Shown here piece by piece: positions 1 through 64,000 of a stretch of DNA of 64,000 bases. The notes beneath the pieces are model-generated. The model saw only the letters and a list, made by a program, of their open reading frames with translations, searched no databases and was not told the origin of the DNA. A program made the position numbers and the translations under genes. Position 1 is the stretch's first letter. The number at the start of each line of letters is the position of its first letter. The stretch is taken from positions 5,779,001 to 5,843,000 of the forward strand of contig NZ_CP034444.1 of the NCBI RefSeq assembly GCF_003952385.1. The letters run 5' to 3'. The DNA is from Mesorhizobium sp. M1D.F.Ca.ET.043.01.1.1. Its GTDB lineage: Bacteria > Pseudomonadota > Alphaproteobacteria > Rhizobiales > Rhizobiaceae.

Positions 1-498
1 GTCATGCCGCTGTTGCTCTCGCCGCTGATCGTACCTGTGGTGATCACGGCCGTCGGCTCGTATCTGTTCTATGCGCGGATTGGACTTGCCAGCACCTATG
101 CCGGCATCATCCTGGCGCATACGGCTCTGGCCAGCCCGTTCGTCGTGGTGACGGTGGCCGCGAGCCTTACCGGTTTCGACCGCAATCTGATGCGTGCCGC
201 CGCGATCTCCGGCGCCAGGCCGCTGACCGCTTTTTTCCGGGTGATGCTGCCGCTGATCCTGCCCGGCGTGCTCTCTGGCGCCGCCTTCGCCTTCGTCACC
301 TCTTTCGACGAGGTGGTGGTGGTGCAGTTCCTCGCCAGCGCCAGTCAGCGCACCATGCCGCTCGAAATGTTCATCGGCCTGCGCGAGAAGCTCAGTCCCG
401 CCATCACCGCGGCGGCGACATTGATGATGGCGCTCTCCATCCTGCTGCTGCTGGTCGCGAATATTCTTTCGCGGCGCGGCCGGAAGGGCTCCGTCTAG
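1..498 (+). CDS. ABC transporter inner-membrane permease, PotC-like (5' end missing)
   Basis: The reading frame is open from the first base and ends at TAG 496-498, so the N-terminus lies outside the window. About 165 residues are visible. They form hydrophobic segments and the cytoplasmic EAA-type loop of binding-protein-dependent permeases (AAAISGA...FRVMLP, followed by LILPGVLSG). The pattern matches the PotC/PotH group that imports polyamines, opines or similar cations. A basic tail (SRRGRKG) ends the protein. The rest of the importer should lie upstream. Family assignment is firm; the substrate cannot be told from this fragment. Confidence 0.85.
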   Translation, partial: VMPLLLSPLIVPVVITAVGSYLFYARIGLASTYAGIILAHTALASPFVVVTVAASLTGFDRNLMRAAAISGARPLTAFFRVMLPLILPGVLSGAAFAFVTSFDEVVVVQFLASASQRTMPLEMFIGLREKLSPAITAAATLMMALSILLLLVANILSRRGRKGSV

Positions 499-555
499 CA
501 GAGCCTCTTGCGAGCGCCCGGCGCCTTACACTCCGTCACATGCTGCCGATTGGGA

Positions 556-580
556 GGAACGATCTCGCGGCTGATGCATT
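556..580 (+). promoter_or_regulatory. EcfG-like general-stress promoter (imperfect)
   Basis: GGAAC at 556-560 is followed after 16 bases by CATT at 577-580, against the alphaproteobacterial EcfG consensus GGAAC-N16/17-CGTT. It has one mismatch in the -10 element. Transcription would begin near 587, just ahead of the ATG at 609, which favours that start over upstream in-frame codons. It is plausible because otsA downstream has a perfect site. Confidence 0.4.
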
Positions 581-608
581 TTGCTTCCCTCAGCAGTTGA
601 GGGAATCC

Positions 609-1667
609 ATGCGCATTGCCCATGTCGCGCCGCTCTATGAGTCCGTCCCCCCGAGATTTTATGGCGGCACGGAGCGGATCGTCTCCTATCTCACCGAAGC
701 GCTGGTGGAACTGGGTCACGATGTGACGCTGTTCGCGAGCGGCGACAGCGAGACATCGGCGCGGCTGGTGCCCGGCCGCGACCAGGCTATACGCCTCGAC
801 CCGCGGCCGAAGAAATCGGAGATCGCGGCGCATCTGGCAATGCTTTGCGATGTGCGCGAACGGGCCGGCGAGTTCGACGTCATCCACTTCCATCTCAGCC
901 ATTTCGTGCATTTCCCGTTCTTCGAGCATATGGCGGGACGGACGGTGACGACGCCGCATGGCAGGCTCGACTATGTCGACCTGGCGCCGGCCTACACGCG
1001 CTTTCCGCGCTTTCCGATGATCTCCATCTCGCACGCCCAAAAGCGGGGATTGCCCCATGCCAACTGGCTGGCGACGATCCACCACGGGATCCCGGTCGAC
1101 GCCTATCCGCCGACCTACGAGAAGCCGGCCGGAGAGCCTTATCTCGCCTTTCTCGGACGACTTTCGCGCGACAAGCGGCCGGATCGGGCGATCGAGATCG
1201 CGCGGCGTTCGGGATTGAAGCTGAAGCTGGCGGCCAAGATCGGCGACGACGACCGCGCCTATTTTCACGACCGTATCGAGGCGCTCATCGACGGCGACCG
1301 CATCGACTATGTCGGCGAGATCGCGGAAGACGAGAAGGCCGAGTTTCTCGGCAACGCCGCGGGCCTGCTGTTTCCCATCGACTGGCCGGAGCCGTTCGGC
1401 CTGGCTCCGATCGAGGCCATGGCTTGCGGCACGCCGGTGATCGCCTGGAATTGCGGCGCCTTGCCGGAGATAATCGACCAGGGCGTGACCGGTTTCGTCG
1501 TCGACACGGTCGAAGACGCGGCCGCGGCGGTGCCGGCCCTGACCCAGCTCGACCGGCGGCAGGTGAGGGCGGTCTTCGAAAAGCGGTTTTCGGCCACTAG
1601 GATGGCGGGCGACTACCTTGCCGCCTATATGCGCCTGATCGGTGCTCATGCGGTCAAGGCTTCGTGA
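609..1667 (+). CDS. Family 4 glycosyltransferase
   Basis: The product is a 352-residue GT-B fold glycosyltransferase that should move a sugar from an activated donor to an unknown acceptor in the cytoplasm. The N-terminal half has the GGTE loop (residues 19-22), typical of GT4 donor/acceptor domains. The C-terminal half has the E-x7-E motif (E261 and E269, in EPFGLAPIEAMACG). The ATG at 609 is chosen because the protein then begins MRIAHVAPLYE, the usual first beta-strand, and because a candidate stress promoter lies just before it. It precedes a glycogen-debranching-like gene and trehalose genes, so a role in storage or protective glycans is likely. The acceptor is unknown. Confidence 0.88.
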   Translation: MRIAHVAPLYESVPPRFYGGTERIVSYLTEALVELGHDVTLFASGDSETSARLVPGRDQAIRLDPRPKKSEIAAHLAMLCDVRERAGEFDVIHFHLSHFVHFPFFEHMAGRTVTTPHGRLDYVDLAPAYTRFPRFPMISISHAQKRGLPHANWLATIHHGIPVDAYPPTYEKPAGEPYLAFLGRLSRDKRPDRAIEIARRSGLKLKLAAKIGDDDRAYFHDRIEALIDGDRIDYVGEIAEDEKAEFLGNAAGLLFPIDWPEPFGLAPIEAMACGTPVIAWNCGALPEIIDQGVTGFVVDTVEDAAAAVPALTQLDRRQVRAVFEKRFSATRMAGDYLAAYMRLIGAHAVKAS

Positions 1668-1709
1668 ACCATATGCCTTAGGGGGGCGCAGCTAGCGAAG
1701 AGGTTTAGA

Positions 1710-3872
1710 ATGATGGAACTCGACGAGCGCAAGCTCGATCCCGCCGTGGCCCTTGCCTCGCTGGACGAAACCGCGCCACGGGAACCACATCGGCTGTTCG
1801 CGCTCAAACAGGGCGACTGTTTCGTCGTCGCGGACGCCTATGGCGAAATCAGGGGCGCCGGCGACGGTTTCTTTCGCGATGACACCCGCGTCCTGTCCGA
1901 ATTCCGCCTGACCGTCGGCGGCAGGCAGATGTCGCTGCTCGGTGCCTCGCTCAGCCAGGACAACGTGCTGTTCACCAGCAACCTGACCAACCTGCCTATC
2001 CAGAGCGCCGCCGGCCGCGACATTCCGCAAGGCGCGATCCACATCGAGCGCGTCAGACTGATCTGGCAGGACAGGCTGTTCGAGCGCATCACGCTTTCCA
2101 ACTACAGCCGCGAGCACTCGACCATTGCGGTCTCGCTGCATTTCGCCGCCGATTTCCGCGACATGTTCGAGGTGCGCGGCTCGACGCGTCCACGGCGCGG
2201 CACGGTCCATGTCGCCAAGACCGACAAGGCGTCGGTGCTGCTCGGCTATGACGGCCTCGACGGCTTGCCGCGCCTGTCGGCCGTCTCCTTCTCGCAAGCT
2301 CCCGACCAGTTGCACGACAATCGCGCCGACTTCCTGATCGCGGTCACCAAGCGCAGCAGCAAGGTGCTCTATGTCGAGGTCGGTCCCGAGATCGCCGACA
2401 CGCCCGGGCGCGACCGCTTCCGCGCCGCCGCTGCGCGCGCGCGTTTCGGCATGCGCGCCAAGCGCCGGCATGGCGCCACGGTGCGCAGTTCCGGCCGTGT
2501 CTTCAACGACTGGGTCGAGCGCGCCCGCGCCGATGTCGCACTGCTCACCACGGAGCTCGCGACCGGTCCCTATCCCTATGCCGGCATCCCGTGGTTCTCG
2601 ACGGCCTTCGGCCGCGACGGCGTGATCTCCGGCTTGCAGATGCTGTGGCTCAATCCCGGCCTTGCGCGCGGTGTGCTGGCCTTTCTCGCCGAGCATCAGG
2701 CGACGGAGACCTCGCCCTTCAGCGATTCCCAGCCGGGCAAGATCATGCACGAGACGCGCAAGGGCGAGATGGCGGCGCTGCGCGAGCTTCCCTTCGGCCG
2801 CTATTACGGCGGCGTCGACACGACGCCGCTCTACATTCATCTTGCCTGCGCCTATGCCGACCGCACCGGCGACATGGCCTTTATCGATACGCTCTGGCCA
2901 TCGCTCAAGGCGGCCGCCGAATGGACGGAGGAGGCAAGCCGGGCGACGGGTTTCGTCACTTACCAGCGCGCCGCCGAGTCCGGCCTGGCCAACCAGGGCT
3001 GGAAGGACAGTATCGATTCGGTCTTCCACGCCGACGGACGCATTCCCAAAGGGCCGATCGCCCTGGTCGAGGTGCAGGGCTATGTCTTTGCGGCCTACCG
3101 GGGACTCGCGGCGCTGGCGCGCCGCCGCGGCGAGTACGCCGAAGCCGAGCATTGGGAAAACCGCGCCGAAGAAATGCGGGTTGCCGTCGAGCGCGATTTC
3201 TGGATAGACGACCTCAATTTCTACGCCCTGGCCATCGACGGCGAGGGCAAGCCCTGCGAGGTCCGCACGTCCAACGTCGGCCATCTCCTCTATGTCGGGC
3301 TGCCGCAGCCGGAGCGCGCCAAGATGGTCGCCGACCAGCTGCTCTCGGCCTCTTTCCATTCCGGCTGGGGATTAAGGACGCTCGCCGACGACGCGGTGTT
3401 CTTCAACCCGATGTCCTACCATAACGGCTCGATCTGGCCGCACGACACCGCGCTCTGCGGCGTCGGGCTGGCGCGCTACGGCGAACGCGACAGCGTGGTG
3501 CGGCTGATGAGCGGCACTTTCGAGTCGGCCGTGCACTTCAACATGCGGCTACCGGAGTTGTTCTGCGGCTTCATCCGGGCGCCGGGCGAGGCGCCGATCG
3601 CCTATCCTGTCGCCTGCCTGCCGCAGGCCTGGTCGGCAGGTTCCACCTTCATGCTGATGCAAGCCTGCCTCGGCCTGGAAATCGATGGATGGGAAGGCGA
3701 GTTGCACGTCACACGCCCAAGGCTGCCGATCGGTATCGACACACTCACGCTCCGGCATCTGACCGTCGGCGACAAATCCGTCGACCTGACCTTCCAGCGC
3801 GTCGGCGACCGGGTCGTCGCCTTCCTTGCCGACCGGCATGAGGGCATGGTGCCGCTCATCGTGCGAACCTAG
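1710..3872 (+). CDS. Amylo-alpha-1,6-glucosidase / glycogen debranching-like protein
   Basis: This 720-residue cytoplasmic protein has a beta-sandwich N-terminal domain (about residues 25-220; GDE_N_bis type, with FFRDDTRVLSEF). It is followed by an (alpha/alpha)6 barrel (about 260-690) resembling the glucosidase domain of debranching enzymes; WFSTAFGRDGV and the later SYHNGSIWPHD block are typical. Such proteins hydrolyse alpha-1,6-linked glucose or related glycans. The gene follows the glycosyltransferase by 42 bases and precedes otsA, suggesting coordinated handling of glycogen/trehalose-type carbohydrate. The start ATGATG has GAGG a few bases upstream. Family membership is clear; the true substrate is inferred. 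Confidence 0.85.
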   Translation: MMELDERKLDPAVALASLDETAPREPHRLFALKQGDCFVVADAYGEIRGAGDGFFRDDTRVLSEFRLTVGGRQMSLLGASLSQDNVLFTSNLTNLPIQSAAGRDIPQGAIHIERVRLIWQDRLFERITLSNYSREHSTIAVSLHFAADFRDMFEVRGSTRPRRGTVHVAKTDKASVLLGYDGLDGLPRLSAVSFSQAPDQLHDNRADFLIAVTKRSSKVLYVEVGPEIADTPGRDRFRAAAARARFGMRAKRRHGATVRSSGRVFNDWVERARADVALLTTELATGPYPYAGIPWFSTAFGRDGVISGLQMLWLNPGLARGVLAFLAEHQATETSPFSDSQPGKIMHETRKGEMAALRELPFGRYYGGVDTTPLYIHLACAYADRTGDMAFIDTLWPSLKAAAEWTEEASRATGFVTYQRAAESGLANQGWKDSIDSVFHADGRIPKGPIALVEVQGYVFAAYRGLAALARRRGEYAEAEHWENRAEEMRVAVERDFWIDDLNFYALAIDGEGKPCEVRTSNVGHLLYVGLPQPERAKMVADQLLSASFHSGWGLRTLADDAVFFNPMSYHNGSIWPHDTALCGVGLARYGERDSVVRLMSGTFESAVHFNMRLPELFCGFIRAPGEAPIAYPVACLPQAWSAGSTFMLMQACLGLEIDGWEGELHVTRPRLPIGIDTLTLRHLTVGDKSVDLTFQRVGDRVVAFLADRHEGMVPLIVRT

Positions 3873-3914
3873 AACAAAGGCCGGCAAGGTTACGCCCGGA
3901 AACCGAAAAATGTC

Positions 3915-3939
3915 GGAACCGATCCCAACTTTGTGCGTT
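3915..3939 (+). promoter_or_regulatory. EcfG general-stress promoter of otsA
   Basis: GGAAC (3915-3919), exactly 16 bases, then CGTT (3936-3939): a full match to the EcfG/RpoE2 consensus of alphaproteobacteria. Transcription would begin near 3946, giving a leader of about 75 bases to the ATG at 4022. This rules out in-frame start codons upstream of about 3946. Confidence 0.75.
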
Positions 3940-4021
3940 GCAAACCCGTACCGGCCTACCGGTCCGCAGCCGGCAAGAACGAAAACAAAACAGCGGACAG
4001 CCTGAGGCAACCTGGCATTCA

Positions 4022-5815
4022 ATGACACAGTACGGCGTCGACCTCTTGTGGGTCCTTATCTTGGCGAGTCTCGGACTTTCGGCTCTCGCGATCTTCGTTT
4101 CAGTATCCAGGCACCGTCATCAGCATCCAATGGCTGTGAACTCGCCCGCTTCGGGTGACGACGTCGCTTCGGATGCCGCGCGCAACGTGTTGCGGGAATT
4201 CGAGAAGAACGGACAGTCGGTCGACGCGGCGCTGGTCACCTGGTCGCCGGAGACGCTGCGCAAGATTCTTGCCGAGGATCTGCCGGACGCACAGGTCATC
4301 GTCGTTTCCAACCGCGAGCCTTACATCCACAACGAGGACAAGAACGGCGATGTCGAACTCGTCGTTCCGGCGAGCGGACTGGTCTCGGCGCTGGAGCCGA
4401 TCACGCGCGCCTGCGCCGGCACCTGGATCGCCTATGGCGGCGGAAGCGCGGATCGCCAGGTGGTCGACAACGACGACCGGGTGCAGGTGCCGCCTGAAAA
4501 TCCATCCTATGCGCTGCGCCGGGTCTGGCTGACTGAAGACGAATACCAGGGCTATTATCTCGGCTTCGCCAATGAAGGGCTGTGGCCGCTCTGCCATATC
4601 GCCTTCACCCGACCGATCTTCCGCGAGTCGGACTGGGAGGCCTATGAGGCCGTCAACCGCAAATTCGCCGATACGGTGGTTGCCGAGGCCCGCAACGAAC
4701 GGCCGATCGTGCTGGTCCAGGATTATCATTTCGCGCTTCTGCCGCGCATGATCCGCGAGCGCCTGCCCGAGGCGATCGTCATCACCTTCTGGCACATTCC
4801 GTGGCCGAACTCGGAAGTGTTCAGCATCTGTCCGTGGCGCGAGCGCATCCTGGACGGGCTGCTGGGCAGCTCGATCATCGGCTTCCACACCCAGTTCCAT
4901 GCCAACAACTTCACCGAGAGCGTCGACCGCTTCATGGAAAGCCGGATCGAACGTGCAGATGCCGCGGTGTCCTATGGCGGCCAGACGACCTTGGTCCACG
5001 CCTATCCGATCTCCATCGAATGGCCTGTCCAACTCCTGAAGAGCCTGCCGCCGGTCGAGGAATGCCGCGCCCACATCCGCGAGCGCTTCGGGATTCCTGC
5101 CGACGCAAAACTGTGCGTCGGCGTCGAGCGCCTCGACTACACCAAGGGGATTCTCGACCGCTTCCATGCGCTGGAGGAACTGTTCATCCGCTACCCCGAA
5201 ATGATCGGCAAGGCGGTGTTCCTGCAGATCGCCGCACCGAGCCGGGGCACGTTGCCGGCCTACAGACAACTGCATGAGGAGTGCCAGCGCCTCGCCGAGG
5301 AACTCAACGAGCGCTATGGCAGCGGCAGCTATCGGCCGGTCGTGCTCGTGGCCGAGCATCACTCGCAGAAGGACGTCTACAAGATCTACCGGGCGGCCGA
5401 CATCTGCCTGGTCACCAGCCTGCATGACGGCATGAACCTGGTGGCCAAGGAATTCGTCGCCGCACGCGACGACGAAGAGGGCGTGCTTCTGCTCAGCACA
5501 TTTGCCGGCGCTTCGCGCGAATTGCTGGAAGCGCTGATCGTCAACCCTTACGACGCGGCGATGATGAGCGAAGCCATGCGGCAGGCGCTGGTCATGGGGC
5601 CCGACGAGCAGCGCGAGCGCATGCGGCGCATGCGCGAGATCGTGCGCGACAACAATGTCTATCGCTGGGCCGGCAGCATGCTGCTCGACGCGGCGCGGCT
5701 GAGGAAGCGCGGCGAGCTCGACCGGGTCACCGCATTATCCGAACGGCCGGCGGTCGCCAACGGCGACAATGTCGTCTCCATCTTCGAACGCAAACAGGCA
5801 GCCGGATACCGATGA
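4022..5815 (+). CDS. otsA: Trehalose-6-phosphate synthase (GT20) with N-terminal membrane segment
   Basis: It makes trehalose 6-phosphate from a nucleotide-glucose and glucose 6-phosphate, a step in osmotic and desiccation protection. GT20 landmarks are all present: SNREPY near the glycosyltransferase start, [27 protein letters not shown] and the C-terminal [15 protein letters not shown]. At 597 residues it is about 100 longer than ordinary OtsA. The extra N-terminus holds a hydrophobic segment (about residues 8-27) followed by a basic RHRHQH stretch, so the enzyme may be anchored in the membrane. The ATG at 4022 is chosen because a perfect EcfG promoter would start transcription near 3946. 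An alternative ATG at 4130 would remove the membrane segment. It overlaps otsB by 4 bases. Confidence 0.93.
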
Positions 5816-6593
5816 ATATTCAGACAGATTTGACGCCGCGCCTTCCAGACGGCCGGTGGGCGCTCTTCCTCGACATTGACGGCACGTTGCTCGAGCATGC
5901 CGCGCATCCGGACAGCGTGTCGGTCAGCGACGACCTGCGGCTCCTCCTGGAGACGGTGGAGCGCCGGCTGGACGGCGCGCTCGCCTTCATCACCGGCCGT
6001 TCCATCGCGGCCGTCGACGGACTGTTCGATCCCTTGAAGCTGCGGATCGCCGGCCTCTACGGGCTGGAGCACAGGCTGACACCTGACGGGCAAATCGAGG
6101 CTGCCGACGAGCCGGCGGATATGGCAGCGCTTGCCGACGAGATCGAGCTGGAGCTGGCAAGCCAGGCCGTCTATGTCGAGCGCAAGGGCCCGGTGCTGGC
6201 CATTCATACAAGGGCGGCGCCGCATTTGCTCACCCGCGCGACGGAGCTGGTCGAGGCGGCGCTCGCCCGCCTGCCGAAAGGCTACCGCGTGATCGCCGGC
6301 AATGCAGGTGTCGAGCTGATGCCGCTGGAGGCAGCCAAGGGCGCCGCGATCCGGCGCTTCATGCAGCTCGATCCGTTCAGCGGCAGGCGGCCGGTGTTCC
6401 TCGGTGACGACACGTCCGATGAAAACGGTTTTGAGACCGTCAATGCCGCCGGGGGATCTCGATCCGCGTGAAGCCGCAGGGCGAGACCACGGCACGTTTC
6501 GCCATTGCCGATGTCGCCGGCGCGATCGCCTGGCTCGAGGCGAATTTCAGTGACGGCGTCGAAGAGGCGGCCCACGGCGATCTCACCGCCTGA
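5812..6593 (+). pseudogene. otsB: Trehalose-6-phosphate phosphatase, interrupted by a -1 frameshift
   Basis: The gene encodes a HAD-family phosphatase that would convert trehalose 6-phosphate to trehalose. The first HAD motif is FLDIDGT (about residues 19-25) and the last is LGDDTSDENGF. The opening frame stops early at TGA 6469-6471 after NAAGGSRSA (219 residues). From 6456 the next frame continues the expected family C-terminus (ISIRVKPQGET to DGVEEAAHGDLTA) and stops at 6591-6593, giving a normal length near 260. The break is at the run of five Gs, 6451-6455: one base is missing, or the ribosome slips back one base. All catalytic motifs precede the break, so the short product might retain some activity. 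A sequencing error is possible. Confidence 0.85.
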
Positions 6594-6620
6594 TCAAACT
6601 CGGAAAAGTCCGTAACGCGA

Positions 6621-6646
6621 AAAAACGGCCCCGCACGAGGCCGTCT
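6621..6646 (-). terminator. Rho-independent terminator of the small secreted-protein gene
   Basis: The inverted repeat ACGGCC / GGCCGT (6625-6630 and 6639-6644) has an 8-base loop. Read on the minus strand, the stem is followed by a run of six Ts. It lies 24 bases beyond the stop codon of the minus-strand gene at 6669-6974. It may also end the otsB transcript from the other side. Confidence 0.75.
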
Positions 6647-6668
6647 TACGTATGGTTGCGCCGACCGC

Positions 6669-6974
6669 CTACTTGCTGCCGCCGTTCTCCTTGACGCTGC
6701 TGCAGAACTCCGGATGAGAGTTGGCTGCGTTGGCGTTCTTGGCCTCATCCGCACACGCGGTCATCATCGCCGTTTGATCCTCGGGCGAAAGTGCCTTCCA
6801 CGCCTTTGTGAAGGCGTCCTTGCCGACCATCGTCTTCATGCTGGAGTCGGTATAGAAGGGCTGCATCTTGGCCGGATCGTCGAGTGCCGACGTACCGGTC
6901 TCGCCGGCGGCGAGAGCCGAGCCGGCGATCATCGAAAGCGCCATGGCGCCGAAGCAGATCATCTTGATGTTCAC
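6669..6974 (-). CDS. Small secreted protein, stress-regulated, function unknown
   Basis: This is a 101-residue protein with an N-terminal signal peptide (residues 1 to about 22: a lysine near the start, hydrophobic core, then SALAAG). The mature part is about 79 residues with two cysteines, C74 and C91, that could form a disulfide, and a C-terminal KENGGSK. The start is GTG at 6974, preceded by a perfect AGGAGG (6988-6983). An inverted repeat (6989-7012) sits directly upstream of this ribosome site. A perfect EcfG promoter lies at 7048-7024. I do not recognise a named family. The promoter points to an envelope-stress or general-stress role. It has its own terminator and is monocistronic. Confidence 0.85.
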   Translation of the reverse strand: MNIKMICFGAMALSMIAGSALAAGETGTSALDDPAKMQPFYTDSSMKTMVGKDAFTKAWKALSPEDQTAMMTACADEAKNANAANSHPEFCSSVKENGGSK

Positions 6975-7023
6975 GATATAATCCTCCTGTTGCTTTCGAT
7001 CGTCGAAGCAACGATCGGAAACC

Positions 7024-7048
7024 AACGGAAGGTTTGGATGAAAGTTCC
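7024..7048 (-). promoter_or_regulatory. EcfG general-stress promoter of the small secreted-protein gene
   Basis: On the minus strand GGAAC (7048-7044) is followed after exactly 16 bases by CGTT (7027-7024), a full consensus match. The predicted start, near 7017, leaves a leader of about 43 bases containing the inverted repeat 6989-7012 and the AGGAGG ribosome site. Confidence 0.75.
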
Positions 7049-7173
7049 AGGTTTTCGCTGATCCACGCGAAAATATTGCCGCAGGGGACTGGAAACCTTG
7101 CGTGATTTTCCCGTACTGCGGCGAAAAATGCCCGAGCCAATTGTTAGGGGATTTGCCGCCTTCGTCTAAGTCC

Positions 7174-8205
7174 TCAGTTCCTGTCGACCGGCTTGGAGCG
7201 CATCCGGGAAACGGTCTCGCGTTCGGCGCGCTTGGAGCGCATCGGCGGCAGGCCGCGATCGACAAGGTCCATGTCTTCCAGCACCATGTCGCCCATGCGC
7301 TTGAAGGCGACGTCGAGCGCGCCGGCGCGGTGGGCCGATCGCAGAAAGCCGGGGAGGGCGCGCACCGGATGCTTTTTCGCCAGCGGCTCTTCCGGAAACA
7401 CGTCGCTTGCGGCAACGATATGGCCGCTTCGCACGGCCTCCATCAAGGCCGGGAAATCGACGACGCCGGCGCGGCTGAGCAGGATGAAGGCTGCCCCTTT
7501 GCGCATTTTCGCGAAGGCGTCGGCGCCGAGAAAACCCTGGTTCTCGCTGGTCACCGAGGCGACGACGAAGACGAAATCGCTTTGCGACAGCACCGTGTCG
7601 AGCGAGGCCGGCTCGACGCCATGCTCCACCAGCACGGAAGGCGGCAGCCACGGATCGAAGACCCGGGTGCGGGTGCGGAAGCCGGTCAGCAGGCGATTGA
7701 GCGCGCGGCCGAGATCGCCGAAGCCGATGATGCCGACATCGGAACCGGAAAGCAGACGTGCGCTCTGGTTGCCGTCGCCGCCCCAGAGTTCCTTACCTTG
7801 CCGGAAGGCGAGGTCGGCATCGACGATGCCGCGCGCCAGGTTGAGCGCCATGGCGAGCCCGAGTTCGGCGACCGGCTCGGCAAAGACCAGGCCGGTGGTG
7901 ACGACATGGATGCCGCGGGCAAACAGCGTCTCATAGGGCAAGTTGTTGATGAGATTGGTCTCGACATTGAAGATGCAGCGCAGCGCCGTCATCTTTTGCA
8001 GCGTCTGCGGAGCGATCGGCGGCTGGCCGACGATGTAGCGCGCGTCGGCAAGCACATCCGACGGCAACTCCGCGACGCCTTCGGGCGTTGTCTCGACTAT
8101 GCGATATTTGCTGCGAAACAGCGTCAACTGCGCCGGCGTGAAGATCAGGTCGAGCGTGCGCGGTTCGGGTGCGCTGATGACCAGCGGCAAGGCCTTGTCG
8201 GACAT
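7174..8205 (-). CDS. D-2-hydroxyacid dehydrogenase family protein
   Basis: A 343-residue NAD(P)-dependent dehydrogenase of the D-isomer 2-hydroxyacid family (phosphoglycerate/glyoxylate reductase type). It has the dinucleotide motif GIIGFGDLG in the middle Rossmann domain and the family layout of two interleaved domains. The ATG at 8205 is preceded by GGGAGG with good spacing. It is transcribed away from the LacI regulator at 8352, and both share a 146-base spacer carrying palindromic operator-like sites. It probably reduces or oxidises an intermediate of the sugar pathway encoded on the other side. The substrate cannot be deduced. Confidence 0.85.
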   Translation of the reverse strand: MSDKALPLVISAPEPRTLDLIFTPAQLTLFRSKYRIVETTPEGVAELPSDVLADARYIVGQPPIAPQTLQKMTALRCIFNVETNLINNLPYETLFARGIHVVTTGLVFAEPVAELGLAMALNLARGIVDADLAFRQGKELWGGDGNQSARLLSGSDVGIIGFGDLGRALNRLLTGFRTRTRVFDPWLPPSVLVEHGVEPASLDTVLSQSDFVFVVASVTSENQGFLGADAFAKMRKGAAFILLSRAGVVDFPALMEAVRSGHIVAASDVFPEEPLAKKHPVRALPGFLRSAHRAGALDVAFKRMGDMVLEDMDLVDRGLPPMRSKRAERETVSRMRSKPVDRN

Positions 8206-8286
8206 GATTATTTTCCTCCCGGCGCGATTGGATCGCGTCAATCACATCTGCGTTTTTTACTCCGGATGAAACGATTTACAACAGCG

Positions 8287-8306
8287 AAAAATCGATTTAT
8301 CGATTA
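8287..8306. promoter_or_regulatory. Candidate LacI-type operator in the divergent spacer
   Basis: AAATCGATTT is at 8289-8298 and a second ATCGAT is at 8299-8304, giving overlapping palindromes with a central CG, typical of LacI-family operators. A related half (AAACGATTTAC) lies just upstream near 8270-8279. A perfect 12-base version (TAAATCGATTTA) recurs at 9522-9533. It is positioned to control both the dehydrogenase and the lacI gene. Confidence 0.5.
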
Positions 8307-8351
8307 CATTGATAAGAAGGCAGGCGGCCGCTTGCCTTCGGGAGAAAATTG

Positions 8352-9425
8352 ATGGCGCAACAGGAAACCCAGCAGCGGCGCCCGTCGATCCACGACGTGG
8401 CAAGCCATGCCGGCGTGTCCGCCGCGACCGTCTCCAAGGTGCTTGCCGGCGTCACCACGGTGAAGCCGGAAAACGCGCAGCGCGTCCTCGACGCCGTCGA
8501 GCTGCTTGGCTACCGCGTCGACCCGCTCGCTTCCGACATGCGGCGGGCCAAGCGCCGCATCATCGGCGCCATCATGCCGGAGTTCGAAAGCGAGTTCTTC
8601 GGCCAGATGGTGAGCGAGCTCGAAGGCCTCGCCGAGCAGCGCGGCTACACGCTCGTCGCCGCCTCCAGCCGTGAATCGGAAGCGCGCGAAAAGGAGATCC
8701 TCGCCCGCATGCATGACTGGCGCGTCGCCGGCGTCGTGCTGGCGCCGGTGCGCAACGAGCACGGACCCGCGGCCGGTTTCATGAAGGCGAACGGGATGAC
8801 GGGCGTGCTGATCGACCGCGTGCTTGCCGACGATGCTTTCGACACGGTTTCGGCCGATAGCGCCGCGGCAAGCGCTGAAGTGGCGCGCGCGCTCGTCGGG
8901 CAGGGCCATCGCCACGTTCTTGTCGTCGGCCTCGGCCAGCAGGCGGCGACGGTACGCGCCCGCCTCGAGGGGTTTCGCAAAACTGCGCTTGAGCTTACGC
9001 CGGACATCCGCATCGACGTCGTGCTCTGCGAAAGCGACGTCGAGCCATTGCGGACGCTGCTTCGCGACTATTTCAGCAAGCGGGAAGCCGGGAACGACCG
9101 GCCGACGGCGGTTTACTCGCTCTTCCTCAAGGGTACGCTGGTGGCGCTGTCGGAGTTCCGGCGGCGCGGCTGGCATTGCCCGAACGACATCTCGCTCGTC
9201 GGCTTCGACGACGCCGAATGGATGCAGGTGACGTGGCCGGCGATCGCCGCCGTGGTGCAGCCGGTGCGCGAGATCGCCGGCAACGCGATGGAGGTCTTGT
9301 TTCGCAGGATCGAAGGCGAGGACGGCCCGCCAAGAGCGCGGCTCGAGCCTTGCAAGGTGTTGATGCGGGAATCCGTTGGCTCGCCAGGCAGCGTCCCGCA
9401 TTCCGGGGGAGGAGACCGACAATAG
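8352..9425 (+). CDS. LacI-family transcriptional regulator
   Basis: This 357-residue sugar-responsive regulator has an N-terminal helix-turn-helix at about residues 12-35 (IHDVASHAGVSAATVSKVLAG), then a periplasmic-binding-like sensor domain (IIGAIMPEFESEFFGQMV onwards). The ATG at 8352 follows GGGAG by a suitable distance; a TTG one codon earlier is less likely. It lies between the divergent dehydrogenase and an ABC sugar importer, whose operon it most likely controls through the TAAATCGATTTA-type palindromes. The inducer is unknown; the importer resembles an allose system. Confidence 0.92.
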   Translation: MAQQETQQRRPSIHDVASHAGVSAATVSKVLAGVTTVKPENAQRVLDAVELLGYRVDPLASDMRRAKRRIIGAIMPEFESEFFGQMVSELEGLAEQRGYTLVAASSRESEAREKEILARMHDWRVAGVVLAPVRNEHGPAAGFMKANGMTGVLIDRVLADDAFDTVSADSAAASAEVARALVGQGHRHVLVVGLGQQAATVRARLEGFRKTALELTPDIRIDVVLCESDVEPLRTLLRDYFSKREAGNDRPTAVYSLFLKGTLVALSEFRRRGWHCPNDISLVGFDDAEWMQVTWPAIAAVVQPVREIAGNAMEVLFRRIEGEDGPPRARLEPCKVLMRESVGSPGSVPHSGGGDRQ

Positions 9426-9499
9426 CCCCCATTGTCGAAACTGAGTGGCGCCACACCTGGCTTTGGCTCGTGGCGCGTGACATCAACAGGGAGGAAGAC

Positions 9500-10489
9500 A
9501 TGGTAGCATTCGTTCCAAAGATAAATCGATTTACGATGGCCTTGGGCATCGCTATGGCGATATCGGCCATCGGCGCGGCCAAAGCGGAGGACGGCGAATA
9601 CGGCGTGCTGATGAAGACGCTGGCCAATCCGTTCTGGGGTGCGATGGCCCAGGGCGTCGCGGACGGCGCCAAGGAAGCCGGCGTGAAGTATTTCCAGCAG
9701 GCGGCCGAAAGCGACCAGGCGGCCGAGCCGCAGCTCAACCTCTGCAACACGATGCTCGAGCGCAAGCCGGTGGCGATGATCACCGCCGCGATCAACTCGA
9801 CCAACCTTTTGCCCTGCCTGAAGTCGGCGCAGGACGCCGGCATCAAGATCGTCGACCTCGACAACAATCTCGACCAGGCCGTGCTCGACAAGGAGGGCGT
9901 CAAGGTGACCTTCCATATCGGCTCCGACAATGTCGCGGCCGGCGCGCAAGGGGCCGAATATCTCGTTTCCAAGCTCGGCAAGGACGCCAAGGGCCCGGTG
10001 TTGGTCATCGAGGGCCTGTCCGGCAACATCACCGGCCAGAAGCGCGCCAAGGGCTTTGCCGACAAGCTCAAGGAACTGGCGCCGGGGCTGGAGATCGTGG
10101 CTTCGCTGCCCGGCGACTGGGATCGCGGCAAGGCGGCCTCGATCGCTACCGACACGCTGACCGCGCATCCCGATCTCGTCGCCATCTTTTGCGCCAATGA
10201 CACTATGGCGCTGGGCGCCGTGGAATCGGTCTATGCGGCGGGCAAAGGCCAGCAGGTGACGATGATCGGCGTCGACGGCAATGTCGATGCGGTGAAGTCG
10301 ATCAAGGAAGGCCGCCTCAACGCTTCCGTCGCGCAGCTTCCTTATCTCGTCGGCAAGCAGGCGGTGGAGAACGTCAAGAAGGCGCTCGCCGGCGAGAAGG
10401 TCGAGGAAAGCATCGCCGTGCCGACCCTGGTGCTGACCAAGGAAATGCTCGACGCCGGCAAGGAACCGATGCTGCAATATGTGAAGTGA
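9500..10489 (+). CDS. Sugar ABC importer, periplasmic binding protein (allose-binding-like)
   Basis: A 329-residue periplasmic protein with a signal peptide (about residues 1-29, ending AAKAEDG) and a type-1 sugar-binding fold. Signature stretches resemble E. coli AlsB: VLMKTLANPFWGAM at the N-terminus, IEGLSGN, LPGDWDRGKA and FCANDTMALG. The ATG at 9500 has GGGAGGAAG just upstream. A perfect palindrome, TAAATCGATTTA, lies inside the first codons (9522-9533). If transcription or translation instead used the ATG at 9536, that palindrome would be upstream. It heads the operon with permease, ATPase and epimerase. Allose or a related rare hexose is the best guess. Confidence 0.9.
   Translation: MVAFVPKINRFTMALGIAMAISAIGAAKAEDGEYGVLMKTLANPFWGAMAQGVADGAKEAGVKYFQQAAESDQAAEPQLNLCNTMLERKPVAMITAAINSTNLLPCLKSAQDAGIKIVDLDNNLDQAVLDKEGVKVTFHIGSDNVAAGAQGAEYLVSKLGKDAKGPVLVIEGLSGNITGQKRAKGFADKLKELAPGLEIVASLPGDWDRGKAASIATDTLTAHPDLVAIFCANDTMALGAVESVYAAGKGQQVTMIGVDGNVDAVKSIKEGRLNASVAQLPYLVGKQAVENVKKALAGEKVEESIAVPTLVLTKEMLDAGKEPMLQYVK
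9522..9533. promoter_or_regulatory. Perfect 12-bp palindrome, candidate LacI operator
   Basis: TAAATCGATTTA is its own reverse complement and nearly repeats the site at 8288-8299. It falls within the start of the binding-protein gene, where a bound repressor could block elongation or a promoter just upstream. Confidence 0.45.
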
Positions 10490-10505
10490 GGAAGGAGGGG
10501 AGCAA

Positions 10506-10648
10506 GGGAGTAGGGGAGTAGGGGAGTAGGGGAGTAGGTGGGCGACGGGTTTGCACTTCTCCGATCTGGCCCCTGCCACCTTGCTTTCCGCCTACTTCCC
10601 TACTGACTTACTCCCCTACTCCCCTACTCCCCTACTCCCCTACTCCCC
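10506..10648. repeat. Inverted arrays of an 8-bp tandem repeat between transporter genes
   Basis: The left array is GGGGAGTA in about four head-to-tail copies (10506-10536). The right array is TACTCCCC in five perfect copies (10609-10648), with two degenerate copies before it (10593-10608). The two arrays are reverse complements and about 56-72 bases apart, so the transcript can fold into a stem of roughly 30 base pairs in several registers. The element separates the abundant binding-protein gene from the permease gene, where such stems often stabilise the upstream message or limit downstream expression. Confidence 0.9.
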
Positions 10649-10667
10649 TACCCAAAGGGTGAAAAAC

Positions 10668-11660
10668 ATGGCTTCCGAAACGGCGCAGCCCGGGTTTTGG
10701 GCTCGGGTGCAGCGCGCATCCGTCGAGAGACTCCACATCAGGCTGGAGTCGCTGCTGGTGCTTGTGCTGCTGAGCGCGGCGATGGCGCTGCTGTCGCCCT
10801 TCTTTCTGTCGCTCAGCAATTTCCTCAACATCCTGTTGGCGACATCGACGATCGGCGTGCTGGCGATCGCCGCCACCTTCGTCATCGGCTCGGGCGGGCT
10901 CGATCTGTCGCTCGGTTCGGTCATGGGCCTATCCGGCGTGGCGGGCGCGTTCGTTGCCGTCAATCTCGGCTGGCCGTCGGTGTTCGCGGTGCTGGCCTGC
11001 ATTCTGGCTGGAAGTATCGCCGGTTACATCAACGGGCAGCTCGTCACCCGCGCCTTCGTGCCGGCCTTCATCGTCACGCTCGGCATGCTTGGCCTGGCGC
11101 GCGGGCTGGCGCTCGTCATCTCGCAGGGCAGGGCGATCTACGGCCTGCCGGCCGAGATCGTCTATATCGGGCAGGGCAGGCCGCTCGGCATTCCGATGCC
11201 GGTCGTCATCTTGGTGCTCACCGCGATCATCGCGCATGCGGTGCTCGCCTATACGCGCTTCGGCCGCCACACGCTGGCGTTGGGGGATAGTGAGAGTGCT
11301 GCCCGCGCGGCCGGCATCCGCGTCGAGCATCACCGCCGCATCATCTACACGCTCTCCGGCGCACTGGCCGGCCTCGCCGGCCTGCTCTTCACCGCCCGCG
11401 TCAACGCCGGCGACCCGACGGCCGGCATCAACTACGAGCTTACCGCGATCACGGCGGCGATCATCGGCGGCACCAATCTGTTCGGCGGTCGCGCCTCGAT
11501 CCTCGGCACGATGATCGGCGCGCTGATCATGGGCGTCCTGCAGAACGGGCTGACGCTGCTTGCCGTGCAGTCCTACTACCAGCAGATGGCGATCGGCGCG
11601 GTGCTGATCCTCGCGGTCTTCATCGATCAGTACCAGGTGCGGAAGGAGTCGCGCGTATGA
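10668..11660 (+). CDS. Sugar ABC importer permease (RbsC-like)
   Basis: A 330-residue inner-membrane permease of the ribose/xylose group with about ten hydrophobic segments. Conserved blocks include GGLDLSLGSVMGLSG early on, FIVTLGMLGLARGLAL, and AAIIGGTNLFGGRAS before the last segments. The ATG at 10668 lies shortly after the tandem-repeat element and has AAGGGTG upstream. It overlaps the ATPase gene by 4 bases (ATGA), so the two are translationally coupled. It forms the channel for the substrate delivered by the binding protein at 9500-10489. Confidence 0.92.
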   Translation: MASETAQPGFWARVQRASVERLHIRLESLLVLVLLSAAMALLSPFFLSLSNFLNILLATSTIGVLAIAATFVIGSGGLDLSLGSVMGLSGVAGAFVAVNLGWPSVFAVLACILAGSIAGYINGQLVTRAFVPAFIVTLGMLGLARGLALVISQGRAIYGLPAEIVYIGQGRPLGIPMPVVILVLTAIIAHAVLAYTRFGRHTLALGDSESAARAAGIRVEHHRRIIYTLSGALAGLAGLLFTARVNAGDPTAGINYELTAITAAIIGGTNLFGGRASILGTMIGALIMGVLQNGLTLLAVQSYYQQMAIGAVLILAVFIDQYQVRKESRV

Positions 11661-12433
11661 CGCTCCTTTCGCTCCACGGCATCCGCAAGAGTTTTGGCGC
11701 GGTCGATGTGCTGCATGGCGTCGACCTGTCGGTCGCGGCCGGCGAGGTGGTCGGGCTGGTCGGCGACAATGGCGCCGGCAAGTCGACGCTGATGAAGACC
11801 ATCACCGGCATCTACCGCGCCGACACCGGCTCGATCGAGTTCGACGGCAACGACATCCTTGCTCTCGACCCCGGCCAGCGCCGGAGGCTCGGCATCGAGA
11901 TGATCTACCAGGATCTTTCGCTGGCCAAGCAGCAGGACGTGGCCTCCAACATCTTCCTCGGCCGCGAGCCGACGAAAAGGCTGTTCGGCCTGTTCCCGGG
12001 TTTCGTCGACAAAGCCGAGATGGACCGCCAGGCGGCGCGGATGGTCGAGCGGCTCGGCGCGCATCTGCCGTCGATCAACCGGTCCGTCGGCTCGTTCTCC
12101 GGCGGCCAGCAGCAGACGGTGGCGATTGCGCGCGCGCTCACCTTCAACCCGAAGCTCGTCATCATGGACGAGCCGACGGCGGCGCTCGCCGTGCGCGAGG
12201 TGCAAAGCGTGCTTGACCTGATCCGGCGGCTGAAGTCGGAAGGCATCGCGGTCATTTTGATCTCGCACCGGCTGAACGACGTGCTGTCGGTCACCGACCG
12301 CATCGTCGTGCTGCGCCACGGCAGGGCGGATGCCGATCTCGTCACCGCCAGGACCAACATGAACGAAGTCGTCAGCCGCATCGTCGGCGGCGGTGATACG
12401 GCCGCAGCGGCGGCGCACGAGCAACGAGGCTGA
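11657..12433 (+). CDS. Sugar ABC importer ATPase (single-domain)
   Basis: The 258-residue ATP-binding subunit powers the importer. Walker A is GDNGAGKST (about residues 35-43), the ABC signature is SFSGGQQQTVAIARA, and Walker B is VIMDEPT. E. coli RbsA carries two ATPase domains in about 500 residues; this protein has only one, like FrcA of Sinorhizobium, so it must act as a homodimer. It is coupled to the permease by an ATGA overlap and followed by the epimerase gene after one base. Confidence 0.93.
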   Translation: MTLLSLHGIRKSFGAVDVLHGVDLSVAAGEVVGLVGDNGAGKSTLMKTITGIYRADTGSIEFDGNDILALDPGQRRRLGIEMIYQDLSLAKQQDVASNIFLGREPTKRLFGLFPGFVDKAEMDRQAARMVERLGAHLPSINRSVGSFSGGQQQTVAIARALTFNPKLVIMDEPTAALAVREVQSVLDLIRRLKSEGIAVILISHRLNDVLSVTDRIVVLRHGRADADLVTARTNMNEVVSRIVGGGDTAAAAAHEQRG

Positions 12434-12434
12434 C

Positions 12435-13289
12435 ATGAACACCTTTGGACTGCACACTTTCGCCATCGCCCCGGTCTGGGACCTCGCCCGCATCGAGCCG
12501 CAGATGGACCGGCTGAAGGAGCTCGGCATCGGCCTGATGGAAATCCCGCTGCTCAGACCCGAGGAGCTCGACACCAAGCGTACGCGCGGTTTCGCCACCC
12601 ACTATGGCGTTGAACTCATCCCCTCGCTCGGCTTGCCGCGCGCGCTCGATGTCGTCGAACGGCCCGATGAAGCGCTCGACTTCCTGCAGCCGGCCTTCAA
12701 GGTGTGCAATGAGGTGGGAAGCGAGGCGCTCGGCGGCGTCACCTACGGAACGATCGGTAAGACCACAGGCAGGGCGCCGACGCAGAGGGAGATCGACGGC
12801 ATCTGCCGCTTCCTCGAACGCGCCGCGAAATCCGCCAAGTCGCGCAGCCTGAAGCTCGGCATCGAGCCTTGCAATCGCTACGAGACGCATCTCATCAACC
12901 GCGGCATCGACGCGGCGCGGATCATCGAGCGCATCGGCGCCGACAACATCTTCATCCATCTCGACACCTACCATATGCATATCGAGGAAGAGAGCTTTGC
13001 CGCAGGCTTCGAGGCGGCGGCGCCCTTCCTCGGCTATGTGCATGTTTCGGAGGCCAATCGCGGCGTGCCTGGGCGCGGCATGCTCAACTGGGCAGCCTGC
13101 ATGAAGGCGATCGCCGACATCGGCTATGAGGGCGCGATCACGCTCGAAAGCATGAACCATGTCGATGTCGACATTGCCGGCGGGCTCGCCGTGTGGCGCC
13201 CGGTGGCGGAAGATCCGCGCGACGTCATCGAAGTCGGCCTGCCGTTCCTGCGCGAGGAGGCGAAGAAGGCAGGGCTCACTCTGGGATAG
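12435..13289 (+). CDS. Ketose 3-epimerase family protein (D-tagatose/D-psicose epimerase-like)
   Basis: A 284-residue TIM-barrel enzyme of the AP-endonuclease-2 superfamily. The four metal ligands of D-tagatose 3-epimerase align as E144 (GIEPCNRYE), D177 (HLDTYHM), H203 (YVHVSEANR) and E238 (ITLES). The substrate loops EPCNRYETH and HMHIEEES are also family-typical. Such enzymes interconvert ketohexoses at C3, for example psicose/fructose. Its place in an operon with an allose-like importer suggests conversion of a rare sugar into a common ketose. No kinase is encoded in the operon. The ATG at 12435 begins one base after the ATPase stop. Confidence 0.88.
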   Translation: MNTFGLHTFAIAPVWDLARIEPQMDRLKELGIGLMEIPLLRPEELDTKRTRGFATHYGVELIPSLGLPRALDVVERPDEALDFLQPAFKVCNEVGSEALGGVTYGTIGKTTGRAPTQREIDGICRFLERAAKSAKSRSLKLGIEPCNRYETHLINRGIDAARIIERIGADNIFIHLDTYHMHIEEESFAAGFEAAAPFLGYVHVSEANRGVPGRGMLNWAACMKAIADIGYEGAITLESMNHVDVDIAGGLAVWRPVAEDPRDVIEVGLPFLREEAKKAGLTLG

Positions 13290-13297
13290 CGGGAGCC

Positions 13298-14959
13298 TTA
13301 CTTTCGGGCGCGACTTGCCAGCCAGCGGCGGCGCGCCTCCTGCTGTTCGCCAAGCTCGGCCTCGTCCCAGTAGCCGATGAGCACGCCCGAGCCGACGATC
13401 GGGTCGAAATGGCCGATCTTGTCGTCGATCTCGGTCAGCCATTCGTCGGGGACAGTGATGCGGTTGTTGGGTAGCGCCAGCCAGCGCATCAGCATTTTCC
13501 GCAGCCGCTCGATGTCGGCGGCCGCGGACGGTTCGCGGCCGAGATCGCGCAATTCGCCGGGATCGTTCCGAAGGTCGAAGAGCATCGGAACGACACCTTC
13601 GCCATGCATGAGTTTGAAGCGGCCGTCGGTGATCATGTAGAGCTTGCAGTCCGAAACCGGCATGGCGAGCTTCAGCCGCGCCGCGTCGCCGCTGTAGTCG
13701 TATTCGCTGACGGCATAGTTGCGCAGACTTGTCTGTTCGCCGGCAGTGAGCGGCAGCAGCGAGCGGCCTTCGAGGATATGCGGCCTGGCCCTGCCGCCGA
13801 AATAGTCGAGGAAGGTCGGCGCGAGGTCGATCATCTCGACCAGTGCGTCGGATGTCGTTCCGCGCGTCGCATCGGCCTCCGGGCGCGGATCGTAGACGAT
13901 CATCGGCACCTTCGCCGCGACGTCGTGGAACAGGTACTTTTCGCCGAGCCAATGGTCGCCGAGATAGTCGCCATGGTCCGAGGTGAAGACGATCAACGTG
14001 TTCTCGAACAGGCCGCGCTTCTCCATGAAGTCGAACAGGTGGCCGAGCTGGTCGTCGATCTGCTTGATCAGGCCCATGTAGCAGGGGATGACCGTCTCGC
14101 GGACCTCGTCGCGCGAGAAGTTCTTCGAATAGCGCTCCTGCTGGAAGGCCTCGAAGATCGGATTTGGCGAGGCGCGCTCGGCTTCGCTGCGGATCGGCGG
14201 CTTGATGTCCGCCTTGCCGTACATGTCGTGGTAAGGCGCGGGCGCGATATAGGGCCAGTGCGGCTTGATATAGGAAAGATGCGCGCACCAGGCCTCGCCC
14301 TTGGCTTCCGCCTCCTCGATGAAGCGCATGGCGCGGCGCGTCATGTACGGCGTTTCGGAATGCTCCTCCGGGATGCGCGCCGGCTTGTCGGCATGGACGA
14401 GCAGCCAGCCGTTGAAGTTCTCGCCATTGTCGCCTTCACCGGAATTCGCCCAATGCTCCCACGGATTTTCGGCGTCGAAGCCATGCTCGCGCAGATAGGT
14501 GTCGTAGGCCGGATCGGGGTCATAGCTGGTCGAGGGATGCAGGCCGTCATCGCGCTCGAACGGCTCGAAGCCGCATTCGGCGATACGCACGCCGATGATG
14601 GAATCCCTGCCGATGCCGAGGCGTTCCATGCCTTCCTCGTCGGCTCGCATATGCGTCTTGCCGATGAGCGCGCAGCGCACGCCGACTTCGCGCAGGTGAT
14701 CGCCAAGCGTCGGCTCGCCGACCCTCAGCGGCACGCCGTTATGCGTCGAGCCGTGCGAGCGCACATAGCGGCCGGTATAGGCGCTCATGCGCGACGGGCC
14801 GCAGACCGTCGACTGCACATAGGCGTTGGTGAAGCGCACGGCCCGGCCGGCGAGCCGGTCGATGTTCGGCGTCCTCAGGCTTTTGTGGCCGGCGCAGCCC
14901 AGATAGTCGAACCGCAGCTGGTCGCACATGATGAAAAGGACGTTGCGCTTTGAGGTCAT
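13298..14959 (-). CDS. Type I sulfatase / phosphonate monoester hydrolase family protein
   Basis: A 553-residue alkaline-phosphatase-superfamily hydrolase. C53 in CGPSR (residues 53-57) fits the C-x-P-S-R motif, in which cysteine is converted to formylglycine. D13 in MCDQLR and the later FTSDHGDYLGDH block supply metal ligands. The overall sequence, including ARIPEEHSETPYMTRRA and APYHDMY, recalls both arylsulfatases and rhizobial phosphonate monoester hydrolases, so the leaving group is uncertain. There is no signal peptide, so a cytoplasmic enzyme is expected. It is convergent with the epimerase operon (8-base gap) and divergent from pcaD. It needs a formylglycine-generating enzyme, not encoded here. 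Confidence 0.85.
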   Translation of the reverse strand: MTSKRNVLFIMCDQLRFDYLGCAGHKSLRTPNIDRLAGRAVRFTNAYVQSTVCGPSRMSAYTGRYVRSHGSTHNGVPLRVGEPTLGDHLREVGVRCALIGKTHMRADEEGMERLGIGRDSIIGVRIAECGFEPFERDDGLHPSTSYDPDPAYDTYLREHGFDAENPWEHWANSGEGDNGENFNGWLLVHADKPARIPEEHSETPYMTRRAMRFIEEAEAKGEAWCAHLSYIKPHWPYIAPAPYHDMYGKADIKPPIRSEAERASPNPIFEAFQQERYSKNFSRDEVRETVIPCYMGLIKQIDDQLGHLFDFMEKRGLFENTLIVFTSDHGDYLGDHWLGEKYLFHDVAAKVPMIVYDPRPEADATRGTTSDALVEMIDLAPTFLDYFGGRARPHILEGRSLLPLTAGEQTSLRNYAVSEYDYSGDAARLKLAMPVSDCKLYMITDGRFKLMHGEGVVPMLFDLRNDPGELRDLGREPSAAADIERLRKMLMRWLALPNNRITVPDEWLTEIDDKIGHFDPIVGSGVLIGYWDEAELGEQQEARRRWLASRARK

Positions 14960-14999
14960 AGCTATCCGCCGGAATGGCTCTGGGACGAACGGTAATGCC

Positions 15000-15015
15000 A
15001 GAACAGCCAGGTTAA
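15000..15015 (+). promoter_or_regulatory. Possible PcaQ-type site upstream of pcaD (weak)
   Basis: The sequence AGAACA-N4-GGTTAA resembles the S. meliloti PcaQ site as I recall it (ATAACC-N4-GGTTAA), with a perfect right half and 4 of 6 bases in the left. It lies 70 bases before the pcaD start. No LysR-type pcaQ gene is present in the window. Confidence 0.3.
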
Positions 15016-15084
15016 TGAAACGCGGCCAAAGATCATTTTCTTGAGCCACCAACTGGTGCAATGTGGCTTCGGAGGATCGAAACC

Positions 15085-15897
15085 GTGCCATTCGTCAGCA
15101 TCGGCGGCGTCACGCTGCACTATCGCTCGATCGAGGCGACCGGCACTTCGCGCCCGATCATCTTCATCAACTCGCTCGGCACCGACTTCCGGATCTGGGA
15201 CGACGTCGTCGCGCGGCTAGCCGGCGAAATGCCGATGCTCGTCTACGACAAGCGCGGCCACGGGCTTTCCGATATCGGCGGCGGCGTGCGTTCGATCGAC
15301 GACCATGCCGACGATCTGAGCGCGCTGATCGATCATTTCGGGTTCGACAAGGTCATACTCTTCGGCCTGTCGGTCGGCGGCATGGTGGCGCAGCGGCTCC
15401 ATGCCCGCCGGCCAGAGATCGTCGAAGCCCTGATATTGAGCGACACCGCGCACAAGATCGGCACCGACGAAAGCTGGAACAGCCGCATCGCGACGGTCGA
15501 GCGCGACGGCATCGAGGCGATCGCCGACGGCATCATGAAGGTGTGGTTCACGCCGGACTTCCATGCCAACCGCGCGGCCGAGCTTGCCGGCTGCCGCAAC
15601 ATGCTGACCAGGCAGGCGCTGCCCGGCTATATCGGCACATGCATTGCGGTGCGCGACGCCGACTTCACCGACAGCGCGCGCCGCATCGCGGCGCCGACGC
15701 TCTGCATCGTCGGCGACCAGGACGGCTCGACGCCGCCCGATCTCGTCCGTTGGCTGGCCGATCTCATTCCCGGGGCACGCTTCGAGGTGGTCCGCGGCGC
15801 CGGGCACATTCTCTGCATCGAGCAGCCCGACGCGCTCGTCAGATTGATCCGCGACTTCGTCGCCTCGTTGCCTGAGGGAAAGCATGCCCATGGATGA
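15085..15897 (+). CDS. pcaD: 3-oxoadipate enol-lactonase
   Basis: An alpha/beta-hydrolase of 270 residues that opens beta-ketoadipate enol-lactone to beta-ketoadipate. The nucleophile elbow is GLSVGG (serine about residue 97) and the C-terminal catalytic histidine is in GAGHILCIEQP. The GTG at 15085 is preferred to the ATG at 15061 because GGAGG (15071-15075) is correctly spaced for it and the protein then starts PFVSIGGVTLHY, as in homologues. It is first in pcaDCHGB, the order known from Agrobacterium and Sinorhizobium, and overlaps pcaC by 14 bases. Confidence 0.93.
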   Translation: MPFVSIGGVTLHYRSIEATGTSRPIIFINSLGTDFRIWDDVVARLAGEMPMLVYDKRGHGLSDIGGGVRSIDDHADDLSALIDHFGFDKVILFGLSVGGMVAQRLHARRPEIVEALILSDTAHKIGTDESWNSRIATVERDGIEAIADGIMKVWFTPDFHANRAAELAGCRNMLTRQALPGYIGTCIAVRDADFTDSARRIAAPTLCIVGDQDGSTPPDLVRWLADLIPGARFEVVRGAGHILCIEQPDALVRLIRDFVASLPEGKHAHG

Positions 15898-16294
15898 CGA
15901 CCCCAACAACACCAGCCGCTACCGGACCGGTCTCGCGGTCCGTCGCTCCGTGCTCGGCGATCAGCATGTCGACCGCGCCGTGGACGCGGCAACCGATTTC
16001 GACCGGCCGTTCCAGCAGCTGATCACCGAGGCCGCCTGGGGAACGGTGTGGGCGCGCCCCGGCCTGTCGAAGCGCGAGCGATCGATTGTGACGCTGGCGC
16101 TGCTTGCGGCTCTCGGTCATGACGATGAGGTGGCAATGCATGTGCGCGCCACCGCCAACACCGGCGCATCGCGTGAGGACATCTGCGAAGCCTTCCTGCA
16201 TGTCGCGATCTATGCCGGCGTGCCGGCGGCCAACCGCGCCTTCAAGATCGCCAAGGAGGTGTTCGCGCAAATGGACGGAGCCCCCCATGCCTGA
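15884..16294 (+). CDS. pcaC: 4-carboxymuconolactone decarboxylase
   Basis: The 136-residue enzyme decarboxylates gamma-carboxymuconolactone to beta-ketoadipate enol-lactone. It is recognised by [20 protein letters not shown] at the N-terminus, [10 protein letters not shown] and the helical core [20 protein letters not shown], plus [16 protein letters not shown]. The length is standard for a separate PcaC, rather than the PcaL fusion found in some bacteria. It overlaps pcaD and pcaH, consistent with tight translational coupling. Confidence 0.95.
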
Positions 16295-17039
16295 GTCCCG
16301 CTCCAACCGGACGGCGGAAACCGGCGCCTTCTTCCAGCGCGACCGCCAATGGCATCCGCCGGCCTTCACGCCGGCCTACAAGAGCTCGGTGCTGCGTTCG
16401 CCGCAGAAGGCGCTGGTCGCCTTCGACAACACGCTGTCGGAACTCACCGGCCCGGTGTTCGGGCACGCGATGCTCGGCGAGCTCGACAACGACCTGATCC
16501 ATAACTTCGCCAGGCCGGGCGAGAGCGCCCTCGGCGAGCGCATCATCGTCCACGGACGCGTGCTCGACGAGCGCGGCAGGGGCATGCCCGGCGTGTTGCT
16601 CGAGTTCTGGCAGGCCAACGCCGGCGGCCGCTACCGCCACAAGAAGGATGGGTATCTGGCGCCGCTCGATCCGAATTTCGGCGGCTGCGGCCGCACCATC
16701 ACCAGCGAGGAGGGCGGCTACGCCTTTCGCACGGTCAGGCCCGGGCCCTATCCCTGGCCGAACGGCCCGAACGACTGGCGGCCGGCGCATATCCATTTTT
16801 CGGTGTTCGGCCATGGTTTCGCGCAGCGGCTGATCACGCAGATGTATTTTGAAGGCGATCCGCTGATCTGGCGCTGCCCGATCGTCGGCGGCATTTCCAA
16901 CAAGGCCGCCATCGAAGCGCTGATCGCCGCGCTCGACATGCAGTCGACGATCCCGATGGACGCGCTCGCCTACAAGTTCGACATCGTGCTGCGCGGGCGA
17001 CGCTCGACGCTGTTCGAGAACAGGCCGGAGGGCAATTGA
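16287..17039 (+). CDS. pcaH: Protocatechuate 3,4-dioxygenase beta subunit
   Basis: The 250-residue iron-binding subunit of the ring-cleaving dioxygenase converts protocatechuate plus oxygen to 3-carboxy-cis,cis-muconate. The ligands of the ferric iron are visible: a tyrosine in GGRYRHKKD, a tyrosine in PGPYPWPN, and the two histidines of RPAHIHFS. The ATG at 16287 overlaps the pcaC end by 8 bases. It partners with PcaG, encoded immediately downstream. Confidence 0.96.
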
Positions 17040-17653
17040 TGGCGCAGTCGCTCGACCGGCTGAAGGAGAGCCCTTCGCAGACCGCCGGACCCTATGTCCA
17101 TATCGGGCTGACGCCCAATTTCTGCGGCATCGGCGGCGTCTATGACAACGACCTTGGCTCGACCATGGTCAACAAGCAGACTAGGGGCGAGCGCATCGAG
17201 TTGCGTATCCGGGTGCTCGACGGCACCGGCACGCCGCTCAAGGACGCGCTGGTCGAGATCTGGCAGGCGGACGCCGACGGGCTCTACAATTCGCCCGCCG
17301 AAATGCGCGGCACCGCCGATCCGGACTTTTTGGGCTGGGGCCGCCAGCCGACCGACATGGAAACGGGCGTCTGCCTGTTCCAAACGATCAAGCCCGGGCG
17401 CGTGCCGTTCCGCGACGGCCGGCTGATGGCGCCGCATATCGGCCTGTGGATCGTGGCGCGCGGCATCAATATCGGCCTCAACACGCGGCTCTATTTCTCC
17501 GACGAGGAGAAGGCCAATGCCGAGGATCCGATCCTTGCCCGCATCGAGCATCGCGCGCGGGTGCCGACGCTGATCGCCGAGCGCCAGGGCGACACTTATG
17601 TCTTCGATGTCCATCTACAAGGCGAGAAGGAGACGGTCTTCTTCGACAGCTGA
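17039..17653 (+). CDS. pcaG: Protocatechuate 3,4-dioxygenase alpha subunit
   Basis: The 204-residue partner of PcaH shares the same beta-sandwich fold but lacks the iron ligands, as expected for the alpha chain. SPSQTAGPYVHIGLTP at the N-terminus, EIWQADADGLYN and PHIGLWIVARGINIGLNTR are typical. The ATG overlaps the pcaH stop by one base (TGATG). I chose this rather than the in-frame TTG one codon upstream. It is followed by pcaB after 11 bases. Confidence 0.96.
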   Translation: MAQSLDRLKESPSQTAGPYVHIGLTPNFCGIGGVYDNDLGSTMVNKQTRGERIELRIRVLDGTGTPLKDALVEIWQADADGLYNSPAEMRGTADPDFLGWGRQPTDMETGVCLFQTIKPGRVPFRDGRLMAPHIGLWIVARGINIGLNTRLYFSDEEKANAEDPILARIEHRARVPTLIAERQGDTYVFDVHLQGEKETVFFDS

Positions 17654-17664
17654 CCGAGATCGAC

Positions 17665-19943
<2,279 letters not shown>

Positions 19944-19956
19944 TTGGTGGAAGCGG

Positions 19957-21162
<1,206 letters not shown>

Positions 21163-21966
21163 TTATGCAGCTTTCCCTTTGGCGGTACCCGCATGCGCCG
21201 CCTTGGTGCGGGCCTGCAGGTCGCGCAATGTCTTCAGCTCGAGTTCCGTCGGCGCCGGCGTCTCGTCAAGCGCCTCGGCAAATCTTACGACCCAGCCACA
21301 GGTCGCCTGCACCTCTTCGCGCGTGACGCCGGCATGCAGCGACACCACGGTGAATTCCTTGGTCACCGGGTCCGGCTTCCAGACCGCCAGATCGGTGATC
21401 AGCAAGGTCGGCCCGGCGGTGTCGATGCCGAGGCGCCTGCGGTGGTCGCCGCCTTCACCGTGGCCGAAGGAGGTGAAGAAGTCGATCTTTTCGACCATGC
21501 CGCGTTTCGACTGCGCCATGGTGATGTAGATCTCCTTCGACGACGTCGCGATCTCCGGCGCGCCGCCGCCGCCGGGCAGGCGGGTCTTGGGATGCATATA
21601 GTCGCCGATCACCGTGGTGTTGATGTTGCCGAACTTGTCGACCTGGGCGGCCCCGAGGAAACCGATCGAGATGCGGCCGCCCTGCAGCCAGTAACGGAAC
21701 ATCTCCGGCACCGCGACCGTGGTGACCGCCGTCTCGCATAATTCGCCGTCGCCGATCGACAACGGCAGCACGTCCGGAGCGGTGCCGATGGTGCCGCTCT
21801 CGTAGATCAGCGTGATGTCGGGCGCATGCGTCAGCCGGGCGACGTTGCAGGCGGCCGACGGCGCGCCGATGCCGACGAAGCAGACATCGTCGTTCTTCAG
21901 CGCGCGGCTGGCGGCGATCGTCATCATCTCGTTGGGGGTGAAGCCCAAGTCCCTGGTTTCGCTCAT
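21163..21966 (-). CDS. pcaJ: 3-oxoadipate CoA-transferase subunit B
   Basis: A 267-residue class I CoA-transferase beta subunit that activates beta-ketoadipate with CoA from succinyl-CoA. The catalytic glutamate lies in YESGTIGTAPDV, a form closer to glutaconate CoA-transferase GctB than to the SENG motif of Pseudomonas PcaJ. This glutaconate-like branch is usual in rhizobia. The start overlaps the pcaI stop by 4 bases, and pcaF follows directly. Confidence 0.9.
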   Translation of the reverse strand: MSETRDLGFTPNEMMTIAASRALKNDDVCFVGIGAPSAACNVARLTHAPDITLIYESGTIGTAPDVLPLSIGDGELCETAVTTVAVPEMFRYWLQGGRISIGFLGAAQVDKFGNINTTVIGDYMHPKTRLPGGGGAPEIATSSKEIYITMAQSKRGMVEKIDFFTSFGHGEGGDHRRRLGIDTAGPTLLITDLAVWKPDPVTKEFTVVSLHAGVTREEVQATCGWVVRFAEALDETPAPTELELKTLRDLQARTKAAHAGTAKGKAA

Positions 21967-22820
21967 GCGGTCTTCCTCAGATGCCCGACGCGGGCGGCAA
22001 AGTCACCTGCCTTGGCCTCGAGGACGTTCTTCTGCATCCAGGCCTGGAAACGGTCGCGATCGGCGGCGATCTCGTCCCATTCGAGATAGGCGGCGTTGTC
22101 GCGCTCGTAATAGCCATGCGTGTAGGAGGGATGCGAGCCGCCGGGCACAACAGCAATCGCGGCGATCGTCCAGCTCGGCAACACGGTAAGGTTCGGGTGG
22201 ACATCGTCGAAAGTGTCGACCACTTCCTCGACCGTCACCACCGCGCGTTTTGCCGAAAGCACGGCTTCCTTCTGGATGCCGATGATGCCTTCGACCAGCA
22301 CATTGCCCTTCCGGTCGGCCTTCTGCGCGTGGATGAACGTGACATCGGGCCGGATCGCCGGAACCGCGGCGAGCACCTCGCCGGTGAACGGGCAGGTGAC
22401 GGATTTGATGTTCGGATTGACTGCGGCAAGACCCGCGCCGCGATAGCCGCGAAACACCGCGCAGGGCAGGCCGGCGGCGCCCGCCTCATAGGCGTTGGCC
22501 ATGCCGGCATGGCTGTGCTCCTCGACCTCGATCGCGCGCGGAAAGCCGTTTTCGATGGCGTCGCGGGCGCGCCTGAGCAGACCGACGCCGGGATTGCCGA
22601 CATAGGAGAAGACGATCTTCTTCGCCATGCCCATGCCGATCATCTGGTCGTAAACCAGGTCGGGCGTCATGCGGATCAGCGTCAGGTCGCGAAAGCCCTG
22701 GCGGATCGCCTCATGCGCGGCGGCGGTCGGGATCAGATGGGTGAAGCCTTCGAAGGCGACGATATCGCCATCATGCAAATTCTCCGCGACGGCCTCTTTC
22801 AGCGGCAGGAACTTGACCAT
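21963..22820 (-). CDS. pcaI: 3-oxoadipate CoA-transferase subunit A
   Basis: A 285-residue alpha subunit of the same CoA-transferase, recognised by DGDIVAFEGFTHLIPTAAAHE at the N-terminus and YVGNPGVGLLRRARDAIE. It is larger than Pseudomonas PcaI (about 230), which again fits the glutaconate-transferase-like branch. Its ATG at 22820 is 26 bases from a perfect 15-base palindrome that probably binds PcaR. First gene of the pcaIJF operon. Confidence 0.91.
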   Translation of the reverse strand: MVKFLPLKEAVAENLHDGDIVAFEGFTHLIPTAAAHEAIRQGFRDLTLIRMTPDLVYDQMIGMGMAKKIVFSYVGNPGVGLLRRARDAIENGFPRAIEVEEHSHAGMANAYEAGAAGLPCAVFRGYRGAGLAAVNPNIKSVTCPFTGEVLAAVPAIRPDVTFIHAQKADRKGNVLVEGIIGIQKEAVLSAKRAVVTVEEVVDTFDDVHPNLTVLPSWTIAAIAVVPGGSHPSYTHGYYERDNAAYLEWDEIAADRDRFQAWMQKNVLEAKAGDFAARVGHLRKTA

Positions 22821-22846
22821 CGTGACGGCTCCCGAGATGCGAAAAA

Positions 22847-22861
22847 GTTCGCATTGCGAAC
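22847..22861. promoter_or_regulatory. PcaR-type operator
   Basis: GTTCGCATTGCGAAC is a perfect palindrome around a central T. It fits the GTTCG-N5-CGAAC form reported for IclR regulators of the PcaR/PcaU/PobR group. It lies between divergent pcaI and pcaR. Confidence 0.7.
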
Positions 22862-22929
22862 ATAAGTTTTATATGTGATATTCTTATCGTGGCGCCCTGC
22901 CCAGAGTCAACGCCAGCCTGGTACGTCCC

Positions 22930-23700
22930 TTGGAAGACGAAGCAACATCGCGCGACCATGTCGGCTCGCTGGAACGCGGGCTGGCGGTGATGGAAATCCT
23001 CGCCCGCCATCCCGCCGGCATGACGCTGACCGAGATGGCAGAGGAGGCGGGCCTGACCCGCGCCGGCGCCCGGCGCTTCCTGCTGACGCTGAGCGCCACC
23101 GGCTATGCGACGCAATCGGGCCGCTTGTTTTCGCTCTCGCCGCGCCTGCTGACTGTCGCCCGGACATGGCTCGGCGGCGCTTCGCTGTGGACTTTTGCCA
23201 CGCCCATCATGCGCGAGGTGGCGGGGCGGTTCGACGAGGCCTGCAACGCGGCGGTGCTGTCGGGTGAGGACGTCGTCTATGTCGCGCGCATTCCCGGCCG
23301 CCGGATCTTGAGCGTTGCGCTCGACGTCGGCACGAGGCTGCCGGCCTATTGCACCTCGATGGGGCGCGTGCTGCTCTCCGGCCTGGCGGCGGACGAACTG
23401 AAGTCCTTCCTTGTGGAAGCCAAGATCGAGCGGCGGACGGCAAAGACGATCACCGGCCGTGGCGCGCTGGGCAAGGCCATCGAGAAGGCTAAGGCGGATG
23501 GCTTCGCGATCGTCGACGAGGAGTTGGAATCCGGCCTGCGCTCGATCGCTGTGCCGATCAACGACCGCGCCGGCCGCACCGTTGCCGCCATCAACGTGTC
23601 GACCCAGTCGGCCCGCTTCTCGGTCGAAGCTATGGAGCGCGAGATCCTGCCGGCGCTGCTGAGCGCCAAGCGCCGCGTCGAGGAATTCTTCTTCGTTTAG
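22930..23700 (+). CDS. pcaR: IclR-family regulator of the beta-ketoadipate pathway
   Basis: The 256-residue regulator has an N-terminal winged helix (about residues 12-75; VGSLERGLAVMEILARHPAG, then MTLTEMAEEAGLTRAGARRF) and a C-terminal IclR effector domain (DVVYVARIPGRRILS, TSMGRVLLSG, RSIAVPINDRAGRTVAAINV). Beta-ketoadipate is the usual inducer of PcaR. The start is uncertain: no ATG precedes the winged helix, and TTG 22930 is the best choice, without a clear ribosome site. It is divergent from pcaIJF with the palindrome 22847-22861 between them. Confidence 0.88.
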   Translation: MEDEATSRDHVGSLERGLAVMEILARHPAGMTLTEMAEEAGLTRAGARRFLLTLSATGYATQSGRLFSLSPRLLTVARTWLGGASLWTFATPIMREVAGRFDEACNAAVLSGEDVVYVARIPGRRILSVALDVGTRLPAYCTSMGRVLLSGLAADELKSFLVEAKIERRTAKTITGRGALGKAIEKAKADGFAIVDEELESGLRSIAVPINDRAGRTVAAINVSTQSARFSVEAMEREILPALLSAKRRVEEFFFV

Positions 23701-23733
23701 CGACGATCAATCTCGTCGGCTTGCACTCCCGGC

Positions 23734-25005
23734 ATGATATCGTCACTCCAGCCAAGAGCCAGGCTGCGAAGCTACGTCGCTGCTGGCTACGATTGTAGAA
23801 AGACCAGACCGGTGCAGCCGATTCATCCGGCGATTTATCTCTTTGGCGCCCGCGCCCTGCGGGACTTCGGCGACGGCTTCGTCGCGGTGCTGTTGCCGGT
23901 CTACCTGCTCGCCCTTGGATTTACTCCCCTGCAGGTCGGCGTCATCGCGACAGCGTCGCTGCTCGGTTCAGCGCTGCTGACAATCTGTGTCGGACTTCTC
24001 GGCGCCCGGCACGATCGTCGCCAGCTCCTGCTGGCCGGCGCCGGCCTGATGATTGCCACCGGCGTGGCCTTCGCCGTGATCGATGACTACGCGCTGCTTC
24101 TGGTCGTTGCGCTCGCCGGCACGATCAACCCTTCGGCCGGCAGTGTCAGTGTATTCGTACCTTTGGAGCATGCCGTGCTTGCGCGCGAGGTCACCGAGCG
24201 TGAGCGCACCGGGATGTTTGCTCGCTACAGTGTCGCGGGCGCGCTCGCGGCCGCCGCGGGTGGACTGGCTTCCGCGCTGCCCGACCATTTGGCCCCGGTT
24301 GGCCTGGACCGGCTTGCAGGCATCAAGGCCATGTTCGTCCTTTATTCGCTTCTCGGTCTGCTGGGCGGCTCGCTTTACGCGTCGATCCCGCGCCGTCCGC
24401 CGCCGGCCCCCGGGAAAGCCGCCGCGCTAGGTCCTTCGCGCCATATTGTGTTCAAGCTCGCGGCCCTGTTCAGTCTCGATGCCTTTGCAGGGGGGTTCGT
24501 CGTTCAATCGCTGCTTGCACTTTGGCTGTTCGAGCAATTCAACCTTTCGCTTTCGGCCGCAGGTGCCTTCTTCTTCTGGTCGGGGGTGCTGTCGGCATTC
24601 TCGTTTCCAGTGGCCGCCCGGCTGTCGCGACGTATCGGTCTGGTCAACACGATGGTGTTCACGCACATTCCGTCCAGCATCGCCCTGATGCTGGCGGCGC
24701 TGGCGCCCAAGCTGCCCCTGGTGCTTGGCTTCTTATTGATCCGGGCCGCGCTGTCGCAGATGGATGTGCCGACGCGCTCGTCTTACGTGATGGCCGTCGT
24801 TACCGAGGCGGAGCGAGCGGCCGCCGCGAGCTTCACGTCGGTTCCGCGCAGTCTTGCCGCCTCGGTAAGCCCTGTCCTGGCGGGGGCTCTCTTCGCCGCC
24901 TCGTTTCGGGCGTGGCCACTGCTCATCTGCGGTGCATTGAAGATCGTCTACGACCTCCTCCTGCTGATGCAGTTCCGGCAGCTGAAGCCGCCGGAGGAGC
25001 GCTGA
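23734..25005 (+). CDS. MFS transporter
   Basis: A major-facilitator membrane protein of 423 residues with about twelve hydrophobic segments. The loop GLLGARHDRRQLLLAG after segment 2 corresponds to the family GxxxDRxGRR motif, and RLSRRIGLVNTMVF to its repeat in the second half. The first 26 residues are basic and not part of segment 1, so the GTG at 23812 (protein starting QPIHPAIYLFGAR) may be the true start; neither has a strong ribosome site. It follows pcaR but does not resemble PcaK. The substrate is unknown. Confidence 0.8.
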   Translation: MISSLQPRARLRSYVAAGYDCRKTRPVQPIHPAIYLFGARALRDFGDGFVAVLLPVYLLALGFTPLQVGVIATASLLGSALLTICVGLLGARHDRRQLLLAGAGLMIATGVAFAVIDDYALLLVVALAGTINPSAGSVSVFVPLEHAVLAREVTERERTGMFARYSVAGALAAAAGGLASALPDHLAPVGLDRLAGIKAMFVLYSLLGLLGGSLYASIPRRPPPAPGKAAALGPSRHIVFKLAALFSLDAFAGGFVVQSLLALWLFEQFNLSLSAAGAFFFWSGVLSAFSFPVAARLSRRIGLVNTMVFTHIPSSIALMLAALAPKLPLVLGFLLIRAALSQMDVPTRSSYVMAVVTEAERAAAASFTSVPRSLAASVSPVLAGALFAASFRAWPLLICGALKIVYDLLLLMQFRQLKPPEER

Positions 25006-25072
25006 CGCGACCCTGGCCCAAAGTTTGGCAACACTCGCGGACTTTTTCACCGCAGACGCTTCCGCGATTGAC

Positions 25073-25116
25073 CGCACCTTTCAGGTGCGCTATTGAACAG
25101 GATTATACAGGTTCAA
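25073..25116. promoter_or_regulatory. Candidate operator region of the GntR/UTRA regulator
   Basis: Two inverted repeats lie just before the regulator gene: CGCACCT-TTC-AGGTGCG (25073-25089) and TTGAAC-N12-GTTCAA (25093-25116). The second encloses CAGGATTATACAGG, in which AGGATTATACAG reads CTGTATAATCCT on the minus strand; TGTATA-type cores are common in HutC/UTRA operators. An autoregulatory site is likely; which repeat is bound cannot be told. Confidence 0.4.
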
Positions 25117-25131
25117 TGAACAGGTATCGAT

Positions 25132-25857
25132 ATGGCTCGTCGCGCGATGCAACTCACCCCCGGCACGGGCAAGCCCGAGCAGATCGCGACCGTGCTGGAG
25201 CATGAGATCCGCTCCGGCGTGCTCGGCTTCGGCGACCGGCTGCAGAGCGAGAACGAGCTCGTGCAGCGCTTCTCGGTCAGCCGCAACACGGTCCGCAAAG
25301 GGCTGGAGGAGCTTTCCAGTCGGGGGCTCATCACCACCAAGGTCGGCATCGGTTCCTTCGTCACCTTCGACGGCATGCCGGTCGATGACGCGATCGGCTG
25401 GTCGCGCGCGCTTGCCAATGCGGGCGCCAATGCCGAGACCCGGACGCTGCGGCTCGAGATCATCGAGGATGCCGCGCTCGCGGCCAAACTCGGTGTCGAG
25501 AACCCATCCTTCATCGCCGTCGATCGCGTCCGCACCAATGCCGATGACGGCCATGCCATCTCGATCGAGCGCAGCCGCCTGCCGCTGTCGCCGGAGCTCG
25601 AAGATGTGCCGCTGCGCGGCCTGCGAGAAGGCTCGCTGCACCAGACGCTGCGCGGGGCAGGGCTGGTTCCCGATCATGGCGAGGAATGGGCCGACATCGA
25701 GATGCTGAGTGCCACCGATGCCGCGATCCTCGACTGCGCGCCGGGCACGCCGTTCCTGCGCACGCGGCGCCTGACGCGCGCCGCCGACGGCCGCGCCATC
25801 GAATTCGTCACCAGCCTGCTCAACCCGGCGCATTTCGCGCTGCATCTGGAATTTTGA
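25132..25857 (+). CDS. GntR-family regulator, HutC/UTRA type
   Basis: A 241-residue regulator: winged helix at about residues 14-80 (QIATVLEHEIRSGVLGFGDRL, SRNTVRKGLEELSSRGLI), then a UTRA ligand domain (about 95-235; FIAVDRVRTNADDG, AISIERSRLPL, GTPFLRTRRLT). UTRA regulators sense small pathway metabolites such as sugar phosphates or amino-acid derivatives. It is the first gene of a same-strand block extending to about 36.2 kb, with the next gene 3 bases downstream, so it very likely controls that block. Confidence 0.9.
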   Translation: MARRAMQLTPGTGKPEQIATVLEHEIRSGVLGFGDRLQSENELVQRFSVSRNTVRKGLEELSSRGLITTKVGIGSFVTFDGMPVDDAIGWSRALANAGANAETRTLRLEIIEDAALAAKLGVENPSFIAVDRVRTNADDGHAISIERSRLPLSPELEDVPLRGLREGSLHQTLRGAGLVPDHGEEWADIEMLSATDAAILDCAPGTPFLRTRRLTRAADGRAIEFVTSLLNPAHFALHLEF

Positions 25858-25859
25858 GC

Positions 25860-26888
25860 ATGGGCGCGGCCGATATGATGGACCGGGCAATGGGCGCGCT
25901 CGTCGGCGGCGCGCTTGGCGATGCGCTGGGCATGCCGACGCAGCTTTTGTCGCCCGCCCGCATCGCCGAGCTCTACGGCCGTGTCGAGGGCTTCGTGGCG
26001 CCTGTCGCCGACCATCCGGTGTCGAAAGGGCTGCCGGCCGGCGCCGTCACCGACGACACCGAACAGGCGCTCTTGCTTGGGCGCATCCTGGTCAGCTCCG
26101 GTGAGCGCTTCGACCACGCGCGCTGGGTGAACGCGCTGCTCGACTGGGAGCGCGACGTAAAGGCGCGCGGCAGCTACGACCTGCTTGGACCGTCGACCAA
26201 GCGCGCCATCGACGCGATCAACAACGGTGTGCCGGCCGAAGACGCTGGACGCGGCGGCGACACCAACGGCGCCGCGATGCGCATCGCGCCGGTCGGCGTC
26301 CTGATGCCGCCGGAGCCGCTCGACGCGCTGGTTGCGAAAGTCGCGGAAACCTGCCGGGCTACGCACAATACGTCGATTGCGATCGCCTCAGCCGCCGCGG
26401 TCGCTGCCGCGGTCAGTCTCGGTGTTTCGGGCGGCGACTGGCGCGCCGCTTCCGACCATGCCGTCGCGGCGGCAAAGCTTGGTGCGGCGCTCGGCCATTG
26501 GGTTACCGGCGGCGACATCGCCCGGCGTATCCTCTGGGCGCAGGAACTCGTCCGCGGCAAGTCGGAGAAAGATGCGATCGGGCTGATCGTCGATCTGATC
26601 GGAACCGGCGTCGCGAGCCAGGAATCGGTTCCGGTGGCGTTCGCCGTGCTGGAGGTGGCGCAAGGCGATGCGTGGCGGGCGGCCGTCATCAGCGCCAATC
26701 TCGGCGGCGACACCGACACGATCGGCGCCATCGCCGCCGGCATGGCGGGCGCCTGCGCCGGCCTGGCGCGGCTACCGCAGGATCGGATCGCGAGCCTGAA
26801 GGGCATCGACCTCGGCGAGGTCCGTACGCTGGCCGGCGATCTCGTCGCGGCGCGGGTCGCGGGCGGTTCCCGGAAGGAGGTTGCCTGA
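25860..26888 (+). CDS. ADP-ribosylglycohydrolase-family enzyme
   Basis: A 342-residue all-helical enzyme. Two dinuclear metal motifs are clear: TDDTE (residues 64-68) and GGDTDTIGAIAAGMAGA (from 282). A further GGDTNGAAMR lies mid-protein. The family cleaves N-glycosidic bonds to ribose, classically ADP-ribose on proteins (DraG, ARH3), but many members sit in sugar catabolism operons. It lies between a UTRA regulator and a PfkB kinase ahead of an ABC importer, with no ADP-ribosyltransferase nearby. I infer it releases a sugar from an imported N-glycoside or nucleoside-like compound. It overlaps the kinase gene by one base. Confidence 0.88.
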   Translation: MGAADMMDRAMGALVGGALGDALGMPTQLLSPARIAELYGRVEGFVAPVADHPVSKGLPAGAVTDDTEQALLLGRILVSSGERFDHARWVNALLDWERDVKARGSYDLLGPSTKRAIDAINNGVPAEDAGRGGDTNGAAMRIAPVGVLMPPEPLDALVAKVAETCRATHNTSIAIASAAAVAAAVSLGVSGGDWRAASDHAVAAAKLGAALGHWVTGGDIARRILWAQELVRGKSEKDAIGLIVDLIGTGVASQESVPVAFAVLEVAQGDAWRAAVISANLGGDTDTIGAIAAGMAGACAGLARLPQDRIASLKGIDLGEVRTLAGDLVAARVAGGSRKEVA

Positions 26889-27862
26889 TGGGCGGGCGCC
26901 TCGTTCATGTCGGCAGCGCGGTGGTGGATTACGTCTATCACGTCGATGCCTTGCCGGCGCCCGGCACCGAGAAGACCGCGTCGAGCTACGCGCGCGTTCC
27001 CGGCGGCGGCTTCAACATGATGGTCGCGGCGAGCCGTACCGGCATGAAGGTGGTGTTCGGTGGCCAGTTGGGAACGGGACCTGACGGCGACTTCCTGCGC
27101 GCCGCTTTCGCAGCCGAAGGCATCGAGACGCTGACGCCGCCGTCACCCTTGATGGACAGCGGCAATTGCGTCGCCATGATCAGCGGCGACGCCGAGCGGA
27201 CTTTCGTCTCCTGGCCGGGAGCCGAAAGCCGGCTCACGCCCGATATGATGGCTCCCGTCAAAGTCGGCCCCGGCGACTGGGTTTTCGCGTCAGGCTACAC
27301 GCTGAGCTATCCCGGCAGCCGCGATGCGCTCGCCGACTGGATCGAGGAGCTGCCGGCGGAAATTCCTTTCGTCTTCGACCCGACGCCGGTCATCGCCGAG
27401 ATTCCGCGGCCGATCCTGGATCGGGTGCTCACGCGCGCGACATGGCTGAGCTGCAACACCGATGAGGCCGCCGAAATCGCCGGCGCCGGCGATGCCCAGA
27501 CCATCGCCATCCGCTTGCTCTCCGAGCACTGCTCCGCAGCTAAAGGTGTCGTCATCCGGGCCGGCGCGCATGGTTGCCTGGTTCGCCTGGCCGACGGCGG
27601 CACGCGCGCCATTCCCGGCTTCGCGGTCCACGCCGTCGATACCAACGGCGCCGGCGACACCCATATCGGCGCCTTCGTCAGCGCTTTGTCGCGCGGTCTG
27701 TCGCCCTGCGGGGCTGCTTGCTACGCCAACGCGGCGGCGGCGCTTTCGGTTACCCGCCATGGCGGGTCGTCGGCGCCGACCGGCAACGAAATCCAGGAAT
27801 TCCTTGCCCAGCGCGATCAAGCGGCGGCCGAGCAGGACAAGGAGCAAGAGGCCACGACTTAA
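26888..27862 (+). CDS. PfkB/ribokinase-family sugar or nucleoside kinase
   Basis: The 324-residue kinase has the N-terminal GGG substrate motif (RVPGGGFNMMVAASRTG, residues 37-52) and the C-terminal signature DTNGAGDT (251-258), whose D257 is the catalytic base. It should phosphorylate a sugar or nucleoside hydroxyl with ATP. It starts inside the stop of the glycohydrolase gene (TGATG), so the two act in sequence: hydrolysis of a glycoside, then trapping of the sugar by phosphorylation. The C-terminal tail is rich in Q, E and K. Confidence 0.9.
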   Translation: MGGRLVHVGSAVVDYVYHVDALPAPGTEKTASSYARVPGGGFNMMVAASRTGMKVVFGGQLGTGPDGDFLRAAFAAEGIETLTPPSPLMDSGNCVAMISGDAERTFVSWPGAESRLTPDMMAPVKVGPGDWVFASGYTLSYPGSRDALADWIEELPAEIPFVFDPTPVIAEIPRPILDRVLTRATWLSCNTDEAAEIAGAGDAQTIAIRLLSEHCSAAKGVVIRAGAHGCLVRLADGGTRAIPGFAVHAVDTNGAGDTHIGAFVSALSRGLSPCGAACYANAAAALSVTRHGGSSAPTGNEIQEFLAQRDQAAAEQDKEQEATT

Positions 27863-27902
27863 CAAGCTCGCAAACCGGGCGAACAATGAGAGGAAAGAAA
27901 CC

Positions 27903-28967
27903 ATGCGCATGCCCAGACTGACCGCTTTTCTGACGGCGACCGCCGTCGTCGTTTCAGCATTCACGATTGCGGCTCGGGCCGCCGAAGAAGTGCATGTGCT
28001 CAACTGGAAGGGCTATGGCGCCGACGAACCCTGGGCTGTCGCCAATTTCGAGAAGGCGACGGGCTTCAAGGTCGTCAACGACTTCTTCAACTCCGAGCAG
28101 GAGATGCTGACCAAGCTCAGGACCAATCCCGGCCTTTACGACGTCGTGATGATCAATGCCGCCTTCAACGACCAGGCGATGGCCGGCAAGCTGATCCAGC
28201 CGATCGATGCCTCGAAGCTTTCCAACTATGCCGACATCGCCAAGGACAAGGCCGGCTCGCCGATGCTCAACCATGACGGCAAGGTCTATGGCGTGCCGTG
28301 GGTCTGGGGCCTGACCGCTGTCGCCATCAACGAAAAATCCTTCGACAAGCCGCCGACGAGCATCGACGAGATGTGGGATCCGGCGCATAAGGGCCGCGTC
28401 ATCATCCGCGACGATGCCGTCGAGGCGGTGCAGTTCGGGGCAATCGCCAGCGGCCAGAACATCAACGATATCAAGGACATGGACGCGGTCAAGACCAAGC
28501 TCACCTCGCTGATGCCGCAGATCAAGACCTTCTGGAGCTCGGAGAACGACTGGAACCAGATGGTCGCCTCCAACCAGATCGACATCGGCACCTACTGGAG
28601 CGGCTCGGCCGACCGCGCCAAGACGCATTTCAAGCTGCCGGTCTCGCTGGTCATCCCGCAGGAAGGCGCCGTCGCCTGGCTCGACGCCTTCTCGATCCCA
28701 GCCGGCTCCAAGAACGTCGCCGGCGCCGAGGCCTTCATCAACTACATGATCGACCCGAAATTCTACGTCGAATGGGTCACCAAGGTCGGCGCGCCGGTGT
28801 CGGCCAACACCAAGGCGGTCGAGGCGCTGCCCGAGGACGCCTTCAACCGCAAGGTCATGGGCAGCCCCGAGGTCGCCAAGCGCATCCAGTTCCAGGCGCC
28901 GATCACCGACGAGCAGCGCGAGAAATACCTGGCGCTGTGGCAGGAGCTGAAGGTCAACGTGAAGTAG
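27903..28967 (+). CDS. ABC importer binding protein, spermidine/putrescine (PotD) type
   Basis: A 354-residue periplasmic protein with a signal peptide (about residues 1-24, ending AARAAEE). EVHVLNWKGYGADEPWA at the mature start is the PotD-like strand usually written LNW. The type-2 two-lobe fold (FNSEQEMLTKLR, YGVPWVWGLTAVAINEK) belongs to the polyamine/opine cluster. The usual ligands are polyamines, mannopine-like opines or other cationic compounds. The ribosome site GAGGAAAG precedes ATG 27903. It is followed by its two permeases and ATPase. Confidence 0.9.
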   Translation: MRMPRLTAFLTATAVVVSAFTIAARAAEEVHVLNWKGYGADEPWAVANFEKATGFKVVNDFFNSEQEMLTKLRTNPGLYDVVMINAAFNDQAMAGKLIQPIDASKLSNYADIAKDKAGSPMLNHDGKVYGVPWVWGLTAVAINEKSFDKPPTSIDEMWDPAHKGRVIIRDDAVEAVQFGAIASGQNINDIKDMDAVKTKLTSLMPQIKTFWSSENDWNQMVASNQIDIGTYWSGSADRAKTHFKLPVSLVIPQEGAVAWLDAFSIPAGSKNVAGAEAFINYMIDPKFYVEWVTKVGAPVSANTKAVEALPEDAFNRKVMGSPEVAKRIQFQAPITDEQREKYLALWQELKVNVK

Positions 28968-28997
28968 CCGGCGTCTTTCGGGGAGGAGAGGCAAAAA

Positions 28998-29867
28998 ATG
29001 GCTGACCAGCTTGCGATGGGTTCGCGCCGCAGCCTCAAGCCGGCCCTACCGCTTCTCCTTCCCGCCTATCTGTGGCTGACGGTGGCGATCTTCCTGCCGC
29101 TGTCGGCCATGGTCTTCTTCTCCTTCATGACCGACCTGCCGCTGGCCGGGAAGGAATGGTCGTTCACGCTCGGCAACTACGCGGCCTTCTTTTCGCAAAG
29201 CCTTTATCTGACGCTTCTTCTGGCTTCGCTGCGCCTCGGCCTGGAGGTCACGCTGTGGTGTGTCGTCATCGGCTATCCGGCGGCCTATGTGCTGGCGAAG
29301 GTGCTCAAAGGCCGCAGCCGCGAGGCGATCTTCCTGCTGGTCATCCTGCCGTTCTGGTCGAATGGGCTGGTGCGCATCTTCTCCTGGGCGATGGTGCTGC
29401 GCGAGGGCGGCATCCTCGACACGGCGCTCAACGCCGTGCTGCCGTTCAAGATCAACATCGACCTGATGTATTCCTATCCGGCGGTCCTCATCGGCCTGGT
29501 GCACTCCTATGTGCCCTACATGGTGCTGACCTGCTACCTCACGCTGCAGGCGATCGACGACTCGCTGATCGAGGCCGGCCGCTCGCTCGGCGCCTCGCGC
29601 CTGCAGGTGCTCAAGCGGGTGATCATCCCGCTGTCGATGCCCGGCCTGATCGCGGGCGCGGCGCTGATCTTCGTGCCGGTCGTCGGCTCCTTCATGGAGC
29701 CGCGCATCCTCGGCGGCCGCACCGGCACCTTCTACGGAACCATCATCGAGGACCAGTTCGTCGCCGTCTTCAACTGGCCGCTGGGCGCGGCGCTGTCCTT
29801 CATCCTGCTCGCTGTCGTGCTGATCATCCTGGCACTCGCGGCGCCGGTCCTGCGGAGGGCCGCCTGA
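28998..29867 (+). CDS. ABC importer permease, PotB type
   Basis: A 289-residue inner-membrane protein with about six hydrophobic segments and the EAA loop (EAGRSLGASRLQVL...IIPLSMPG). It corresponds to PotB/PotH and pairs with the next gene. The ATG at 28998 has GGGAGGAGAGG upstream. Its stop overlaps the start of the second permease by one base. Confidence 0.92.
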   Translation: MADQLAMGSRRSLKPALPLLLPAYLWLTVAIFLPLSAMVFFSFMTDLPLAGKEWSFTLGNYAAFFSQSLYLTLLLASLRLGLEVTLWCVVIGYPAAYVLAKVLKGRSREAIFLLVILPFWSNGLVRIFSWAMVLREGGILDTALNAVLPFKINIDLMYSYPAVLIGLVHSYVPYMVLTCYLTLQAIDDSLIEAGRSLGASRLQVLKRVIIPLSMPGLIAGAALIFVPVVGSFMEPRILGGRTGTFYGTIIEDQFVAVFNWPLGAALSFILLAVVLIILALAAPVLRRAA

Positions 29868-30655
29868 TGGCGACGACGCGCATCCTCGAATGGGTCGGGC
29901 GCTTCTACATCGTGCTGCTGCTCGCCTTCCTCTATCTGCCGATCATCATCATGGCGCTGATGTCGTTCAACGCCTCGCCCTTCTACCAGCTGCCGTTCGA
30001 GTGGACGACGGACTGGTATCAATCGCTCTGGCAGAACGACCAGCTGATCGCGGCGACCTGGAACAGCATCGAGATCGCGGTCATCACCACCATCATCTCG
30101 ACGGTGCTGGGGTCGATGGCGTCGCTCGCGCTCTATCGCTACGAGTTCCGCGGCAAGAAATTCCTGCAGGTGCTGCTCTTCCCGCCGATCGCCATACCGT
30201 GGCTGATCACCGGCACGGCGATGCTGATCTTCTTCTTCGGCATTGGCATCGGCCGCGGCCTCGTCGCCATCCTGCTCGGCCATGTCGCGCTGGCGCTGCC
30301 TTACGTGATCGTCGTCGTGTCCGCGCGGCTGCAGACCTTCGCGCCGGAGCTGGAGGAGGCGGCGCGCTCGCTCGGCGCCAACCAGTGGCAGGTGACGAAC
30401 CGTGTCACGCTGCCCTGGATCATGCCCGGCGTTATTGCCGGCGGGCTGTTCGCATTCGCCGTGTCGTTCGACCAGTTCGTGGTTTCGTATTTCCTCTCGA
30501 CGCCTGGCCAGACGACTTTGCCGGTCGAAATCTACGCCGCGATCCGCAAGGGATTCACGCCCGAGATCAACGCGGTGTCGACGATCATCATCGTGGTGTC
30601 GATGGCCCTGATGCTGCTTACGGCGCGTTTCTTCAAATTCGGCGGAGAGAAATGA
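29867..30655 (+). CDS. ABC importer permease, PotC type
   Basis: The 262-residue second permease has six hydrophobic segments and the EAA loop (EEAARSLGANQWQV...LPWIMPG), matching PotC. It starts in the stop of the previous gene (TGATG) and overlaps the ATPase gene by 4 bases. Together the two form a heterodimeric channel. Confidence 0.92.
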   Translation: MATTRILEWVGRFYIVLLLAFLYLPIIIMALMSFNASPFYQLPFEWTTDWYQSLWQNDQLIAATWNSIEIAVITTIISTVLGSMASLALYRYEFRGKKFLQVLLFPPIAIPWLITGTAMLIFFFGIGIGRGLVAILLGHVALALPYVIVVVSARLQTFAPELEEAARSLGANQWQVTNRVTLPWIMPGVIAGGLFAFAVSFDQFVVSYFLSTPGQTTLPVEIYAAIRKGFTPEINAVSTIIIVVSMALMLLTARFFKFGGEK

Positions 30656-31722
30656 TGGCAGGCGTCCAGGTAGCGAACGTCTCCCGCAGTTTTGGTGCGC
30701 ACAAGGCGCTGGACGACGTCTCGATCGATTTCGCGGACGGCGGCTTCTATGCGCTGCTTGGGCCGTCCGGCAGCGGCAAGACCACGCTGCTCAGGCAGAT
30801 CGCCGGCTTCGACTTTCCCGATTCCGGCCGCATCGCCATCGGCGGCGAAAGCGTCGAGCGCGTGCCAGTCGAGAAGCGGCGCATCGGCATGGTGTTCCAG
30901 AACTATGCGCTGTTCCCCAACATGAGCGTCGCCGACAACGTCGCTTTCGGTCTGTCGGTGCGCGGCGAAGCGAAGGCGACGATCGCAGCGGAAGTGCAGC
31001 GCGCGCTCGACCTCGTGCAACTCGGCAAGCTCGGCACCCGCCGGCCGCATCAGCTTTCCGGCGGCCAGCGCCAACGCGTGGCGCTCGCCCGTGCCATCGT
31101 CACCAAGCCGCGCGTGCTCTTGCTCGACGAGCCGCTCGGCGCGCTCGACAAGGCGCTGCGCGTCGACATGCAGATCGAATTGAAGCGCATCCAGCGCGAG
31201 ATCGGCATCACCACCATTTTCGTCACCCATGACCAGGAAGAGGCGCTGACGATGAGCGACCGCATCGGCATCCTGCGCGATGGCAGGCTGGTGCAGGAGG
31301 GGCCGCCGGAAGAGATCTACGACCGGCCGCAAAGCGAGTTCGCCGCGACCTTCCTCGGCGACGCCAACATCTTTCGCGGCGATGCCACCGGCAATGGCAT
31401 CAGGTTGCCGGATGGCACAGCCATCGCCGCCGCTTCCGGCGCGCCTGTCCCAGCTGGCGCCAGGGCGAGCTGCGCCGTGCGGCCGGAGCGCATCCAGATC
31501 TCGACCGGCCTGGCAAAGCCCGACACCGGCAATGCCAACACGCTCGAAGGGCAGGTCTCGAAACGGATCTTCGCCGGCAACAACAGCACCTATTTCGTGG
31601 AGCGAGACGGTCAGACGCTGAAGGTCATCGTCCAGAACACCGGCGCCGACAGGCTGGCCGAGGGCGAGCCCGTGGTGCTCAGCTGGTCGCCGGAAAGCAC
31701 GGTGCTGATCGCGGCGAACTGA
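30652..31722 (+). CDS. ABC importer ATPase, PotA type
   Basis: A 356-residue ATPase with Walker A GPSGSGKTT (about residues 38-46), Q-loop VFQNYALFPNM, signature LSGGQRQRVALARAI and Walker B LLLDEPLGALD. The extra C-terminal regulatory domain (TOBE, from about residue 265) is typical of PotA/UgpC. A second ATG at 30655 is possible. It ends the transporter; an 86-base gap with a GC hairpin (CGGGCC/GGCCCG near 31750-31770) separates it from the next gene. Confidence 0.93.
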   Translation: MMAGVQVANVSRSFGAHKALDDVSIDFADGGFYALLGPSGSGKTTLLRQIAGFDFPDSGRIAIGGESVERVPVEKRRIGMVFQNYALFPNMSVADNVAFGLSVRGEAKATIAAEVQRALDLVQLGKLGTRRPHQLSGGQRQRVALARAIVTKPRVLLLDEPLGALDKALRVDMQIELKRIQREIGITTIFVTHDQEEALTMSDRIGILRDGRLVQEGPPEEIYDRPQSEFAATFLGDANIFRGDATGNGIRLPDGTAIAAASGAPVPAGARASCAVRPERIQISTGLAKPDTGNANTLEGQVSKRIFAGNNSTYFVERDGQTLKVIVQNTGADRLAEGEPVVLSWSPESTVLIAAN

Positions 31723-31808
31723 TGTAACTGCTGATGGGAAATGATGGCGCGGGCCTTGGCCGAGGCCCGGACCATGGCGTTATATCCAGTCCTCGACGGG
31801 AGGAATGG

Positions 31809-32897
31809 ATGGCTGACGTGGGTTTCGAGCCCGACGTAAAGATCCGGGTCAAGGACTACCGGATCGGCTGCATCGGCGCCGGCATGATCATGGCCGAATG
31901 CCATCTCGCCGCCTACAAGGAAGCCGGGTTTGCCGTCGTCGCAATTGCCTCGCGCACCAGGGCGAATGCCGAGAAGGTCGCGGCCCGCTGGGGCATTTCG
32001 ACCGTCCACGACACGCCGGAGCAATTGATCGAGGACAACAGCGTCGAGATCGTCGATCTTGCCTTCCCGCCGGATCAGCAGCCGGCGCTGATCCGTCATG
32101 CGCTGAGACAACCGCACGTCAAGGCGATCCTGGCGCAGAAGCCGCTGGCGCTGTCGGTCGAGGAGGCGGTGAAGCTGCGCGACGAGGCGGCCAAGTCCGG
32201 CAAGATCCTCTCGGTCAACCAGAACATGCGCTACGACCAGTCGATGCGCGTCCTGAAGCAGATCATCGACAGCGGGGCGCTGGGCGAGATCGTCTTTGCC
32301 GAGATCGACATGCACGCGATCCCGCATTGGCAAACCTTCCTTGCCGGTTACGACCGGCTGACGCTCGCCAATATGAGCGTGCACCACCTCGACGTGCTGC
32401 GCTTCCTGTTCGGCGATCCGGACGAGATCACCACGCTGACGCGCAAGGATCCGCGCACGCGATTTGAGCATTCCGACGGCATCACGGTGTCGACGCTCAG
32501 ATTTCCCTCTGGCGTGCTCGCCGTGTCGCTGGAAGATGTCTGGTCCGGCCCGCGTCAGCAAGGTTATCAGGACGACCAGCACATCAACTGGCGCGTCGAC
32601 GGCACCAAGGGCGTTGCCAAGGGCACGATCGGCTGGCCGAAAGGCATAGCCTCGACGCTGACCTACGCCTCGACCGAGACGACCGGCGGCAAATGGGTCA
32701 GCCCAGGCTGGGAGACGATGTGGTTCCCGCATGCTTTCATCGGCGTGATGGAGCAACTGCAATATGCGCTCAAGACCGGCACGCCGCCGGCGCTTTCGGT
32801 TGCCGACAACGTCAAGACCATGGAGCTCGTCGAGGCCGGCTACCGCTCAATGGCGGAAGGCCGGACCATCAGGCTCGCCGAAGTCCCTGTCGACTGA
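31809..32897 (+). CDS. Gfo/Idh/MocA-family oxidoreductase
   Basis: A 362-residue NAD(P)-dependent dehydrogenase. The Rossmann motif is IGCIGAGMIMAECH (about residues 18-31), the conserved lysine lies in AQKPLALSVEEA, and the C-terminal half is the alpha/beta substrate domain. The family oxidises or reduces cyclitols, amino-cyclitols and sugars. MocA of rhizopine catabolism is a founding member and also sits with MocD- and MocE-type genes. GGGAGG precedes ATG 31809. It begins the second half of the catabolic block. Confidence 0.9.
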   Translation: MADVGFEPDVKIRVKDYRIGCIGAGMIMAECHLAAYKEAGFAVVAIASRTRANAEKVAARWGISTVHDTPEQLIEDNSVEIVDLAFPPDQQPALIRHALRQPHVKAILAQKPLALSVEEAVKLRDEAAKSGKILSVNQNMRYDQSMRVLKQIIDSGALGEIVFAEIDMHAIPHWQTFLAGYDRLTLANMSVHHLDVLRFLFGDPDEITTLTRKDPRTRFEHSDGITVSTLRFPSGVLAVSLEDVWSGPRQQGYQDDQHINWRVDGTKGVAKGTIGWPKGIASTLTYASTETTGGKWVSPGWETMWFPHAFIGVMEQLQYALKTGTPPALSVADNVKTMELVEAGYRSMAEGRTIRLAEVPVD

Positions 32898-32948
32898 GGC
32901 AGGCAAAAGACACGACGACAGAACCGCTTACCCGGAGGACTTCACCTC

Positions 32949-33863
32949 ATGATGCAGGCAGGGATCTTTACAGGCTATTTCCCCTACGAGCTCGAGGAGG
33001 TCGCCAGGCGCATCCGCGCGCTCGATTTCAACACGGTGCAGCTCGATCTGCATTTCAAGGATATCGATCTGTCGGCCGGGCGGATCACCAGGGACAAGGC
33101 GCGGAAGGTGCGCGATGCATTTCGCGACCATAACCTGCCGGTCTGCTGCGTGTCCGGCTACACCAACATCATTCATCCGGACAAGGCCGAGCGCGAGCGG
33201 CGGCTGGCGTATCTGAAGGAGATCATCCGCAACGCGCGCGAATTCGGCAGCCCTTACGTGATCTCGGAAACCGGCACCTACAACACCGAATCCGACTGGG
33301 TGCACCATCCGAAGAACAAGACCGAGGAGGGGTTCGAGGAATGCCGCAAAGTGATTTCCGACCTTGCCCAGACGGCTTACGACCATGGCGCGGTGTTCCT
33401 GCTCGAGACCTATGTCAACAACGTCGTCGGTTCGGTCGAGGAGACCGTGAAAATGTTCGCGCAGGTCGACCATCCCGGCCTCGGCCTGCTGATGGATCCG
33501 ACCAATTATTTCGAGGCGCACAACATCGACTGCATGGATCAAGTGCTGAACCAGGTGTTCGACACGCTGACCGACAAGATCAAGATCGCGCATGCCAAGG
33601 ACGTCAAGCGCTCGGGCAGCGACAAGACGGAAAAGCATGCCGATATCGGCGACGCGGATGCGCATGAAGGACTGACGTTCCGGGGCGTCGGTGAGATCGA
33701 ATTGCCGGCGCCGGGGCTCGGTGCGCTCAACTACGACGTCTATCTCAAGCGGCTCAGCGAGAAGCATCCGAACATTCCGGTGATCATCGAGCATCTCTCT
33801 GAGGACGACGTGCCGCGGGCGAAGAAATTCCTCGACGGGAAATTCCGCGCCAACGGGCTTTGA
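32949..33863 (+). CDS. TIM-barrel sugar isomerase/epimerase family protein
   Basis: A 304-residue member of the xylose-isomerase-like superfamily (also containing IolE, IolI and MocC). Likely metal ligands are E153 (LLETY), D183 (MDPTNYF), H215 (AHAKDVK) and E281 (IIEHL). The reaction could be epimerisation, isomerisation or dehydration of an inosose-like keto compound. GGAGG precedes ATG 32949. Its neighbours, a MocA-like dehydrogenase and a MocD-like oxygenase, favour a cyclitol or sugar derivative as substrate. Confidence 0.87.
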   Translation: MMQAGIFTGYFPYELEEVARRIRALDFNTVQLDLHFKDIDLSAGRITRDKARKVRDAFRDHNLPVCCVSGYTNIIHPDKAERERRLAYLKEIIRNAREFGSPYVISETGTYNTESDWVHHPKNKTEEGFEECRKVISDLAQTAYDHGAVFLLETYVNNVVGSVEETVKMFAQVDHPGLGLLMDPTNYFEAHNIDCMDQVLNQVFDTLTDKIKIAHAKDVKRSGSDKTEKHADIGDADAHEGLTFRGVGEIELPAPGLGALNYDVYLKRLSEKHPNIPVIIEHLSEDDVPRAKKFLDGKFRANGL

Positions 33864-33880
33864 CGACCGGGGAGGTGACG

Positions 33881-34975
33881 ATGACGGCCGCCGGGACGAA
33901 GCGCGATTACAGCCTTGTCGGTGAGAGCGCGCGCAAGGCGATCGAGACCGGGCTTGCCTCGGCCGAGTGGTACCACACCGACGTGGCGCGCAAGACCATC
34001 AAGGAGCTGATGCAGCGTTCCGATGGGCCGGCGATCCGCGACACCACCATCTGGATTGTCGCGATCCTGGGCTCCGCCGCCGGCATCGTCTGGTTCTGGG
34101 GCACATGGCGGGTCGTGCCGTTCCTGTTCGTCTACGGCGTGCTCTATGGCTCCTCGAGCGACTCGCGCTGGCACGAATGCGGCCACGGCACCGCCTTCCG
34201 CACGCGCTGGATGAACGACGTCGTCTACCACATCGCCTCCTTCATGCTGATGCGCAATCCGGTGCAGTGGCGCTGGAGCCACGCGCGGCACCACACCGAC
34301 ACCATCATCGTCGGCCGCGATGCCGAGATCGCGGTGATGCGGCCGCCGGATCTCATCAAGGCGGCGCTCGCCTTCACCGGCATCCTCGACTTCCGCTATT
34401 CGCTGCCGACGCTGGTGCGTCAGGCCTTCGGCGAGCTGTCGGACGACGAGAAGAGCTACATCCCTCAGATGGAACAGCATAAGGCGGTGATTGCCGCGCG
34501 CTGGCACATGGTCGTGTATGCCGCGACGATCGCTGTCGCGATCGCGCTTGGGTCATGGATACCGCTGGTGCTGATCGGCCTGCCGCGCCTTTACGGCACC
34601 TGGCACATGGTGATGACCGGGCTTTTGCAACATATCGGGCTCGCCGACAACGTCACCGACCACCGGCTCAACACGCGCACCGTCTACATGAACCCGGTCA
34701 GCCGGTTCATCTACTGGAACATGAACTACCATGTGGAGCATCACATGTTCCCGATGGTGCCCTATCACGCGCTGCCGAAGCTGCACGAGCTGATCAAGCA
34801 CGATCTGCCGGAACCGAACCCGTCGATATGGCATGCCTATCGCGAGGTCTGGCCGGTGCTGCTCAGGCAGCTGAAATACGAGGACTATTACATCAAGCGC
34901 GAACTGCCGCCGACGGCCAAGCCTTATCGCGGTGAGTTCCACGAGGTCGACATGACGACAACGGCCGCCGAATAG
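33881..34975 (+). CDS. Fatty-acid-desaturase-fold membrane oxygenase (MocD-like)
   Basis: A 364-residue integral membrane di-iron protein. Three histidine boxes are visible: HECGH (residues 98-102), HARHH (134-138) and HVEHH (284-288), with hydrophobic segments around 55-90 and 205-235. In rhizopine catabolism MocD is the hydroxylase of this fold that works with the Rieske protein MocE, probably to remove an O-methyl group. Here too the Rieske gene follows directly. GGGGAGG precedes ATG 33881. The role as O- or N-demethylase is inferred from that pairing; no reductase (MocF-like) gene is in the window. Confidence 0.88.
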   Translation: MTAAGTKRDYSLVGESARKAIETGLASAEWYHTDVARKTIKELMQRSDGPAIRDTTIWIVAILGSAAGIVWFWGTWRVVPFLFVYGVLYGSSSDSRWHECGHGTAFRTRWMNDVVYHIASFMLMRNPVQWRWSHARHHTDTIIVGRDAEIAVMRPPDLIKAALAFTGILDFRYSLPTLVRQAFGELSDDEKSYIPQMEQHKAVIAARWHMVVYAATIAVAIALGSWIPLVLIGLPRLYGTWHMVMTGLLQHIGLADNVTDHRLNTRTVYMNPVSRFIYWNMNYHVEHHMFPMVPYHALPKLHELIKHDLPEPNPSIWHAYREVWPVLLRQLKYEDYYIKRELPPTAKPYRGEFHEVDMTTTAAE

Positions 34976-35020
34976 GCGTCGCGCAGCAATCCCGAGGAAG
35001 ATGATGACCGGAGAGAGACG

Positions 35021-35335
35021 ATGGCGGACTGGGTCGAAGCTTGCGCGGTGGACGACGTGGATGAGGAGGACGTGATCCGCTTCGACCATGGCGGCCGCAG
35101 CTTCGCGATCTTTCGCTCGCCTGACGACGAGTTCTTCGCCACCGATGGTTTCTGCACGCATGAAAAGGCGCATCTGGCCGACGGGCTGGTGATGAACGAC
35201 ATCATCGAATGCCCCAAGCACAATGGCCGCTTCAACTACAAGACCGGCCAGGCCAAGGGCGCGCCGGTCTGCGTCAACCTCAGGACCTATCCGGTCAAGG
35301 TCGAGGCCGGCAAGGTCTTGATCGAAATCGGCTGA
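35021..35335 (+). CDS. Rieske [2Fe-2S] ferredoxin (MocE-like)
   Basis: A 104-residue soluble Rieske protein. Cluster ligands are C45 and H47 (CTHEKAHL) and C64 and H67 (CPKHNGRF). The small size fits an electron-transfer ferredoxin, not a catalytic oxygenase subunit. It should carry electrons to the desaturase-fold oxygenase encoded 45 bases upstream, as MocE is thought to do for MocD. The electron source must be encoded elsewhere. Confidence 0.93.
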   Translation: MADWVEACAVDDVDEEDVIRFDHGGRSFAIFRSPDDEFFATDGFCTHEKAHLADGLVMNDIIECPKHNGRFNYKTGQAKGAPVCVNLRTYPVKVEAGKVLIEIG

Positions 35336-35371
35336 GCCGCCAAACGCCCGAAGAATGAGGAACACCAATCG

Positions 35372-36175
35372 ATGAGCCGAAAGAGACCGACCGTTGCCGA
35401 TCTGCGCGCCATGAAGGGCAAGCGGCAGCTGACCATGTTGCGCGTGTTGACGCTCGATGAGGCCGAAGCCGCCGAGCGCGCCGGCATCGACATCGTCTCG
35501 GTGCCGCCGGAGCTGGTGCTCAATCCTGAGTACCGTGATGCTGCACCCAGCCTCTTCACCATGCCTGGCGAGAACTTCTTCGAGATCGGCACGGCGGACG
35601 ATTTCCTGCGCTGGGCTTTCCGGCTCTACAAGGCCGGAGCCGATGCGGTCTACTGCAGCGCCGGCTATGCCACTATCAAGCGGATGGCAGAAGACGCCAT
35701 TCCGGTCATCGGCCATGTCGGCCTGATCCCGTCGCGCGCGACCTGGACCGGCGGGTTCAAGGCCGTCGGCAAGACCGCCGACACGGCGATCAAGGTGTTC
35801 GAGGCGGTGAAGCAGCTGGAAGCCGCCGGCGCGATCGGCGCCGAGATCGAGGTGGTGCCGGTCGAGGTGGCGAAGGCGATCTCCGAGCGCACCTCGCTGA
35901 TCATGCTGTCGATGGGCGCGGGCACGGGCTGCGATGCGCAATACCTGTTCGCCGAAGATATTCTCGGCGCCAATCGCGGTCACATGCCGCGCCATTCGAA
36001 AGTCTATCGCAACTTCGCCGCCGAATACGACCGGCTGCAGGCGGAGCGGATCGCGGCGTTCTCCGAATATGCCGCGGACGTCAACAGCGGCGCCTATCCG
36101 GAAGACCGGCATGTCGTGCATATGGATGCGGACGAGCTCACTCTCTTCATGAGGAAGGTGGACGAAAAAGCCTAA
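35372..36175 (+). CDS. Ketopantoate hydroxymethyltransferase (PanB)-like protein lacking the metal site
   Basis: A 267-residue TIM-barrel protein of the PanB/PEP-mutase superfamily. The second half aligns well with PanB: GHVGLIP (114-120), GGFKAVGKT (127-135), the catalytic-type glutamate in EVVP (160-163), MGAGTGCDAQ and SGAYPEDRHVVHM. The first half does not. The VGDSLG metal aspartate is replaced by VPPELV (44-49), the ADLPF region is shortened, and VKIEGG becomes VYCSAG (93-98), so all three magnesium ligands are gone. It is thus unlikely to be the pantothenate enzyme; panC is not adjacent. It ends the catabolic block and may act on a pathway aldehyde or keto-acid. Confidence 0.8.
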   Translation: MSRKRPTVADLRAMKGKRQLTMLRVLTLDEAEAAERAGIDIVSVPPELVLNPEYRDAAPSLFTMPGENFFEIGTADDFLRWAFRLYKAGADAVYCSAGYATIKRMAEDAIPVIGHVGLIPSRATWTGGFKAVGKTADTAIKVFEAVKQLEAAGAIGAEIEVVPVEVAKAISERTSLIMLSMGAGTGCDAQYLFAEDILGANRGHMPRHSKVYRNFAAEYDRLQAERIAAFSEYAADVNSGAYPEDRHVVHMDADELTLFMRKVDEKA

Positions 36176-36183
36176 GCGCGTCG

Positions 36184-36275
36184 CGATCTTTCAGATTCAC
36201 GATGCGTTTTAGGTTTTTGATTTGCGCATGTCTTTATCCCGAAAACCGGTTCCCACTTTCGGGAGACATGCTCTA
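36184..36275. repeat. Dispersed rhizobial palindromic element
   Basis: An inverted repeat GCATGTCT...AGACATGC (36226-36271) has nested CCCGAAA/TTTCGGG arms and a T-rich flank (36190-36222). A truncated relative lies at 18719-18752. It fills the gap between the convergent PanB-like and ammonia-lyase-like genes and could serve as a two-way terminator. Confidence 0.65.
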
Positions 36276-37778
36276 AGCAAGCAGTATCTGGTGCACCGCA
36301 GGGCGCCAATAGCCATCGGCGAGCACGGCGTGGAGCGCGTCGGCATTGGGTCCCAGCGGCCGGTCTTCCTTGAGCGTCGGCACATGGGCGCGGACGGCCG
36401 CGTGGATCGTGCCGGTGGCGGGCGCCAGCGTCAGCCCTTCGCGCAGGTCGATCGCCTGCGCCGCTGCCATCAGCTCGAGGGCGATCAGGCGCCGCCACAG
36501 CACGATCATCTCGGCGCATTTGGCGACGGCAAGCGGCGTCTGCGTGGCGTGGTCCTCAACGCCCTCGGACACGGGCAGGAAGTCGAGCATCACCGGATTG
36601 GCCTTGTGGCGGATGGCGGCCAGGATCGCCGTCACCGTCTTCTGCAGCGGCACGAAGCCGGCGGAAGCGCCGCCAACCGGCGACAGGTATTTCGGCAGGC
36701 CGTGGCGGGTTGAGCCGGTGAGCTGGATGAAGCGGGCGGCGGAAGCCGCCGCACATTGGGCGATCGCGAGGCCCAGCGTCTCGAAGGCCAGCGACAGCGA
36801 GGCGGTGTGGAAATTGCCTGTCGACAGCACCAGCGCGTCTTCGGCAAGGACCAGCGGGTTGTCGGCGGACGCGTTGAGCTCGATCTCGACGGCGAGCCTG
36901 GCATGGTCGATCGCCTGGATCAGCGCCCCGTGGATCGAGGGCATGCAGCGGATCGACAGCGGATCCTGAAGCGCGGTCGGCGGCGCTACCTCGTCCCGGG
37001 CGAGCAGGTCGCGCAACGCCTTTGCCGCGACCTGCTGGCAGGCAGCCGGCCGCGCCAGATGCAGGCGCGCGTCAAGGATGGTGCGGTTGGCGCCCAGCGC
37101 CTCCATGGTGAGCGCGCCGGCTTGTTGTTGCTGTTCCAGTGCCGAGAGCGCATCGGTCAGCGCCAGCGCGCCGGCGCCGGTGGAGACAGCGGAAGCGTTG
37201 ATCAGCGACAGGCCGTCCTTGGGAGCCAGGCCGACCGGCGCAAGGCGCGCCATCATCAGCGCCTTTGCCGAGGGCATGCGCCTACCCTGATAGTCGGCGT
37301 CGCCTTCGCCGATCAGCGTATGAGCGATCGCCGTCATCAGCACCAGGTCGCCGGCGCCGATCGAGCCAAGCGAGGGCATCACCGGATGGACGCCGGCGTT
37401 GAGCAGATCGACGAACGCGGTGAAGACATGCGGCGACAGACCGGAGCCGCCTGCCGCGAGCATGGCGATACGGGCGAACATTGCGGCGCGCACGAGCTGC
37501 GCAGACAGTGCGTTTCCCACCGCGGCGCCGCGTCCGTCGAGAAGCTGGCGCTGGAAGGCGTCGGCATCGCCTTCGACTGTCGTGCCGAGATTGGCGCCCA
37601 GCCCGGTGTTCAGCCCATAGATCTGCTGGCCACCGGCCGCAGCGGCGTCGAGGACCTCGCGCGCCTTGGCCAGTCTTTCGATGACGGCAGGCGTGACTTC
37701 GATCTTGCCCGCGTTGCGCGCGACGGCGGCCACGTCCTCGATGCTGACACCGGCGCCGGTGAGAACGAGCGGGGTCAT
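36273..37778 (-). CDS. Histidine/aromatic ammonia-lyase-family protein without the Ala-Ser-Gly triad
   Basis: A 501-residue protein with the full-length HAL fold. YGLNTG (54-59) keeps the catalytic tyrosine, and ADNPLV, STGNFH and VEDHATQ are in place. The cofactor loop, normally GSVGASGDL, reads GSIGAGDL (138-145), one residue short with no serine. The MIO cofactor that forms from Ala-Ser-Gly therefore cannot form in the usual way. The conserved Tyr of DPYSLRC is also Leu (DPLSIRC). It is probably a divergent lyase or an enzyme with other chemistry. It starts inside the ornithine-cyclodeaminase-like gene (4-base overlap), so the two act together. No other hut genes are present. Confidence 0.85.
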   Translation of the reverse strand: MTPLVLTGAGVSIEDVAAVARNAGKIEVTPAVIERLAKAREVLDAAAAGGQQIYGLNTGLGANLGTTVEGDADAFQRQLLDGRGAAVGNALSAQLVRAAMFARIAMLAAGGSGLSPHVFTAFVDLLNAGVHPVMPSLGSIGAGDLVLMTAIAHTLIGEGDADYQGRRMPSAKALMMARLAPVGLAPKDGLSLINASAVSTGAGALALTDALSALEQQQQAGALTMEALGANRTILDARLHLARPAACQQVAAKALRDLLARDEVAPPTALQDPLSIRCMPSIHGALIQAIDHARLAVEIELNASADNPLVLAEDALVLSTGNFHTASLSLAFETLGLAIAQCAAASAARFIQLTGSTRHGLPKYLSPVGGASAGFVPLQKTVTAILAAIRHKANPVMLDFLPVSEGVEDHATQTPLAVAKCAEMIVLWRRLIALELMAAAQAIDLREGLTLAPATGTIHAAVRAHVPTLKEDRPLGPNADALHAVLADGYWRPAVHQILLA

Positions 37779-38776
37779 GCGAAGCGCAGCCTCTGGCCGA
37801 TGCCGTGTTCCGCGGCTTTGGTCAGCATCGCCTTGCCGAGCGCGATGTCGGAGAGCGAGAGGCCGCGATGCCAGAACAGGATCGTCTCGCCGTCGCTTTG
37901 CCGGCCCGCTTTGCGGCCGGCCACGATCTGGCCGAGCTCGGCATGCAGCGTCGCCTCGCTCAGCCGGCCCGTCTCGACATGGGCGCGCAGCGCGCCGAAC
38001 TTGCCGCCCTTGCACTGGCCCCAGTCGTCGACGACGATCTTCTGCATGATGTCGGTGAGCGAAAGCTCCACCGCGCTCATCGTGCCGTAAGGCACCACCA
38101 GCGCGCCCCGCTTGATCCATTCGGTCTTGAGCAGCGGCTGCGGTTCCGGCAGCCGCGAGGCCTCGACGACGATGTCGGCGCCTTCGACGCAGCTCTTCCA
38201 GTCGGCCACGGTCATGACGGGTTTGCCGAGATCGGCGGCAAGCTTCGCGGCGAAGGCGTCGCGGCTCTCCGGCCGGCGTGAATGAACGCGGATCTCGTCG
38301 AAGTCGAAGAGGTGGTCGAGCAGGCGGACGTTCCAGTAGGCCGTGCCGCGCGCGCCGATGTGGCCTAGCACCTTCGACGACTTCTTCGCCAGATGCCTGG
38401 CGCCGATGGCGGTGACGGCGCCGGTGCGCATATCGGTGATGACGGTGGCGTCGAGGATGGCTCGCGGCGCGCCGGTGCGCGGGTCGAAGAGGTTGAGGAT
38501 GCCGAATTCGGACGGCAGCCCGTGCAGGTAGTTGTCGACATAATCGCCGACGATCTTCACGCCGGCCGCATCGAGCGGCGCCACATAGCCCCGCAGCACG
38601 TTGAAGTGACCATGAAAAGACGGGTCCGGCTCGAGATGGACGCGCGGCTCGATCACCGTCTGGCCGTTGCCCTGGGCGACGAGCCCGGCTTCGACGGCGG
38701 CAATGATCTCGGCATCGGTCATGGCAAGGGCTTCGATGTCGAGAGCATTGAGGTAGTCGATATAAATGGGCTTCAT
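37775..38776 (-). CDS. Ornithine cyclodeaminase / mu-crystallin family protein
   Basis: A 333-residue NAD(P)-binding protein of the OCD family, whose members deaminate-cyclise ornithine, reduce cyclic imines, or act as alanine or similar amino-acid dehydrogenases. VLGHIGARGTAYWNVRLL (about residues 138-155) is the nucleotide-binding turn, and RVHLEPD carries the conserved substrate arginine. ATG 38776 has GAGGGA upstream. Translationally coupled to the ammonia-lyase-like gene, it likely handles an imino or amino acid in the same pathway. The MFS gene at 38891 is divergent and may carry the substrate or product. Confidence 0.85.
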   Translation of the reverse strand: MKPIYIDYLNALDIEALAMTDAEIIAAVEAGLVAQGNGQTVIEPRVHLEPDPSFHGHFNVLRGYVAPLDAAGVKIVGDYVDNYLHGLPSEFGILNLFDPRTGAPRAILDATVITDMRTGAVTAIGARHLAKKSSKVLGHIGARGTAYWNVRLLDHLFDFDEIRVHSRRPESRDAFAAKLAADLGKPVMTVADWKSCVEGADIVVEASRLPEPQPLLKTEWIKRGALVVPYGTMSAVELSLTDIMQKIVVDDWGQCKGGKFGALRAHVETGRLSEATLHAELGQIVAGRKAGRQSDGETILFWHRGLSLSDIALGKAMLTKAAEHGIGQRLRFA

Positions 38777-38890
38777 GCATTTCCCTCGGCCGGCCCGCGC
38801 TCTCATCCATAACAGGCGACGGGCCGACACGAAAGTTTGTTGGATAAACACCTGGACTGGTTCGGCCTTATGCTGTTCAACCAGCGCGTC

Positions 38891-40333
38891 ATGACCAGCA
38901 TTCCCGACAACGAGGCCGTGTTCCAGCCGGCGACTTCCGCCCGGCGGTCACGGCGCGTGGCGCTGATCGTCGCGGTTGCCTTCTTCATGCAGCTGCTCGA
39001 TTCGACCATCATCTCGACGTCGCTGCCGCAGATGGGGCAGTCCTTCGGCGTGCCGGCGGTGGCGATGAGCATCGGTATCACCGCCTACATGCTGACCATG
39101 GCGGTGTTCGTGCCGCTGTCGGCTTGGCTCGCCGACCGGTTTGGCGCGCGCAACGTCTTCCTCGTCGCGATTGCGCTGTTCACGCTGGCGTCGATCGCCT
39201 GTGGCCTCTCGCAAAGCCTGACCGGCTTTGTCGGCGCCCGCATCGTGCAGGGGCTCGGCAGCGCGCTGATGACGCCGGTCGGGCGCATCCTGGTGCTGCG
39301 CAACGCCCCCAAATCCGAACTGCTCAATGCCACGGCGCTGATCACCTGGCCGGCTTTGTTCGCGCCGGTGGTCGGACCGGTGCTCGGCGGTTTCATCACC
39401 ACCTATCTCTCCTGGCACTGGAACTTCTTCATCAACGTCCCTTTGGGGTTGGCCGGACTGCTGCTGGTCGCCCTTTTCGTGCCGGGCGATCGCGATTCGA
39501 AAGCGAGACCGCTCGACTGGCCGGGCTTCTTCTTCACCTCGCTCGGCCTCGCAGTGATGCTCTATGGCCTGGAGCGGCTTGCGCATCCCGAGGACGGCAT
39601 TCTGCCGACAGTTGCCCTCATTGCCGCCGGCGTTGCGATCGGCTGGATCGCCGTGCGCCACTTGTTGCGCACGCCGCATCCCTTGCTCGATCTCTCGGCT
39701 TTCAAGGTCCTGACCTTCGCCGTCTCGACATTGTCGGCAGGCACGATCTTCCGCGTTGCGATCAATGCAACGCCCTTCCTTTTGCCGCTGCTCTTCCAGG
39801 TCGGCTTCGGGATGCGGCCGGTCGATGCCGGCTTCTTGATCCTGGCCTATTTCCTCGGCAATCTCGGCATGAAGGCGGTGACCACGCCGATGCTCAGGCG
39901 CTTCGGCTTCCGCCGCGTGCTGATCGTCAACGGGCTGATCGCCTCGCTGGCGATCATGGCCTGCGGAGCGATCTCGCCGCAGACGCCGTCGGCGCTGACG
40001 GTGGTGCTGATGCTGGTCGCCGGTCTCACGCGGTCGATGCAGTTCACGGCGCTCAACACGCTTGCCTTCGCCGATATCGGCGAGGCCCAGCGGAGCTCGG
40101 CCGCGACGCTCTCCAGCATGCTGCAGCAGATCTCGATGCTGTTCGGCGTGGCGGTCGCGGCGGCGATCCTCAACCTGTCGCAGATCGCCAGGGGTGACGC
40201 GGCGCCCGACCTCGCCGACTTCAGAATCGCGTATGCAGCCATCGGCCTGATCGGGCTCGCGGCGTCGTTCCGCTTCATGGCCCTGCCGCGATCCGCCGGC
40301 GCCGAGGTCTCGGGCCACTCCCAGGAGAATTGA
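38891..40333 (+). CDS. MFS transporter, DHA2 (EmrB-like) drug exporter family
   Basis: A 480-residue membrane protein predicted to have 14 hydrophobic segments. MQLLDSTIISTSLPQMG in the first segment is the DHA2 motif, with LADRFGARNVFL after segment 2 and the motif C region PVVGPVLGGFI in segment 5. Such proteins export drugs or metabolites in exchange for protons. The start could be ATG 38870 or 38891; I chose 38891, where the protein begins MTSIPDNEAVF. It is divergent from the OCD/ammonia-lyase pair. Confidence 0.87.
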   Translation: MTSIPDNEAVFQPATSARRSRRVALIVAVAFFMQLLDSTIISTSLPQMGQSFGVPAVAMSIGITAYMLTMAVFVPLSAWLADRFGARNVFLVAIALFTLASIACGLSQSLTGFVGARIVQGLGSALMTPVGRILVLRNAPKSELLNATALITWPALFAPVVGPVLGGFITTYLSWHWNFFINVPLGLAGLLLVALFVPGDRDSKARPLDWPGFFFTSLGLAVMLYGLERLAHPEDGILPTVALIAAGVAIGWIAVRHLLRTPHPLLDLSAFKVLTFAVSTLSAGTIFRVAINATPFLLPLLFQVGFGMRPVDAGFLILAYFLGNLGMKAVTTPMLRRFGFRRVLIVNGLIASLAIMACGAISPQTPSALTVVLMLVAGLTRSMQFTALNTLAFADIGEAQRSSAATLSSMLQQISMLFGVAVAAAILNLSQIARGDAAPDLADFRIAYAAIGLIGLAASFRFMALPRSAGAEVSGHSQEN

Positions 40334-40448
40334 TGCCGGCAACATTGCTTCGGCGCCGAAAATTTGAATCCGGCAAACGGATTGGCTGCAGTTGTTGAGG
40401 ACGCGATTCAGAAAGCTTGCGCAGCGATTCAACCGAAAGGACCACACC

Positions 40449-40856
40449 ATGGCCACGACAAGACTTCTCGGCGATGCCGAGGTGGAGAAGATCCCGGCGG
40501 TGAAGGCGGTGTTCGACGACATCCGCGCGACGCGCAAATCCGACTTCGTCAACAATTTCTGGCGCGGGCTCGCCAACGATCCGGCGGCGCTGAAGCGGGT
40601 GTGGGAACAACTCAAGGCGGTGATGTTCGCCGATAGCGCCATCGATCCGCTGACCAAGGAGATGATCTATATCGCTGTCTCGACGGCCAATGGCTGTTCC
40701 TACTGCATTCACTCGCATACGGCCGCCGCCAGGGCCAAGGGCATGACCGACGCGCAGCATGGCGAGCTGGTTTCGATCATTGGCTTGGCCGGCCAGACCA
40801 ACCACTTGGTCACGGCGATGCAGATTTCGCTCGATCCGCAGTTCGAAGTGAAGTGA
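40449..40856 (+). CDS. AhpD-like / carboxymuconolactone decarboxylase family protein
   Basis: A 135-residue helical protein with the redox motif CSYCIHSH (about residues 79-86), as in AhpD alkylhydroperoxidases: two cysteines followed by the HxxH-like histidines. It probably reduces peroxides or protects neighbouring enzymes, rather than decarboxylating muconolactone as PcaC does. It follows the MFS gene by 115 bases and is followed by a 145-base palindromic repeat. Confidence 0.88.
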   Translation: MATTRLLGDAEVEKIPAVKAVFDDIRATRKSDFVNNFWRGLANDPAALKRVWEQLKAVMFADSAIDPLTKEMIYIAVSTANGCSYCIHSHTAAARAKGMTDAQHGELVSIIGLAGQTNHLVTAMQISLDPQFEVK

Positions 40857-40865
40857 GGCGCTTTT

Positions 40866-41010
40866 CCTTCTCCCCTTGTGGGAGAAGGTGTCGCCGAAGG
40901 CGACGGATGAGGGGTGTTCCATCGGAGTGAGGCGCTGGCGTTCCCTGGAACACCCCTCATCCGTCTCGGCGCTATCGCGCCGATCCACCTTCTCCCACAA
41001 GGGGAGAAGG
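40866..41010. repeat. 145-bp intergenic palindromic repeat, copy 1
   Basis: The outer arms CCTTCTCCCCTTGTGGG... and ...CCCACAAGGGGAGAAGG are reverse complements, and each arm is itself nearly palindromic. Inner blocks include GACGGATGAGGGGTG and its complement CACCCCTCATCCGTC. A second copy of the same length is at 49417-49561, with its central 25 bases inverted. It lies between the convergent AhpD-like and amidohydrolase genes and may end both transcripts. Confidence 0.9.
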
Positions 41011-41020
41011 GGAGGCCGCG

Positions 41021-41908
41021 CTACACCGGCCGATAGACCCTTTCCGCCGTGTTCCAGAAGATATCAGCCTCGGCTTCCGACCCGTGCCTGGCGACTGCGG
41101 CGCGGTGCGCCTTGATCAGCTCGGCGTGGCTGGTCCACAGCTTCTCGATCGGGAAGTTCGAGCCGAACATCAGCCGGTCGCTGCCCAGTATCCCGACCGC
41201 GTTGTCGACAATGTAGGCGATCAGCTCCGGATCGTTGCGATGCTCGAAAGTGCCGAGCCCCGACAGCTTGGCGTAGAAGTTGGGCGCCGCCGAAAGCGTG
41301 CGCAGGCCTGCCTTCCACGCTTCGGTGGTTTCCGGCTCCATGCCGGTCAGCATGCCGGCATGGGTGAGGATGAAGTTCGTTTCCGGGTTTTCGCCGACCA
41401 GCGTCAGCCCGTCCTTCATCTGCGCCGGAAAAAGCTGCAGGTCGAAGGAGAGGCCGTAATCCTTCAGTTGAGCCACATTGGCGCGCACCCTGGGATCGAT
41501 CACCTGGTCGGCCGAAGCGGCGAAGCGGAAGGCGGGAGTCTCGTGCCAGTGGAGCTGCATGCGCACGCCGCGCAGCAGCCTGTATTTCATCAGGCGGTCG
41601 ATCTGCGGCCGGACGTCGTCGACCGTCATGTCGGCATAGCCGACGATCGCATGCGGCCAGCCGGTTTCCTCCGCGGTCTTCTGCAGGAAGGCGACCTCCT
41701 TCTCGAAATCCTCCTTGGCCCAGTTGGTCTGGACATAGACGGCCTTCTCGACGCCCGAACCATTCTGATCTTCGAGGAATTCCGTGATCGGGTAGTCGCG
41801 GCGGATCGGCTCGTAAGGGCCGAAGATGCGCGGCACCACCGGTCCGACCAGCCAGGGCTGGTCCTTCTGGCGCCAGATGTGGAAATGCGCGTCGATCGCT
41901 TTCAGCAT
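41021..41908 (-). CDS. Amidohydrolase-2 family hydrolase (lactonase-like)
   Basis: A 295-residue TIM-barrel metal hydrolase. DAHFHIW (about residues 6-12) supplies the HxH motif, with ILTHAGM and the terminal FGSNFPIEKL typical of L-fuconolactonase/galactarolactonase and pyrone-dicarboxylate lactonase relatives. It begins within the stop of the VWA gene (TGATG) and is last in the molybdenum hydroxylase operon, so it probably opens a lactone or cleaves an amide made by the hydroxylase route. The precise substrate is unknown. Confidence 0.86.
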   Translation of the reverse strand: MLKAIDAHFHIWRQKDQPWLVGPVVPRIFGPYEPIRRDYPITEFLEDQNGSGVEKAVYVQTNWAKEDFEKEVAFLQKTAEETGWPHAIVGYADMTVDDVRPQIDRLMKYRLLRGVRMQLHWHETPAFRFAASADQVIDPRVRANVAQLKDYGLSFDLQLFPAQMKDGLTLVGENPETNFILTHAGMLTGMEPETTEAWKAGLRTLSAAPNFYAKLSGLGTFEHRNDPELIAYIVDNAVGILGSDRLMFGSNFPIEKLWTSHAELIKAHRAAVARHGSEAEADIFWNTAERVYRPV

Positions 41909-43041
41909 CACGATACCCTTTTCCAGATGGTCTCGGCCGCGGGAGCGGGGCGGGCGAGCGACAAGATGAAGTCGGAGAGACTTCTGACCGACGAGCCGTC
42001 GACCAGATCGTCGAGCACCGGGAGGATGGCGCTGAGTGCCGCGGTTGCCGGCCGGAAGCGCGGGTCGCCGGCGAGCGGGGTCGCCAGCGACAGCCGGAAG
42101 GCGCGGGCGCTGAGCCGGCGCATCGCGGTTTCAAGGTCGGCATGGTCGCCGCGCTCGAGCGCGTCCGACAGGATCACCACCGCCGCGCCGCGCGCAAAGG
42201 CCGCGAAGCGTGGCACCGAAAGAAAGGCAAGCAGTGTCGGCCCCATGCGAGTGCCGCCATCCCAGTCGTCGACCAGTGCGGCGGTGCGCGCGAGCGCCTG
42301 GCCGCGGTCGCGGATACGCAACGCCGAGGTGATGCGGGTGAGGCGCGTACCGAAGGTGAAGACTTCCGCGCGGGCTGCGCCTTGCACTGCCGCATGCGCA
42401 ATCTTCAGGTAGTCGGCGGTGTGCAGCTTCATCGAGCCGGAGACGTCGATGAGCAAAAGCAGCTTGCGCGGCACGGTCTGCCGGCGGCGCAGCAGCGGCG
42501 AGGGGATGTCGCCATCGGCACTGACGATTTCGCTCAACGAGCGGCGCAGGTCGAGCGTGCCGCGCGAACGGGTGCGCATGGTGCGGAAGGAGCGGCGCGC
42601 GGGCAGGGCCGAGGCCAGCCGGCCGCGGAACGGGCCTAGGCTGTCGGGGTCGAACTGGAAATCGCGGCGGCTCAGTTGCTCGAGCGCCGAGGACAACTCG
42701 CCGCCTTTCTCCTGGCGGACAGCCTGGCTTTCTTCGTCGCGCGAGCCGCGATCGTCCTTGACGCGGGTTTCATCCTCTTCGCCTTCGATCGGGGGTTTGA
42801 CGTCGCCATAGAAGTGGCTGCGGAAATGCGCGTCAAATTCGATGCGACGGTCGGGCGAAGGCGCGAGCGTGGCAAGTGCTGCTTCTCGGATGTCGGACAT
42901 GGAGCTCGGGCCGAGCAGGGTGACGGCCTGCATGAAGCTGGAGACATGCTCGGGGGCGATGGGAAAGGCGTGATGGCGCAGCAAGCGGGCGAAGCCCAGT
43001 AAGGGCTCGGCGGCACGAGGCAGTTTTTCCGCACGCCTCAT
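41908..43041 (-). CDS. CoxE-like VWA-domain protein
   Basis: A 377-residue protein with a C-terminal von Willebrand A domain. The metal-ion adhesion motif is DVSGSM (199-204), with ILSDALERGDH further on. An acidic and basic linker covers about residues 85-120. In CO-dehydrogenase operons, CoxE with the AAA protein CoxD helps to assemble the molybdenum-copper centre. The MoxR-type ATPase gene lies upstream in the same operon, though a 160-base palindrome separates the two. ATG 43041 is preceded by GAAGGA. Confidence 0.87.
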   Translation of the reverse strand: MRRAEKLPRAAEPLLGFARLLRHHAFPIAPEHVSSFMQAVTLLGPSSMSDIREAALATLAPSPDRRIEFDAHFRSHFYGDVKPPIEGEEDETRVKDDRGSRDEESQAVRQEKGGELSSALEQLSRRDFQFDPDSLGPFRGRLASALPARRSFRTMRTRSRGTLDLRRSLSEIVSADGDIPSPLLRRRQTVPRKLLLLIDVSGSMKLHTADYLKIAHAAVQGAARAEVFTFGTRLTRITSALRIRDRGQALARTAALVDDWDGGTRMGPTLLAFLSVPRFAAFARGAAVVILSDALERGDHADLETAMRRLSARAFRLSLATPLAGDPRFRPATAALSAILPVLDDLVDGSSVRSLSDFILSLARPAPAAETIWKRVS

Positions 43042-43047
43042 TCCTTC

Positions 43048-43207
43048 GCGCCCCCCTCTGTCCTGCCGGACATCTCCCCCACGAGGGGGGAGATCAGCGG
43101 TTTCGCCGGCGGCGTCCAATCTTCAACGTTGGAGATTTGCGAAGGCCGAAGTGACAGCCAATCTCCCCCCTTGTGGGGGAGATGTCCGGCAGGACAGAGG
43201 GGGGCGC
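43048..43207. repeat. 160-bp palindromic repeat inside the molybdenum hydroxylase operon
   Basis: The left arm (43048-43092, GCGCCCCCCTCTGTCCTGCC...) and right arm (43161-43207, ...GGCAGGACAGAGGGGGGCGC) are near-perfect reverse complements of about 45 bases around a 70-base centre. The arms contain CATCTCCCCC/GGGGGAGATG blocks. It lies between the MoxR and VWA genes on the minus strand. The right arm ends 42 bases past the MoxR start-side neighbour 43250. Confidence 0.9.
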
Positions 43208-43249
43208 TGGCCCGCCAACCTTGCGAAATAGGCGCGTTGCGATTACTCA

Positions 43250-44131
43250 TCACCCCAACGCCTCCTCGACGATCCTCCCGAGCTCCGGCGCGATTGCGGA
43301 CAGGTCCTCCTCGTCCTTGATCAGCACGCCGATGGCGCGGCGGAAGGCTTCAGGCCACGGGCTGCCGCCTTTTTCAAGGATGGTCGCGGCATTCGCCCAT
43401 TCGACGGCTTCGGCAATGCCCGGCGGCTTGGCCAGCGGACGCGCGCGGATCTGCTGCACGGCATTCGCCACCGCTCGCGCGGTCGCTTTTGCCACGTCGC
43501 CGGCGCGCAGCATGATGATCTCGGCCTCGCGAGCCGCATCTGGGTATCCGATCCAGTGGTAGACGCAGCGCCGCCGCAGCGCCTCGGCAAGCTCGCGGGT
43601 GCGGTTCGAGGTCAGGATGACGATCGGCTGCGTCGCGGCGCGGATGGTACCGCGTTCCGGGATGCTGATCTGGAAGTCGGAAAGGAATTCGAGCAGCAGC
43701 GCTTCGAATTCGTGGTCGGAGCGGTCGATCTCGTCGACCAGCAGCACGCGCTGTTCCGGCACGCGCAGAACCTGCAGCAGCGGCCGCGCGATCAGGAAGC
43801 GGTCGTCATAGATATCGATCTCGTGCTCGCCGGCGTGGCGGATGGCGAGGAGCTGCCGCTGGTAGTTCCATTCGTAGAGCGCATGCGCGGCATCGATGCC
43901 TTCATAGCATTGCAGGCGCACCAATTCGCGGCCGAGCAATTCGGCGGTCGCCTTGGCGGCTTCGGTCTTGCCAACGCCAGGCGCGCCTTCGAGCAGCAGC
44001 GGCTTGCCCAGACGGATCGCGAGGAAGATCGCGGTCGCGAGGCCGTCGTCCGCCAGGTAACGCGACGCGGCGAGGCGCGCGGCCACCGCCTCCGGTGAGG
44101 CAGCGGTCTGCTCGGCATCGGCGCGAGCCAT
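43250..44131 (-). CDS. MoxR/CoxD-type AAA ATPase
   Basis: A 293-residue AAA ATPase with Walker A GAPGVGKTE (about residues 49-57), Walker B LLVDEIDR and sensor-1 ILTSNRTRE. MoxR proteins work with VWA partners to remodel or insert cofactors into large enzymes. CoxD does this for CO dehydrogenase, a relative of the hydroxylase encoded just upstream. ATG 44131 is 8 bases after the stop of the catalytic-subunit gene, so it is co-transcribed with the hydroxylase. Confidence 0.9.
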   Translation of the reverse strand: MARADAEQTAASPEAVAARLAASRYLADDGLATAIFLAIRLGKPLLLEGAPGVGKTEAAKATAELLGRELVRLQCYEGIDAAHALYEWNYQRQLLAIRHAGEHEIDIYDDRFLIARPLLQVLRVPEQRVLLVDEIDRSDHEFEALLLEFLSDFQISIPERGTIRAATQPIVILTSNRTRELAEALRRRCVYHWIGYPDAAREAEIIMLRAGDVAKATARAVANAVQQIRARPLAKPPGIAEAVEWANAATILEKGGSPWPEAFRRAIGVLIKDEEDLSAIAPELGRIVEEALG

Positions 44132-44139
44132 CTTCTTGC

Positions 44140-45144
44140 TCAGCCCGCCGCTAGCGCCTTCAGCGCGCGCAGGATGCGCTCGGGCGTGATCGGCAACGTG
44201 TCGATGCGCACGCCGACGGCGTCGAAGACGGCATTGGCAACGGCCGGAATCTGCGGGTTGGCGCACATCTCGCCCGGTCCCTTGGCACCGAACGGGCCAT
44301 CGGCGGACGGGCGCTCCAGCACGATGATCTCGGTCTCGGCGAGGTCGCCAGGACCCGGCATCAGATACTGGTTGAAGTCGGTGCCGCCATGGTCGCGGTT
44401 CGGATAATAGGGCTCGGTCGTCTCATAGAGCGCGTGGCTGATGCCCATCCAGGAGCCGCCGACCAACTGCTGCTCGACCATCTTAGGGTTCAGCGCGCGG
44501 CCGATCTCGAAGACGTTCTTCACGCTAAGCACCGTCACCTCGCCGGTTTCGTCGTCGACCTCGACCTCGGCCACCGTGCAGGCGTGGGCATAGCAGGTCG
44601 AGGGCTTCATCGCGCCGGTCTCCTTCTCCGGGTAGGAGCGCGGGATCAGGAACATGCCGCGGCCGGAGATCGAGCGGCCGCGCTTGAAATGCGCCGACAG
44701 CGCGACGTCGAAGATCGAGATCGATTTCTGCGGCGCGCCCTTCACCAATATGTTGCCCTGGCCGTCGGTTTCGAGGTCGGAAGCGTTCACCTCCAGCTCT
44801 TCGGCCGCCACTTCCAGCATCACCTGGCGGGCTTCCCTGGCCGCCTGGATGACGGCATTGCCGGCGCGGTGCGTGCCGCGCGAGGCGAAGGTGCCCATGC
44901 AGTGCGGGCCGGTGTCGGTGTCGGCGGTGTCGACGATGACGCGGTCGGTCGGCACGCCGATCGTCTCGGCGCAGATCTGCGCCATGATCTGCTTCATGCC
45001 CTGGCCCAGATCGACGCTCGACAGCGTCACCATGAAATTGCCGGTCGGCGTCGAGTGAACCAGCGCCTGGGTCGGGTCGCCGCCGAGATTCATGCCCGTC
45101 GGATAGTTGATCGCGGCGACGCCGCGTCCACGCCGGATCGCCAT
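44140..45144 (-). CDS. Molybdenum hydroxylase, C-terminal part of the catalytic subunit (separate gene)
   Basis: A 334-residue protein covering the second half of the xanthine-dehydrogenase-type molybdopterin subunit. It begins RRGRGVAAINYPTG and carries SVDLGQGMKQIMAQ, MGTFASRGTHRAGNA and, near the end, GAKGPGEMCANPQIPAVANA, where the glutamate of GPGEM is the catalytic base. The upstream gene (45146-46513) supplies the first half and stops one base before this ATG (TGAGATG). The split resembles NdhM of Eubacterium nicotinate dehydrogenase. A recent frameshift of one ancestral gene cannot be excluded. Confidence 0.85.
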   Translation of the reverse strand: MAIRRGRGVAAINYPTGMNLGGDPTQALVHSTPTGNFMVTLSSVDLGQGMKQIMAQICAETIGVPTDRVIVDTADTDTGPHCMGTFASRGTHRAGNAVIQAAREARQVMLEVAAEELEVNASDLETDGQGNILVKGAPQKSISIFDVALSAHFKRGRSISGRGMFLIPRSYPEKETGAMKPSTCYAHACTVAEVEVDDETGEVTVLSVKNVFEIGRALNPKMVEQQLVGGSWMGISHALYETTEPYYPNRDHGGTDFNQYLMPGPGDLAETEIIVLERPSADGPFGAKGPGEMCANPQIPAVANAVFDAVGVRIDTLPITPERILRALKALAAG

Positions 45145-45145
45145 C

Positions 45146-46513
45146 TCAGGCTCCCTTCCTGTAGGAGGACATCGCCATGTATTTATCCGCCACCGGCCAG
45201 TTTGCGGCGCGCGAGGCTTCCTGCATGCATTCGATCAGCGCCGCACCCTCGGTCAGCTGGCGATGCGCCTTCATGTCGCCGTCGCGGTAGGCGTTGATGA
45301 AGCGGAACTCGAGCGGATCCATGGCGATCAGCCGCGCCAGCTTGTCCATCTGCACCTCCAGCGCGAAGTCGCCGATGGTGACGCCGAAGCCGCGCATGGC
45401 GGAGGAGGGGGTGCGGTTGGTGTAGACGCAGTAGGTGTCGATCCAGACATTGGGAATCGTGTAAGGGCCCGGGTAGTGCGCCGCCCCTTTCTGCGCGCCG
45501 TAAGGCGAATGGCGCGAATAGGCGCCGGCATCGGTGTAGCCGGTCACCTTGCGGGCTACGATGCGGCCGTCCTTCATGACGCCGTCCTTGATGACGACCT
45601 TCTCGGCAGCGCGCGGCGAGGAGATCTGCATCTCCTCCTCGCGGCTGTAGATGAATGAGACCGGACGTCCGGTTAGCTTGGCTGCCAGGATGGCGATAGG
45701 TTCGACGATGACGTCGACCTTGCCGCCAAAACCGCCGCCGACGGTGCCGCCGACGAAATGCAGCTTGCTGCCAGGCATCTGCAGGATGATCGAGGCGTTG
45801 TCGAGCGTGAAGAACATCGCCTGGGTGTTGGTATAGCAGGCGAAGCGGTCGTTGCCCTCGGGCGCCACAATGCAGCCGGTCGTCTCGGTCGGCGCATGCT
45901 CGATGGGCGAGGACTGGTACGTCTGCTCGAGGATGTGGTCGGCCTCGGCAAAACCCGCCTCGACATCGCCGAAGCGCACCTTGCGGCAGTCGCCGCTGTC
46001 ATAGAGGTAGTAGTTGCGGCCGTGATATTCGTTGACGATCGGCGCGCCGGGCTTCAGCGCTTCCTCCATGTCGAAGACGGCGGGCAGCACCTCGTAGTCG
46101 ACCTTGACCTTGGCGGCGGCTTCCTGCGCCGCGCGCTCGGTCTCGGCCAGCACCGCCACCACGGCCTCGCCCTTCCAGCGCACCTTGCCGTCGGCGAGCA
46201 CCGTTTCGTCCTCCGGGCCGATCTGGATCAGGATCAGGATGGTGTAGACGTTGTGCGGCACGTCCTTGGCGGTCAGCACGCGCACGACGCCCGGATGTTT
46301 CTCCGCCTCTGAAGTGTCGACGGAACGGATGCGGGCGTGATGATGCGGGCTGCGCACCATCTTCAGATGCAGCATGCCGGGGAAATTGCGATCGGCGAAA
46401 TAGGCGGTCTGGCCGGTGACATGGCCGGGGGAATCTAGCCGCGGCCGCGGTTGGCCGATCTCGTTGAGGCCGTCCTTGCGGACATCGGCGAAATAGTCCT
46501 TGCGCAGTTCCAT
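45146..46513 (-). CDS. Molybdenum hydroxylase, N-terminal part of the catalytic subunit
   Basis: A 455-residue protein equal to the first half of a xanthine/CO dehydrogenase large subunit: an a/b hammerhead domain (DSPGHVTGQTAYFADRNFPGMLH), then the first molybdopterin domain with VGGTVGGGFGGK and SSAMRGFGVTIGDF. It stops at TGA 45148-45146 after SSYRKGA, where intact homologues continue. Its size (about 50 kDa) and that of the next protein (about 36 kDa) match the L and M chains of nicotinate dehydrogenase as I recall them. ATG 46513 follows the 2Fe-2S gene by 11 bases. An N-heterocycle or aldehyde is a likely substrate. Confidence 0.87.
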   Translation of the reverse strand: MELRKDYFADVRKDGLNEIGQPRPRLDSPGHVTGQTAYFADRNFPGMLHLKMVRSPHHHARIRSVDTSEAEKHPGVVRVLTAKDVPHNVYTILILIQIGPEDETVLADGKVRWKGEAVVAVLAETERAAQEAAAKVKVDYEVLPAVFDMEEALKPGAPIVNEYHGRNYYLYDSGDCRKVRFGDVEAGFAEADHILEQTYQSSPIEHAPTETTGCIVAPEGNDRFACYTNTQAMFFTLDNASIILQMPGSKLHFVGGTVGGGFGGKVDVIVEPIAILAAKLTGRPVSFIYSREEEMQISSPRAAEKVVIKDGVMKDGRIVARKVTGYTDAGAYSRHSPYGAQKGAAHYPGPYTIPNVWIDTYCVYTNRTPSSAMRGFGVTIGDFALEVQMDKLARLIAMDPLEFRFINAYRDGDMKAHRQLTEGAALIECMQEASRAANWPVADKYMAMSSYRKGA

Positions 46514-46524
46514 GGCTCGTCCCC

Positions 46525-47007
46525 TCAGGCGGCGCTCTGCGAATTGGCGCGCGCGGCGGTCAGCACCGCCTGGATGATCGGCTCGTAGCCGGTGCAGCGG
46601 CAGATGTTGCCGGACAGCGCCTCGACCACATCCTCGCGGCTCGGATTCGGCGTGCGGTCGAGCAGCACCTTGGCGGCCATGATCATGCCCGGCGTGCAGA
46701 AGCCGCATTGGGTGGCGAAGGCATCGAGGAAGGCGCGCTGCAGCGGATGCAGCACGCCGCCTTCGGCGAGGCCGGCAGTGGTCGTGATGTCGGCGCCGTT
46801 GCAGGTCTCGGCCAATGTCAGGCAGGACAGCCTCAACTCGCCGTCGATGATGACCGAGCAAGCGCCGCAGGTGCCCTGGTGGCAACCGCCTTTCGGCGAT
46901 GTGTCGCCGATCTTGTCGCGCAGCGCGTGGAGCAGCGTCGTGCCGCTCTCGATGAATTCGGCCTTCTCGGAGCCGTTGAGCGTGAATTGGACAGGTACCT
47001 TTGCCAT
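46525..47007 (-). CDS. Molybdenum hydroxylase [2Fe-2S] subunit
   Basis: A 160-residue electron-transfer subunit with the plant-type cluster CHQGTCGACSVII...LSC (about residues 42-62) and the second cluster CGFCTPGM...CRCTGY in the C-terminal helical domain. It links the molybdenum site to the FAD subunit. GGGAGAAAAA precedes ATG 47007. It lies between the FAD and catalytic-subunit genes in the operon. Confidence 0.95.
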   Translation of the reverse strand: MAKVPVQFTLNGSEKAEFIESGTTLLHALRDKIGDTSPKGGCHQGTCGACSVIIDGELRLSCLTLAETCNGADITTTAGLAEGGVLHPLQRAFLDAFATQCGFCTPGMIMAAKVLLDRTPNPSREDVVEALSGNICRCTGYEPIIQAVLTAARANSQSAA

Positions 47008-47067
47008 TTTTTCTCCCTGCGCGCCTGCCCGGATGAACCGGACAGACGCGCGTCCCCCCACGGTTGG

Positions 47068-47862
47068 TCAGCTCAGCAGCAATCGCCCGAGATGGACCGG
47101 CAGCACCTCAGCGCGATACCAGGCGCTGGCGATCGGGTCGGTGATCGGCGAGATGCCTTCGCCAGCCGCGGCCAGCGCCGGCGCGATTTCCTGCGGCATC
47201 AGCTTGCAGCCGAGCAGCGCCTTCTCCGCCGCCTTGGCCCGTATCGGCCGATCGGCCATGCAGCCAAGCGCGATGCGTGCGGAGGTCATCGTGCCGTCTG
47301 CCGTGCGCTGCAAAAGCGCCGCGATGCTCAGCACCGAGACCCCTTTCGGCTTGACTCGCGACACTTTGAGGAAGCGGAAGCTTTCCGCCTCGGGCAGCGA
47401 AAAGCCGACAGCGGTGACGACGGCGCGGCTGGTGTCGCGACTCGCCAGGAAAGTCTCGACCGGCATTTCGCCGGCCTCGGCGGCGACGGTGGCGTCCAGC
47501 GCCAGCAGCGCCACGGCGAAATCGCCGTAAGGAGCGGAGGCGAACAGATTGCCGCCGACGGTCGCCATGTTGCGGATCGCCGGCCCGCCGACGGCGCGCG
47601 CGGCCGGCGCGAGCGCGGCAAGCTCGGCATGGCGGGCGATCGCCGCCATGGTGACGGAAGCGCCGAGCCGGACCTTGCCGTCGGAAACGGCGATCTGCGA
47701 AAGCCCGGGGTCGGTGACGCGTACGAGGCTGGAGACGGAACCGTCGCCCTCATTGGCGGCGCGAACGACCAGCGTGCCGCCGCCGAGATAGCGGGTGCCC
47801 GCCGCCTGCAGGGCCGCATTGGCGTCTTTCACGGATGAGAAGGTCTGCAGCGCAAGCGGCAT
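47068..47862 (-). CDS. Molybdenum hydroxylase FAD-binding subunit
   Basis: A 264-residue subunit of the CoxM/NdhF type. FAD motifs are YLGGGTLVVR (about residues 25-34) and IRNMATVGGNLFASAPYGD (about 97-115). The C-terminal domain (LPEAESFRFLKVSRV onwards) is the CO-dehydrogenase flavoprotein C-terminal fold. It passes electrons out to an acceptor. It follows the CoxG-like gene by 15 bases in the same operon. Confidence 0.92.
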   Translation of the reverse strand: MPLALQTFSSVKDANAALQAAGTRYLGGGTLVVRAANEGDGSVSSLVRVTDPGLSQIAVSDGKVRLGASVTMAAIARHAELAALAPAARAVGGPAIRNMATVGGNLFASAPYGDFAVALLALDATVAAEAGEMPVETFLASRDTSRAVVTAVGFSLPEAESFRFLKVSRVKPKGVSVLSIAALLQRTADGTMTSARIALGCMADRPIRAKAAEKALLGCKLMPQEIAPALAAAGEGISPITDPIASAWYRAEVLPVHLGRLLLS

Positions 47863-47877
47863 GGCGCGCTCCCTGAT

Positions 47878-48321
47878 TTAGCCGTTGCCGGCGAAATGGC
47901 TCTTCAGGGCATTGAAGCCGCCCTGGAAGACGTTGGCGCCCATGCCTTCGGCCAGCTTGTCGGCTTCTTCGGGCGCGGCGTCGAAGCTCGCGGTCCATTC
48001 GGCATAGGTGCGGTTGCCGTCGGTGACGCGTCGCAGCTGCAGCGTCGCCTTGTGGTTGGTAATCGGCTGCGGGGTCTCGAGGATCGCGTAGCTGACCAGG
48101 AAATTCTCGTCGGAGAAGTCGAGCAGCTTCTCGCGCAGGCGGGCGCCGCTGATGAGCTGGAAGTTGCGCACGCAGCCGATCATGGCGGCGTCCTTGCCGT
48201 CCTCGATGTGGCTTTCGACCATGCGCGGATGCCAGCCCGGCAGGCCGTTGAAGTCGCGGATGCGCGCCCACACCTGTTCGACCGGCGCGTCGATGACGCT
48301 GGAGATGGTGACTTTCGCCAT
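47878..48321 (-). CDS. SRPBCC (CoxG/polyketide-cyclase-like) protein
   Basis: A 147-residue START-like protein: AKVTISSVIDAPVEQVWARIRDF at the N-terminus and the long C-terminal helix ending FNALKSHFAGNG. CoxG-type members accompany molybdenum hydroxylases and are thought to tether or help mature them. Other members bind hydrophobic ligands. It is the first gene of the hydroxylase operon; GGGGAACG precedes ATG 48321. A direct-repeat operator candidate is 53-84 bases upstream. Confidence 0.83.
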   Translation of the reverse strand: MAKVTISSVIDAPVEQVWARIRDFNGLPGWHPRMVESHIEDGKDAAMIGCVRNFQLISGARLREKLLDFSDENFLVSYAILETPQPITNHKATLQLRRVTDGNRTYAEWTASFDAAPEEADKLAEGMGANVFQGGFNALKSHFAGNG

Positions 48322-48373
48322 GAACTCGTTCCCCTGCAACGATGGCAAGGAGGCTAGGGCGGAGGCCCGGGTT

Positions 48374-48405
48374 GCGCTTATCAACGCGTCTTGCGCGCCT
48401 ATCAA
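48374..48405 (-). promoter_or_regulatory. Candidate AraC operator: direct repeats with 21-bp period
   Basis: GCGCTTATCAA (48374-48384) and GCGCCTATCAA (48395-48405) are in the same orientation, exactly 21 bases apart (two helical turns) and match at 10 of 11 positions. This is the usual geometry for AraC-family activators, one of which is encoded immediately upstream. The site is well placed ahead of the CoxG-like first gene of the hydroxylase operon. Confidence 0.55.
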
Positions 48406-48435
48406 TCAGTCTGAAAAACAGCGACTTCTGGCTGT

Positions 48436-49263
48436 TTAAGACATCGCCCGCGCCGCTTCGCGGTAGAGCGTCGGCGGCACGCCGACATGGTCGCGGAAGA
48501 AGCGCGAGAAATTGCCCTGGGTGGTGAAGCCGAGATTGGAGGCGACCGAGATCAGCGGCTCCTGCGACCACTGCAGCTGGCGCACGGCTTCCTCCATGCG
48601 CAGCGTGTTCCAGTAGACGTTCGGCGTCAGGTTGGTCTGTTCCTTGAACAAAGCGAAGAAATGCGGCCTCGACAGGCCGACCGAACGCGCCACGTCGTCG
48701 AAGGAGATGCGCTCGCAGACATTGGCCTTCATCAGCTGGATCGCCTTGCGGACGCGGAAATCCAGCATCGTGTTGATGCGCGCGCGTACCACCTGCGGTG
48801 CCGAAGCGTCCGCGGCGTCGAGCACGCTGTCGATGAAGCGCTCGATCTCGTAGTTGGCAACGTCGTCGATGCTTTCATTGTCGGCAAGGTGATCGAGCAG
48901 GTTCGCCGCCGCCTGATGCAGCCACGGCTCCAGCGTGATTGCGGCTTGCGCAAACAGCGGCGCCGAAGCTGGCAGGTCGCGGCGTCGGCGCGCCCAGTCG
49001 GGATCGATGTAGAAAGCGAGGAACAGGCCGGGCCTGCCGTCGCGGGAAAGCGCGTGGCTGTGCGGCTGGAAGGAATTGATGCCGGCGGCGGTCTCAGGTC
49101 CCAGCCCCACCGTCTCGCGGCCGATGGTCATTTCGCCAGCCGTGCCTTCCAGCCAGATGATGAGATGCGCCTCGCCATGGGCATGAGTGACGAAGTCGTT
49201 GGCGACATTCAGGACAGAGACATGTCCGAACCGGCCCCAATAGAGCCTGATCGCGTCCGTCAT
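48436..49263 (-). CDS. AraC-family transcriptional regulator
   Basis: A 275-residue regulator: an N-terminal cupin-like sensor (FVTHAHGEAHLIIWLEG, with ligand-facing histidines) and a C-terminal pair of helix-turn-helix motifs (about residues 170-270; ISFDDVARSVGLSRPHFFALFK and LISVASNLGFTTQGNFSRFF). It is on the same strand as, and just upstream of, the molybdenum hydroxylase operon, which it most likely activates through the 21-bp-period repeats at 48374-48405. Confidence 0.92.
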   Translation of the reverse strand: MTDAIRLYWGRFGHVSVLNVANDFVTHAHGEAHLIIWLEGTAGEMTIGRETVGLGPETAAGINSFQPHSHALSRDGRPGLFLAFYIDPDWARRRRDLPASAPLFAQAAITLEPWLHQAAANLLDHLADNESIDDVANYEIERFIDSVLDAADASAPQVVRARINTMLDFRVRKAIQLMKANVCERISFDDVARSVGLSRPHFFALFKEQTNLTPNVYWNTLRMEEAVRQLQWSQEPLISVASNLGFTTQGNFSRFFRDHVGVPPTLYREAARAMS

Positions 49264-49573
49264 GGGTATAGTTCCTCCCGCAGGCGACTGGCCTCCCTTC
49301 GCCTGCCCGGGGATTGTGCGACCGGCGTCCGCCCTGCGTCAAGGCACAGAGGGACGACGGCCGCTTCGCATTGGCTGCCCGGGCAGATTTTCAGACTGAG
49401 CGATAGGGGGCGTCCCCCTTCTCCCCTTGTGGGAGAAGGTGTCGCCGAAGGCGACGGATGAGGGGTGCTCCAGGGAACGCCAGCGTCTCACTCCGCTGGA
49501 ACACCCTTCATCCGTCTCGGCGCTATCGCGCCGATCCACCTTCTCCCACAAGGGGAGAAGGCAAGGCTGCGCT
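49264..49573. other. 310-base spacer, mostly repeat
   Basis: The right part of the spacer before the AraC start (49264-49416) shows no open frame or RNA that I recognise; it should hold the araC promoter on the minus strand. The rest is the 145-base palindromic repeat, which probably ends the permease transcript. Confidence 0.5.
49417..49561. repeat. 145-bp intergenic palindromic repeat, copy 2
   Basis: The outer arms and inner GACGGATGAGGGGTG-type blocks match copy 1 at 40866-41010 in the same orientation. The central segment (AGGGAACGCCAGCG...CACTCCGC) is the reverse complement of the copy 1 centre. It directly follows the stop of the minus-strand permease gene. Confidence 0.9.
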
Positions 49574-50572
49574 TCAATCGCTGCGCCGGAAGTTGCGGAT
49601 GCGGTCGAACAGCACGGCCAGAAGAATGGCGCCGCCGATGAACGTGCCTTGCCAGAAGGCGTTGATGCCGAGCAGGCCGAGGCTGTTGCGGATCACCTCG
49701 ATCAGTGCGGCGCCGACGATGGCGCCGAATGCGGTGCCGACGCCGCCGGCGAGATTGGCGCCGCCGATGACGGTGGCGGCGATCACCTGCAGCTCCATGC
49801 CGGTGCCGATATTGGTGGTGACGGCGCCCAGCCATCCGGTCTGGATGATGCCCGCCAGACCCGCCGAGAGCGCCGAGGTCATATAGACCGCGACCTTGAT
49901 CTGGCGCACCGGAACACCGGTCAGCGTCGCCGCGTGCTCATTGCCGCCGATGGCGAAGATGTGCCGGCCGAACTTGGTCCAGCGCAGGATGAAACCGGTG
50001 ATCAGCGCCAGGATGATCATGTAGAGCACCGGGTTGGCGATGCCGAACAACCAGGCGCCGCCACCCAGAGCCAGAAGCTTTTCGTGGTCCGGCCCGAACT
50101 GGAAGACGACGGTGTTGTTGGAGGCCACCATGGCGAGGCTGCGGGCGACCGAGAGCATGCCGAGCGTCACCACGAAGGGCGGGAAGCCCAGATAGGCGAT
50201 GAGCACGCCGTTGAAGGCGCCGATGGCGAGCGCGGTGACGATTGTGGCCAGGATGCCGACCTCGATCGAATAGCCGGCATGCATGGTGACGGCCAGCACC
50301 ATCGAGCACAGGCACAGCACAGAGCCGACCGACAGGTCGATGCCGCCGGTGATGATGACGAAGGTCATGCCGAGCGCGACGATGGCGACGAAGGTGATGT
50401 TGCGGGTGATGTTGTAGAGGTTCTTCTGCGTGGCGAAGGCGTCGGTGGCGAAGGAGAGGAACAGACAGGCGAGGATGACCGCGATCACCACCCAAAAAGT
50501 CTGGCTGGACATCACGCGCGACAGGAAAGTGTGCTGCTTCTGCGCGATCGTCTGGTCAAGGGTGACTGCCAT
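49574..50572 (-). CDS. Sugar ABC importer permease (RbsC-like)
   Basis: A 332-residue membrane protein with ITGGIDLSVGSVLCLCS, FVVTLGMLSVARSLAM, AIGGNEHAATLTGVPV and ATVIGGANLAGGVGT, all landmarks of ribose-type permeases. It is expressed after the ATPase gene on the minus strand. The matching binding protein is encoded divergently at 51817, so the importer is split over two transcription units sharing one control region. Confidence 0.92.
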   Translation of the reverse strand: MAVTLDQTIAQKQHTFLSRVMSSQTFWVVIAVILACLFLSFATDAFATQKNLYNITRNITFVAIVALGMTFVIITGGIDLSVGSVLCLCSMVLAVTMHAGYSIEVGILATIVTALAIGAFNGVLIAYLGFPPFVVTLGMLSVARSLAMVASNNTVVFQFGPDHEKLLALGGGAWLFGIANPVLYMIILALITGFILRWTKFGRHIFAIGGNEHAATLTGVPVRQIKVAVYMTSALSAGLAGIIQTGWLGAVTTNIGTGMELQVIAATVIGGANLAGGVGTAFGAIVGAALIEVIRNSLGLLGINAFWQGTFIGGAILLAVLFDRIRNFRRSD

Positions 50573-50620
50573 TATCGACCTTTCCTGCCGGCGCCGAAGA
50601 CGCCAAGAATTCCAGTGCTT

Positions 50621-51364
<744 letters not shown>

Positions 51365-51816
51365 CAGCCTTAAGCCTCCCCATTTTCGCCCTGCGACTGC
51401 TTCGCCATCGACGCCGGCGCTCGCATTGGCCTCGCACCTCCAGCTCCTCCCGAGCCGGTGCGACAGACCCATTTAGGCAAATGCGGACATGGGCGTCAAT
51501 CAATTGTCGGACGATTAATTTCGAAACTCGTAAAAAAATCCGTTTTGTAGGACAAATAGGAATTGACGGCAGCGGCGAGCCGATATTAGCTAGCGTCGGA
51601 GGAACAACCTGCCCGCGCAAATAGCCCGTTCGGCGGAAGCGAGGGGCAGGGGATTTGATCCGGCAACCCCAGCGTTCATTCGACCTGGAACGGATCGGCA
51701 AATGCTTATCGGCCCGGCCAGGACACGGACGTTGGAGGCAATCCCCGTGTCCCTTGCATCCGGACCGATCGGTGTGGCGGGCACGCCGTGTCCGTCTTTT
51801 TCAAGGGAGGAACGTT
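51365..51816. other. 452-base divergent control region of the sugar importer
   Basis: It has no convincing gene. It should hold the promoters for the ATPase-permease unit (minus) and the binding-protein gene (plus). It contains two GntR-type palindromes (51504-51514 and 51545-51555) in an AT-richer patch (51500-51560), the most likely promoter zone. The stretch from about 51560 to 51800 would be a long leader of the binding-protein message; I see no riboswitch that I can name. Confidence 0.55.
51504..51555. promoter_or_regulatory. Two GntR-type operator candidates
   Basis: TTGTCGGACGA (51504-51514) and TTGTAGGACAA (51545-51555) both fit the palindrome TTGTnnGACAA with at most one mismatch per arm. 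A perfect form, ATTGTCTGACAAT, is at 54809-54821. Together they suggest control by the FadR-like regulators encoded at 52969 and 55852. Confidence 0.5.
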
Positions 51817-52806
51817 ATGAGGAAATCACTTTTGCTCGCCGCCGTCGCCGCCATGGCGCTGGGCGCCGGGCCGGCTTTGGCCAAGAAGCAGCTCGTCATT
51901 GTCGTGAAGGGTCTCGACAACCCGTTCTTCGAAGCCATCCACCAGGGCTGCGAGAAGTGGAACAAGGAGAACGCCAGCTCCGAATATGAATGCTTCTACA
52001 CCGGTCCGGCATCGACCTCGGACGAGGCCGGCGAAGCCCAGATCGTGCAGGACATGCTGAGCAAGCCGGACACGGTGGCGATGGCGATCTCGCCGTCCAA
52101 CGCGCCGCTGATTGCGCAGACGATCAAGAGCGCCAATCCGTCGATCCCGATCATGACCGTCGACGCCGACCTTGCCAAGGAAGACGCAGCCCTTCGCAAG
52201 ACCTATCTCGGCACCGACAACTATCTGATGGGCAAGCGCATCGGCGAATACATCAAGAAGGCCAAGCCGAATGGCGGCACGGTCTGCACCATCGAAGGCA
52301 ATCCGGCCGCCGACAACATCCTGCGCCGCGCGCAGGGCATGCGCGATGCGCTGTCGGGCAAGGATGGCCTGTCGGCGCTCGCCGGCGAAGGCGGCTGGAC
52401 CGAGGTGGCCGGCTGCCCGGTGTTCACCAATGACGACGGCGCCAAGGGTGTGCAGGCGATGACGGACATCCTCGCCGCCAATCCGAAGCTCGACGCGTTC
52501 GGCATCATGGGCGGCTGGCCGCTGTTCGGCGCTCCGCAGCCCTATCGCGACCTGTTCAAGCCGATGGCCGACAAGATCGCCAAGAACGAGTTCGTCATCG
52601 GCGCCGCCGACACCATCGGCGACGAGGTGGCGATCGCCAGGGACGGCCTGGTGACCGCGCTGGTCGGCCAGCGGCCGTTCGAAATGGGCTACAAGGCGCC
52701 TTCGGTGATGATCGACCTGATCGAAGGCAAGAAGGTCGACGATCCGGTCTTCACCGGCCTCGATGAATGCACCAAGGACACGGTCGATACCTGCATCCAG
52801 AAGTAG
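51817..52806 (+). CDS. Sugar ABC importer, periplasmic binding protein
   Basis: A 329-residue exported protein with a signal peptide (residues 1-22, ending GPALAKK) and a type-1 periplasmic fold (VIVVKGLDNPFFEAIHQG, PIMTVDADL, GTDNYLMGKRIGEYI). The two cysteines near the C-terminus (DECTKDTVDTCIQK) could form a disulfide. GGGAGG precedes ATG 51817. Works with the divergent permease and ATPase. The ligand is a sugar or sugar acid, not further defined. Confidence 0.9.
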   Translation: MRKSLLLAAVAAMALGAGPALAKKQLVIVVKGLDNPFFEAIHQGCEKWNKENASSEYECFYTGPASTSDEAGEAQIVQDMLSKPDTVAMAISPSNAPLIAQTIKSANPSIPIMTVDADLAKEDAALRKTYLGTDNYLMGKRIGEYIKKAKPNGGTVCTIEGNPAADNILRRAQGMRDALSGKDGLSALAGEGGWTEVAGCPVFTNDDGAKGVQAMTDILAANPKLDAFGIMGGWPLFGAPQPYRDLFKPMADKIAKNEFVIGAADTIGDEVAIARDGLVTALVGQRPFEMGYKAPSVMIDLIEGKKVDDPVFTGLDECTKDTVDTCIQK

Positions 52807-52816
52807 GCTTCGATGC

Positions 52817-52845
52817 GGGGGCGCCTTTTACGGGCGCCCCTTCAC
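52817..52845 (+). terminator. Terminator-like hairpin after the binding-protein gene
   Basis: GGGGCGCC (52817-52824) pairs with GGCGCCCC (52833-52840) across an 8-base loop, followed by TTCACCTTTCC. The strong 8-bp GC stem lies 11 bases after the stop. The T tract is broken, so it may also protect the 3' end of the mRNA. Confidence 0.6.
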
Positions 52846-52968
52846 CTTTCCCTCGGACGCTGAACGCGGCCTTTGCCCCGGCAAGAGGCGACAGGCTTCG
52901 CGCGCCCGAATTTCTGGCGGATGTTTCGCGGGCAACTTCCGCCCGCGACGGGAGGCACCGGAACGCGG

Positions 52969-53736
52969 ATGCCACGGGAAAAGTCAGGCAAGCGCCTAGC
53001 CGAGCCGGCGCAGCCGGCCACGATCCGCAGGTCCGAGGCGACGCGGATTGCCGGTCTCAGCGTGCATGCTTCGCTGGCCGGCGAGATCGGCCTCAGGATC
53101 GTGCGCGGCGACTATCCGCCAGGCGCCATCCTGCCCAACGAAGCCAAATGGTCGGAAACCTTCAATGTCAGCCGCTCGGCGGTGCGCGAGGCCATCAAGA
53201 TGCTGATGGCCAAGAGCCTGCTTGCGTCGCGCCCGAAGATCGGCAGCTGGGTCGAGCCGAGGGAACGCTGGAACCTGCTCGACCGCGACGTGCTCGCCTG
53301 GTACGCGACCTCGCCGGACCGCGAGGTGTTCCTGAGGACCGTGCAGGAGTTCCGCCACATCATCGAACCGGAAGCGGCCGCCTTCGCGGCGATGCGGCGC
53401 TCCGACGAGCAGATGGTCGAGATCAGCCAGGCCTGCCGCGAGATGGGAGAGGCGGCGCACATCCAGGAGCGCACGCGCGCCGATACGCGGTTCCATCTCG
53501 CCATCCTGCGCGCCTCCGGCAACGAGCTCCTGGTGCCGCTCGGCGTGCTGATCGAATCGGCGCTCGACCATCTCTTCGTCTTCGTCACGCGCGAGCACAG
53601 CGACCAGCGGCGGGCCCAGTCGCTGCACGAGGCGATCGAGCGGAACATCCGCCTGCAGCGTCCGGCCGCCGCCAGGACCGCGGTGCACAGGCTGCTCGCC
53701 AACACCGACGAGGTGATCGAGCGGTCGCGGCGCTGA
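52969..53736 (+). CDS. GntR-family regulator, FadR/FCD type (copy 1)
   Basis: A 255-residue regulator: winged helix (about residues 35-95; EIGLRIVRGDYPPGAILPNE, SRSAVREAIKMLMAKSLL) and a C-terminal all-helical FCD domain (EFRHIIEPEAAAFAA, DTRFHLAILRASGN, RNIRLQRPAAARTA). It is strongly similar to the regulator at 55852-56631; nearly every block matches. The ATG at 52969 is chosen by alignment with that copy; longer starts (TTG 52873, ATG 52918) exist. It lies among sugar-importer and dehydrogenase genes with TTGTCnGACAA sites. Confidence 0.9.
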   Translation: MPREKSGKRLAEPAQPATIRRSEATRIAGLSVHASLAGEIGLRIVRGDYPPGAILPNEAKWSETFNVSRSAVREAIKMLMAKSLLASRPKIGSWVEPRERWNLLDRDVLAWYATSPDREVFLRTVQEFRHIIEPEAAAFAAMRRSDEQMVEISQACREMGEAAHIQERTRADTRFHLAILRASGNELLVPLGVLIESALDHLFVFVTREHSDQRRAQSLHEAIERNIRLQRPAAARTAVHRLLANTDEVIERSRR

Positions 53737-53756
53737 GAAGCCTTGCGCCGGCGGCG

Positions 53757-54695
53757 TCAGATCTTCTGCTTCACGCCATCCTTCGACGGCATCAGGTCGA
53801 CGCCGTTGAGCTTGCCGATATGGGTGGCCAGCATCGGCACATACTGTTCGGCCGGCCCCGCGGCGAAGGCGGTCGCGAACGAGTTCTTGGTGGCGTTGCC
53901 GAGCGGGTTGGCAATGCCGGCCGCGCCCGCCATCGATTCCAGATAGGTAAGGTCCTTGAAGGCATTGGCGATGGAGAATTTGTGGGCGTCGCGGTCGCCG
54001 TCCAGCGTCCAGCGCATGAAGGTCTGGTAGAAGCCGCAATCCATGCGGCCGTTGCGGATCACGCTGTCGAAGCGCGGCGGCGAGATGCCGACCTTCTCGG
54101 CCAGCGCCAGCGCCTCCGAATAGATCGCCGCGTAGCCCAGCGAGATGAAATTGTTGAGCAGCTTCATGCGGTGGCCGTCGCCGGTGTCGCCGATATGGAC
54201 GATGCGGCCGGCCCAGGTTTCGATCACCGGCTTCAGCCGGGCGAACACCGCGTCGGGCGCGCCGACCATGGCGTCGAGCGTGCCTTCCCAGGCCTCCTTC
54301 GGCGTGCGGCTGAGCGGCGCGTCGACATAGTCGACGCCGAGCGCCTTGAGCTCGGCGGCCAAGGCAACGGTGGATGTCGGGTCGGCCGTCGAGCAATCGA
54401 CCACCACGGAGCCTTTCCGCAAGCCCTCCTTCAGCCCGCCAGGACCGCGGATGATCGCCTCCACCTCGCGCGAGCCGGTGACGCAGATGAAGACGATGTC
54501 GGAGGCGGCCGCCACCTCTTTGGACGTGGCCGCTTCCTTTGCGCCGCGACCGAGCAGGTCTTCCGCCGGCTTGCGGTTCTTGCGGCCGAGGAAGGTGAGC
54601 GGATAGCCCTTGTCGACGATGTTCTTGGCGATGCCGTGCCCCATCAGGCCGAGGCCGATGAAACCGATGTTTTCGCGGGCAGCGGTGGTGGTCAT
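53757..54695 (-). CDS. NAD-binding 3-hydroxyacid dehydrogenase (6PGDH/HIBADH family)
   Basis: A 312-residue beta-hydroxyacid dehydrogenase. The Rossmann motif is GFIGLGLMGHGIA (about residues 10-22), the substrate loop is DAPLSRTPKEA, and the catalytic lysine is in RMKLLNNFISLG. Relatives reduce tartronate semialdehyde or oxidise 3-hydroxyisobutyrate or glucuronate-type acids. It is divergent from the epimerase-type gene at 54854, with a perfect GntR-type palindrome in the 158-base spacer, so the two are probably co-regulated with the importer. Confidence 0.87.
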   Translation of the reverse strand: MTTTAARENIGFIGLGLMGHGIAKNIVDKGYPLTFLGRKNRKPAEDLLGRGAKEAATSKEVAAASDIVFICVTGSREVEAIIRGPGGLKEGLRKGSVVVDCSTADPTSTVALAAELKALGVDYVDAPLSRTPKEAWEGTLDAMVGAPDAVFARLKPVIETWAGRIVHIGDTGDGHRMKLLNNFISLGYAAIYSEALALAEKVGISPPRFDSVIRNGRMDCGFYQTFMRWTLDGDRDAHKFSIANAFKDLTYLESMAGAAGIANPLGNATKNSFATAFAAGPAEQYVPMLATHIGKLNGVDLMPSKDGVKQKI

Positions 54696-54808
54696 GTCGT
54701 TTCGTCCCTGTCTTTGTTGATGATCGGCGCCGGGCGCGACCGGCCGGCGGGCGATTGCTTGAGAAGGTTTTCGCCGATCGCGCTTGGCAGGCGATTGCGC
54801 AGCCCCAT

Positions 54809-54821
54809 ATTGTCTGACAAT
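54809..54821. promoter_or_regulatory. Perfect GntR-type palindrome
   Basis: ATTGTCTGACAAT is a perfect 13-base palindrome around one central base, in the spacer between two divergent oxidoreductase genes and 32 bases before ATG 54854. It is related to the sites at 51504 and 51545. Confidence 0.6.
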
Positions 54822-54853
54822 ACACATAATTCCCGAGCGATGTGGAGAGCAAA

Positions 54854-55750
54854 ATGACGAAGCGGATCATGTTTACCGGCGGCAGCGGCAAGGCCGGCCG
54901 TCACGTCGTGCAGTATCTGGTCGAGCATGGCTGCCAGGTGCTCAACATCGACACCAGGCCGCTCGACAACCCGAAGGTGCGCACTTTGATCACCGACATC
55001 ACCGACAGCGGCCAGGTTTTCAATGCGCTGTCGAGCTATGCGGGGCTGCATGAATTCGACCCGTCACTGCGGGCGCAGCCGGTCGACGCCGTGGTGCATT
55101 TCGCCGCCATCCCGCGCATCATGATCACGCCCGACAACGAGGTGTTCCGCATCAATGCGATGGGCACCTACAATGTGATCGAGGCGGCGGTGAAGCTCGG
55201 CATCCGCAAGGTGATCATCGCCTCCAGCGAGACGACCTACGGCCTGGTCTTCGCCAACGAACCGCGCAACCCGACACATTTTCCGCTGGATGAGGACTAT
55301 GATGTCGATCCGATGGACTCTTACGCGCTGTCGAAGATCGTCAACGAGAAGACCGCACGCGCCTTTGGGCTGCGCAGCGGCTTCGACATCTATGCGCTGC
55401 GCATCGGCAACGTCATCGAGCCGCATGAATATGCGCTGTTCCCAAAATGGTTCGCCGATCCAGGTTTTCGCAAGCGCATCGCCTGGAGCTATATCGATGC
55501 CCGCGATCTCGGCCAGATCACCTTGCGCGCCATCGAGAAGGACGGACTGGGCTATCAGGTGTTCAACGCCGCCAATGACGACACCTCGTCCGACCTGCCG
55601 ACGGCCGAACTCCTGAAGCGCTTTTATCCAGGCGTGCCGGTGAAGGCCGAGCTCGGTGAATTCGAGACGCTGCTGTCGAACCGCAAGGCGCGGGACGTGC
55701 TGGGCTTCCGGCCCGAACATAGCTGGCGCAAATACGTCAAAAACGCGTGA
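54854..55750 (+). CDS. NAD-dependent epimerase/dehydratase family protein (extended SDR)
   Basis: A 298-residue extended short-chain dehydrogenase: GGSGKAG (about residues 9-15) binds NAD, and YALSK carries the catalytic tyrosine and lysine, with SSETTYG upstream as the serine/threonine element. Relatives include UDP-sugar epimerases and uronate dehydrogenases. The lack of other nucleotide-sugar genes and the link to a sugar importer favour a catabolic sugar or uronate dehydrogenase. ATG 54854 has GGAGAGC just upstream. Confidence 0.85.
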   Translation: MTKRIMFTGGSGKAGRHVVQYLVEHGCQVLNIDTRPLDNPKVRTLITDITDSGQVFNALSSYAGLHEFDPSLRAQPVDAVVHFAAIPRIMITPDNEVFRINAMGTYNVIEAAVKLGIRKVIIASSETTYGLVFANEPRNPTHFPLDEDYDVDPMDSYALSKIVNEKTARAFGLRSGFDIYALRIGNVIEPHEYALFPKWFADPGFRKRIAWSYIDARDLGQITLRAIEKDGLGYQVFNAANDDTSSDLPTAELLKRFYPGVPVKAELGEFETLLSNRKARDVLGFRPEHSWRKYVKNA

Positions 55751-55851
55751 GCGGCGACAAACACAGGTTGAGCTGTGCACATCCTGGCACCTTGAGGCAA
55801 AGCGGGCTTTGCCGTGCTTGACAGCTTCTGAAAACCGGACTTTCTGGATAT

Positions 55852-56631
55852 ATGCGCGACGCAAAGCCGAATAACGAAAAAAAGCCGCCGGCGAAAACGG
55901 CGTTCGCCGAGCGTCTGGCGGGCGTTCGGCGGCCCGATGCGCCGCGCATCCCCGGCGCCAGCGTGCACACCTCGCTGGCGAGCGAAATCGGCCTCAGGAT
56001 CGTGCGCGGCGACTATCCGCCCGGCACCATCCTGCCCAACGAAGCGAAATGGTCTGAAACCTTCGATGTCAGTCGCTCGGCGGTGCGCGAGGCGATCAAG
56101 ATGCTGATGGCCAAGAGCCTTTTGTCATCGCGGCCCAAGATCGGCAGCTGGGTCGAACCGAAAGAGCGCTGGAACCTGCTCGACCGCGACGTGCTCGCCT
56201 GGTACGCGACCTCGCCCGACCGTGAGGTGTTCCTCAAGACCGTGCAGGAGTTCCGCCACATCATCGAGCCGGAGGCGACGGCGTTTGCCGCAATGCGGCG
56301 CACCGACGAGCAGATGGCCGAGATCAGCCAGGCCTGCCGCGAGATGGGCGAGGCGACCAACCTGCAGGAGCGCACCCGCGCCGACACGCGCTTTCATCTC
56401 GCCATCCTCCGGGCCTCCGGCAATGACCTCCTGGTGCCGCTGGGCGTCCTGATCGAGTCCGCCTTCGATCATCTCTTCGCCTATACGACCCGCGAGCTGG
56501 ACGACCTGCAGCACGCCCAGAAGCTGCACGAAGCGATCGAGAGGAATATCCGGCTGCAACGGCCGGATGCCGCGCGCAATGCGGTGCGCAAGCTGCTTGC
56601 CAATACCGACGACGTCATCCGCTCCCGGTAG
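55852..56631 (+). CDS. GntR-family regulator, FadR/FCD type (copy 2)
   Basis: A 259-residue paralogue of the regulator at 52969. The winged helix and most of the FCD domain are almost unchanged; differences concentrate in the first 35 residues and in the last third (AYTTRELDDLQHAQ in place of VFVTREHSDQRRAQ). DNA recognition residues look identical, so both may bind the same TTGTCnGACAA operators while sensing different ligands. It follows the epimerase gene and converges with the DUF3175 gene, whose stop adjoins its own. Confidence 0.9.
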   Translation: MRDAKPNNEKKPPAKTAFAERLAGVRRPDAPRIPGASVHTSLASEIGLRIVRGDYPPGTILPNEAKWSETFDVSRSAVREAIKMLMAKSLLSSRPKIGSWVEPKERWNLLDRDVLAWYATSPDREVFLKTVQEFRHIIEPEATAFAAMRRTDEQMAEISQACREMGEATNLQERTRADTRFHLAILRASGNDLLVPLGVLIESAFDHLFAYTTRELDDLQHAQKLHEAIERNIRLQRPDAARNAVRKLLANTDDVIRSR

Positions 56632-56919
56632 TCAATCTTCCTTGTCGCGCCCGAAGGCGACGCGCAACTCGTCCTTCGCTTTTTCCAGCACCCGCTTTCG
56701 CTCCTCCGGCAGGTTCCTGCCGGCGCGGTTGATGTAGAAATTCAGCATCGACATCGCGGACCGGAACGGCTCTGCCTTGCGGCGATGGCTGTGCTCGGCC
56801 GAGCGCTTCAACGAGGCGGCGATCTTCCTGGCATCGTCGGATTCGAAGACGTGCTCCTCGAGATCCAGCGCATCGCTGTGCTCGGTGACTTCGGCCGACC
56901 ATTTCTTGCTGGCGGTCAT
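56632..56919 (-). CDS. DUF3175 family protein
   Basis: A 95-residue, very basic and helical protein matching the DUF3175 pattern: KKWSAEVTEHSDALDLEE at the N-terminus, then IAASLKRSAEHSHRRKAEPF, SAMSMLNFYINRAGRNL and KAKDELRVAFGR. The function is unknown; its small size and charge suggest nucleic-acid contact. The ribosome site AAGGAG precedes ATG 56919. A near-consensus EcfG promoter is at 56969-56945, suggesting stress control. It is convergent with the GntR gene (adjacent ends). Confidence 0.9.
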   Translation of the reverse strand: MTASKKWSAEVTEHSDALDLEEHVFESDDARKIAASLKRSAEHSHRRKAEPFRSAMSMLNFYINRAGRNLPEERKRVLEKAKDELRVAFGRDKED

Positions 56920-56944
56920 GGCGAAACTCCTTCCCTGGGTGCAC

Positions 56945-56969
56945 AACTCCGGGCGGCATGGCCGGTTCC
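56945..56969 (-). promoter_or_regulatory. EcfG-like promoter of the DUF3175 gene
   Basis: On the minus strand GGAAC (56969-56965), 16 bases, then AGTT (56948-56945), one mismatch from CGTT. The spacing is exact and the site is 26 bases before ATG 56919. Confidence 0.5.
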
Positions 56970-57077
56970 CGATTGCTGGAGCCACCGATTTGTCCCTTGT
57001 GGCGCTGCTCGGTACAGGAAACGCGCCGATACTGGACGAGACCGCCCGATCACAAGGACGCGCGGACAGGAAACGCC

Positions 57078-58310
57078 GTGACGACAACCGTCTCCAGCCG
57101 CGCGGGTGGCCCCAGCATAGACAGCGCCTACGCGTGGATGCGGCTCGGCATCTCGATGCTCTTGTCGACGATCGGCGGCGCCGGCATGTGGGCGGTGGTC
57201 GTGGTTCTGCCCGCCGTGCAGGCCGAGTTCGGCGTCGATCGGGCCGCGGCCTCAATGCCCTACACCGCGACCATGGTCGGCTTCGCCGCCGGCAACGTGC
57301 TGGTCGGACGCGCTATCGACCGCATGGGCTACTGGATCCCGGCGCTCGTCTCGGCGGTGGCGCTCGGCGCGGGCTTCCTGCTCGCCTCGCTGACCACCTC
57401 GATCCTTGCCTTCAGCCTTATCCAGGGACTTCTGATCGGCCTCGGCACATCGGCGATCTTCGGCCCGCTGATCGCCGACATCTCGCACTGGTTCAACCGC
57501 CGCCGCGGCGTCGCGGTGACGGCGGCTGCATCCGGCAGCTACCTTGCCGGAGCCGTCTGGCCGACGGCGATGCCCTATGTCATGCAAGGCGAAGGCTGGC
57601 GCTTCACCTATGCCGCGATCGGCATCTTCTGCCTCGCCACGATGGTGCCGCTGGTGCTGATGCTGCGGCGCGGCGCGCCGCGCGAGGCCGCCCAAGGCTC
57701 GCCGGGAAGCCGGCCGGTGCAGCCGATCTCGCTGTCACCGGCGGCGCTGCAGATGCTGCTGGTGATTGCTGGCTTCGGCTGCTGCATGGCGATGTCGATG
57801 CCGCAGGTGCATATCGTCGCCTATTGCATGGATCTCGGCTACGGCGTCGCGCGCGGCGCCGACATGCTGTCGATCATGCTGGCGGCGGGCGTCGTCAGCC
57901 GCATCGGTTCAGGCTTCCTCGCCGATCGCATCGGCGCGGTGAAAACCTTGATCATCGGTTCGGCGCTGCAATGCCTGTCGCTGCTGTTCTACATTCCCTT
58001 CGACGGGCTGGCCTCGCTCTACGTCGTCTCGCTGGTGTTCGGCTTGTCGCAAGGCGGCATCGTGCCCTGCTACGCGATCATCGTGCGCGACTACATGCCG
58101 GCCAAGGAAGCCGGGCAGCGGGTCGGCATCGTCTTGATGGCGACGATCTTCGGCATGGCGGTCGGCGGCTGGATGTCGGGCTGGATCTACGATCTCAGCG
58201 GCTCCTACGCCGCCGCGTTCCTCAACGGCATCGCCTGGAACCTGGTCAATCTCGCGGCGATCTTGCTCCTCATATGGAAGGCAAGGCGGGGCGCCGAGGC
58301 GCTGGCCTGA
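57078..58310 (+). CDS. MFS transporter, OFA/monocarboxylate-like
   Basis: A 410-residue membrane carrier with about twelve hydrophobic segments: VGRAIDRMGYWIPAL after segment 2, WFNRRRGVAVTAAASGSYLAG in segment 4-5, and LADRIGAVKTLIIG in the second half. The pattern resembles the oxalate/formate and monocarboxylate branch. The GTG at 57078 is chosen because AGGAAAC precedes it and the upstream extension is not hydrophobic or conserved. It is divergent from the DUF3175 gene. Substrate unknown, possibly an organic acid. Confidence 0.83.
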   Translation: MTTTVSSRAGGPSIDSAYAWMRLGISMLLSTIGGAGMWAVVVVLPAVQAEFGVDRAAASMPYTATMVGFAAGNVLVGRAIDRMGYWIPALVSAVALGAGFLLASLTTSILAFSLIQGLLIGLGTSAIFGPLIADISHWFNRRRGVAVTAAASGSYLAGAVWPTAMPYVMQGEGWRFTYAAIGIFCLATMVPLVLMLRRGAPREAAQGSPGSRPVQPISLSPAALQMLLVIAGFGCCMAMSMPQVHIVAYCMDLGYGVARGADMLSIMLAAGVVSRIGSGFLADRIGAVKTLIIGSALQCLSLLFYIPFDGLASLYVVSLVFGLSQGGIVPCYAIIVRDYMPAKEAGQRVGIVLMATIFGMAVGGWMSGWIYDLSGSYAAAFLNGIAWNLVNLAAILLLIWKARRGAEALA

Positions 58311-58552
58311 AGTCCGCCGGCAACCTGGCTGTTCCAAGGTTGTCTACCGGCGCAAAGGGAGGGGCCAGGTGGGGCGGCGGCACTCGTCCGTGCTCTTTCG
58401 CTTGACGTCGCGCCCGAATACTGGATGCAGCAGGCTATTTACTTGGACAGGCTTTGGGCGGAAAATTGCGAAGTGGGAGGAAGCACTCGGAAAATCTCCT
58501 GAATAAATGCGCTCGAACGGCTTCCGCCCGTTGAATGCAAGGGAGGATAATC

Positions 58553-59635
58553 ATGAGACGTACTTGCCTGCTCGCGGCATCCGCCGCGGCGTTGTTGCTC
58601 GGCGTGCCCTCCGCCTTCGCGCAGTCCGGCGGCGTCGAGAAAGCAGTCGGCGGCTACAGCTTCGAGGAAGCCGCAAAGGAAGCCCCCACCACCAAGGATT
58701 TCCATTCGGCCGATGGCCATCTCACCTTCGCCATCGTCACACATACGGCCGGCAACGGCTTCTTCGACCCGGTCTATGTCCGCGCAACCGCTGCCGGCAA
58801 TCTGATCGGCGCCAAGATACTGCTGCTCGGCTCGGAATCTCCGACTGACGACCCGGCCCGCGAGATCGAAATCCTGAATCAGATCGTGCAGGATCCGACG
58901 ATCGACGGGCTGATCATGACAACGCCCCAGGTCGGCGCCTATAACGACATCGTCAAGGCCGCCGAGGCCAAGGGCATACCGGTAGCAACGACCAATTCCT
59001 TCGACGGCACGATCCTCGACCGCAGCGGCATCAGCCATACCGGCCAGGACGCCTCCGCCGCGGCGATCGCCGGCGAGGCGCTCGTCAAGTGCTTGGCCGA
59101 CAAGGGCATCGAGAAGGGCTCGATCGTCTTCCCGTCTTCGACCGCAATGGGCAACATCGAGGTAAACAGTCGCGTCACCTCGGCGTTCAACGCGGTCGTC
59201 AAAGGCCTGAAGGCCGCCGGCAAGCTCGAGGCCTTCAAGGTCGACGCAGGTCCCGAGAACACAGGTATCGACACCAATCCCAACGATCCGGTAAACGGCA
59301 TCGTGACGCTGTTCGAATCGCGCGGTGACGTCGTCGGCGCCTTCGCCGGCAACAACGTTTTCACGCCGGCGTTGGTTAAGGCCGTCGCCCAGACCGGAAA
59401 GACCGGAAAAATCTGTGCCTATGGCTTCGACCTCGGTCCGGCCCAGCAGGATGCGTTGAAGAGCGGCGACCTGACCGGCGCGCTCGGACAGCAGCCCTTC
59501 CTGCAGGGCTTCTATCCGGTCATGCAGCTCTATCTGCAGATCGACCGTGGCATCTCAGCCGCCAATCTTGATACGCGCGCTCAGCTCGTGACGCAGGAGA
59601 CTGTTGGAAAGATCGGCAAGCGTTTCGAGAACTGA
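58553..59635 (+). CDS. Sugar ABC importer, periplasmic binding protein
   Basis: A 360-residue exported protein with a signal peptide (residues 1-23, ending SAFAQ). It has a type-1 periplasmic fold with HTAGNGFFDPVYVRATAAG, DGLIMTTPQVG, PVATTNSFDG, GAFAGNNVF and YGFDLGPAQQDAL. GGGAGG precedes ATG 58553. It leads an importer operon and is separated from the permease gene by a terminator-like hairpin, which would keep the binding protein in excess. Confidence 0.9.
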   Translation: MRRTCLLAASAAALLLGVPSAFAQSGGVEKAVGGYSFEEAAKEAPTTKDFHSADGHLTFAIVTHTAGNGFFDPVYVRATAAGNLIGAKILLLGSESPTDDPAREIEILNQIVQDPTIDGLIMTTPQVGAYNDIVKAAEAKGIPVATTNSFDGTILDRSGISHTGQDASAAAIAGEALVKCLADKGIEKGSIVFPSSTAMGNIEVNSRVTSAFNAVVKGLKAAGKLEAFKVDAGPENTGIDTNPNDPVNGIVTLFESRGDVVGAFAGNNVFTPALVKAVAQTGKTGKICAYGFDLGPAQQDALKSGDLTGALGQQPFLQGFYPVMQLYLQIDRGISAANLDTRAQLVTQETVGKIGKRFEN

Positions 59636-59658
59636 ATGTCGAAGCGATCCTGAACCCG

Positions 59659-59687
59659 GCGCGGGAGGATTTCTCCCGCGCATTTTG
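59659..59687 (+). terminator. Intra-operon terminator-like hairpin
   Basis: GCGCGGGAG (59659-59667) pairs perfectly with CTCCCGCGC (59673-59681) across a 5-base loop, followed by ATTTTGG. It lies between the binding-protein and permease genes and probably gives partial termination or 3'-end protection. Confidence 0.65.
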
Positions 59688-59712
59688 GCCTTCGGAACCC
59701 TTCATCAAGAAA

Positions 59713-61962
59713 ATGCCCGCTGAAGCTCTCGCTCGTCGCCTTCCACCCCAGCTCGTCGGCGGCTGGGAAATGGGATTGCTTGCCCTGCTGGCGCTGATCT
59801 ATCTCGGCGGCGCGGCTGTCAATCCGACGTTCTTCGGCTCGCCCGAGGCGTTCCATGCGTTGCTTCGCGATACCTCGCGGGTCGCCATCATCGCCGTCGG
59901 AATGACCTACGTCATCATCAACAAGGACCTCGACCTTTCGGTCGGCTCCATCTACGGCCTTGTGGCCGTCGTTTTTGCCAGGCTGTTCGCGCCAAGCTTC
60001 GCCGATCTCGACATCGTCACGTCGGTGGTCGTCTGCGTCCTGCTTGGCATGGCGATCGGCCTCGTCAACGGCGTGCTCGTCACCATCCTAAAAGTGCCGG
60101 CGTTCATCGCCACCTTGACCACGCTTTTGATCGGCCGCGGCTTCGTCCTCGCCCTGACGCATGGTCAGGCGATCTACTATCCAGGCAAGGCGAAGGAGGC
60201 GCCGCTGTTCTTCCATCTCGGCGAGACGAATGTCTTCGGGTTCAACAATCAGATCGCGATCTGCGCGGTCGTTGCCGTGATCGGCGCCTACGTGCTCGCC
60301 AACACCCGCTGGGGCTACGAGACCTTTGCGACGGGCGGCAACGAGCAGGCAGCGGTCTATGCCGGCATTCCGACGAACTGGGTGCGCATCCGTGCCTATC
60401 TGCTCTCGTCGCTCTGCGCCACCGTTGCCGGCCTCCTGTCGGCCGCTCAGGACAAGGGTGTGACCCCACTTTACGGCGTCAGCGGCGAACTGACCGTCAT
60501 CGCAGCGGTGATCATCGGCGGGGCTTCCATTCTCGGCGGTCGCGGCCGCGTCGCCGGGTCCTGCCTCGGCGCCACGCTGGTCGTTCTGCTCGACAAAGTG
60601 CTGCGCGAGGGCTTGCCGATCACGCGCACCATCAAGATCGGCGAGGAGGAGGTGACGGTCAACGCCGTCTACTCCCTGCCAGTGGGCGCGGTGCCGGTCT
60701 TTCTCGGGCTGCTGCTCGTCATCGCCGTGCTGATCGAGCCCTATCTGATCCGCCGCCAGGTCGCGGCGCGCCTTTGGGCATGGCTGCGCGGCAGGCCGCC
60801 GCCGCCGGCCTTCGAGATCGGCGGCGTCGCGCTCGAGGGTGTGGTGACCAAGGGCGCGATGGCGACCGACATCGCACTGTCGGCGACCGGGTTCGGCAAG
60901 TTCCTCGCCCGGCGCGATGCCCTCGCCGTCATCCTGACCGTGGTGCTGTGGCTCACGGGTCTTTTCCTCAGGCCGGATTACTGGTGGAACCTGTCCAACA
61001 CTTTCGCGATCCTGCTCAACTATACCGAGCTGGCGCTGATTACGGTCGGGCTTACCTACGTCATCGCGGCCGGCGATATCGACCTCTCAGTCGGAGCCGT
61101 CCTGGCGCTCGCCGGCAGCGCCGCGGCCTATTTCCTGAAGGTCCTGGGCGCCGACCCCGTCACCGCTGTCGCGATGGGCCTGCTTGCGGGAATGCTTGCC
61201 GGCCTCGTCAACGCCGTCGTGGCCGTCGGCTTGAAACTCCCGGCCTTCATCGCAACGCTTGGCATGTTTTACATCGCCCGCGGCCTCGCGGCGTGGTTCG
61301 TCGCCGGCCAGCAGCTTACCGGCTGGCCGGAGGGCTACAATTTGCTCGGCCGCAAGGTGAACGACGTCCTCCTTCACTTCGGCATCGTGCTTCCGGACGG
61401 CATCCTCAAAACACTGGCCGAGGTGGTCAGCGTGCAGACGATCTGGATGACCTTTGTCGCCGTGATTGCCGGCATCGTGCTCGCCTACACGCCGTTCGGG
61501 CAAAAGGTCTATGCAACCGGCGGCAACATGCGCGCCGCCGCCTATGCCGGCATCAACACCAATCGAGCGCGCTTCATCTCGCTCATGCTGGCGGCGTTCT
61601 GCGCGACGATGGCCGGGATCATCAACGTCGCCTATTTCCGAAGCTTCAACCCCGTTGCAGGCCAGTTCCGCGAACTCGACGCCATCGCGTCGGTGATCAT
61701 CGGCGGCGGGTCGATCTTCGGCGGCTACGGCACCATGCTGGGTTCTCTGGCCGGTGCAGCCGTGATCACTCTCGTTAGGGCGCTCCTGCAGCTCAATGTC
61801 CAGGGCTTCAGCATGCCGCAGCATTGGATCAACGTCTTCATCGGCGTCATCCTCATTGCCGCGGTGCTGATCGACATCTGGGTGCGCCAGGCCAACCTCT
61901 TCGGTCGCCTGCGAGCCCGCCTCGCGCGACGCGCACGAACCCGGGAAACCATTCATGGCTGA
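59713..61962 (+). CDS. Fused double permease of a sugar ABC importer
   Basis: A 749-residue membrane protein made of two RbsC-like permeases in tandem. The first (about residues 15-350) has NKDLDLSVGSIYGL, KVPAFIATLTTLLIGRGF and AVIIGGASILGGRG. After a linker rich in R, P and A (about 355-400) the second repeats the same blocks: AGDIDLSVGAVLAL, KLPAFIATLGMFYIARGL and SVIIGGGSIFGGYG. Ordinary family permeases are about 320-350 residues and work as dimers; here the dimer is covalent, so the two halves can differ. It overlaps the ATPase gene by 8 bases. Confidence 0.92.
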   Translation: MPAEALARRLPPQLVGGWEMGLLALLALIYLGGAAVNPTFFGSPEAFHALLRDTSRVAIIAVGMTYVIINKDLDLSVGSIYGLVAVVFARLFAPSFADLDIVTSVVVCVLLGMAIGLVNGVLVTILKVPAFIATLTTLLIGRGFVLALTHGQAIYYPGKAKEAPLFFHLGETNVFGFNNQIAICAVVAVIGAYVLANTRWGYETFATGGNEQAAVYAGIPTNWVRIRAYLLSSLCATVAGLLSAAQDKGVTPLYGVSGELTVIAAVIIGGASILGGRGRVAGSCLGATLVVLLDKVLREGLPITRTIKIGEEEVTVNAVYSLPVGAVPVFLGLLLVIAVLIEPYLIRRQVAARLWAWLRGRPPPPAFEIGGVALEGVVTKGAMATDIALSATGFGKFLARRDALAVILTVVLWLTGLFLRPDYWWNLSNTFAILLNYTELALITVGLTYVIAAGDIDLSVGAVLALAGSAAAYFLKVLGADPVTAVAMGLLAGMLAGLVNAVVAVGLKLPAFIATLGMFYIARGLAAWFVAGQQLTGWPEGYNLLGRKVNDVLLHFGIVLPDGILKTLAEVVSVQTIWMTFVAVIAGIVLAYTPFGQKVYATGGNMRAAAYAGINTNRARFISLMLAAFCATMAGIINVAYFRSFNPVAGQFRELDAIASVIIGGGSIFGGYGTMLGSLAGAAVITLVRALLQLNVQGFSMPQHWINVFIGVILIAAVLIDIWVRQANLFGRLRARLARRARTRETIHG

Positions 61963-62737
61963 CGCTGCCTTGCCTCAACCGATCGTGGAGATGCGAGGCA
62001 TCGAAAAAGCCTTCGGCGCCGTTCAGGCGCTTCGGAAAGTCGATCTGGTGCTCTATCCCGGAGAGATCCTTGGGCTGGTCGGCGACAACTCGGCCGGCAA
62101 GTCGACGCTCATGAAGATACTGACCGGCGCCTATCAGCGCGACGCCGGCGAAATTCTCGTCGCCGGCCAACCGGTGCACTTCAAGAGCCCGCATGAGAGC
62201 CGCGATGCGGGCATCGAGATGATCTACCAGGATTTCGCTCTTTGCGGAAACATGGATGTCGGCCAGAACATCTTTCTCGGCCGCTGGCCGCGCAAAGGCC
62301 CTTTTGTCAATCGCCGCAAGATGTACGCGGAAGCCGACAGCGTGCTGAAGCGACTGAAGGTGGACGTGAACTCCGTTTTCCAGAAGGTCGAGAGCCTGTC
62401 GGGCGGCCGCCAGCAATCCGTGGCGATTGCCCGCGCGATTTCGTTCGAGCCACGCGTCGTGATCCTTGACGAACCGACCGCCAATCTCTCGGTGATGGCG
62501 ACCGAGCGGCTCCTCGAGACCATGCTGGAACTGAAAAGGCAGGGTGTCGCCCAGATCATCATCTCGCATCGGCTGGTCGACATTTTCGCCGTAGGCGACC
62601 GTGTCATGGTGCTCAAGCGCGGCGAGAATGTCGGCGACCGTCACGTCAGGAACACCGACGAGCACGAAGTCCTTGAAATCATAGTCTCCGGCACGCGGGA
62701 GCAGGCGCTTACGGCCGATCAGGCGAGGGCGGTCTGA
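61955..62737 (+). CDS. Sugar ABC importer ATPase (single-domain)
   Basis: A 260-residue ATPase with signature LSGGRQQSVAIARAI and Walker B VILDEPT. Walker A reads GDNSAGKST, with serine where relatives in this window have glycine (GDNGAGKST); lysine and threonine are kept. It is coupled to the fused permease by an 8-base overlap. Two copies should pair with the one fused permease chain. Confidence 0.92.
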   Translation: MADAALPQPIVEMRGIEKAFGAVQALRKVDLVLYPGEILGLVGDNSAGKSTLMKILTGAYQRDAGEILVAGQPVHFKSPHESRDAGIEMIYQDFALCGNMDVGQNIFLGRWPRKGPFVNRRKMYAEADSVLKRLKVDVNSVFQKVESLSGGRQQSVAIARAISFEPRVVILDEPTANLSVMATERLLETMLELKRQGVAQIIISHRLVDIFAVGDRVMVLKRGENVGDRHVRNTDEHEVLEIIVSGTREQALTADQARAV

Positions 62738-62927
62738 CCACCGAGGCTTGGACTGAGGGCTTATCGCCTCTACCGGGTGGGCTGAACCAATATTCGTCGG
62801 CTTGACAATGGCCATGGCCTGCGCGACCCAGACCGGAATGGGACGGGCTGCGAAACATGGCTGCTGTGGCTAAGCTGTCGATCCTCAACTCGCCGCTTCG
62901 CTCCTCTCGTGCAAAAAGGGCAAGGCG

Positions 62928-63956
62928 GTGACAAGGCCGCGATCGCGCCGCGGCGGCGGCCGGCCAACAATTGCCGACGTCGCGCGCAAGGCCGGCGTCG
63001 GCGCAATCACCGTGTCGCGCGCCCTGCGCGAGCCTGGGCGGGTTTCGGAAGATCTGCGCCGGCAGATACAGGCTGCCGTCGACGAACTCGGCTATGTGCC
63101 GGATCCGAATGCGCGGGCCTTGGCCTCGGCGCGCGCGGAGGTCTTCGGCGTGCTGGTGCCGTCGCTCACCAACAACGTCTTCGCCGAAGTGGTGCGCGGC
63201 ATCTATGACAGCCTGTCGGACGGCCCGATCCGCGTCCAACTCGGCAACACTCACTATTCGGGGCTGGAAGAAGAGCGGCTGCTGCAGGTGTTCGCGCCGC
63301 AGCGCCCGGCGGCGCTGATCGTTGCCGGCATCGACCAGACGCCGCTGTCGCGAAAGCTCCTGGAGACGGCCGGCTGCCCGGTGGTGCAAGTGATGGAGAC
63401 CGGGCCCGATCCGGTCGACATGCTGGTCGGCTTCTCGCATTTCGACGGCGGCCGGACGGCGACCGAGCATCTCATCGAAGCGGGCTATCGGCGCATCGGC
63501 TTCATCGGCGCGCGTATGGATCCGCGCTCGCAGCGGCGCCTTGCCGGATATCGCGCGGCGATGGACGCGGCCGGCCTGTTCGATCCCCGCCTGGTGACCA
63601 CCACGCCGCTATTGTCCAGCGTGACGCTCGGCCGCGAGCTCCTGCGCGATGCGCTGGCCAAGATGCCGTCGCTCGATGGCGTCTTCTGCAACAATGACGA
63701 CATCGCGCTCGGCGTGCTGTTCGAATGCCACCGCGCGGCGATCGCGGTGCCGAAGACCATCGGCATTATCGGCTTCAACGACCTCGACATGATGCAGTCG
63801 GCTTTCCCGTCGGTCACCAGCATTCGCACGCATCGCTACGAAATCGGCCGCCGGGCCGTGGCGATGGCGCTCGCCGCGATCGCCGGACAGCGGCCGCAGC
63901 AACGGGTTGTCGACCTCGGTTTCGAGCTCATACGCCGCGAGAGCACCGCGCGTTGA
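62928..63956 (+). CDS. LacI-family transcriptional regulator
   Basis: A 342-residue regulator: helix-turn-helix at about residues 12-35 (PTIADVARKAGVGAITVSRAL), then a sugar-sensing domain (VFGVLVPSLTNNVFAEVV, GRTATEHLIEAGYRRIGFIG, FCNNDDIALGVLFE). It resembles the gluconate-repressor branch. GTG 62928 is used, with AAGGGCAAGG upstream. It follows the importer operon by 190 bases on the same strand and probably regulates it. The remaining 44 bases to the window end show nothing recognisable. Confidence 0.9.
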   Translation: MTRPRSRRGGGRPTIADVARKAGVGAITVSRALREPGRVSEDLRRQIQAAVDELGYVPDPNARALASARAEVFGVLVPSLTNNVFAEVVRGIYDSLSDGPIRVQLGNTHYSGLEEERLLQVFAPQRPAALIVAGIDQTPLSRKLLETAGCPVVQVMETGPDPVDMLVGFSHFDGGRTATEHLIEAGYRRIGFIGARMDPRSQRRLAGYRAAMDAAGLFDPRLVTTTPLLSSVTLGRELLRDALAKMPSLDGVFCNNDDIALGVLFECHRAAIAVPKTIGIIGFNDLDMMQSAFPSVTSIRTHRYEIGRRAVAMALAAIAGQRPQQRVVDLGFELIRRESTAR

Positions 63957-64000
63957 AACACGCAAAGGCGACTGTGCGAATGCCGGTTTACACCTAAATA

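What the first reader, a model, noticed from the sequence alone, without database searches (positions are those of the whole stretch)
25132..36175. An 11-kb same-strand catabolic block with no described counterpart that I recognise
UTRA regulator, ADP-ribosylglycohydrolase-family enzyme, PfkB kinase, polyamine/opine-type importer, MocA-like dehydrogenase, TIM-barrel isomerase, MocD-like oxygenase, MocE-like Rieske protein and a PanB-like protein stand head to tail with overlaps or short gaps. Read as a pathway: import a cationic or N-linked compound, cleave an N-glycosidic bond, phosphorylate the sugar, and process an O- or N-methylated (amino)cyclitol or sugar by demethylation, oxidation and isomerisation. 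It resembles rhizopine catabolism in its oxygenase pair but differs in transporter, hydrolase and kinase.
Basis: partly seen in the sequence, partly recalled or inferred. Interest (0 to 1): 0.78.

Follow-up and report, generated by a model that had tools for sequence, protein, structure and literature searches.

The report
Two neighbouring catabolic operons, one stripped
In a nitrogen-fixing soil bacterium, what looks like one 11-kilobase operon is probably two independent gene sets lying side by side: one likely breaks down imported nucleoside-like compounds, and the other is a pared-down set, likely for removing methyl groups from plant sugar alcohols, that has lost its own importers and repressor.

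Summary
The genome is Mesorhizobium-like. The single-pathway reading is not supported.

Genes 1-7 (25132-31722) match E. coli yegW/yegU/yegV (27/35/32% identity), with PotDBCA in place of YegT; genes 1-7 or 2-7 stand alone in 4 of 5 plasmid regions opened. Likely N-glycoside import, hydrolysis and sugar phosphorylation.

Genes 8-12 (31809-36175) have their own conserved ~75-bp leader: found in 22 of 22 named compact relatives and 0 of 53 others. It is homologous to the LacI/importer intergenic region of those others, so the compact form looks like a deletion product that lost LacI, two importers and a DUF4432 gene. Genes 8-12 stay under purifying selection; in 8 of 51 congeneric genomes with gene 8, gene 2 is not found.

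MocD-MocE-PanB-like also occurs in a rhizopine (moc) locus, followed there by PurU. The PanB-like subfamily lacks ketopantoate hydroxymethyltransferase's (recalled) metal and lysine residues but keeps its His and Glu. I propose it handles the C1 unit of O-demethylation. Substrates (for example pinitol or ononitol) and all reactions are inferred, not shown.

The parts
25132..25857 (+). Gene 1: GntR-family regulator with UTRA domain (YegW/GgaR-like)
   Evidence: PF00392 + PF07702; 27% to E. coli YegW, 1e-13
25860..26888 (+). Gene 2: ADP-ribosylglycohydrolase-fold hydrolase (YegU-like); TDDT and GGDTDT stretches present (their role as metal-site motifs is recalled)
   Evidence: PF03747 1.1e-60; 35% over 296 aa to YegU, 4e-53
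26888..27862 (+). Gene 3: PfkB/ribokinase-family kinase (YegV-like)
   Evidence: PF00294 1.8e-40; 32% to YegV; only hit of YegV in the own genome at E<=1e-10
27903..28967 (+). Gene 4: PotD-type periplasmic binding protein
   Evidence: SBP_bac_8; PotD NF007048 158.9 bits, below its cut-off of 582; best PDB matches are spermidine/putrescine-binding proteins
28998..29867 (+). Gene 5: PotB-type permease
   Evidence: BPD_transp_1
29867..30655 (+). Gene 6: PotC-type permease
   Evidence: ORF; conserved between genes 5 and 7 in relatives; not scanned for domains
30655..31722 (+). Gene 7: PotA-type ATPase (start 30652 or 30655)
   Evidence: TIGR01187 370.8 bits over cut-off 355.6
31731..31808 (+). Conserved non-coding leader of genes 8-12; begins with CTGATGGGAAATGATG (31731-31746); homologous to the LacI/importer intergenic region of relatives
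   Evidence: taken as non-coding because 1-2 bp indels between relatives break the frame
31809..32897 (+). Gene 8: Gfo/Idh/MocA oxidoreductase (inositol-dehydrogenase-like; only 29% over 190 aa to the moc-locus MocA)
32949..33863 (+). Gene 9: xylose-isomerase-like TIM barrel (weakly IolE-like)
   Evidence: PF01261 7e-28; IolE model only 20.6 bits
33881..34975 (+). Gene 10: MocD, fatty-acid-desaturase-fold oxygenase
   Evidence: PF00487; 68% to MocD of the R. indicum moc locus
35021..35335 (+). Gene 11: MocE, Rieske [2Fe-2S] ferredoxin
   Evidence: TIGR02377 187.8 bits, over cut-off
35372..36175 (+). Gene 12: PanB-like protein of a subfamily lacking E. coli PanB residues D84, K112, E114
   Evidence: PF02548 1.3e-40; residues

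Best explanation
Two functionally separate catabolic operons abut. (A) Genes 1-7 are a GntR-controlled yegUVW-type module: a PotDBCA importer brings in an N-glycoside (nucleoside-like), the ADP-ribosylglycohydrolase-fold enzyme splits the N-glycosidic bond, and the PfkB kinase phosphorylates the released sugar. (B) Genes 8-12 are the stripped remnant of a larger LacI-controlled operon for an O-methylated cyclitol or sugar (pinitol/ononitol class). A deletion removed LacI and a sugar importer and joined the old operon promoter region to gene 8; a second importer plus DUF4432 was lost between genes 9 and 10. MocD/MocE hydroxylate the methoxy group, giving the free cyclitol and a formaldehyde-level C1 unit; gene 12 takes part in passing this unit to tetrahydrofolate (FolD/PurU steps encoded elsewhere); genes 8-9 oxidise and isomerise or dehydrate the ring or sugar. 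Shown here: module boundaries in relatives, the leader and its homology, the derived position of the compact form on the tree, selection, gene families. Inferred: promoter activity, substrates, every reaction, and gene 12's role.
For: yegWUV similarity. Genes 1-7 stand alone on plasmids of Mesorhizobium, Rhizobium and Burkholderia, genes 2-7 in Paracoccus; Paraburkholderia has genes 1-3 with a cytosine permease (5 of 10 hit records opened; no genes 8-12 in the 10-kb flanks of any). Genus survey: 43 of 61 genomes have genes 2 and 8; of 40 on one contig, 9 are compact and 27 have 12.9-25 kb between the gene starts; 8 of 51 genomes with gene 8 lack a gene 2 hit. A sugar-importer ATPase lies just upstream of gene 8 in 52 of 53 named mid/long loci and 0 of 22 compact ones. 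Tree rooted on other genera: compact form nested among importer-bearing forms, 21-row clade at 100% SH-aLRT. Motif CTGATGNGAAATGATG lies in the LacI-to-importer gap in 7 of 7 fetched loci with the full importer, and 60-110 bp before gene 8 in 21 of 22 named compact loci; 0 of 53 mid/long loci have it within 150 bp of gene 8. LacI orthologue not in the own genome, best 44%. dN/dS of genes 8-12 0.06-0.12, close to importer-bearing relatives. MocD-MocE(-MocF)-PanB-like order in 7 of 7 opened plasmid regions of this MocD family, PurU next in 3, FolD in 2; one is a moc locus with MocR over cut-off and moc boxes; one adjoins iol genes.
Against: Conserved proximity of the two modules (39 of 40) could mean shared function; flanking genes are also syntenic, so inheritance is the simpler account, but a link is not excluded. 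Seven of the 8 genomes with gene 8 but no gene 2 are not known to be compact (6 are mid/long, 1 not measurable); compact loci without adjacent genes 1-7 are fewer: G059, L048, L069, and L233 in a genome with gene 2 elsewhere. No transcript data: read-through from gene 7 across 86 bp is possible and no terminator-like site was called there. MocF is missing from genes 8-12. PanB-like proteins also occur without MocD: in the class sample 9 of 19 hits whose surroundings I fetched (of 21) have MocD or MocE within about 3 kb, and 6 of 12 examined MocD hits (of 17) have a PanB-like neighbour. Some relatives lack a detectable MocE next to MocD. No substrate is shown for either module.
Confidence: 0.66

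Rival explanations
1. One pathway: a methylated, N-linked compound enters through PotDBCA, is split by gene 2, its sugar is phosphorylated by gene 3, and the other half is demethylated, oxidised and isomerised by genes 8-12.
For: Head-to-tail on one strand; proximity conserved in 39 of 40 same-contig genomes; in the compact clade the lost importers leave PotDBCA as the nearest importer in many loci.
Against: Genes 8-12 persist where gene 2 is not found (8 of 51 genomes) or where genes 1-7 are not within 6.4-6.7 kb upstream (L048, L069), and where an aconitase-X-like gene intervenes (L015 and L037 read directly; G012, G022, G039, G059); genes 1-7 or 2-7 stand alone elsewhere; relatives keep a LacI and two importers with genes 8-12.
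Confidence: 0.13
2. Operon capture: the two sets had different substrates, but after the deletion PotDBCA (and read-through from the GntR promoter) now also serves genes 8-12 in the window's clade.
For: 86-bp gap without a called terminator; none of the 22 named compact loci shows the sugar-importer ATPase upstream of gene 8 or the internal importer; judged by their binding proteins, the own genome keeps only 50% and 30% relatives of the two lost importers; purifying selection on genes 8-12.
Against: The leader is conserved whatever lies upstream; some compact loci have no genes 1-7 next to them (L048, L069, L233), so another importer must suffice there. A ribose-type importer with a LacI regulator at G000:C1:1.41 Mb is a candidate.
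Confidence: 0.2
3. Genes 8-12 are a rhizopine (3-O-methyl-scyllo-inosamine) catabolic operon.
For: MocD 68%, MocE 75% and PanB-like 65% identical to the R. indicum moc locus.
Against: No MocB, MocR or MocF adjacent, gene 8 only 29% to moc-locus MocA, no moc-box pair at up to 5 mismatches in the 64-kb window.
Confidence: 0.08

Closest known systems
E. coli yegTUVW (YegW = GgaR regulator, YegU ADP-ribosylglycohydrolase, YegV sugar kinase)
   Same: Same three families in genes 1-3; 27/35/32% identity; transporter gene in the same cluster.
   Different: Transporter is PotDBCA (ABC) rather than YegT (MFS, nucleoside:H+ symporter family, as PMC10819704 predicts); gene order differs. The E. coli genes have no clear function; PMC10819704 (passages) proposes ADP-glucose as effector of YegW.
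Rhizopine catabolism moc locus (mocBA, mocC, mocR, mocDEF)
   Same: MocD-MocE order and high identity; the PanB-like gene also follows mocDEF in R. indicum pPR13E04.
   Different: No mocF, mocB, mocR or moc boxes here; gene 8 is not close to MocA (29%).
Ketopantoate hydroxymethyltransferase (PanB)
   Same: Pfam PF02548 over residues 76-244; H136 and E181 kept.
   Different: D84 to G and K112 to Y in 15 of 15, E114 lost in 15 of 15, D45 lost in 13 of 15 aligned members; below both NCBIfam cut-offs.
[quoted passage not shown]
   Same: A demethylating enzyme sits with PurU and FolD, its C1 unit passing to methylene-THF (PMC3891541, a review, passages); PurU and FolD also follow MocDEF-PanB-like in M. 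huakuii and A. tumefaciens plasmids.
   Different: Amine (N-methyl) oxidase there; desaturase-fold oxygenase with Rieske ferredoxin here; PurU and FolD are not adjacent in the window.
MocA-IolE-like / DUF4432 / SDR clusters of Pararhizobium, Sinorhizobium, Pseudosulfitobacter and Variovorax
   Same: Genes 8-9 in the same order at 67-76% and 69-85% identity; LacI plus sugar importer directly upstream in Pararhizobium and Pseudosulfitobacter, LacI alone in Sinorhizobium K101.
   Different: No MocD, MocE or PanB-like match in these four ~21-kb regions; DUF4432 and SDR follow instead. 4 of 74 hit records opened.

Membership tests
Rhizopine (moc) catabolic locus | MocD and MocE oxygenase pair | tested here: met
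   68% and 75% to R. indicum moc copies; TIGR02377 over cut-off
Rhizopine (moc) catabolic locus | MocF ferredoxin reductase | tested here: not met
   None between genes 10 and 12 or next to them; a second MocDEF-PanB-like set with MocF lies at G000:C1:3.18 Mb
Rhizopine (moc) catabolic locus | MocR regulator and moc boxes | tested here: not met
   No moc-box pair at up to 5 mismatches in the window; an NF052281 protein exists at G000:C1:3.145 Mb but without a MocD match in the 20 kb around it
Rhizopine (moc) catabolic locus | MocB rhizopine-binding protein | tested here: not met
   The only importer in the block is PotD-type
Ketopantoate hydroxymethyltransferase (PanB) | Metal ligands and active-site lysine D45, D84, K112, E114 (residue roles recalled, not from a call) | tested here: not met
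   Window P/G/Y/S; 228 of 228 close relatives have G and Y at positions 84 and 112
Ketopantoate hydroxymethyltransferase (PanB) | H136 and E181 | tested here: met
   H in 15 of 15 and 227 of 228; E in 15 of 15 and 228 of 228
yegUVW-type module | Adjacent GntR-UTRA regulator, ADP-ribosylglycohydrolase and PfkB kinase homologous to YegW, YegU, YegV | tested here: met
   gene 3 is YegV's only hit in the genome at 1e-10
yegUVW-type module | YegT-type symporter | tested here: not met
   PotDBCA instead; no YegT match among the block's proteins; Paraburkholderia has a cytosine permease
yegUVW-type module | N-glycoside hydrolase and sugar kinase activity | not testable with these tools
PotABCD polyamine importer | Polyamine-specific binding protein | tested here: inconclusive
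   PotA subfamily cut-off passed; PotD equivalog cut-off not passed (158.9 of 582 bits)

The most novel reading that the evidence does not exclude
The PanB-like partner of MocD/MocE is a distinct, metal-site-free offshoot of ketopantoate hydroxymethyltransferase that loads the formaldehyde-level carbon released by O-demethylation onto tetrahydrofolate, making MocDE(F)-PanB-like-FolD-PurU a general bacterial O-demethylation and C1-salvage cassette for methylated cyclitols, including an unnoticed step of rhizopine catabolism. Many proteins called 3-methyl-2-oxobutanoate hydroxymethyltransferase in databases would then be misnamed.
Probability: 0.3. Interest if true: 0.68.

Novelty: new variant of a known kind. 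Interest (0 to 1): 0.47.

Why it matters
It turns an apparent novel 11-kb pathway into separately testable units. It links the uncharacterised E. coli yegUVW triad to an ABC-importer version in rhizobia. It shows an operon that lost its repressor and both importers yet kept its promoter region and stayed under selection. And it points to a PanB-like protein tied to methyl-ether cleavage, including in a rhizopine locus of the kind used for engineered plant-microbe signalling. O-methyl inositols are abundant in legume nodules, including those of Lotus japonicus, a Mesorhizobium host (PMC8730688, passages).

Tried and rejected
Rejected: the block as one conserved operon; rhizopine membership; gene 12 as a true PanB; leader as an N-terminal extension of gene 8 (frame-breaking indels); two independent origins of the compact form, since L029/L037 look recombinant (genes 8-9 nearest compact loci, by small margins of about 1-3 points; genes 10-12 nearest long/mid loci); L070 as the ancestor of the compact form (it lacks the upstream importer but sits elsewhere in the tree, so it is a parallel partial loss); NF052281 MocR hits as markers of moc loci (13 of the 15 over-cut-off hits fetched; none had a MocD match in its 20 kb).

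Led nowhere: literature searches with 0 hits; Rfam scan of 24000-37500 (one sub-threshold repeat-like hit); promoter/terminator scan (7 terminator-like sites against 6.5 expected; 4 promoter-like against 1.5, none in the 7-8 gap); a DNA alignment with misplaced coordinates (redone); structure prediction (not completed); Bahar et al. 1998 not held (only its title seen, in a reference list).
Full report
Observation. All twelve genes are present on the + strand at the stated places, with clear families (gene 6 by place and conservation only). The window lies in a 7.13-Mb, one-contig genome; gene 12's nearest named relatives are Mesorhizobium. The largest gap inside the block is the 86 bp between genes 7 and 8.

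First half, genes 1-7. BLASTP against E. coli K-12 gives GntR-YegW 27% (1e-13), ADPRH-YegU 35% over 296 aa (4e-53) and PfkB-YegV 32% (4e-34). YegV's only match in the own genome at E<=1e-10 is gene 3. A plasmid search found 10 records with gene 2; I opened 5. Genes 1-7 are complete in Mesorhizobium pB1-1-8, Rhizobium TH2 and Burkholderia stagnalis; genes 2-7 in Paracoccus albus; Paraburkholderia has GntR, ADPRH, a cytosine permease and PfkB. None of the five held genes 8-12 within 10 kb. Transporters of the symporter (YegT) and cytosine-permease type suggest a nucleoside-like substrate; that is inference. The E. coli cluster itself is unresolved: one paper proposes that YegW senses ADP-glucose (PMC10819704, passages).

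Second half, genes 8-12. The scan for gene 12 kept its best 80 of 185 loci. In 75 of these 80, genes 8 and 12 can both be placed: 22 compact (3.2-3.6 kb from gene 8 to gene 12), 12 with DUF4432 only (4.5-4.9 kb) and 41 long (7.6-7.7 kb, with a ribose-type importer plus DUF4432). A sugar-importer ATPase lies just upstream of gene 8 in 52 of the 53 mid/long loci (not L070) and in 0 of the 22 compact ones. Of 8 mid/long regions fetched further upstream, 7 show LacI plus the whole five-gene importer; L230 has LacI but no such importer. PurU follows gene 12 in 14 of 80.

Distance between the halves. Of 61 genomes of the genus, 43 carry genes 2 and 8; 40 on one contig; 39 of these within 26 kb on the same strand; 9 at 5.9-6.0 kb, 3 at 7.8-8.0 kb, 27 at 12.9-25 kb, and 1 (G027, with two copies) far apart. 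All 12 close cases have the short 8-to-12 distance, all 27 wider ones a longer one. Eight genomes have gene 8 without a gene 2 hit (E<=1e-40); of these one is compact (G059), six are mid/long and one could not be measured. Two have gene 2 without a gene 8 hit at the threshold used; one of them (G039) keeps gene 12 and a piece of gene 8 but no match to genes 9-11. In L015 and L037 the ORF between genes 7 and 8 is a 416-aa aconitase-X type protein; L015's copy scores 398 of 700 bits for cis-3-hydroxy-L-proline dehydratase, below that cut-off. The same gene lies there in G012, G022, G039 and G059.

Polarity. A tree of genes 8, 9, 10 and 12 (79 rows, quick method, SH-aLRT only), rooted on genes 8-9 of Pararhizobium, Sinorhizobium and Pseudosulfitobacter, nests the compact form inside the importer-bearing forms: one clade of 21 rows (100%) with the window, plus L029/L037. 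The latter look recombinant. Polarity rests on this rooting; L167 has a long branch, and some deep forks are weak.

Leader. The ~75 bp before gene 8 align in all compact loci, whether the upstream neighbour is gene 7, an aconitase-X gene, IclR or something else. A BLASTN search with the window's 73-bp core hits 22 of 22 named compact loci and 0 of 53 mid/long loci. Indels break any reading frame. Its 5' part aligns with the LacI-importer intergenic region in all 7 loci with the complete importer (0 of 300 mononucleotide shuffles reached the score in six, 1 of 300 in L222); it does not in L230 (54 of 300). The motif CTGATGNGAAATGATG lies there once, exactly, in each of the 7; it lies between LacI and gene 8 in L070; and it lies 60-110 bp before gene 8 at up to 1 mismatch in 21 of 22 named compact loci (exception L059), exactly in the window, and at 76-78 bp in 6 of 6 compact G loci. 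A 2-mismatch copy lies between LacI and the importer in Pararhizobium L165 and, on the other strand, in Pseudosulfitobacter L167; none in L166. The window has one other 2-mismatch copy (62572, minus strand). A shuffle of 375 kb gave 0 hits. So the compact leader is best read as the old importer promoter region joined to gene 8. The LacI orthologue was not found in the own genome (best 44%, against 76-95% in genus loci).

Selection. Median pairwise dN/dS (NG86; 18 chosen loci per group, 15 for MocE in compact) in compact against long/mid: gene 8 0.110/0.089, gene 9 0.060/0.053, gene 10 0.116/0.111, gene 11 0.098/0.079, gene 12 0.069/0.062. The stripped set is still constrained.

The MocD-MocE-PanB-like cassette. 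Of 273 plasmid records with a MocD match I opened 8; 7 belong to this family and all 7 have the PanB-like gene directly after MocE or MocF, with PurU in 3 and FolD in 2; the eighth is a distant desaturase. R. indicum pPR13E04 is a moc locus: MocR 739 bits over cut-off 650, and moc-box pairs as defined in PMC10107442 (passages) before mocD (2 mismatches) and mocB (4 mismatches); a third 4-mismatch pair lies before iolE, and unrelated loci gave 0-1 pairs at 5 mismatches. In Aestuarium the cassette adjoins genes annotated as inositol catabolism. In the class-wide sample (337 genomes) the link is weaker: of 21 PanB-like hits I looked around 19, and 9 have MocD or MocE within about 3 kb; of 17 MocD hits I looked around 12, and 6 have a PanB-like neighbour. 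Some contigs end nearby, and several unlinked PanB-like proteins share a different N-terminus.

Gene 12. Aligned with E. coli PanB and one PanB of the own genome, 15 of 15 members lack D84 (Gly), K112 (Tyr) and E114; H136 and E181 are invariant. In 228 proteins returned by two searches the same holds, with one H136 exception; these are top hits, not a random draw. Residue roles are recalled. PurU/FolD partners and the purU-mabO-folD precedent (PMC3891541, passages) suggest C1 handling. In the paper library no text holds both 'rhizopine' and '3-methyl-2-oxobutanoate hydroxymethyltransferase'; a wider search returned four papers, and the passages seen of two of them do not describe this link. 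Subscription papers are mostly not covered.

Substrate. R. mesoamericanum mocDEF-like genes rise with Mimosa exudate in which pinitol is the most concentrated component, though those authors suggest rhizopine (PMC5789663, passages). Pinitol and ononitol accumulate in Lotus japonicus nodules (PMC8730688, passages). This fits an O-methyl inositol but does not show it.

Open point. How substrate now reaches genes 8-12 is unknown. Judged by their binding proteins, close orthologues of the two lost importers are not in the own genome (best 50% and 30%). A related importer with a 43-44% LacI relative lies at 1.41 Mb with only a weak motif match (3 mismatches) upstream.

Change at checking: confidence in the best explanation went from 0.68 to 0.66 and in the single-pathway rival from 0.12 to 0.13, because most genomes with gene 8 but no gene 2 are not of the compact type.

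Noticed in passing
window 36143-36283 (-): Sub-threshold match to Rfam BASRCI27 (Brucella sRNA CI27, 50.8 bits against 59.8), overlapping the end of gene 12; may be a dispersed rhizobial repeat.
   Followed up: no
G000:C1:3183261-3186753 (L162) and G000:C1:665424-666173 (L163): Second LacI-MocDEF-PanB-like set (MocD 69%, PanB-like 65%) and a third PanB-like gene (48%) with MocE about 2.2 kb away in the same genome.
   Followed up: partly
L018, L035, L036, L059, L069, L080: No MocE match at 60% and the gene 8 to gene 12 distance about 300 bp shorter than in neighbours on the tree: MocD seems to persist without an adjacent ferredoxin gene.
   Followed up: partly
L015, L037 (read directly); G012, G022, G039, G059: Aconitase-X / cis-3-hydroxyproline-dehydratase-like gene (below that family's cut-off) between genes 7 and 8.
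   Followed up: partly
L225 (G059): Genes 8-12 with a PotA match (90%) upstream but no gene 2 hit in the genome: genes 1-7 may be decaying there.
   Followed up: no
L059 953-6825: About 5.9 kb with another ABC ATPase (44% to PotA) between gene 7 and gene 8 in an otherwise compact locus; no LacI or CUT-importer match.
   Followed up: no
L207, L208, L209, L210, L212: PanB-like proteins with a different N-terminus (such as MASHATGDG), two in tandem in L209, without MocD; some lie beside ORFs that look PhyH-like by eye: perhaps a second PanB-like subfamily.
   Followed up: no
L202, L203 (genomes of 1.4 Mb): MocD-like and PanB-like genes adjacent or overlapping, without MocE between them.
   Followed up: partly
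window 58535-63956: Ribose-type binding protein and a LacI regulator by Pfam, with permease and ATPase ORFs between: another sugar importer near the block.
   Followed up: no
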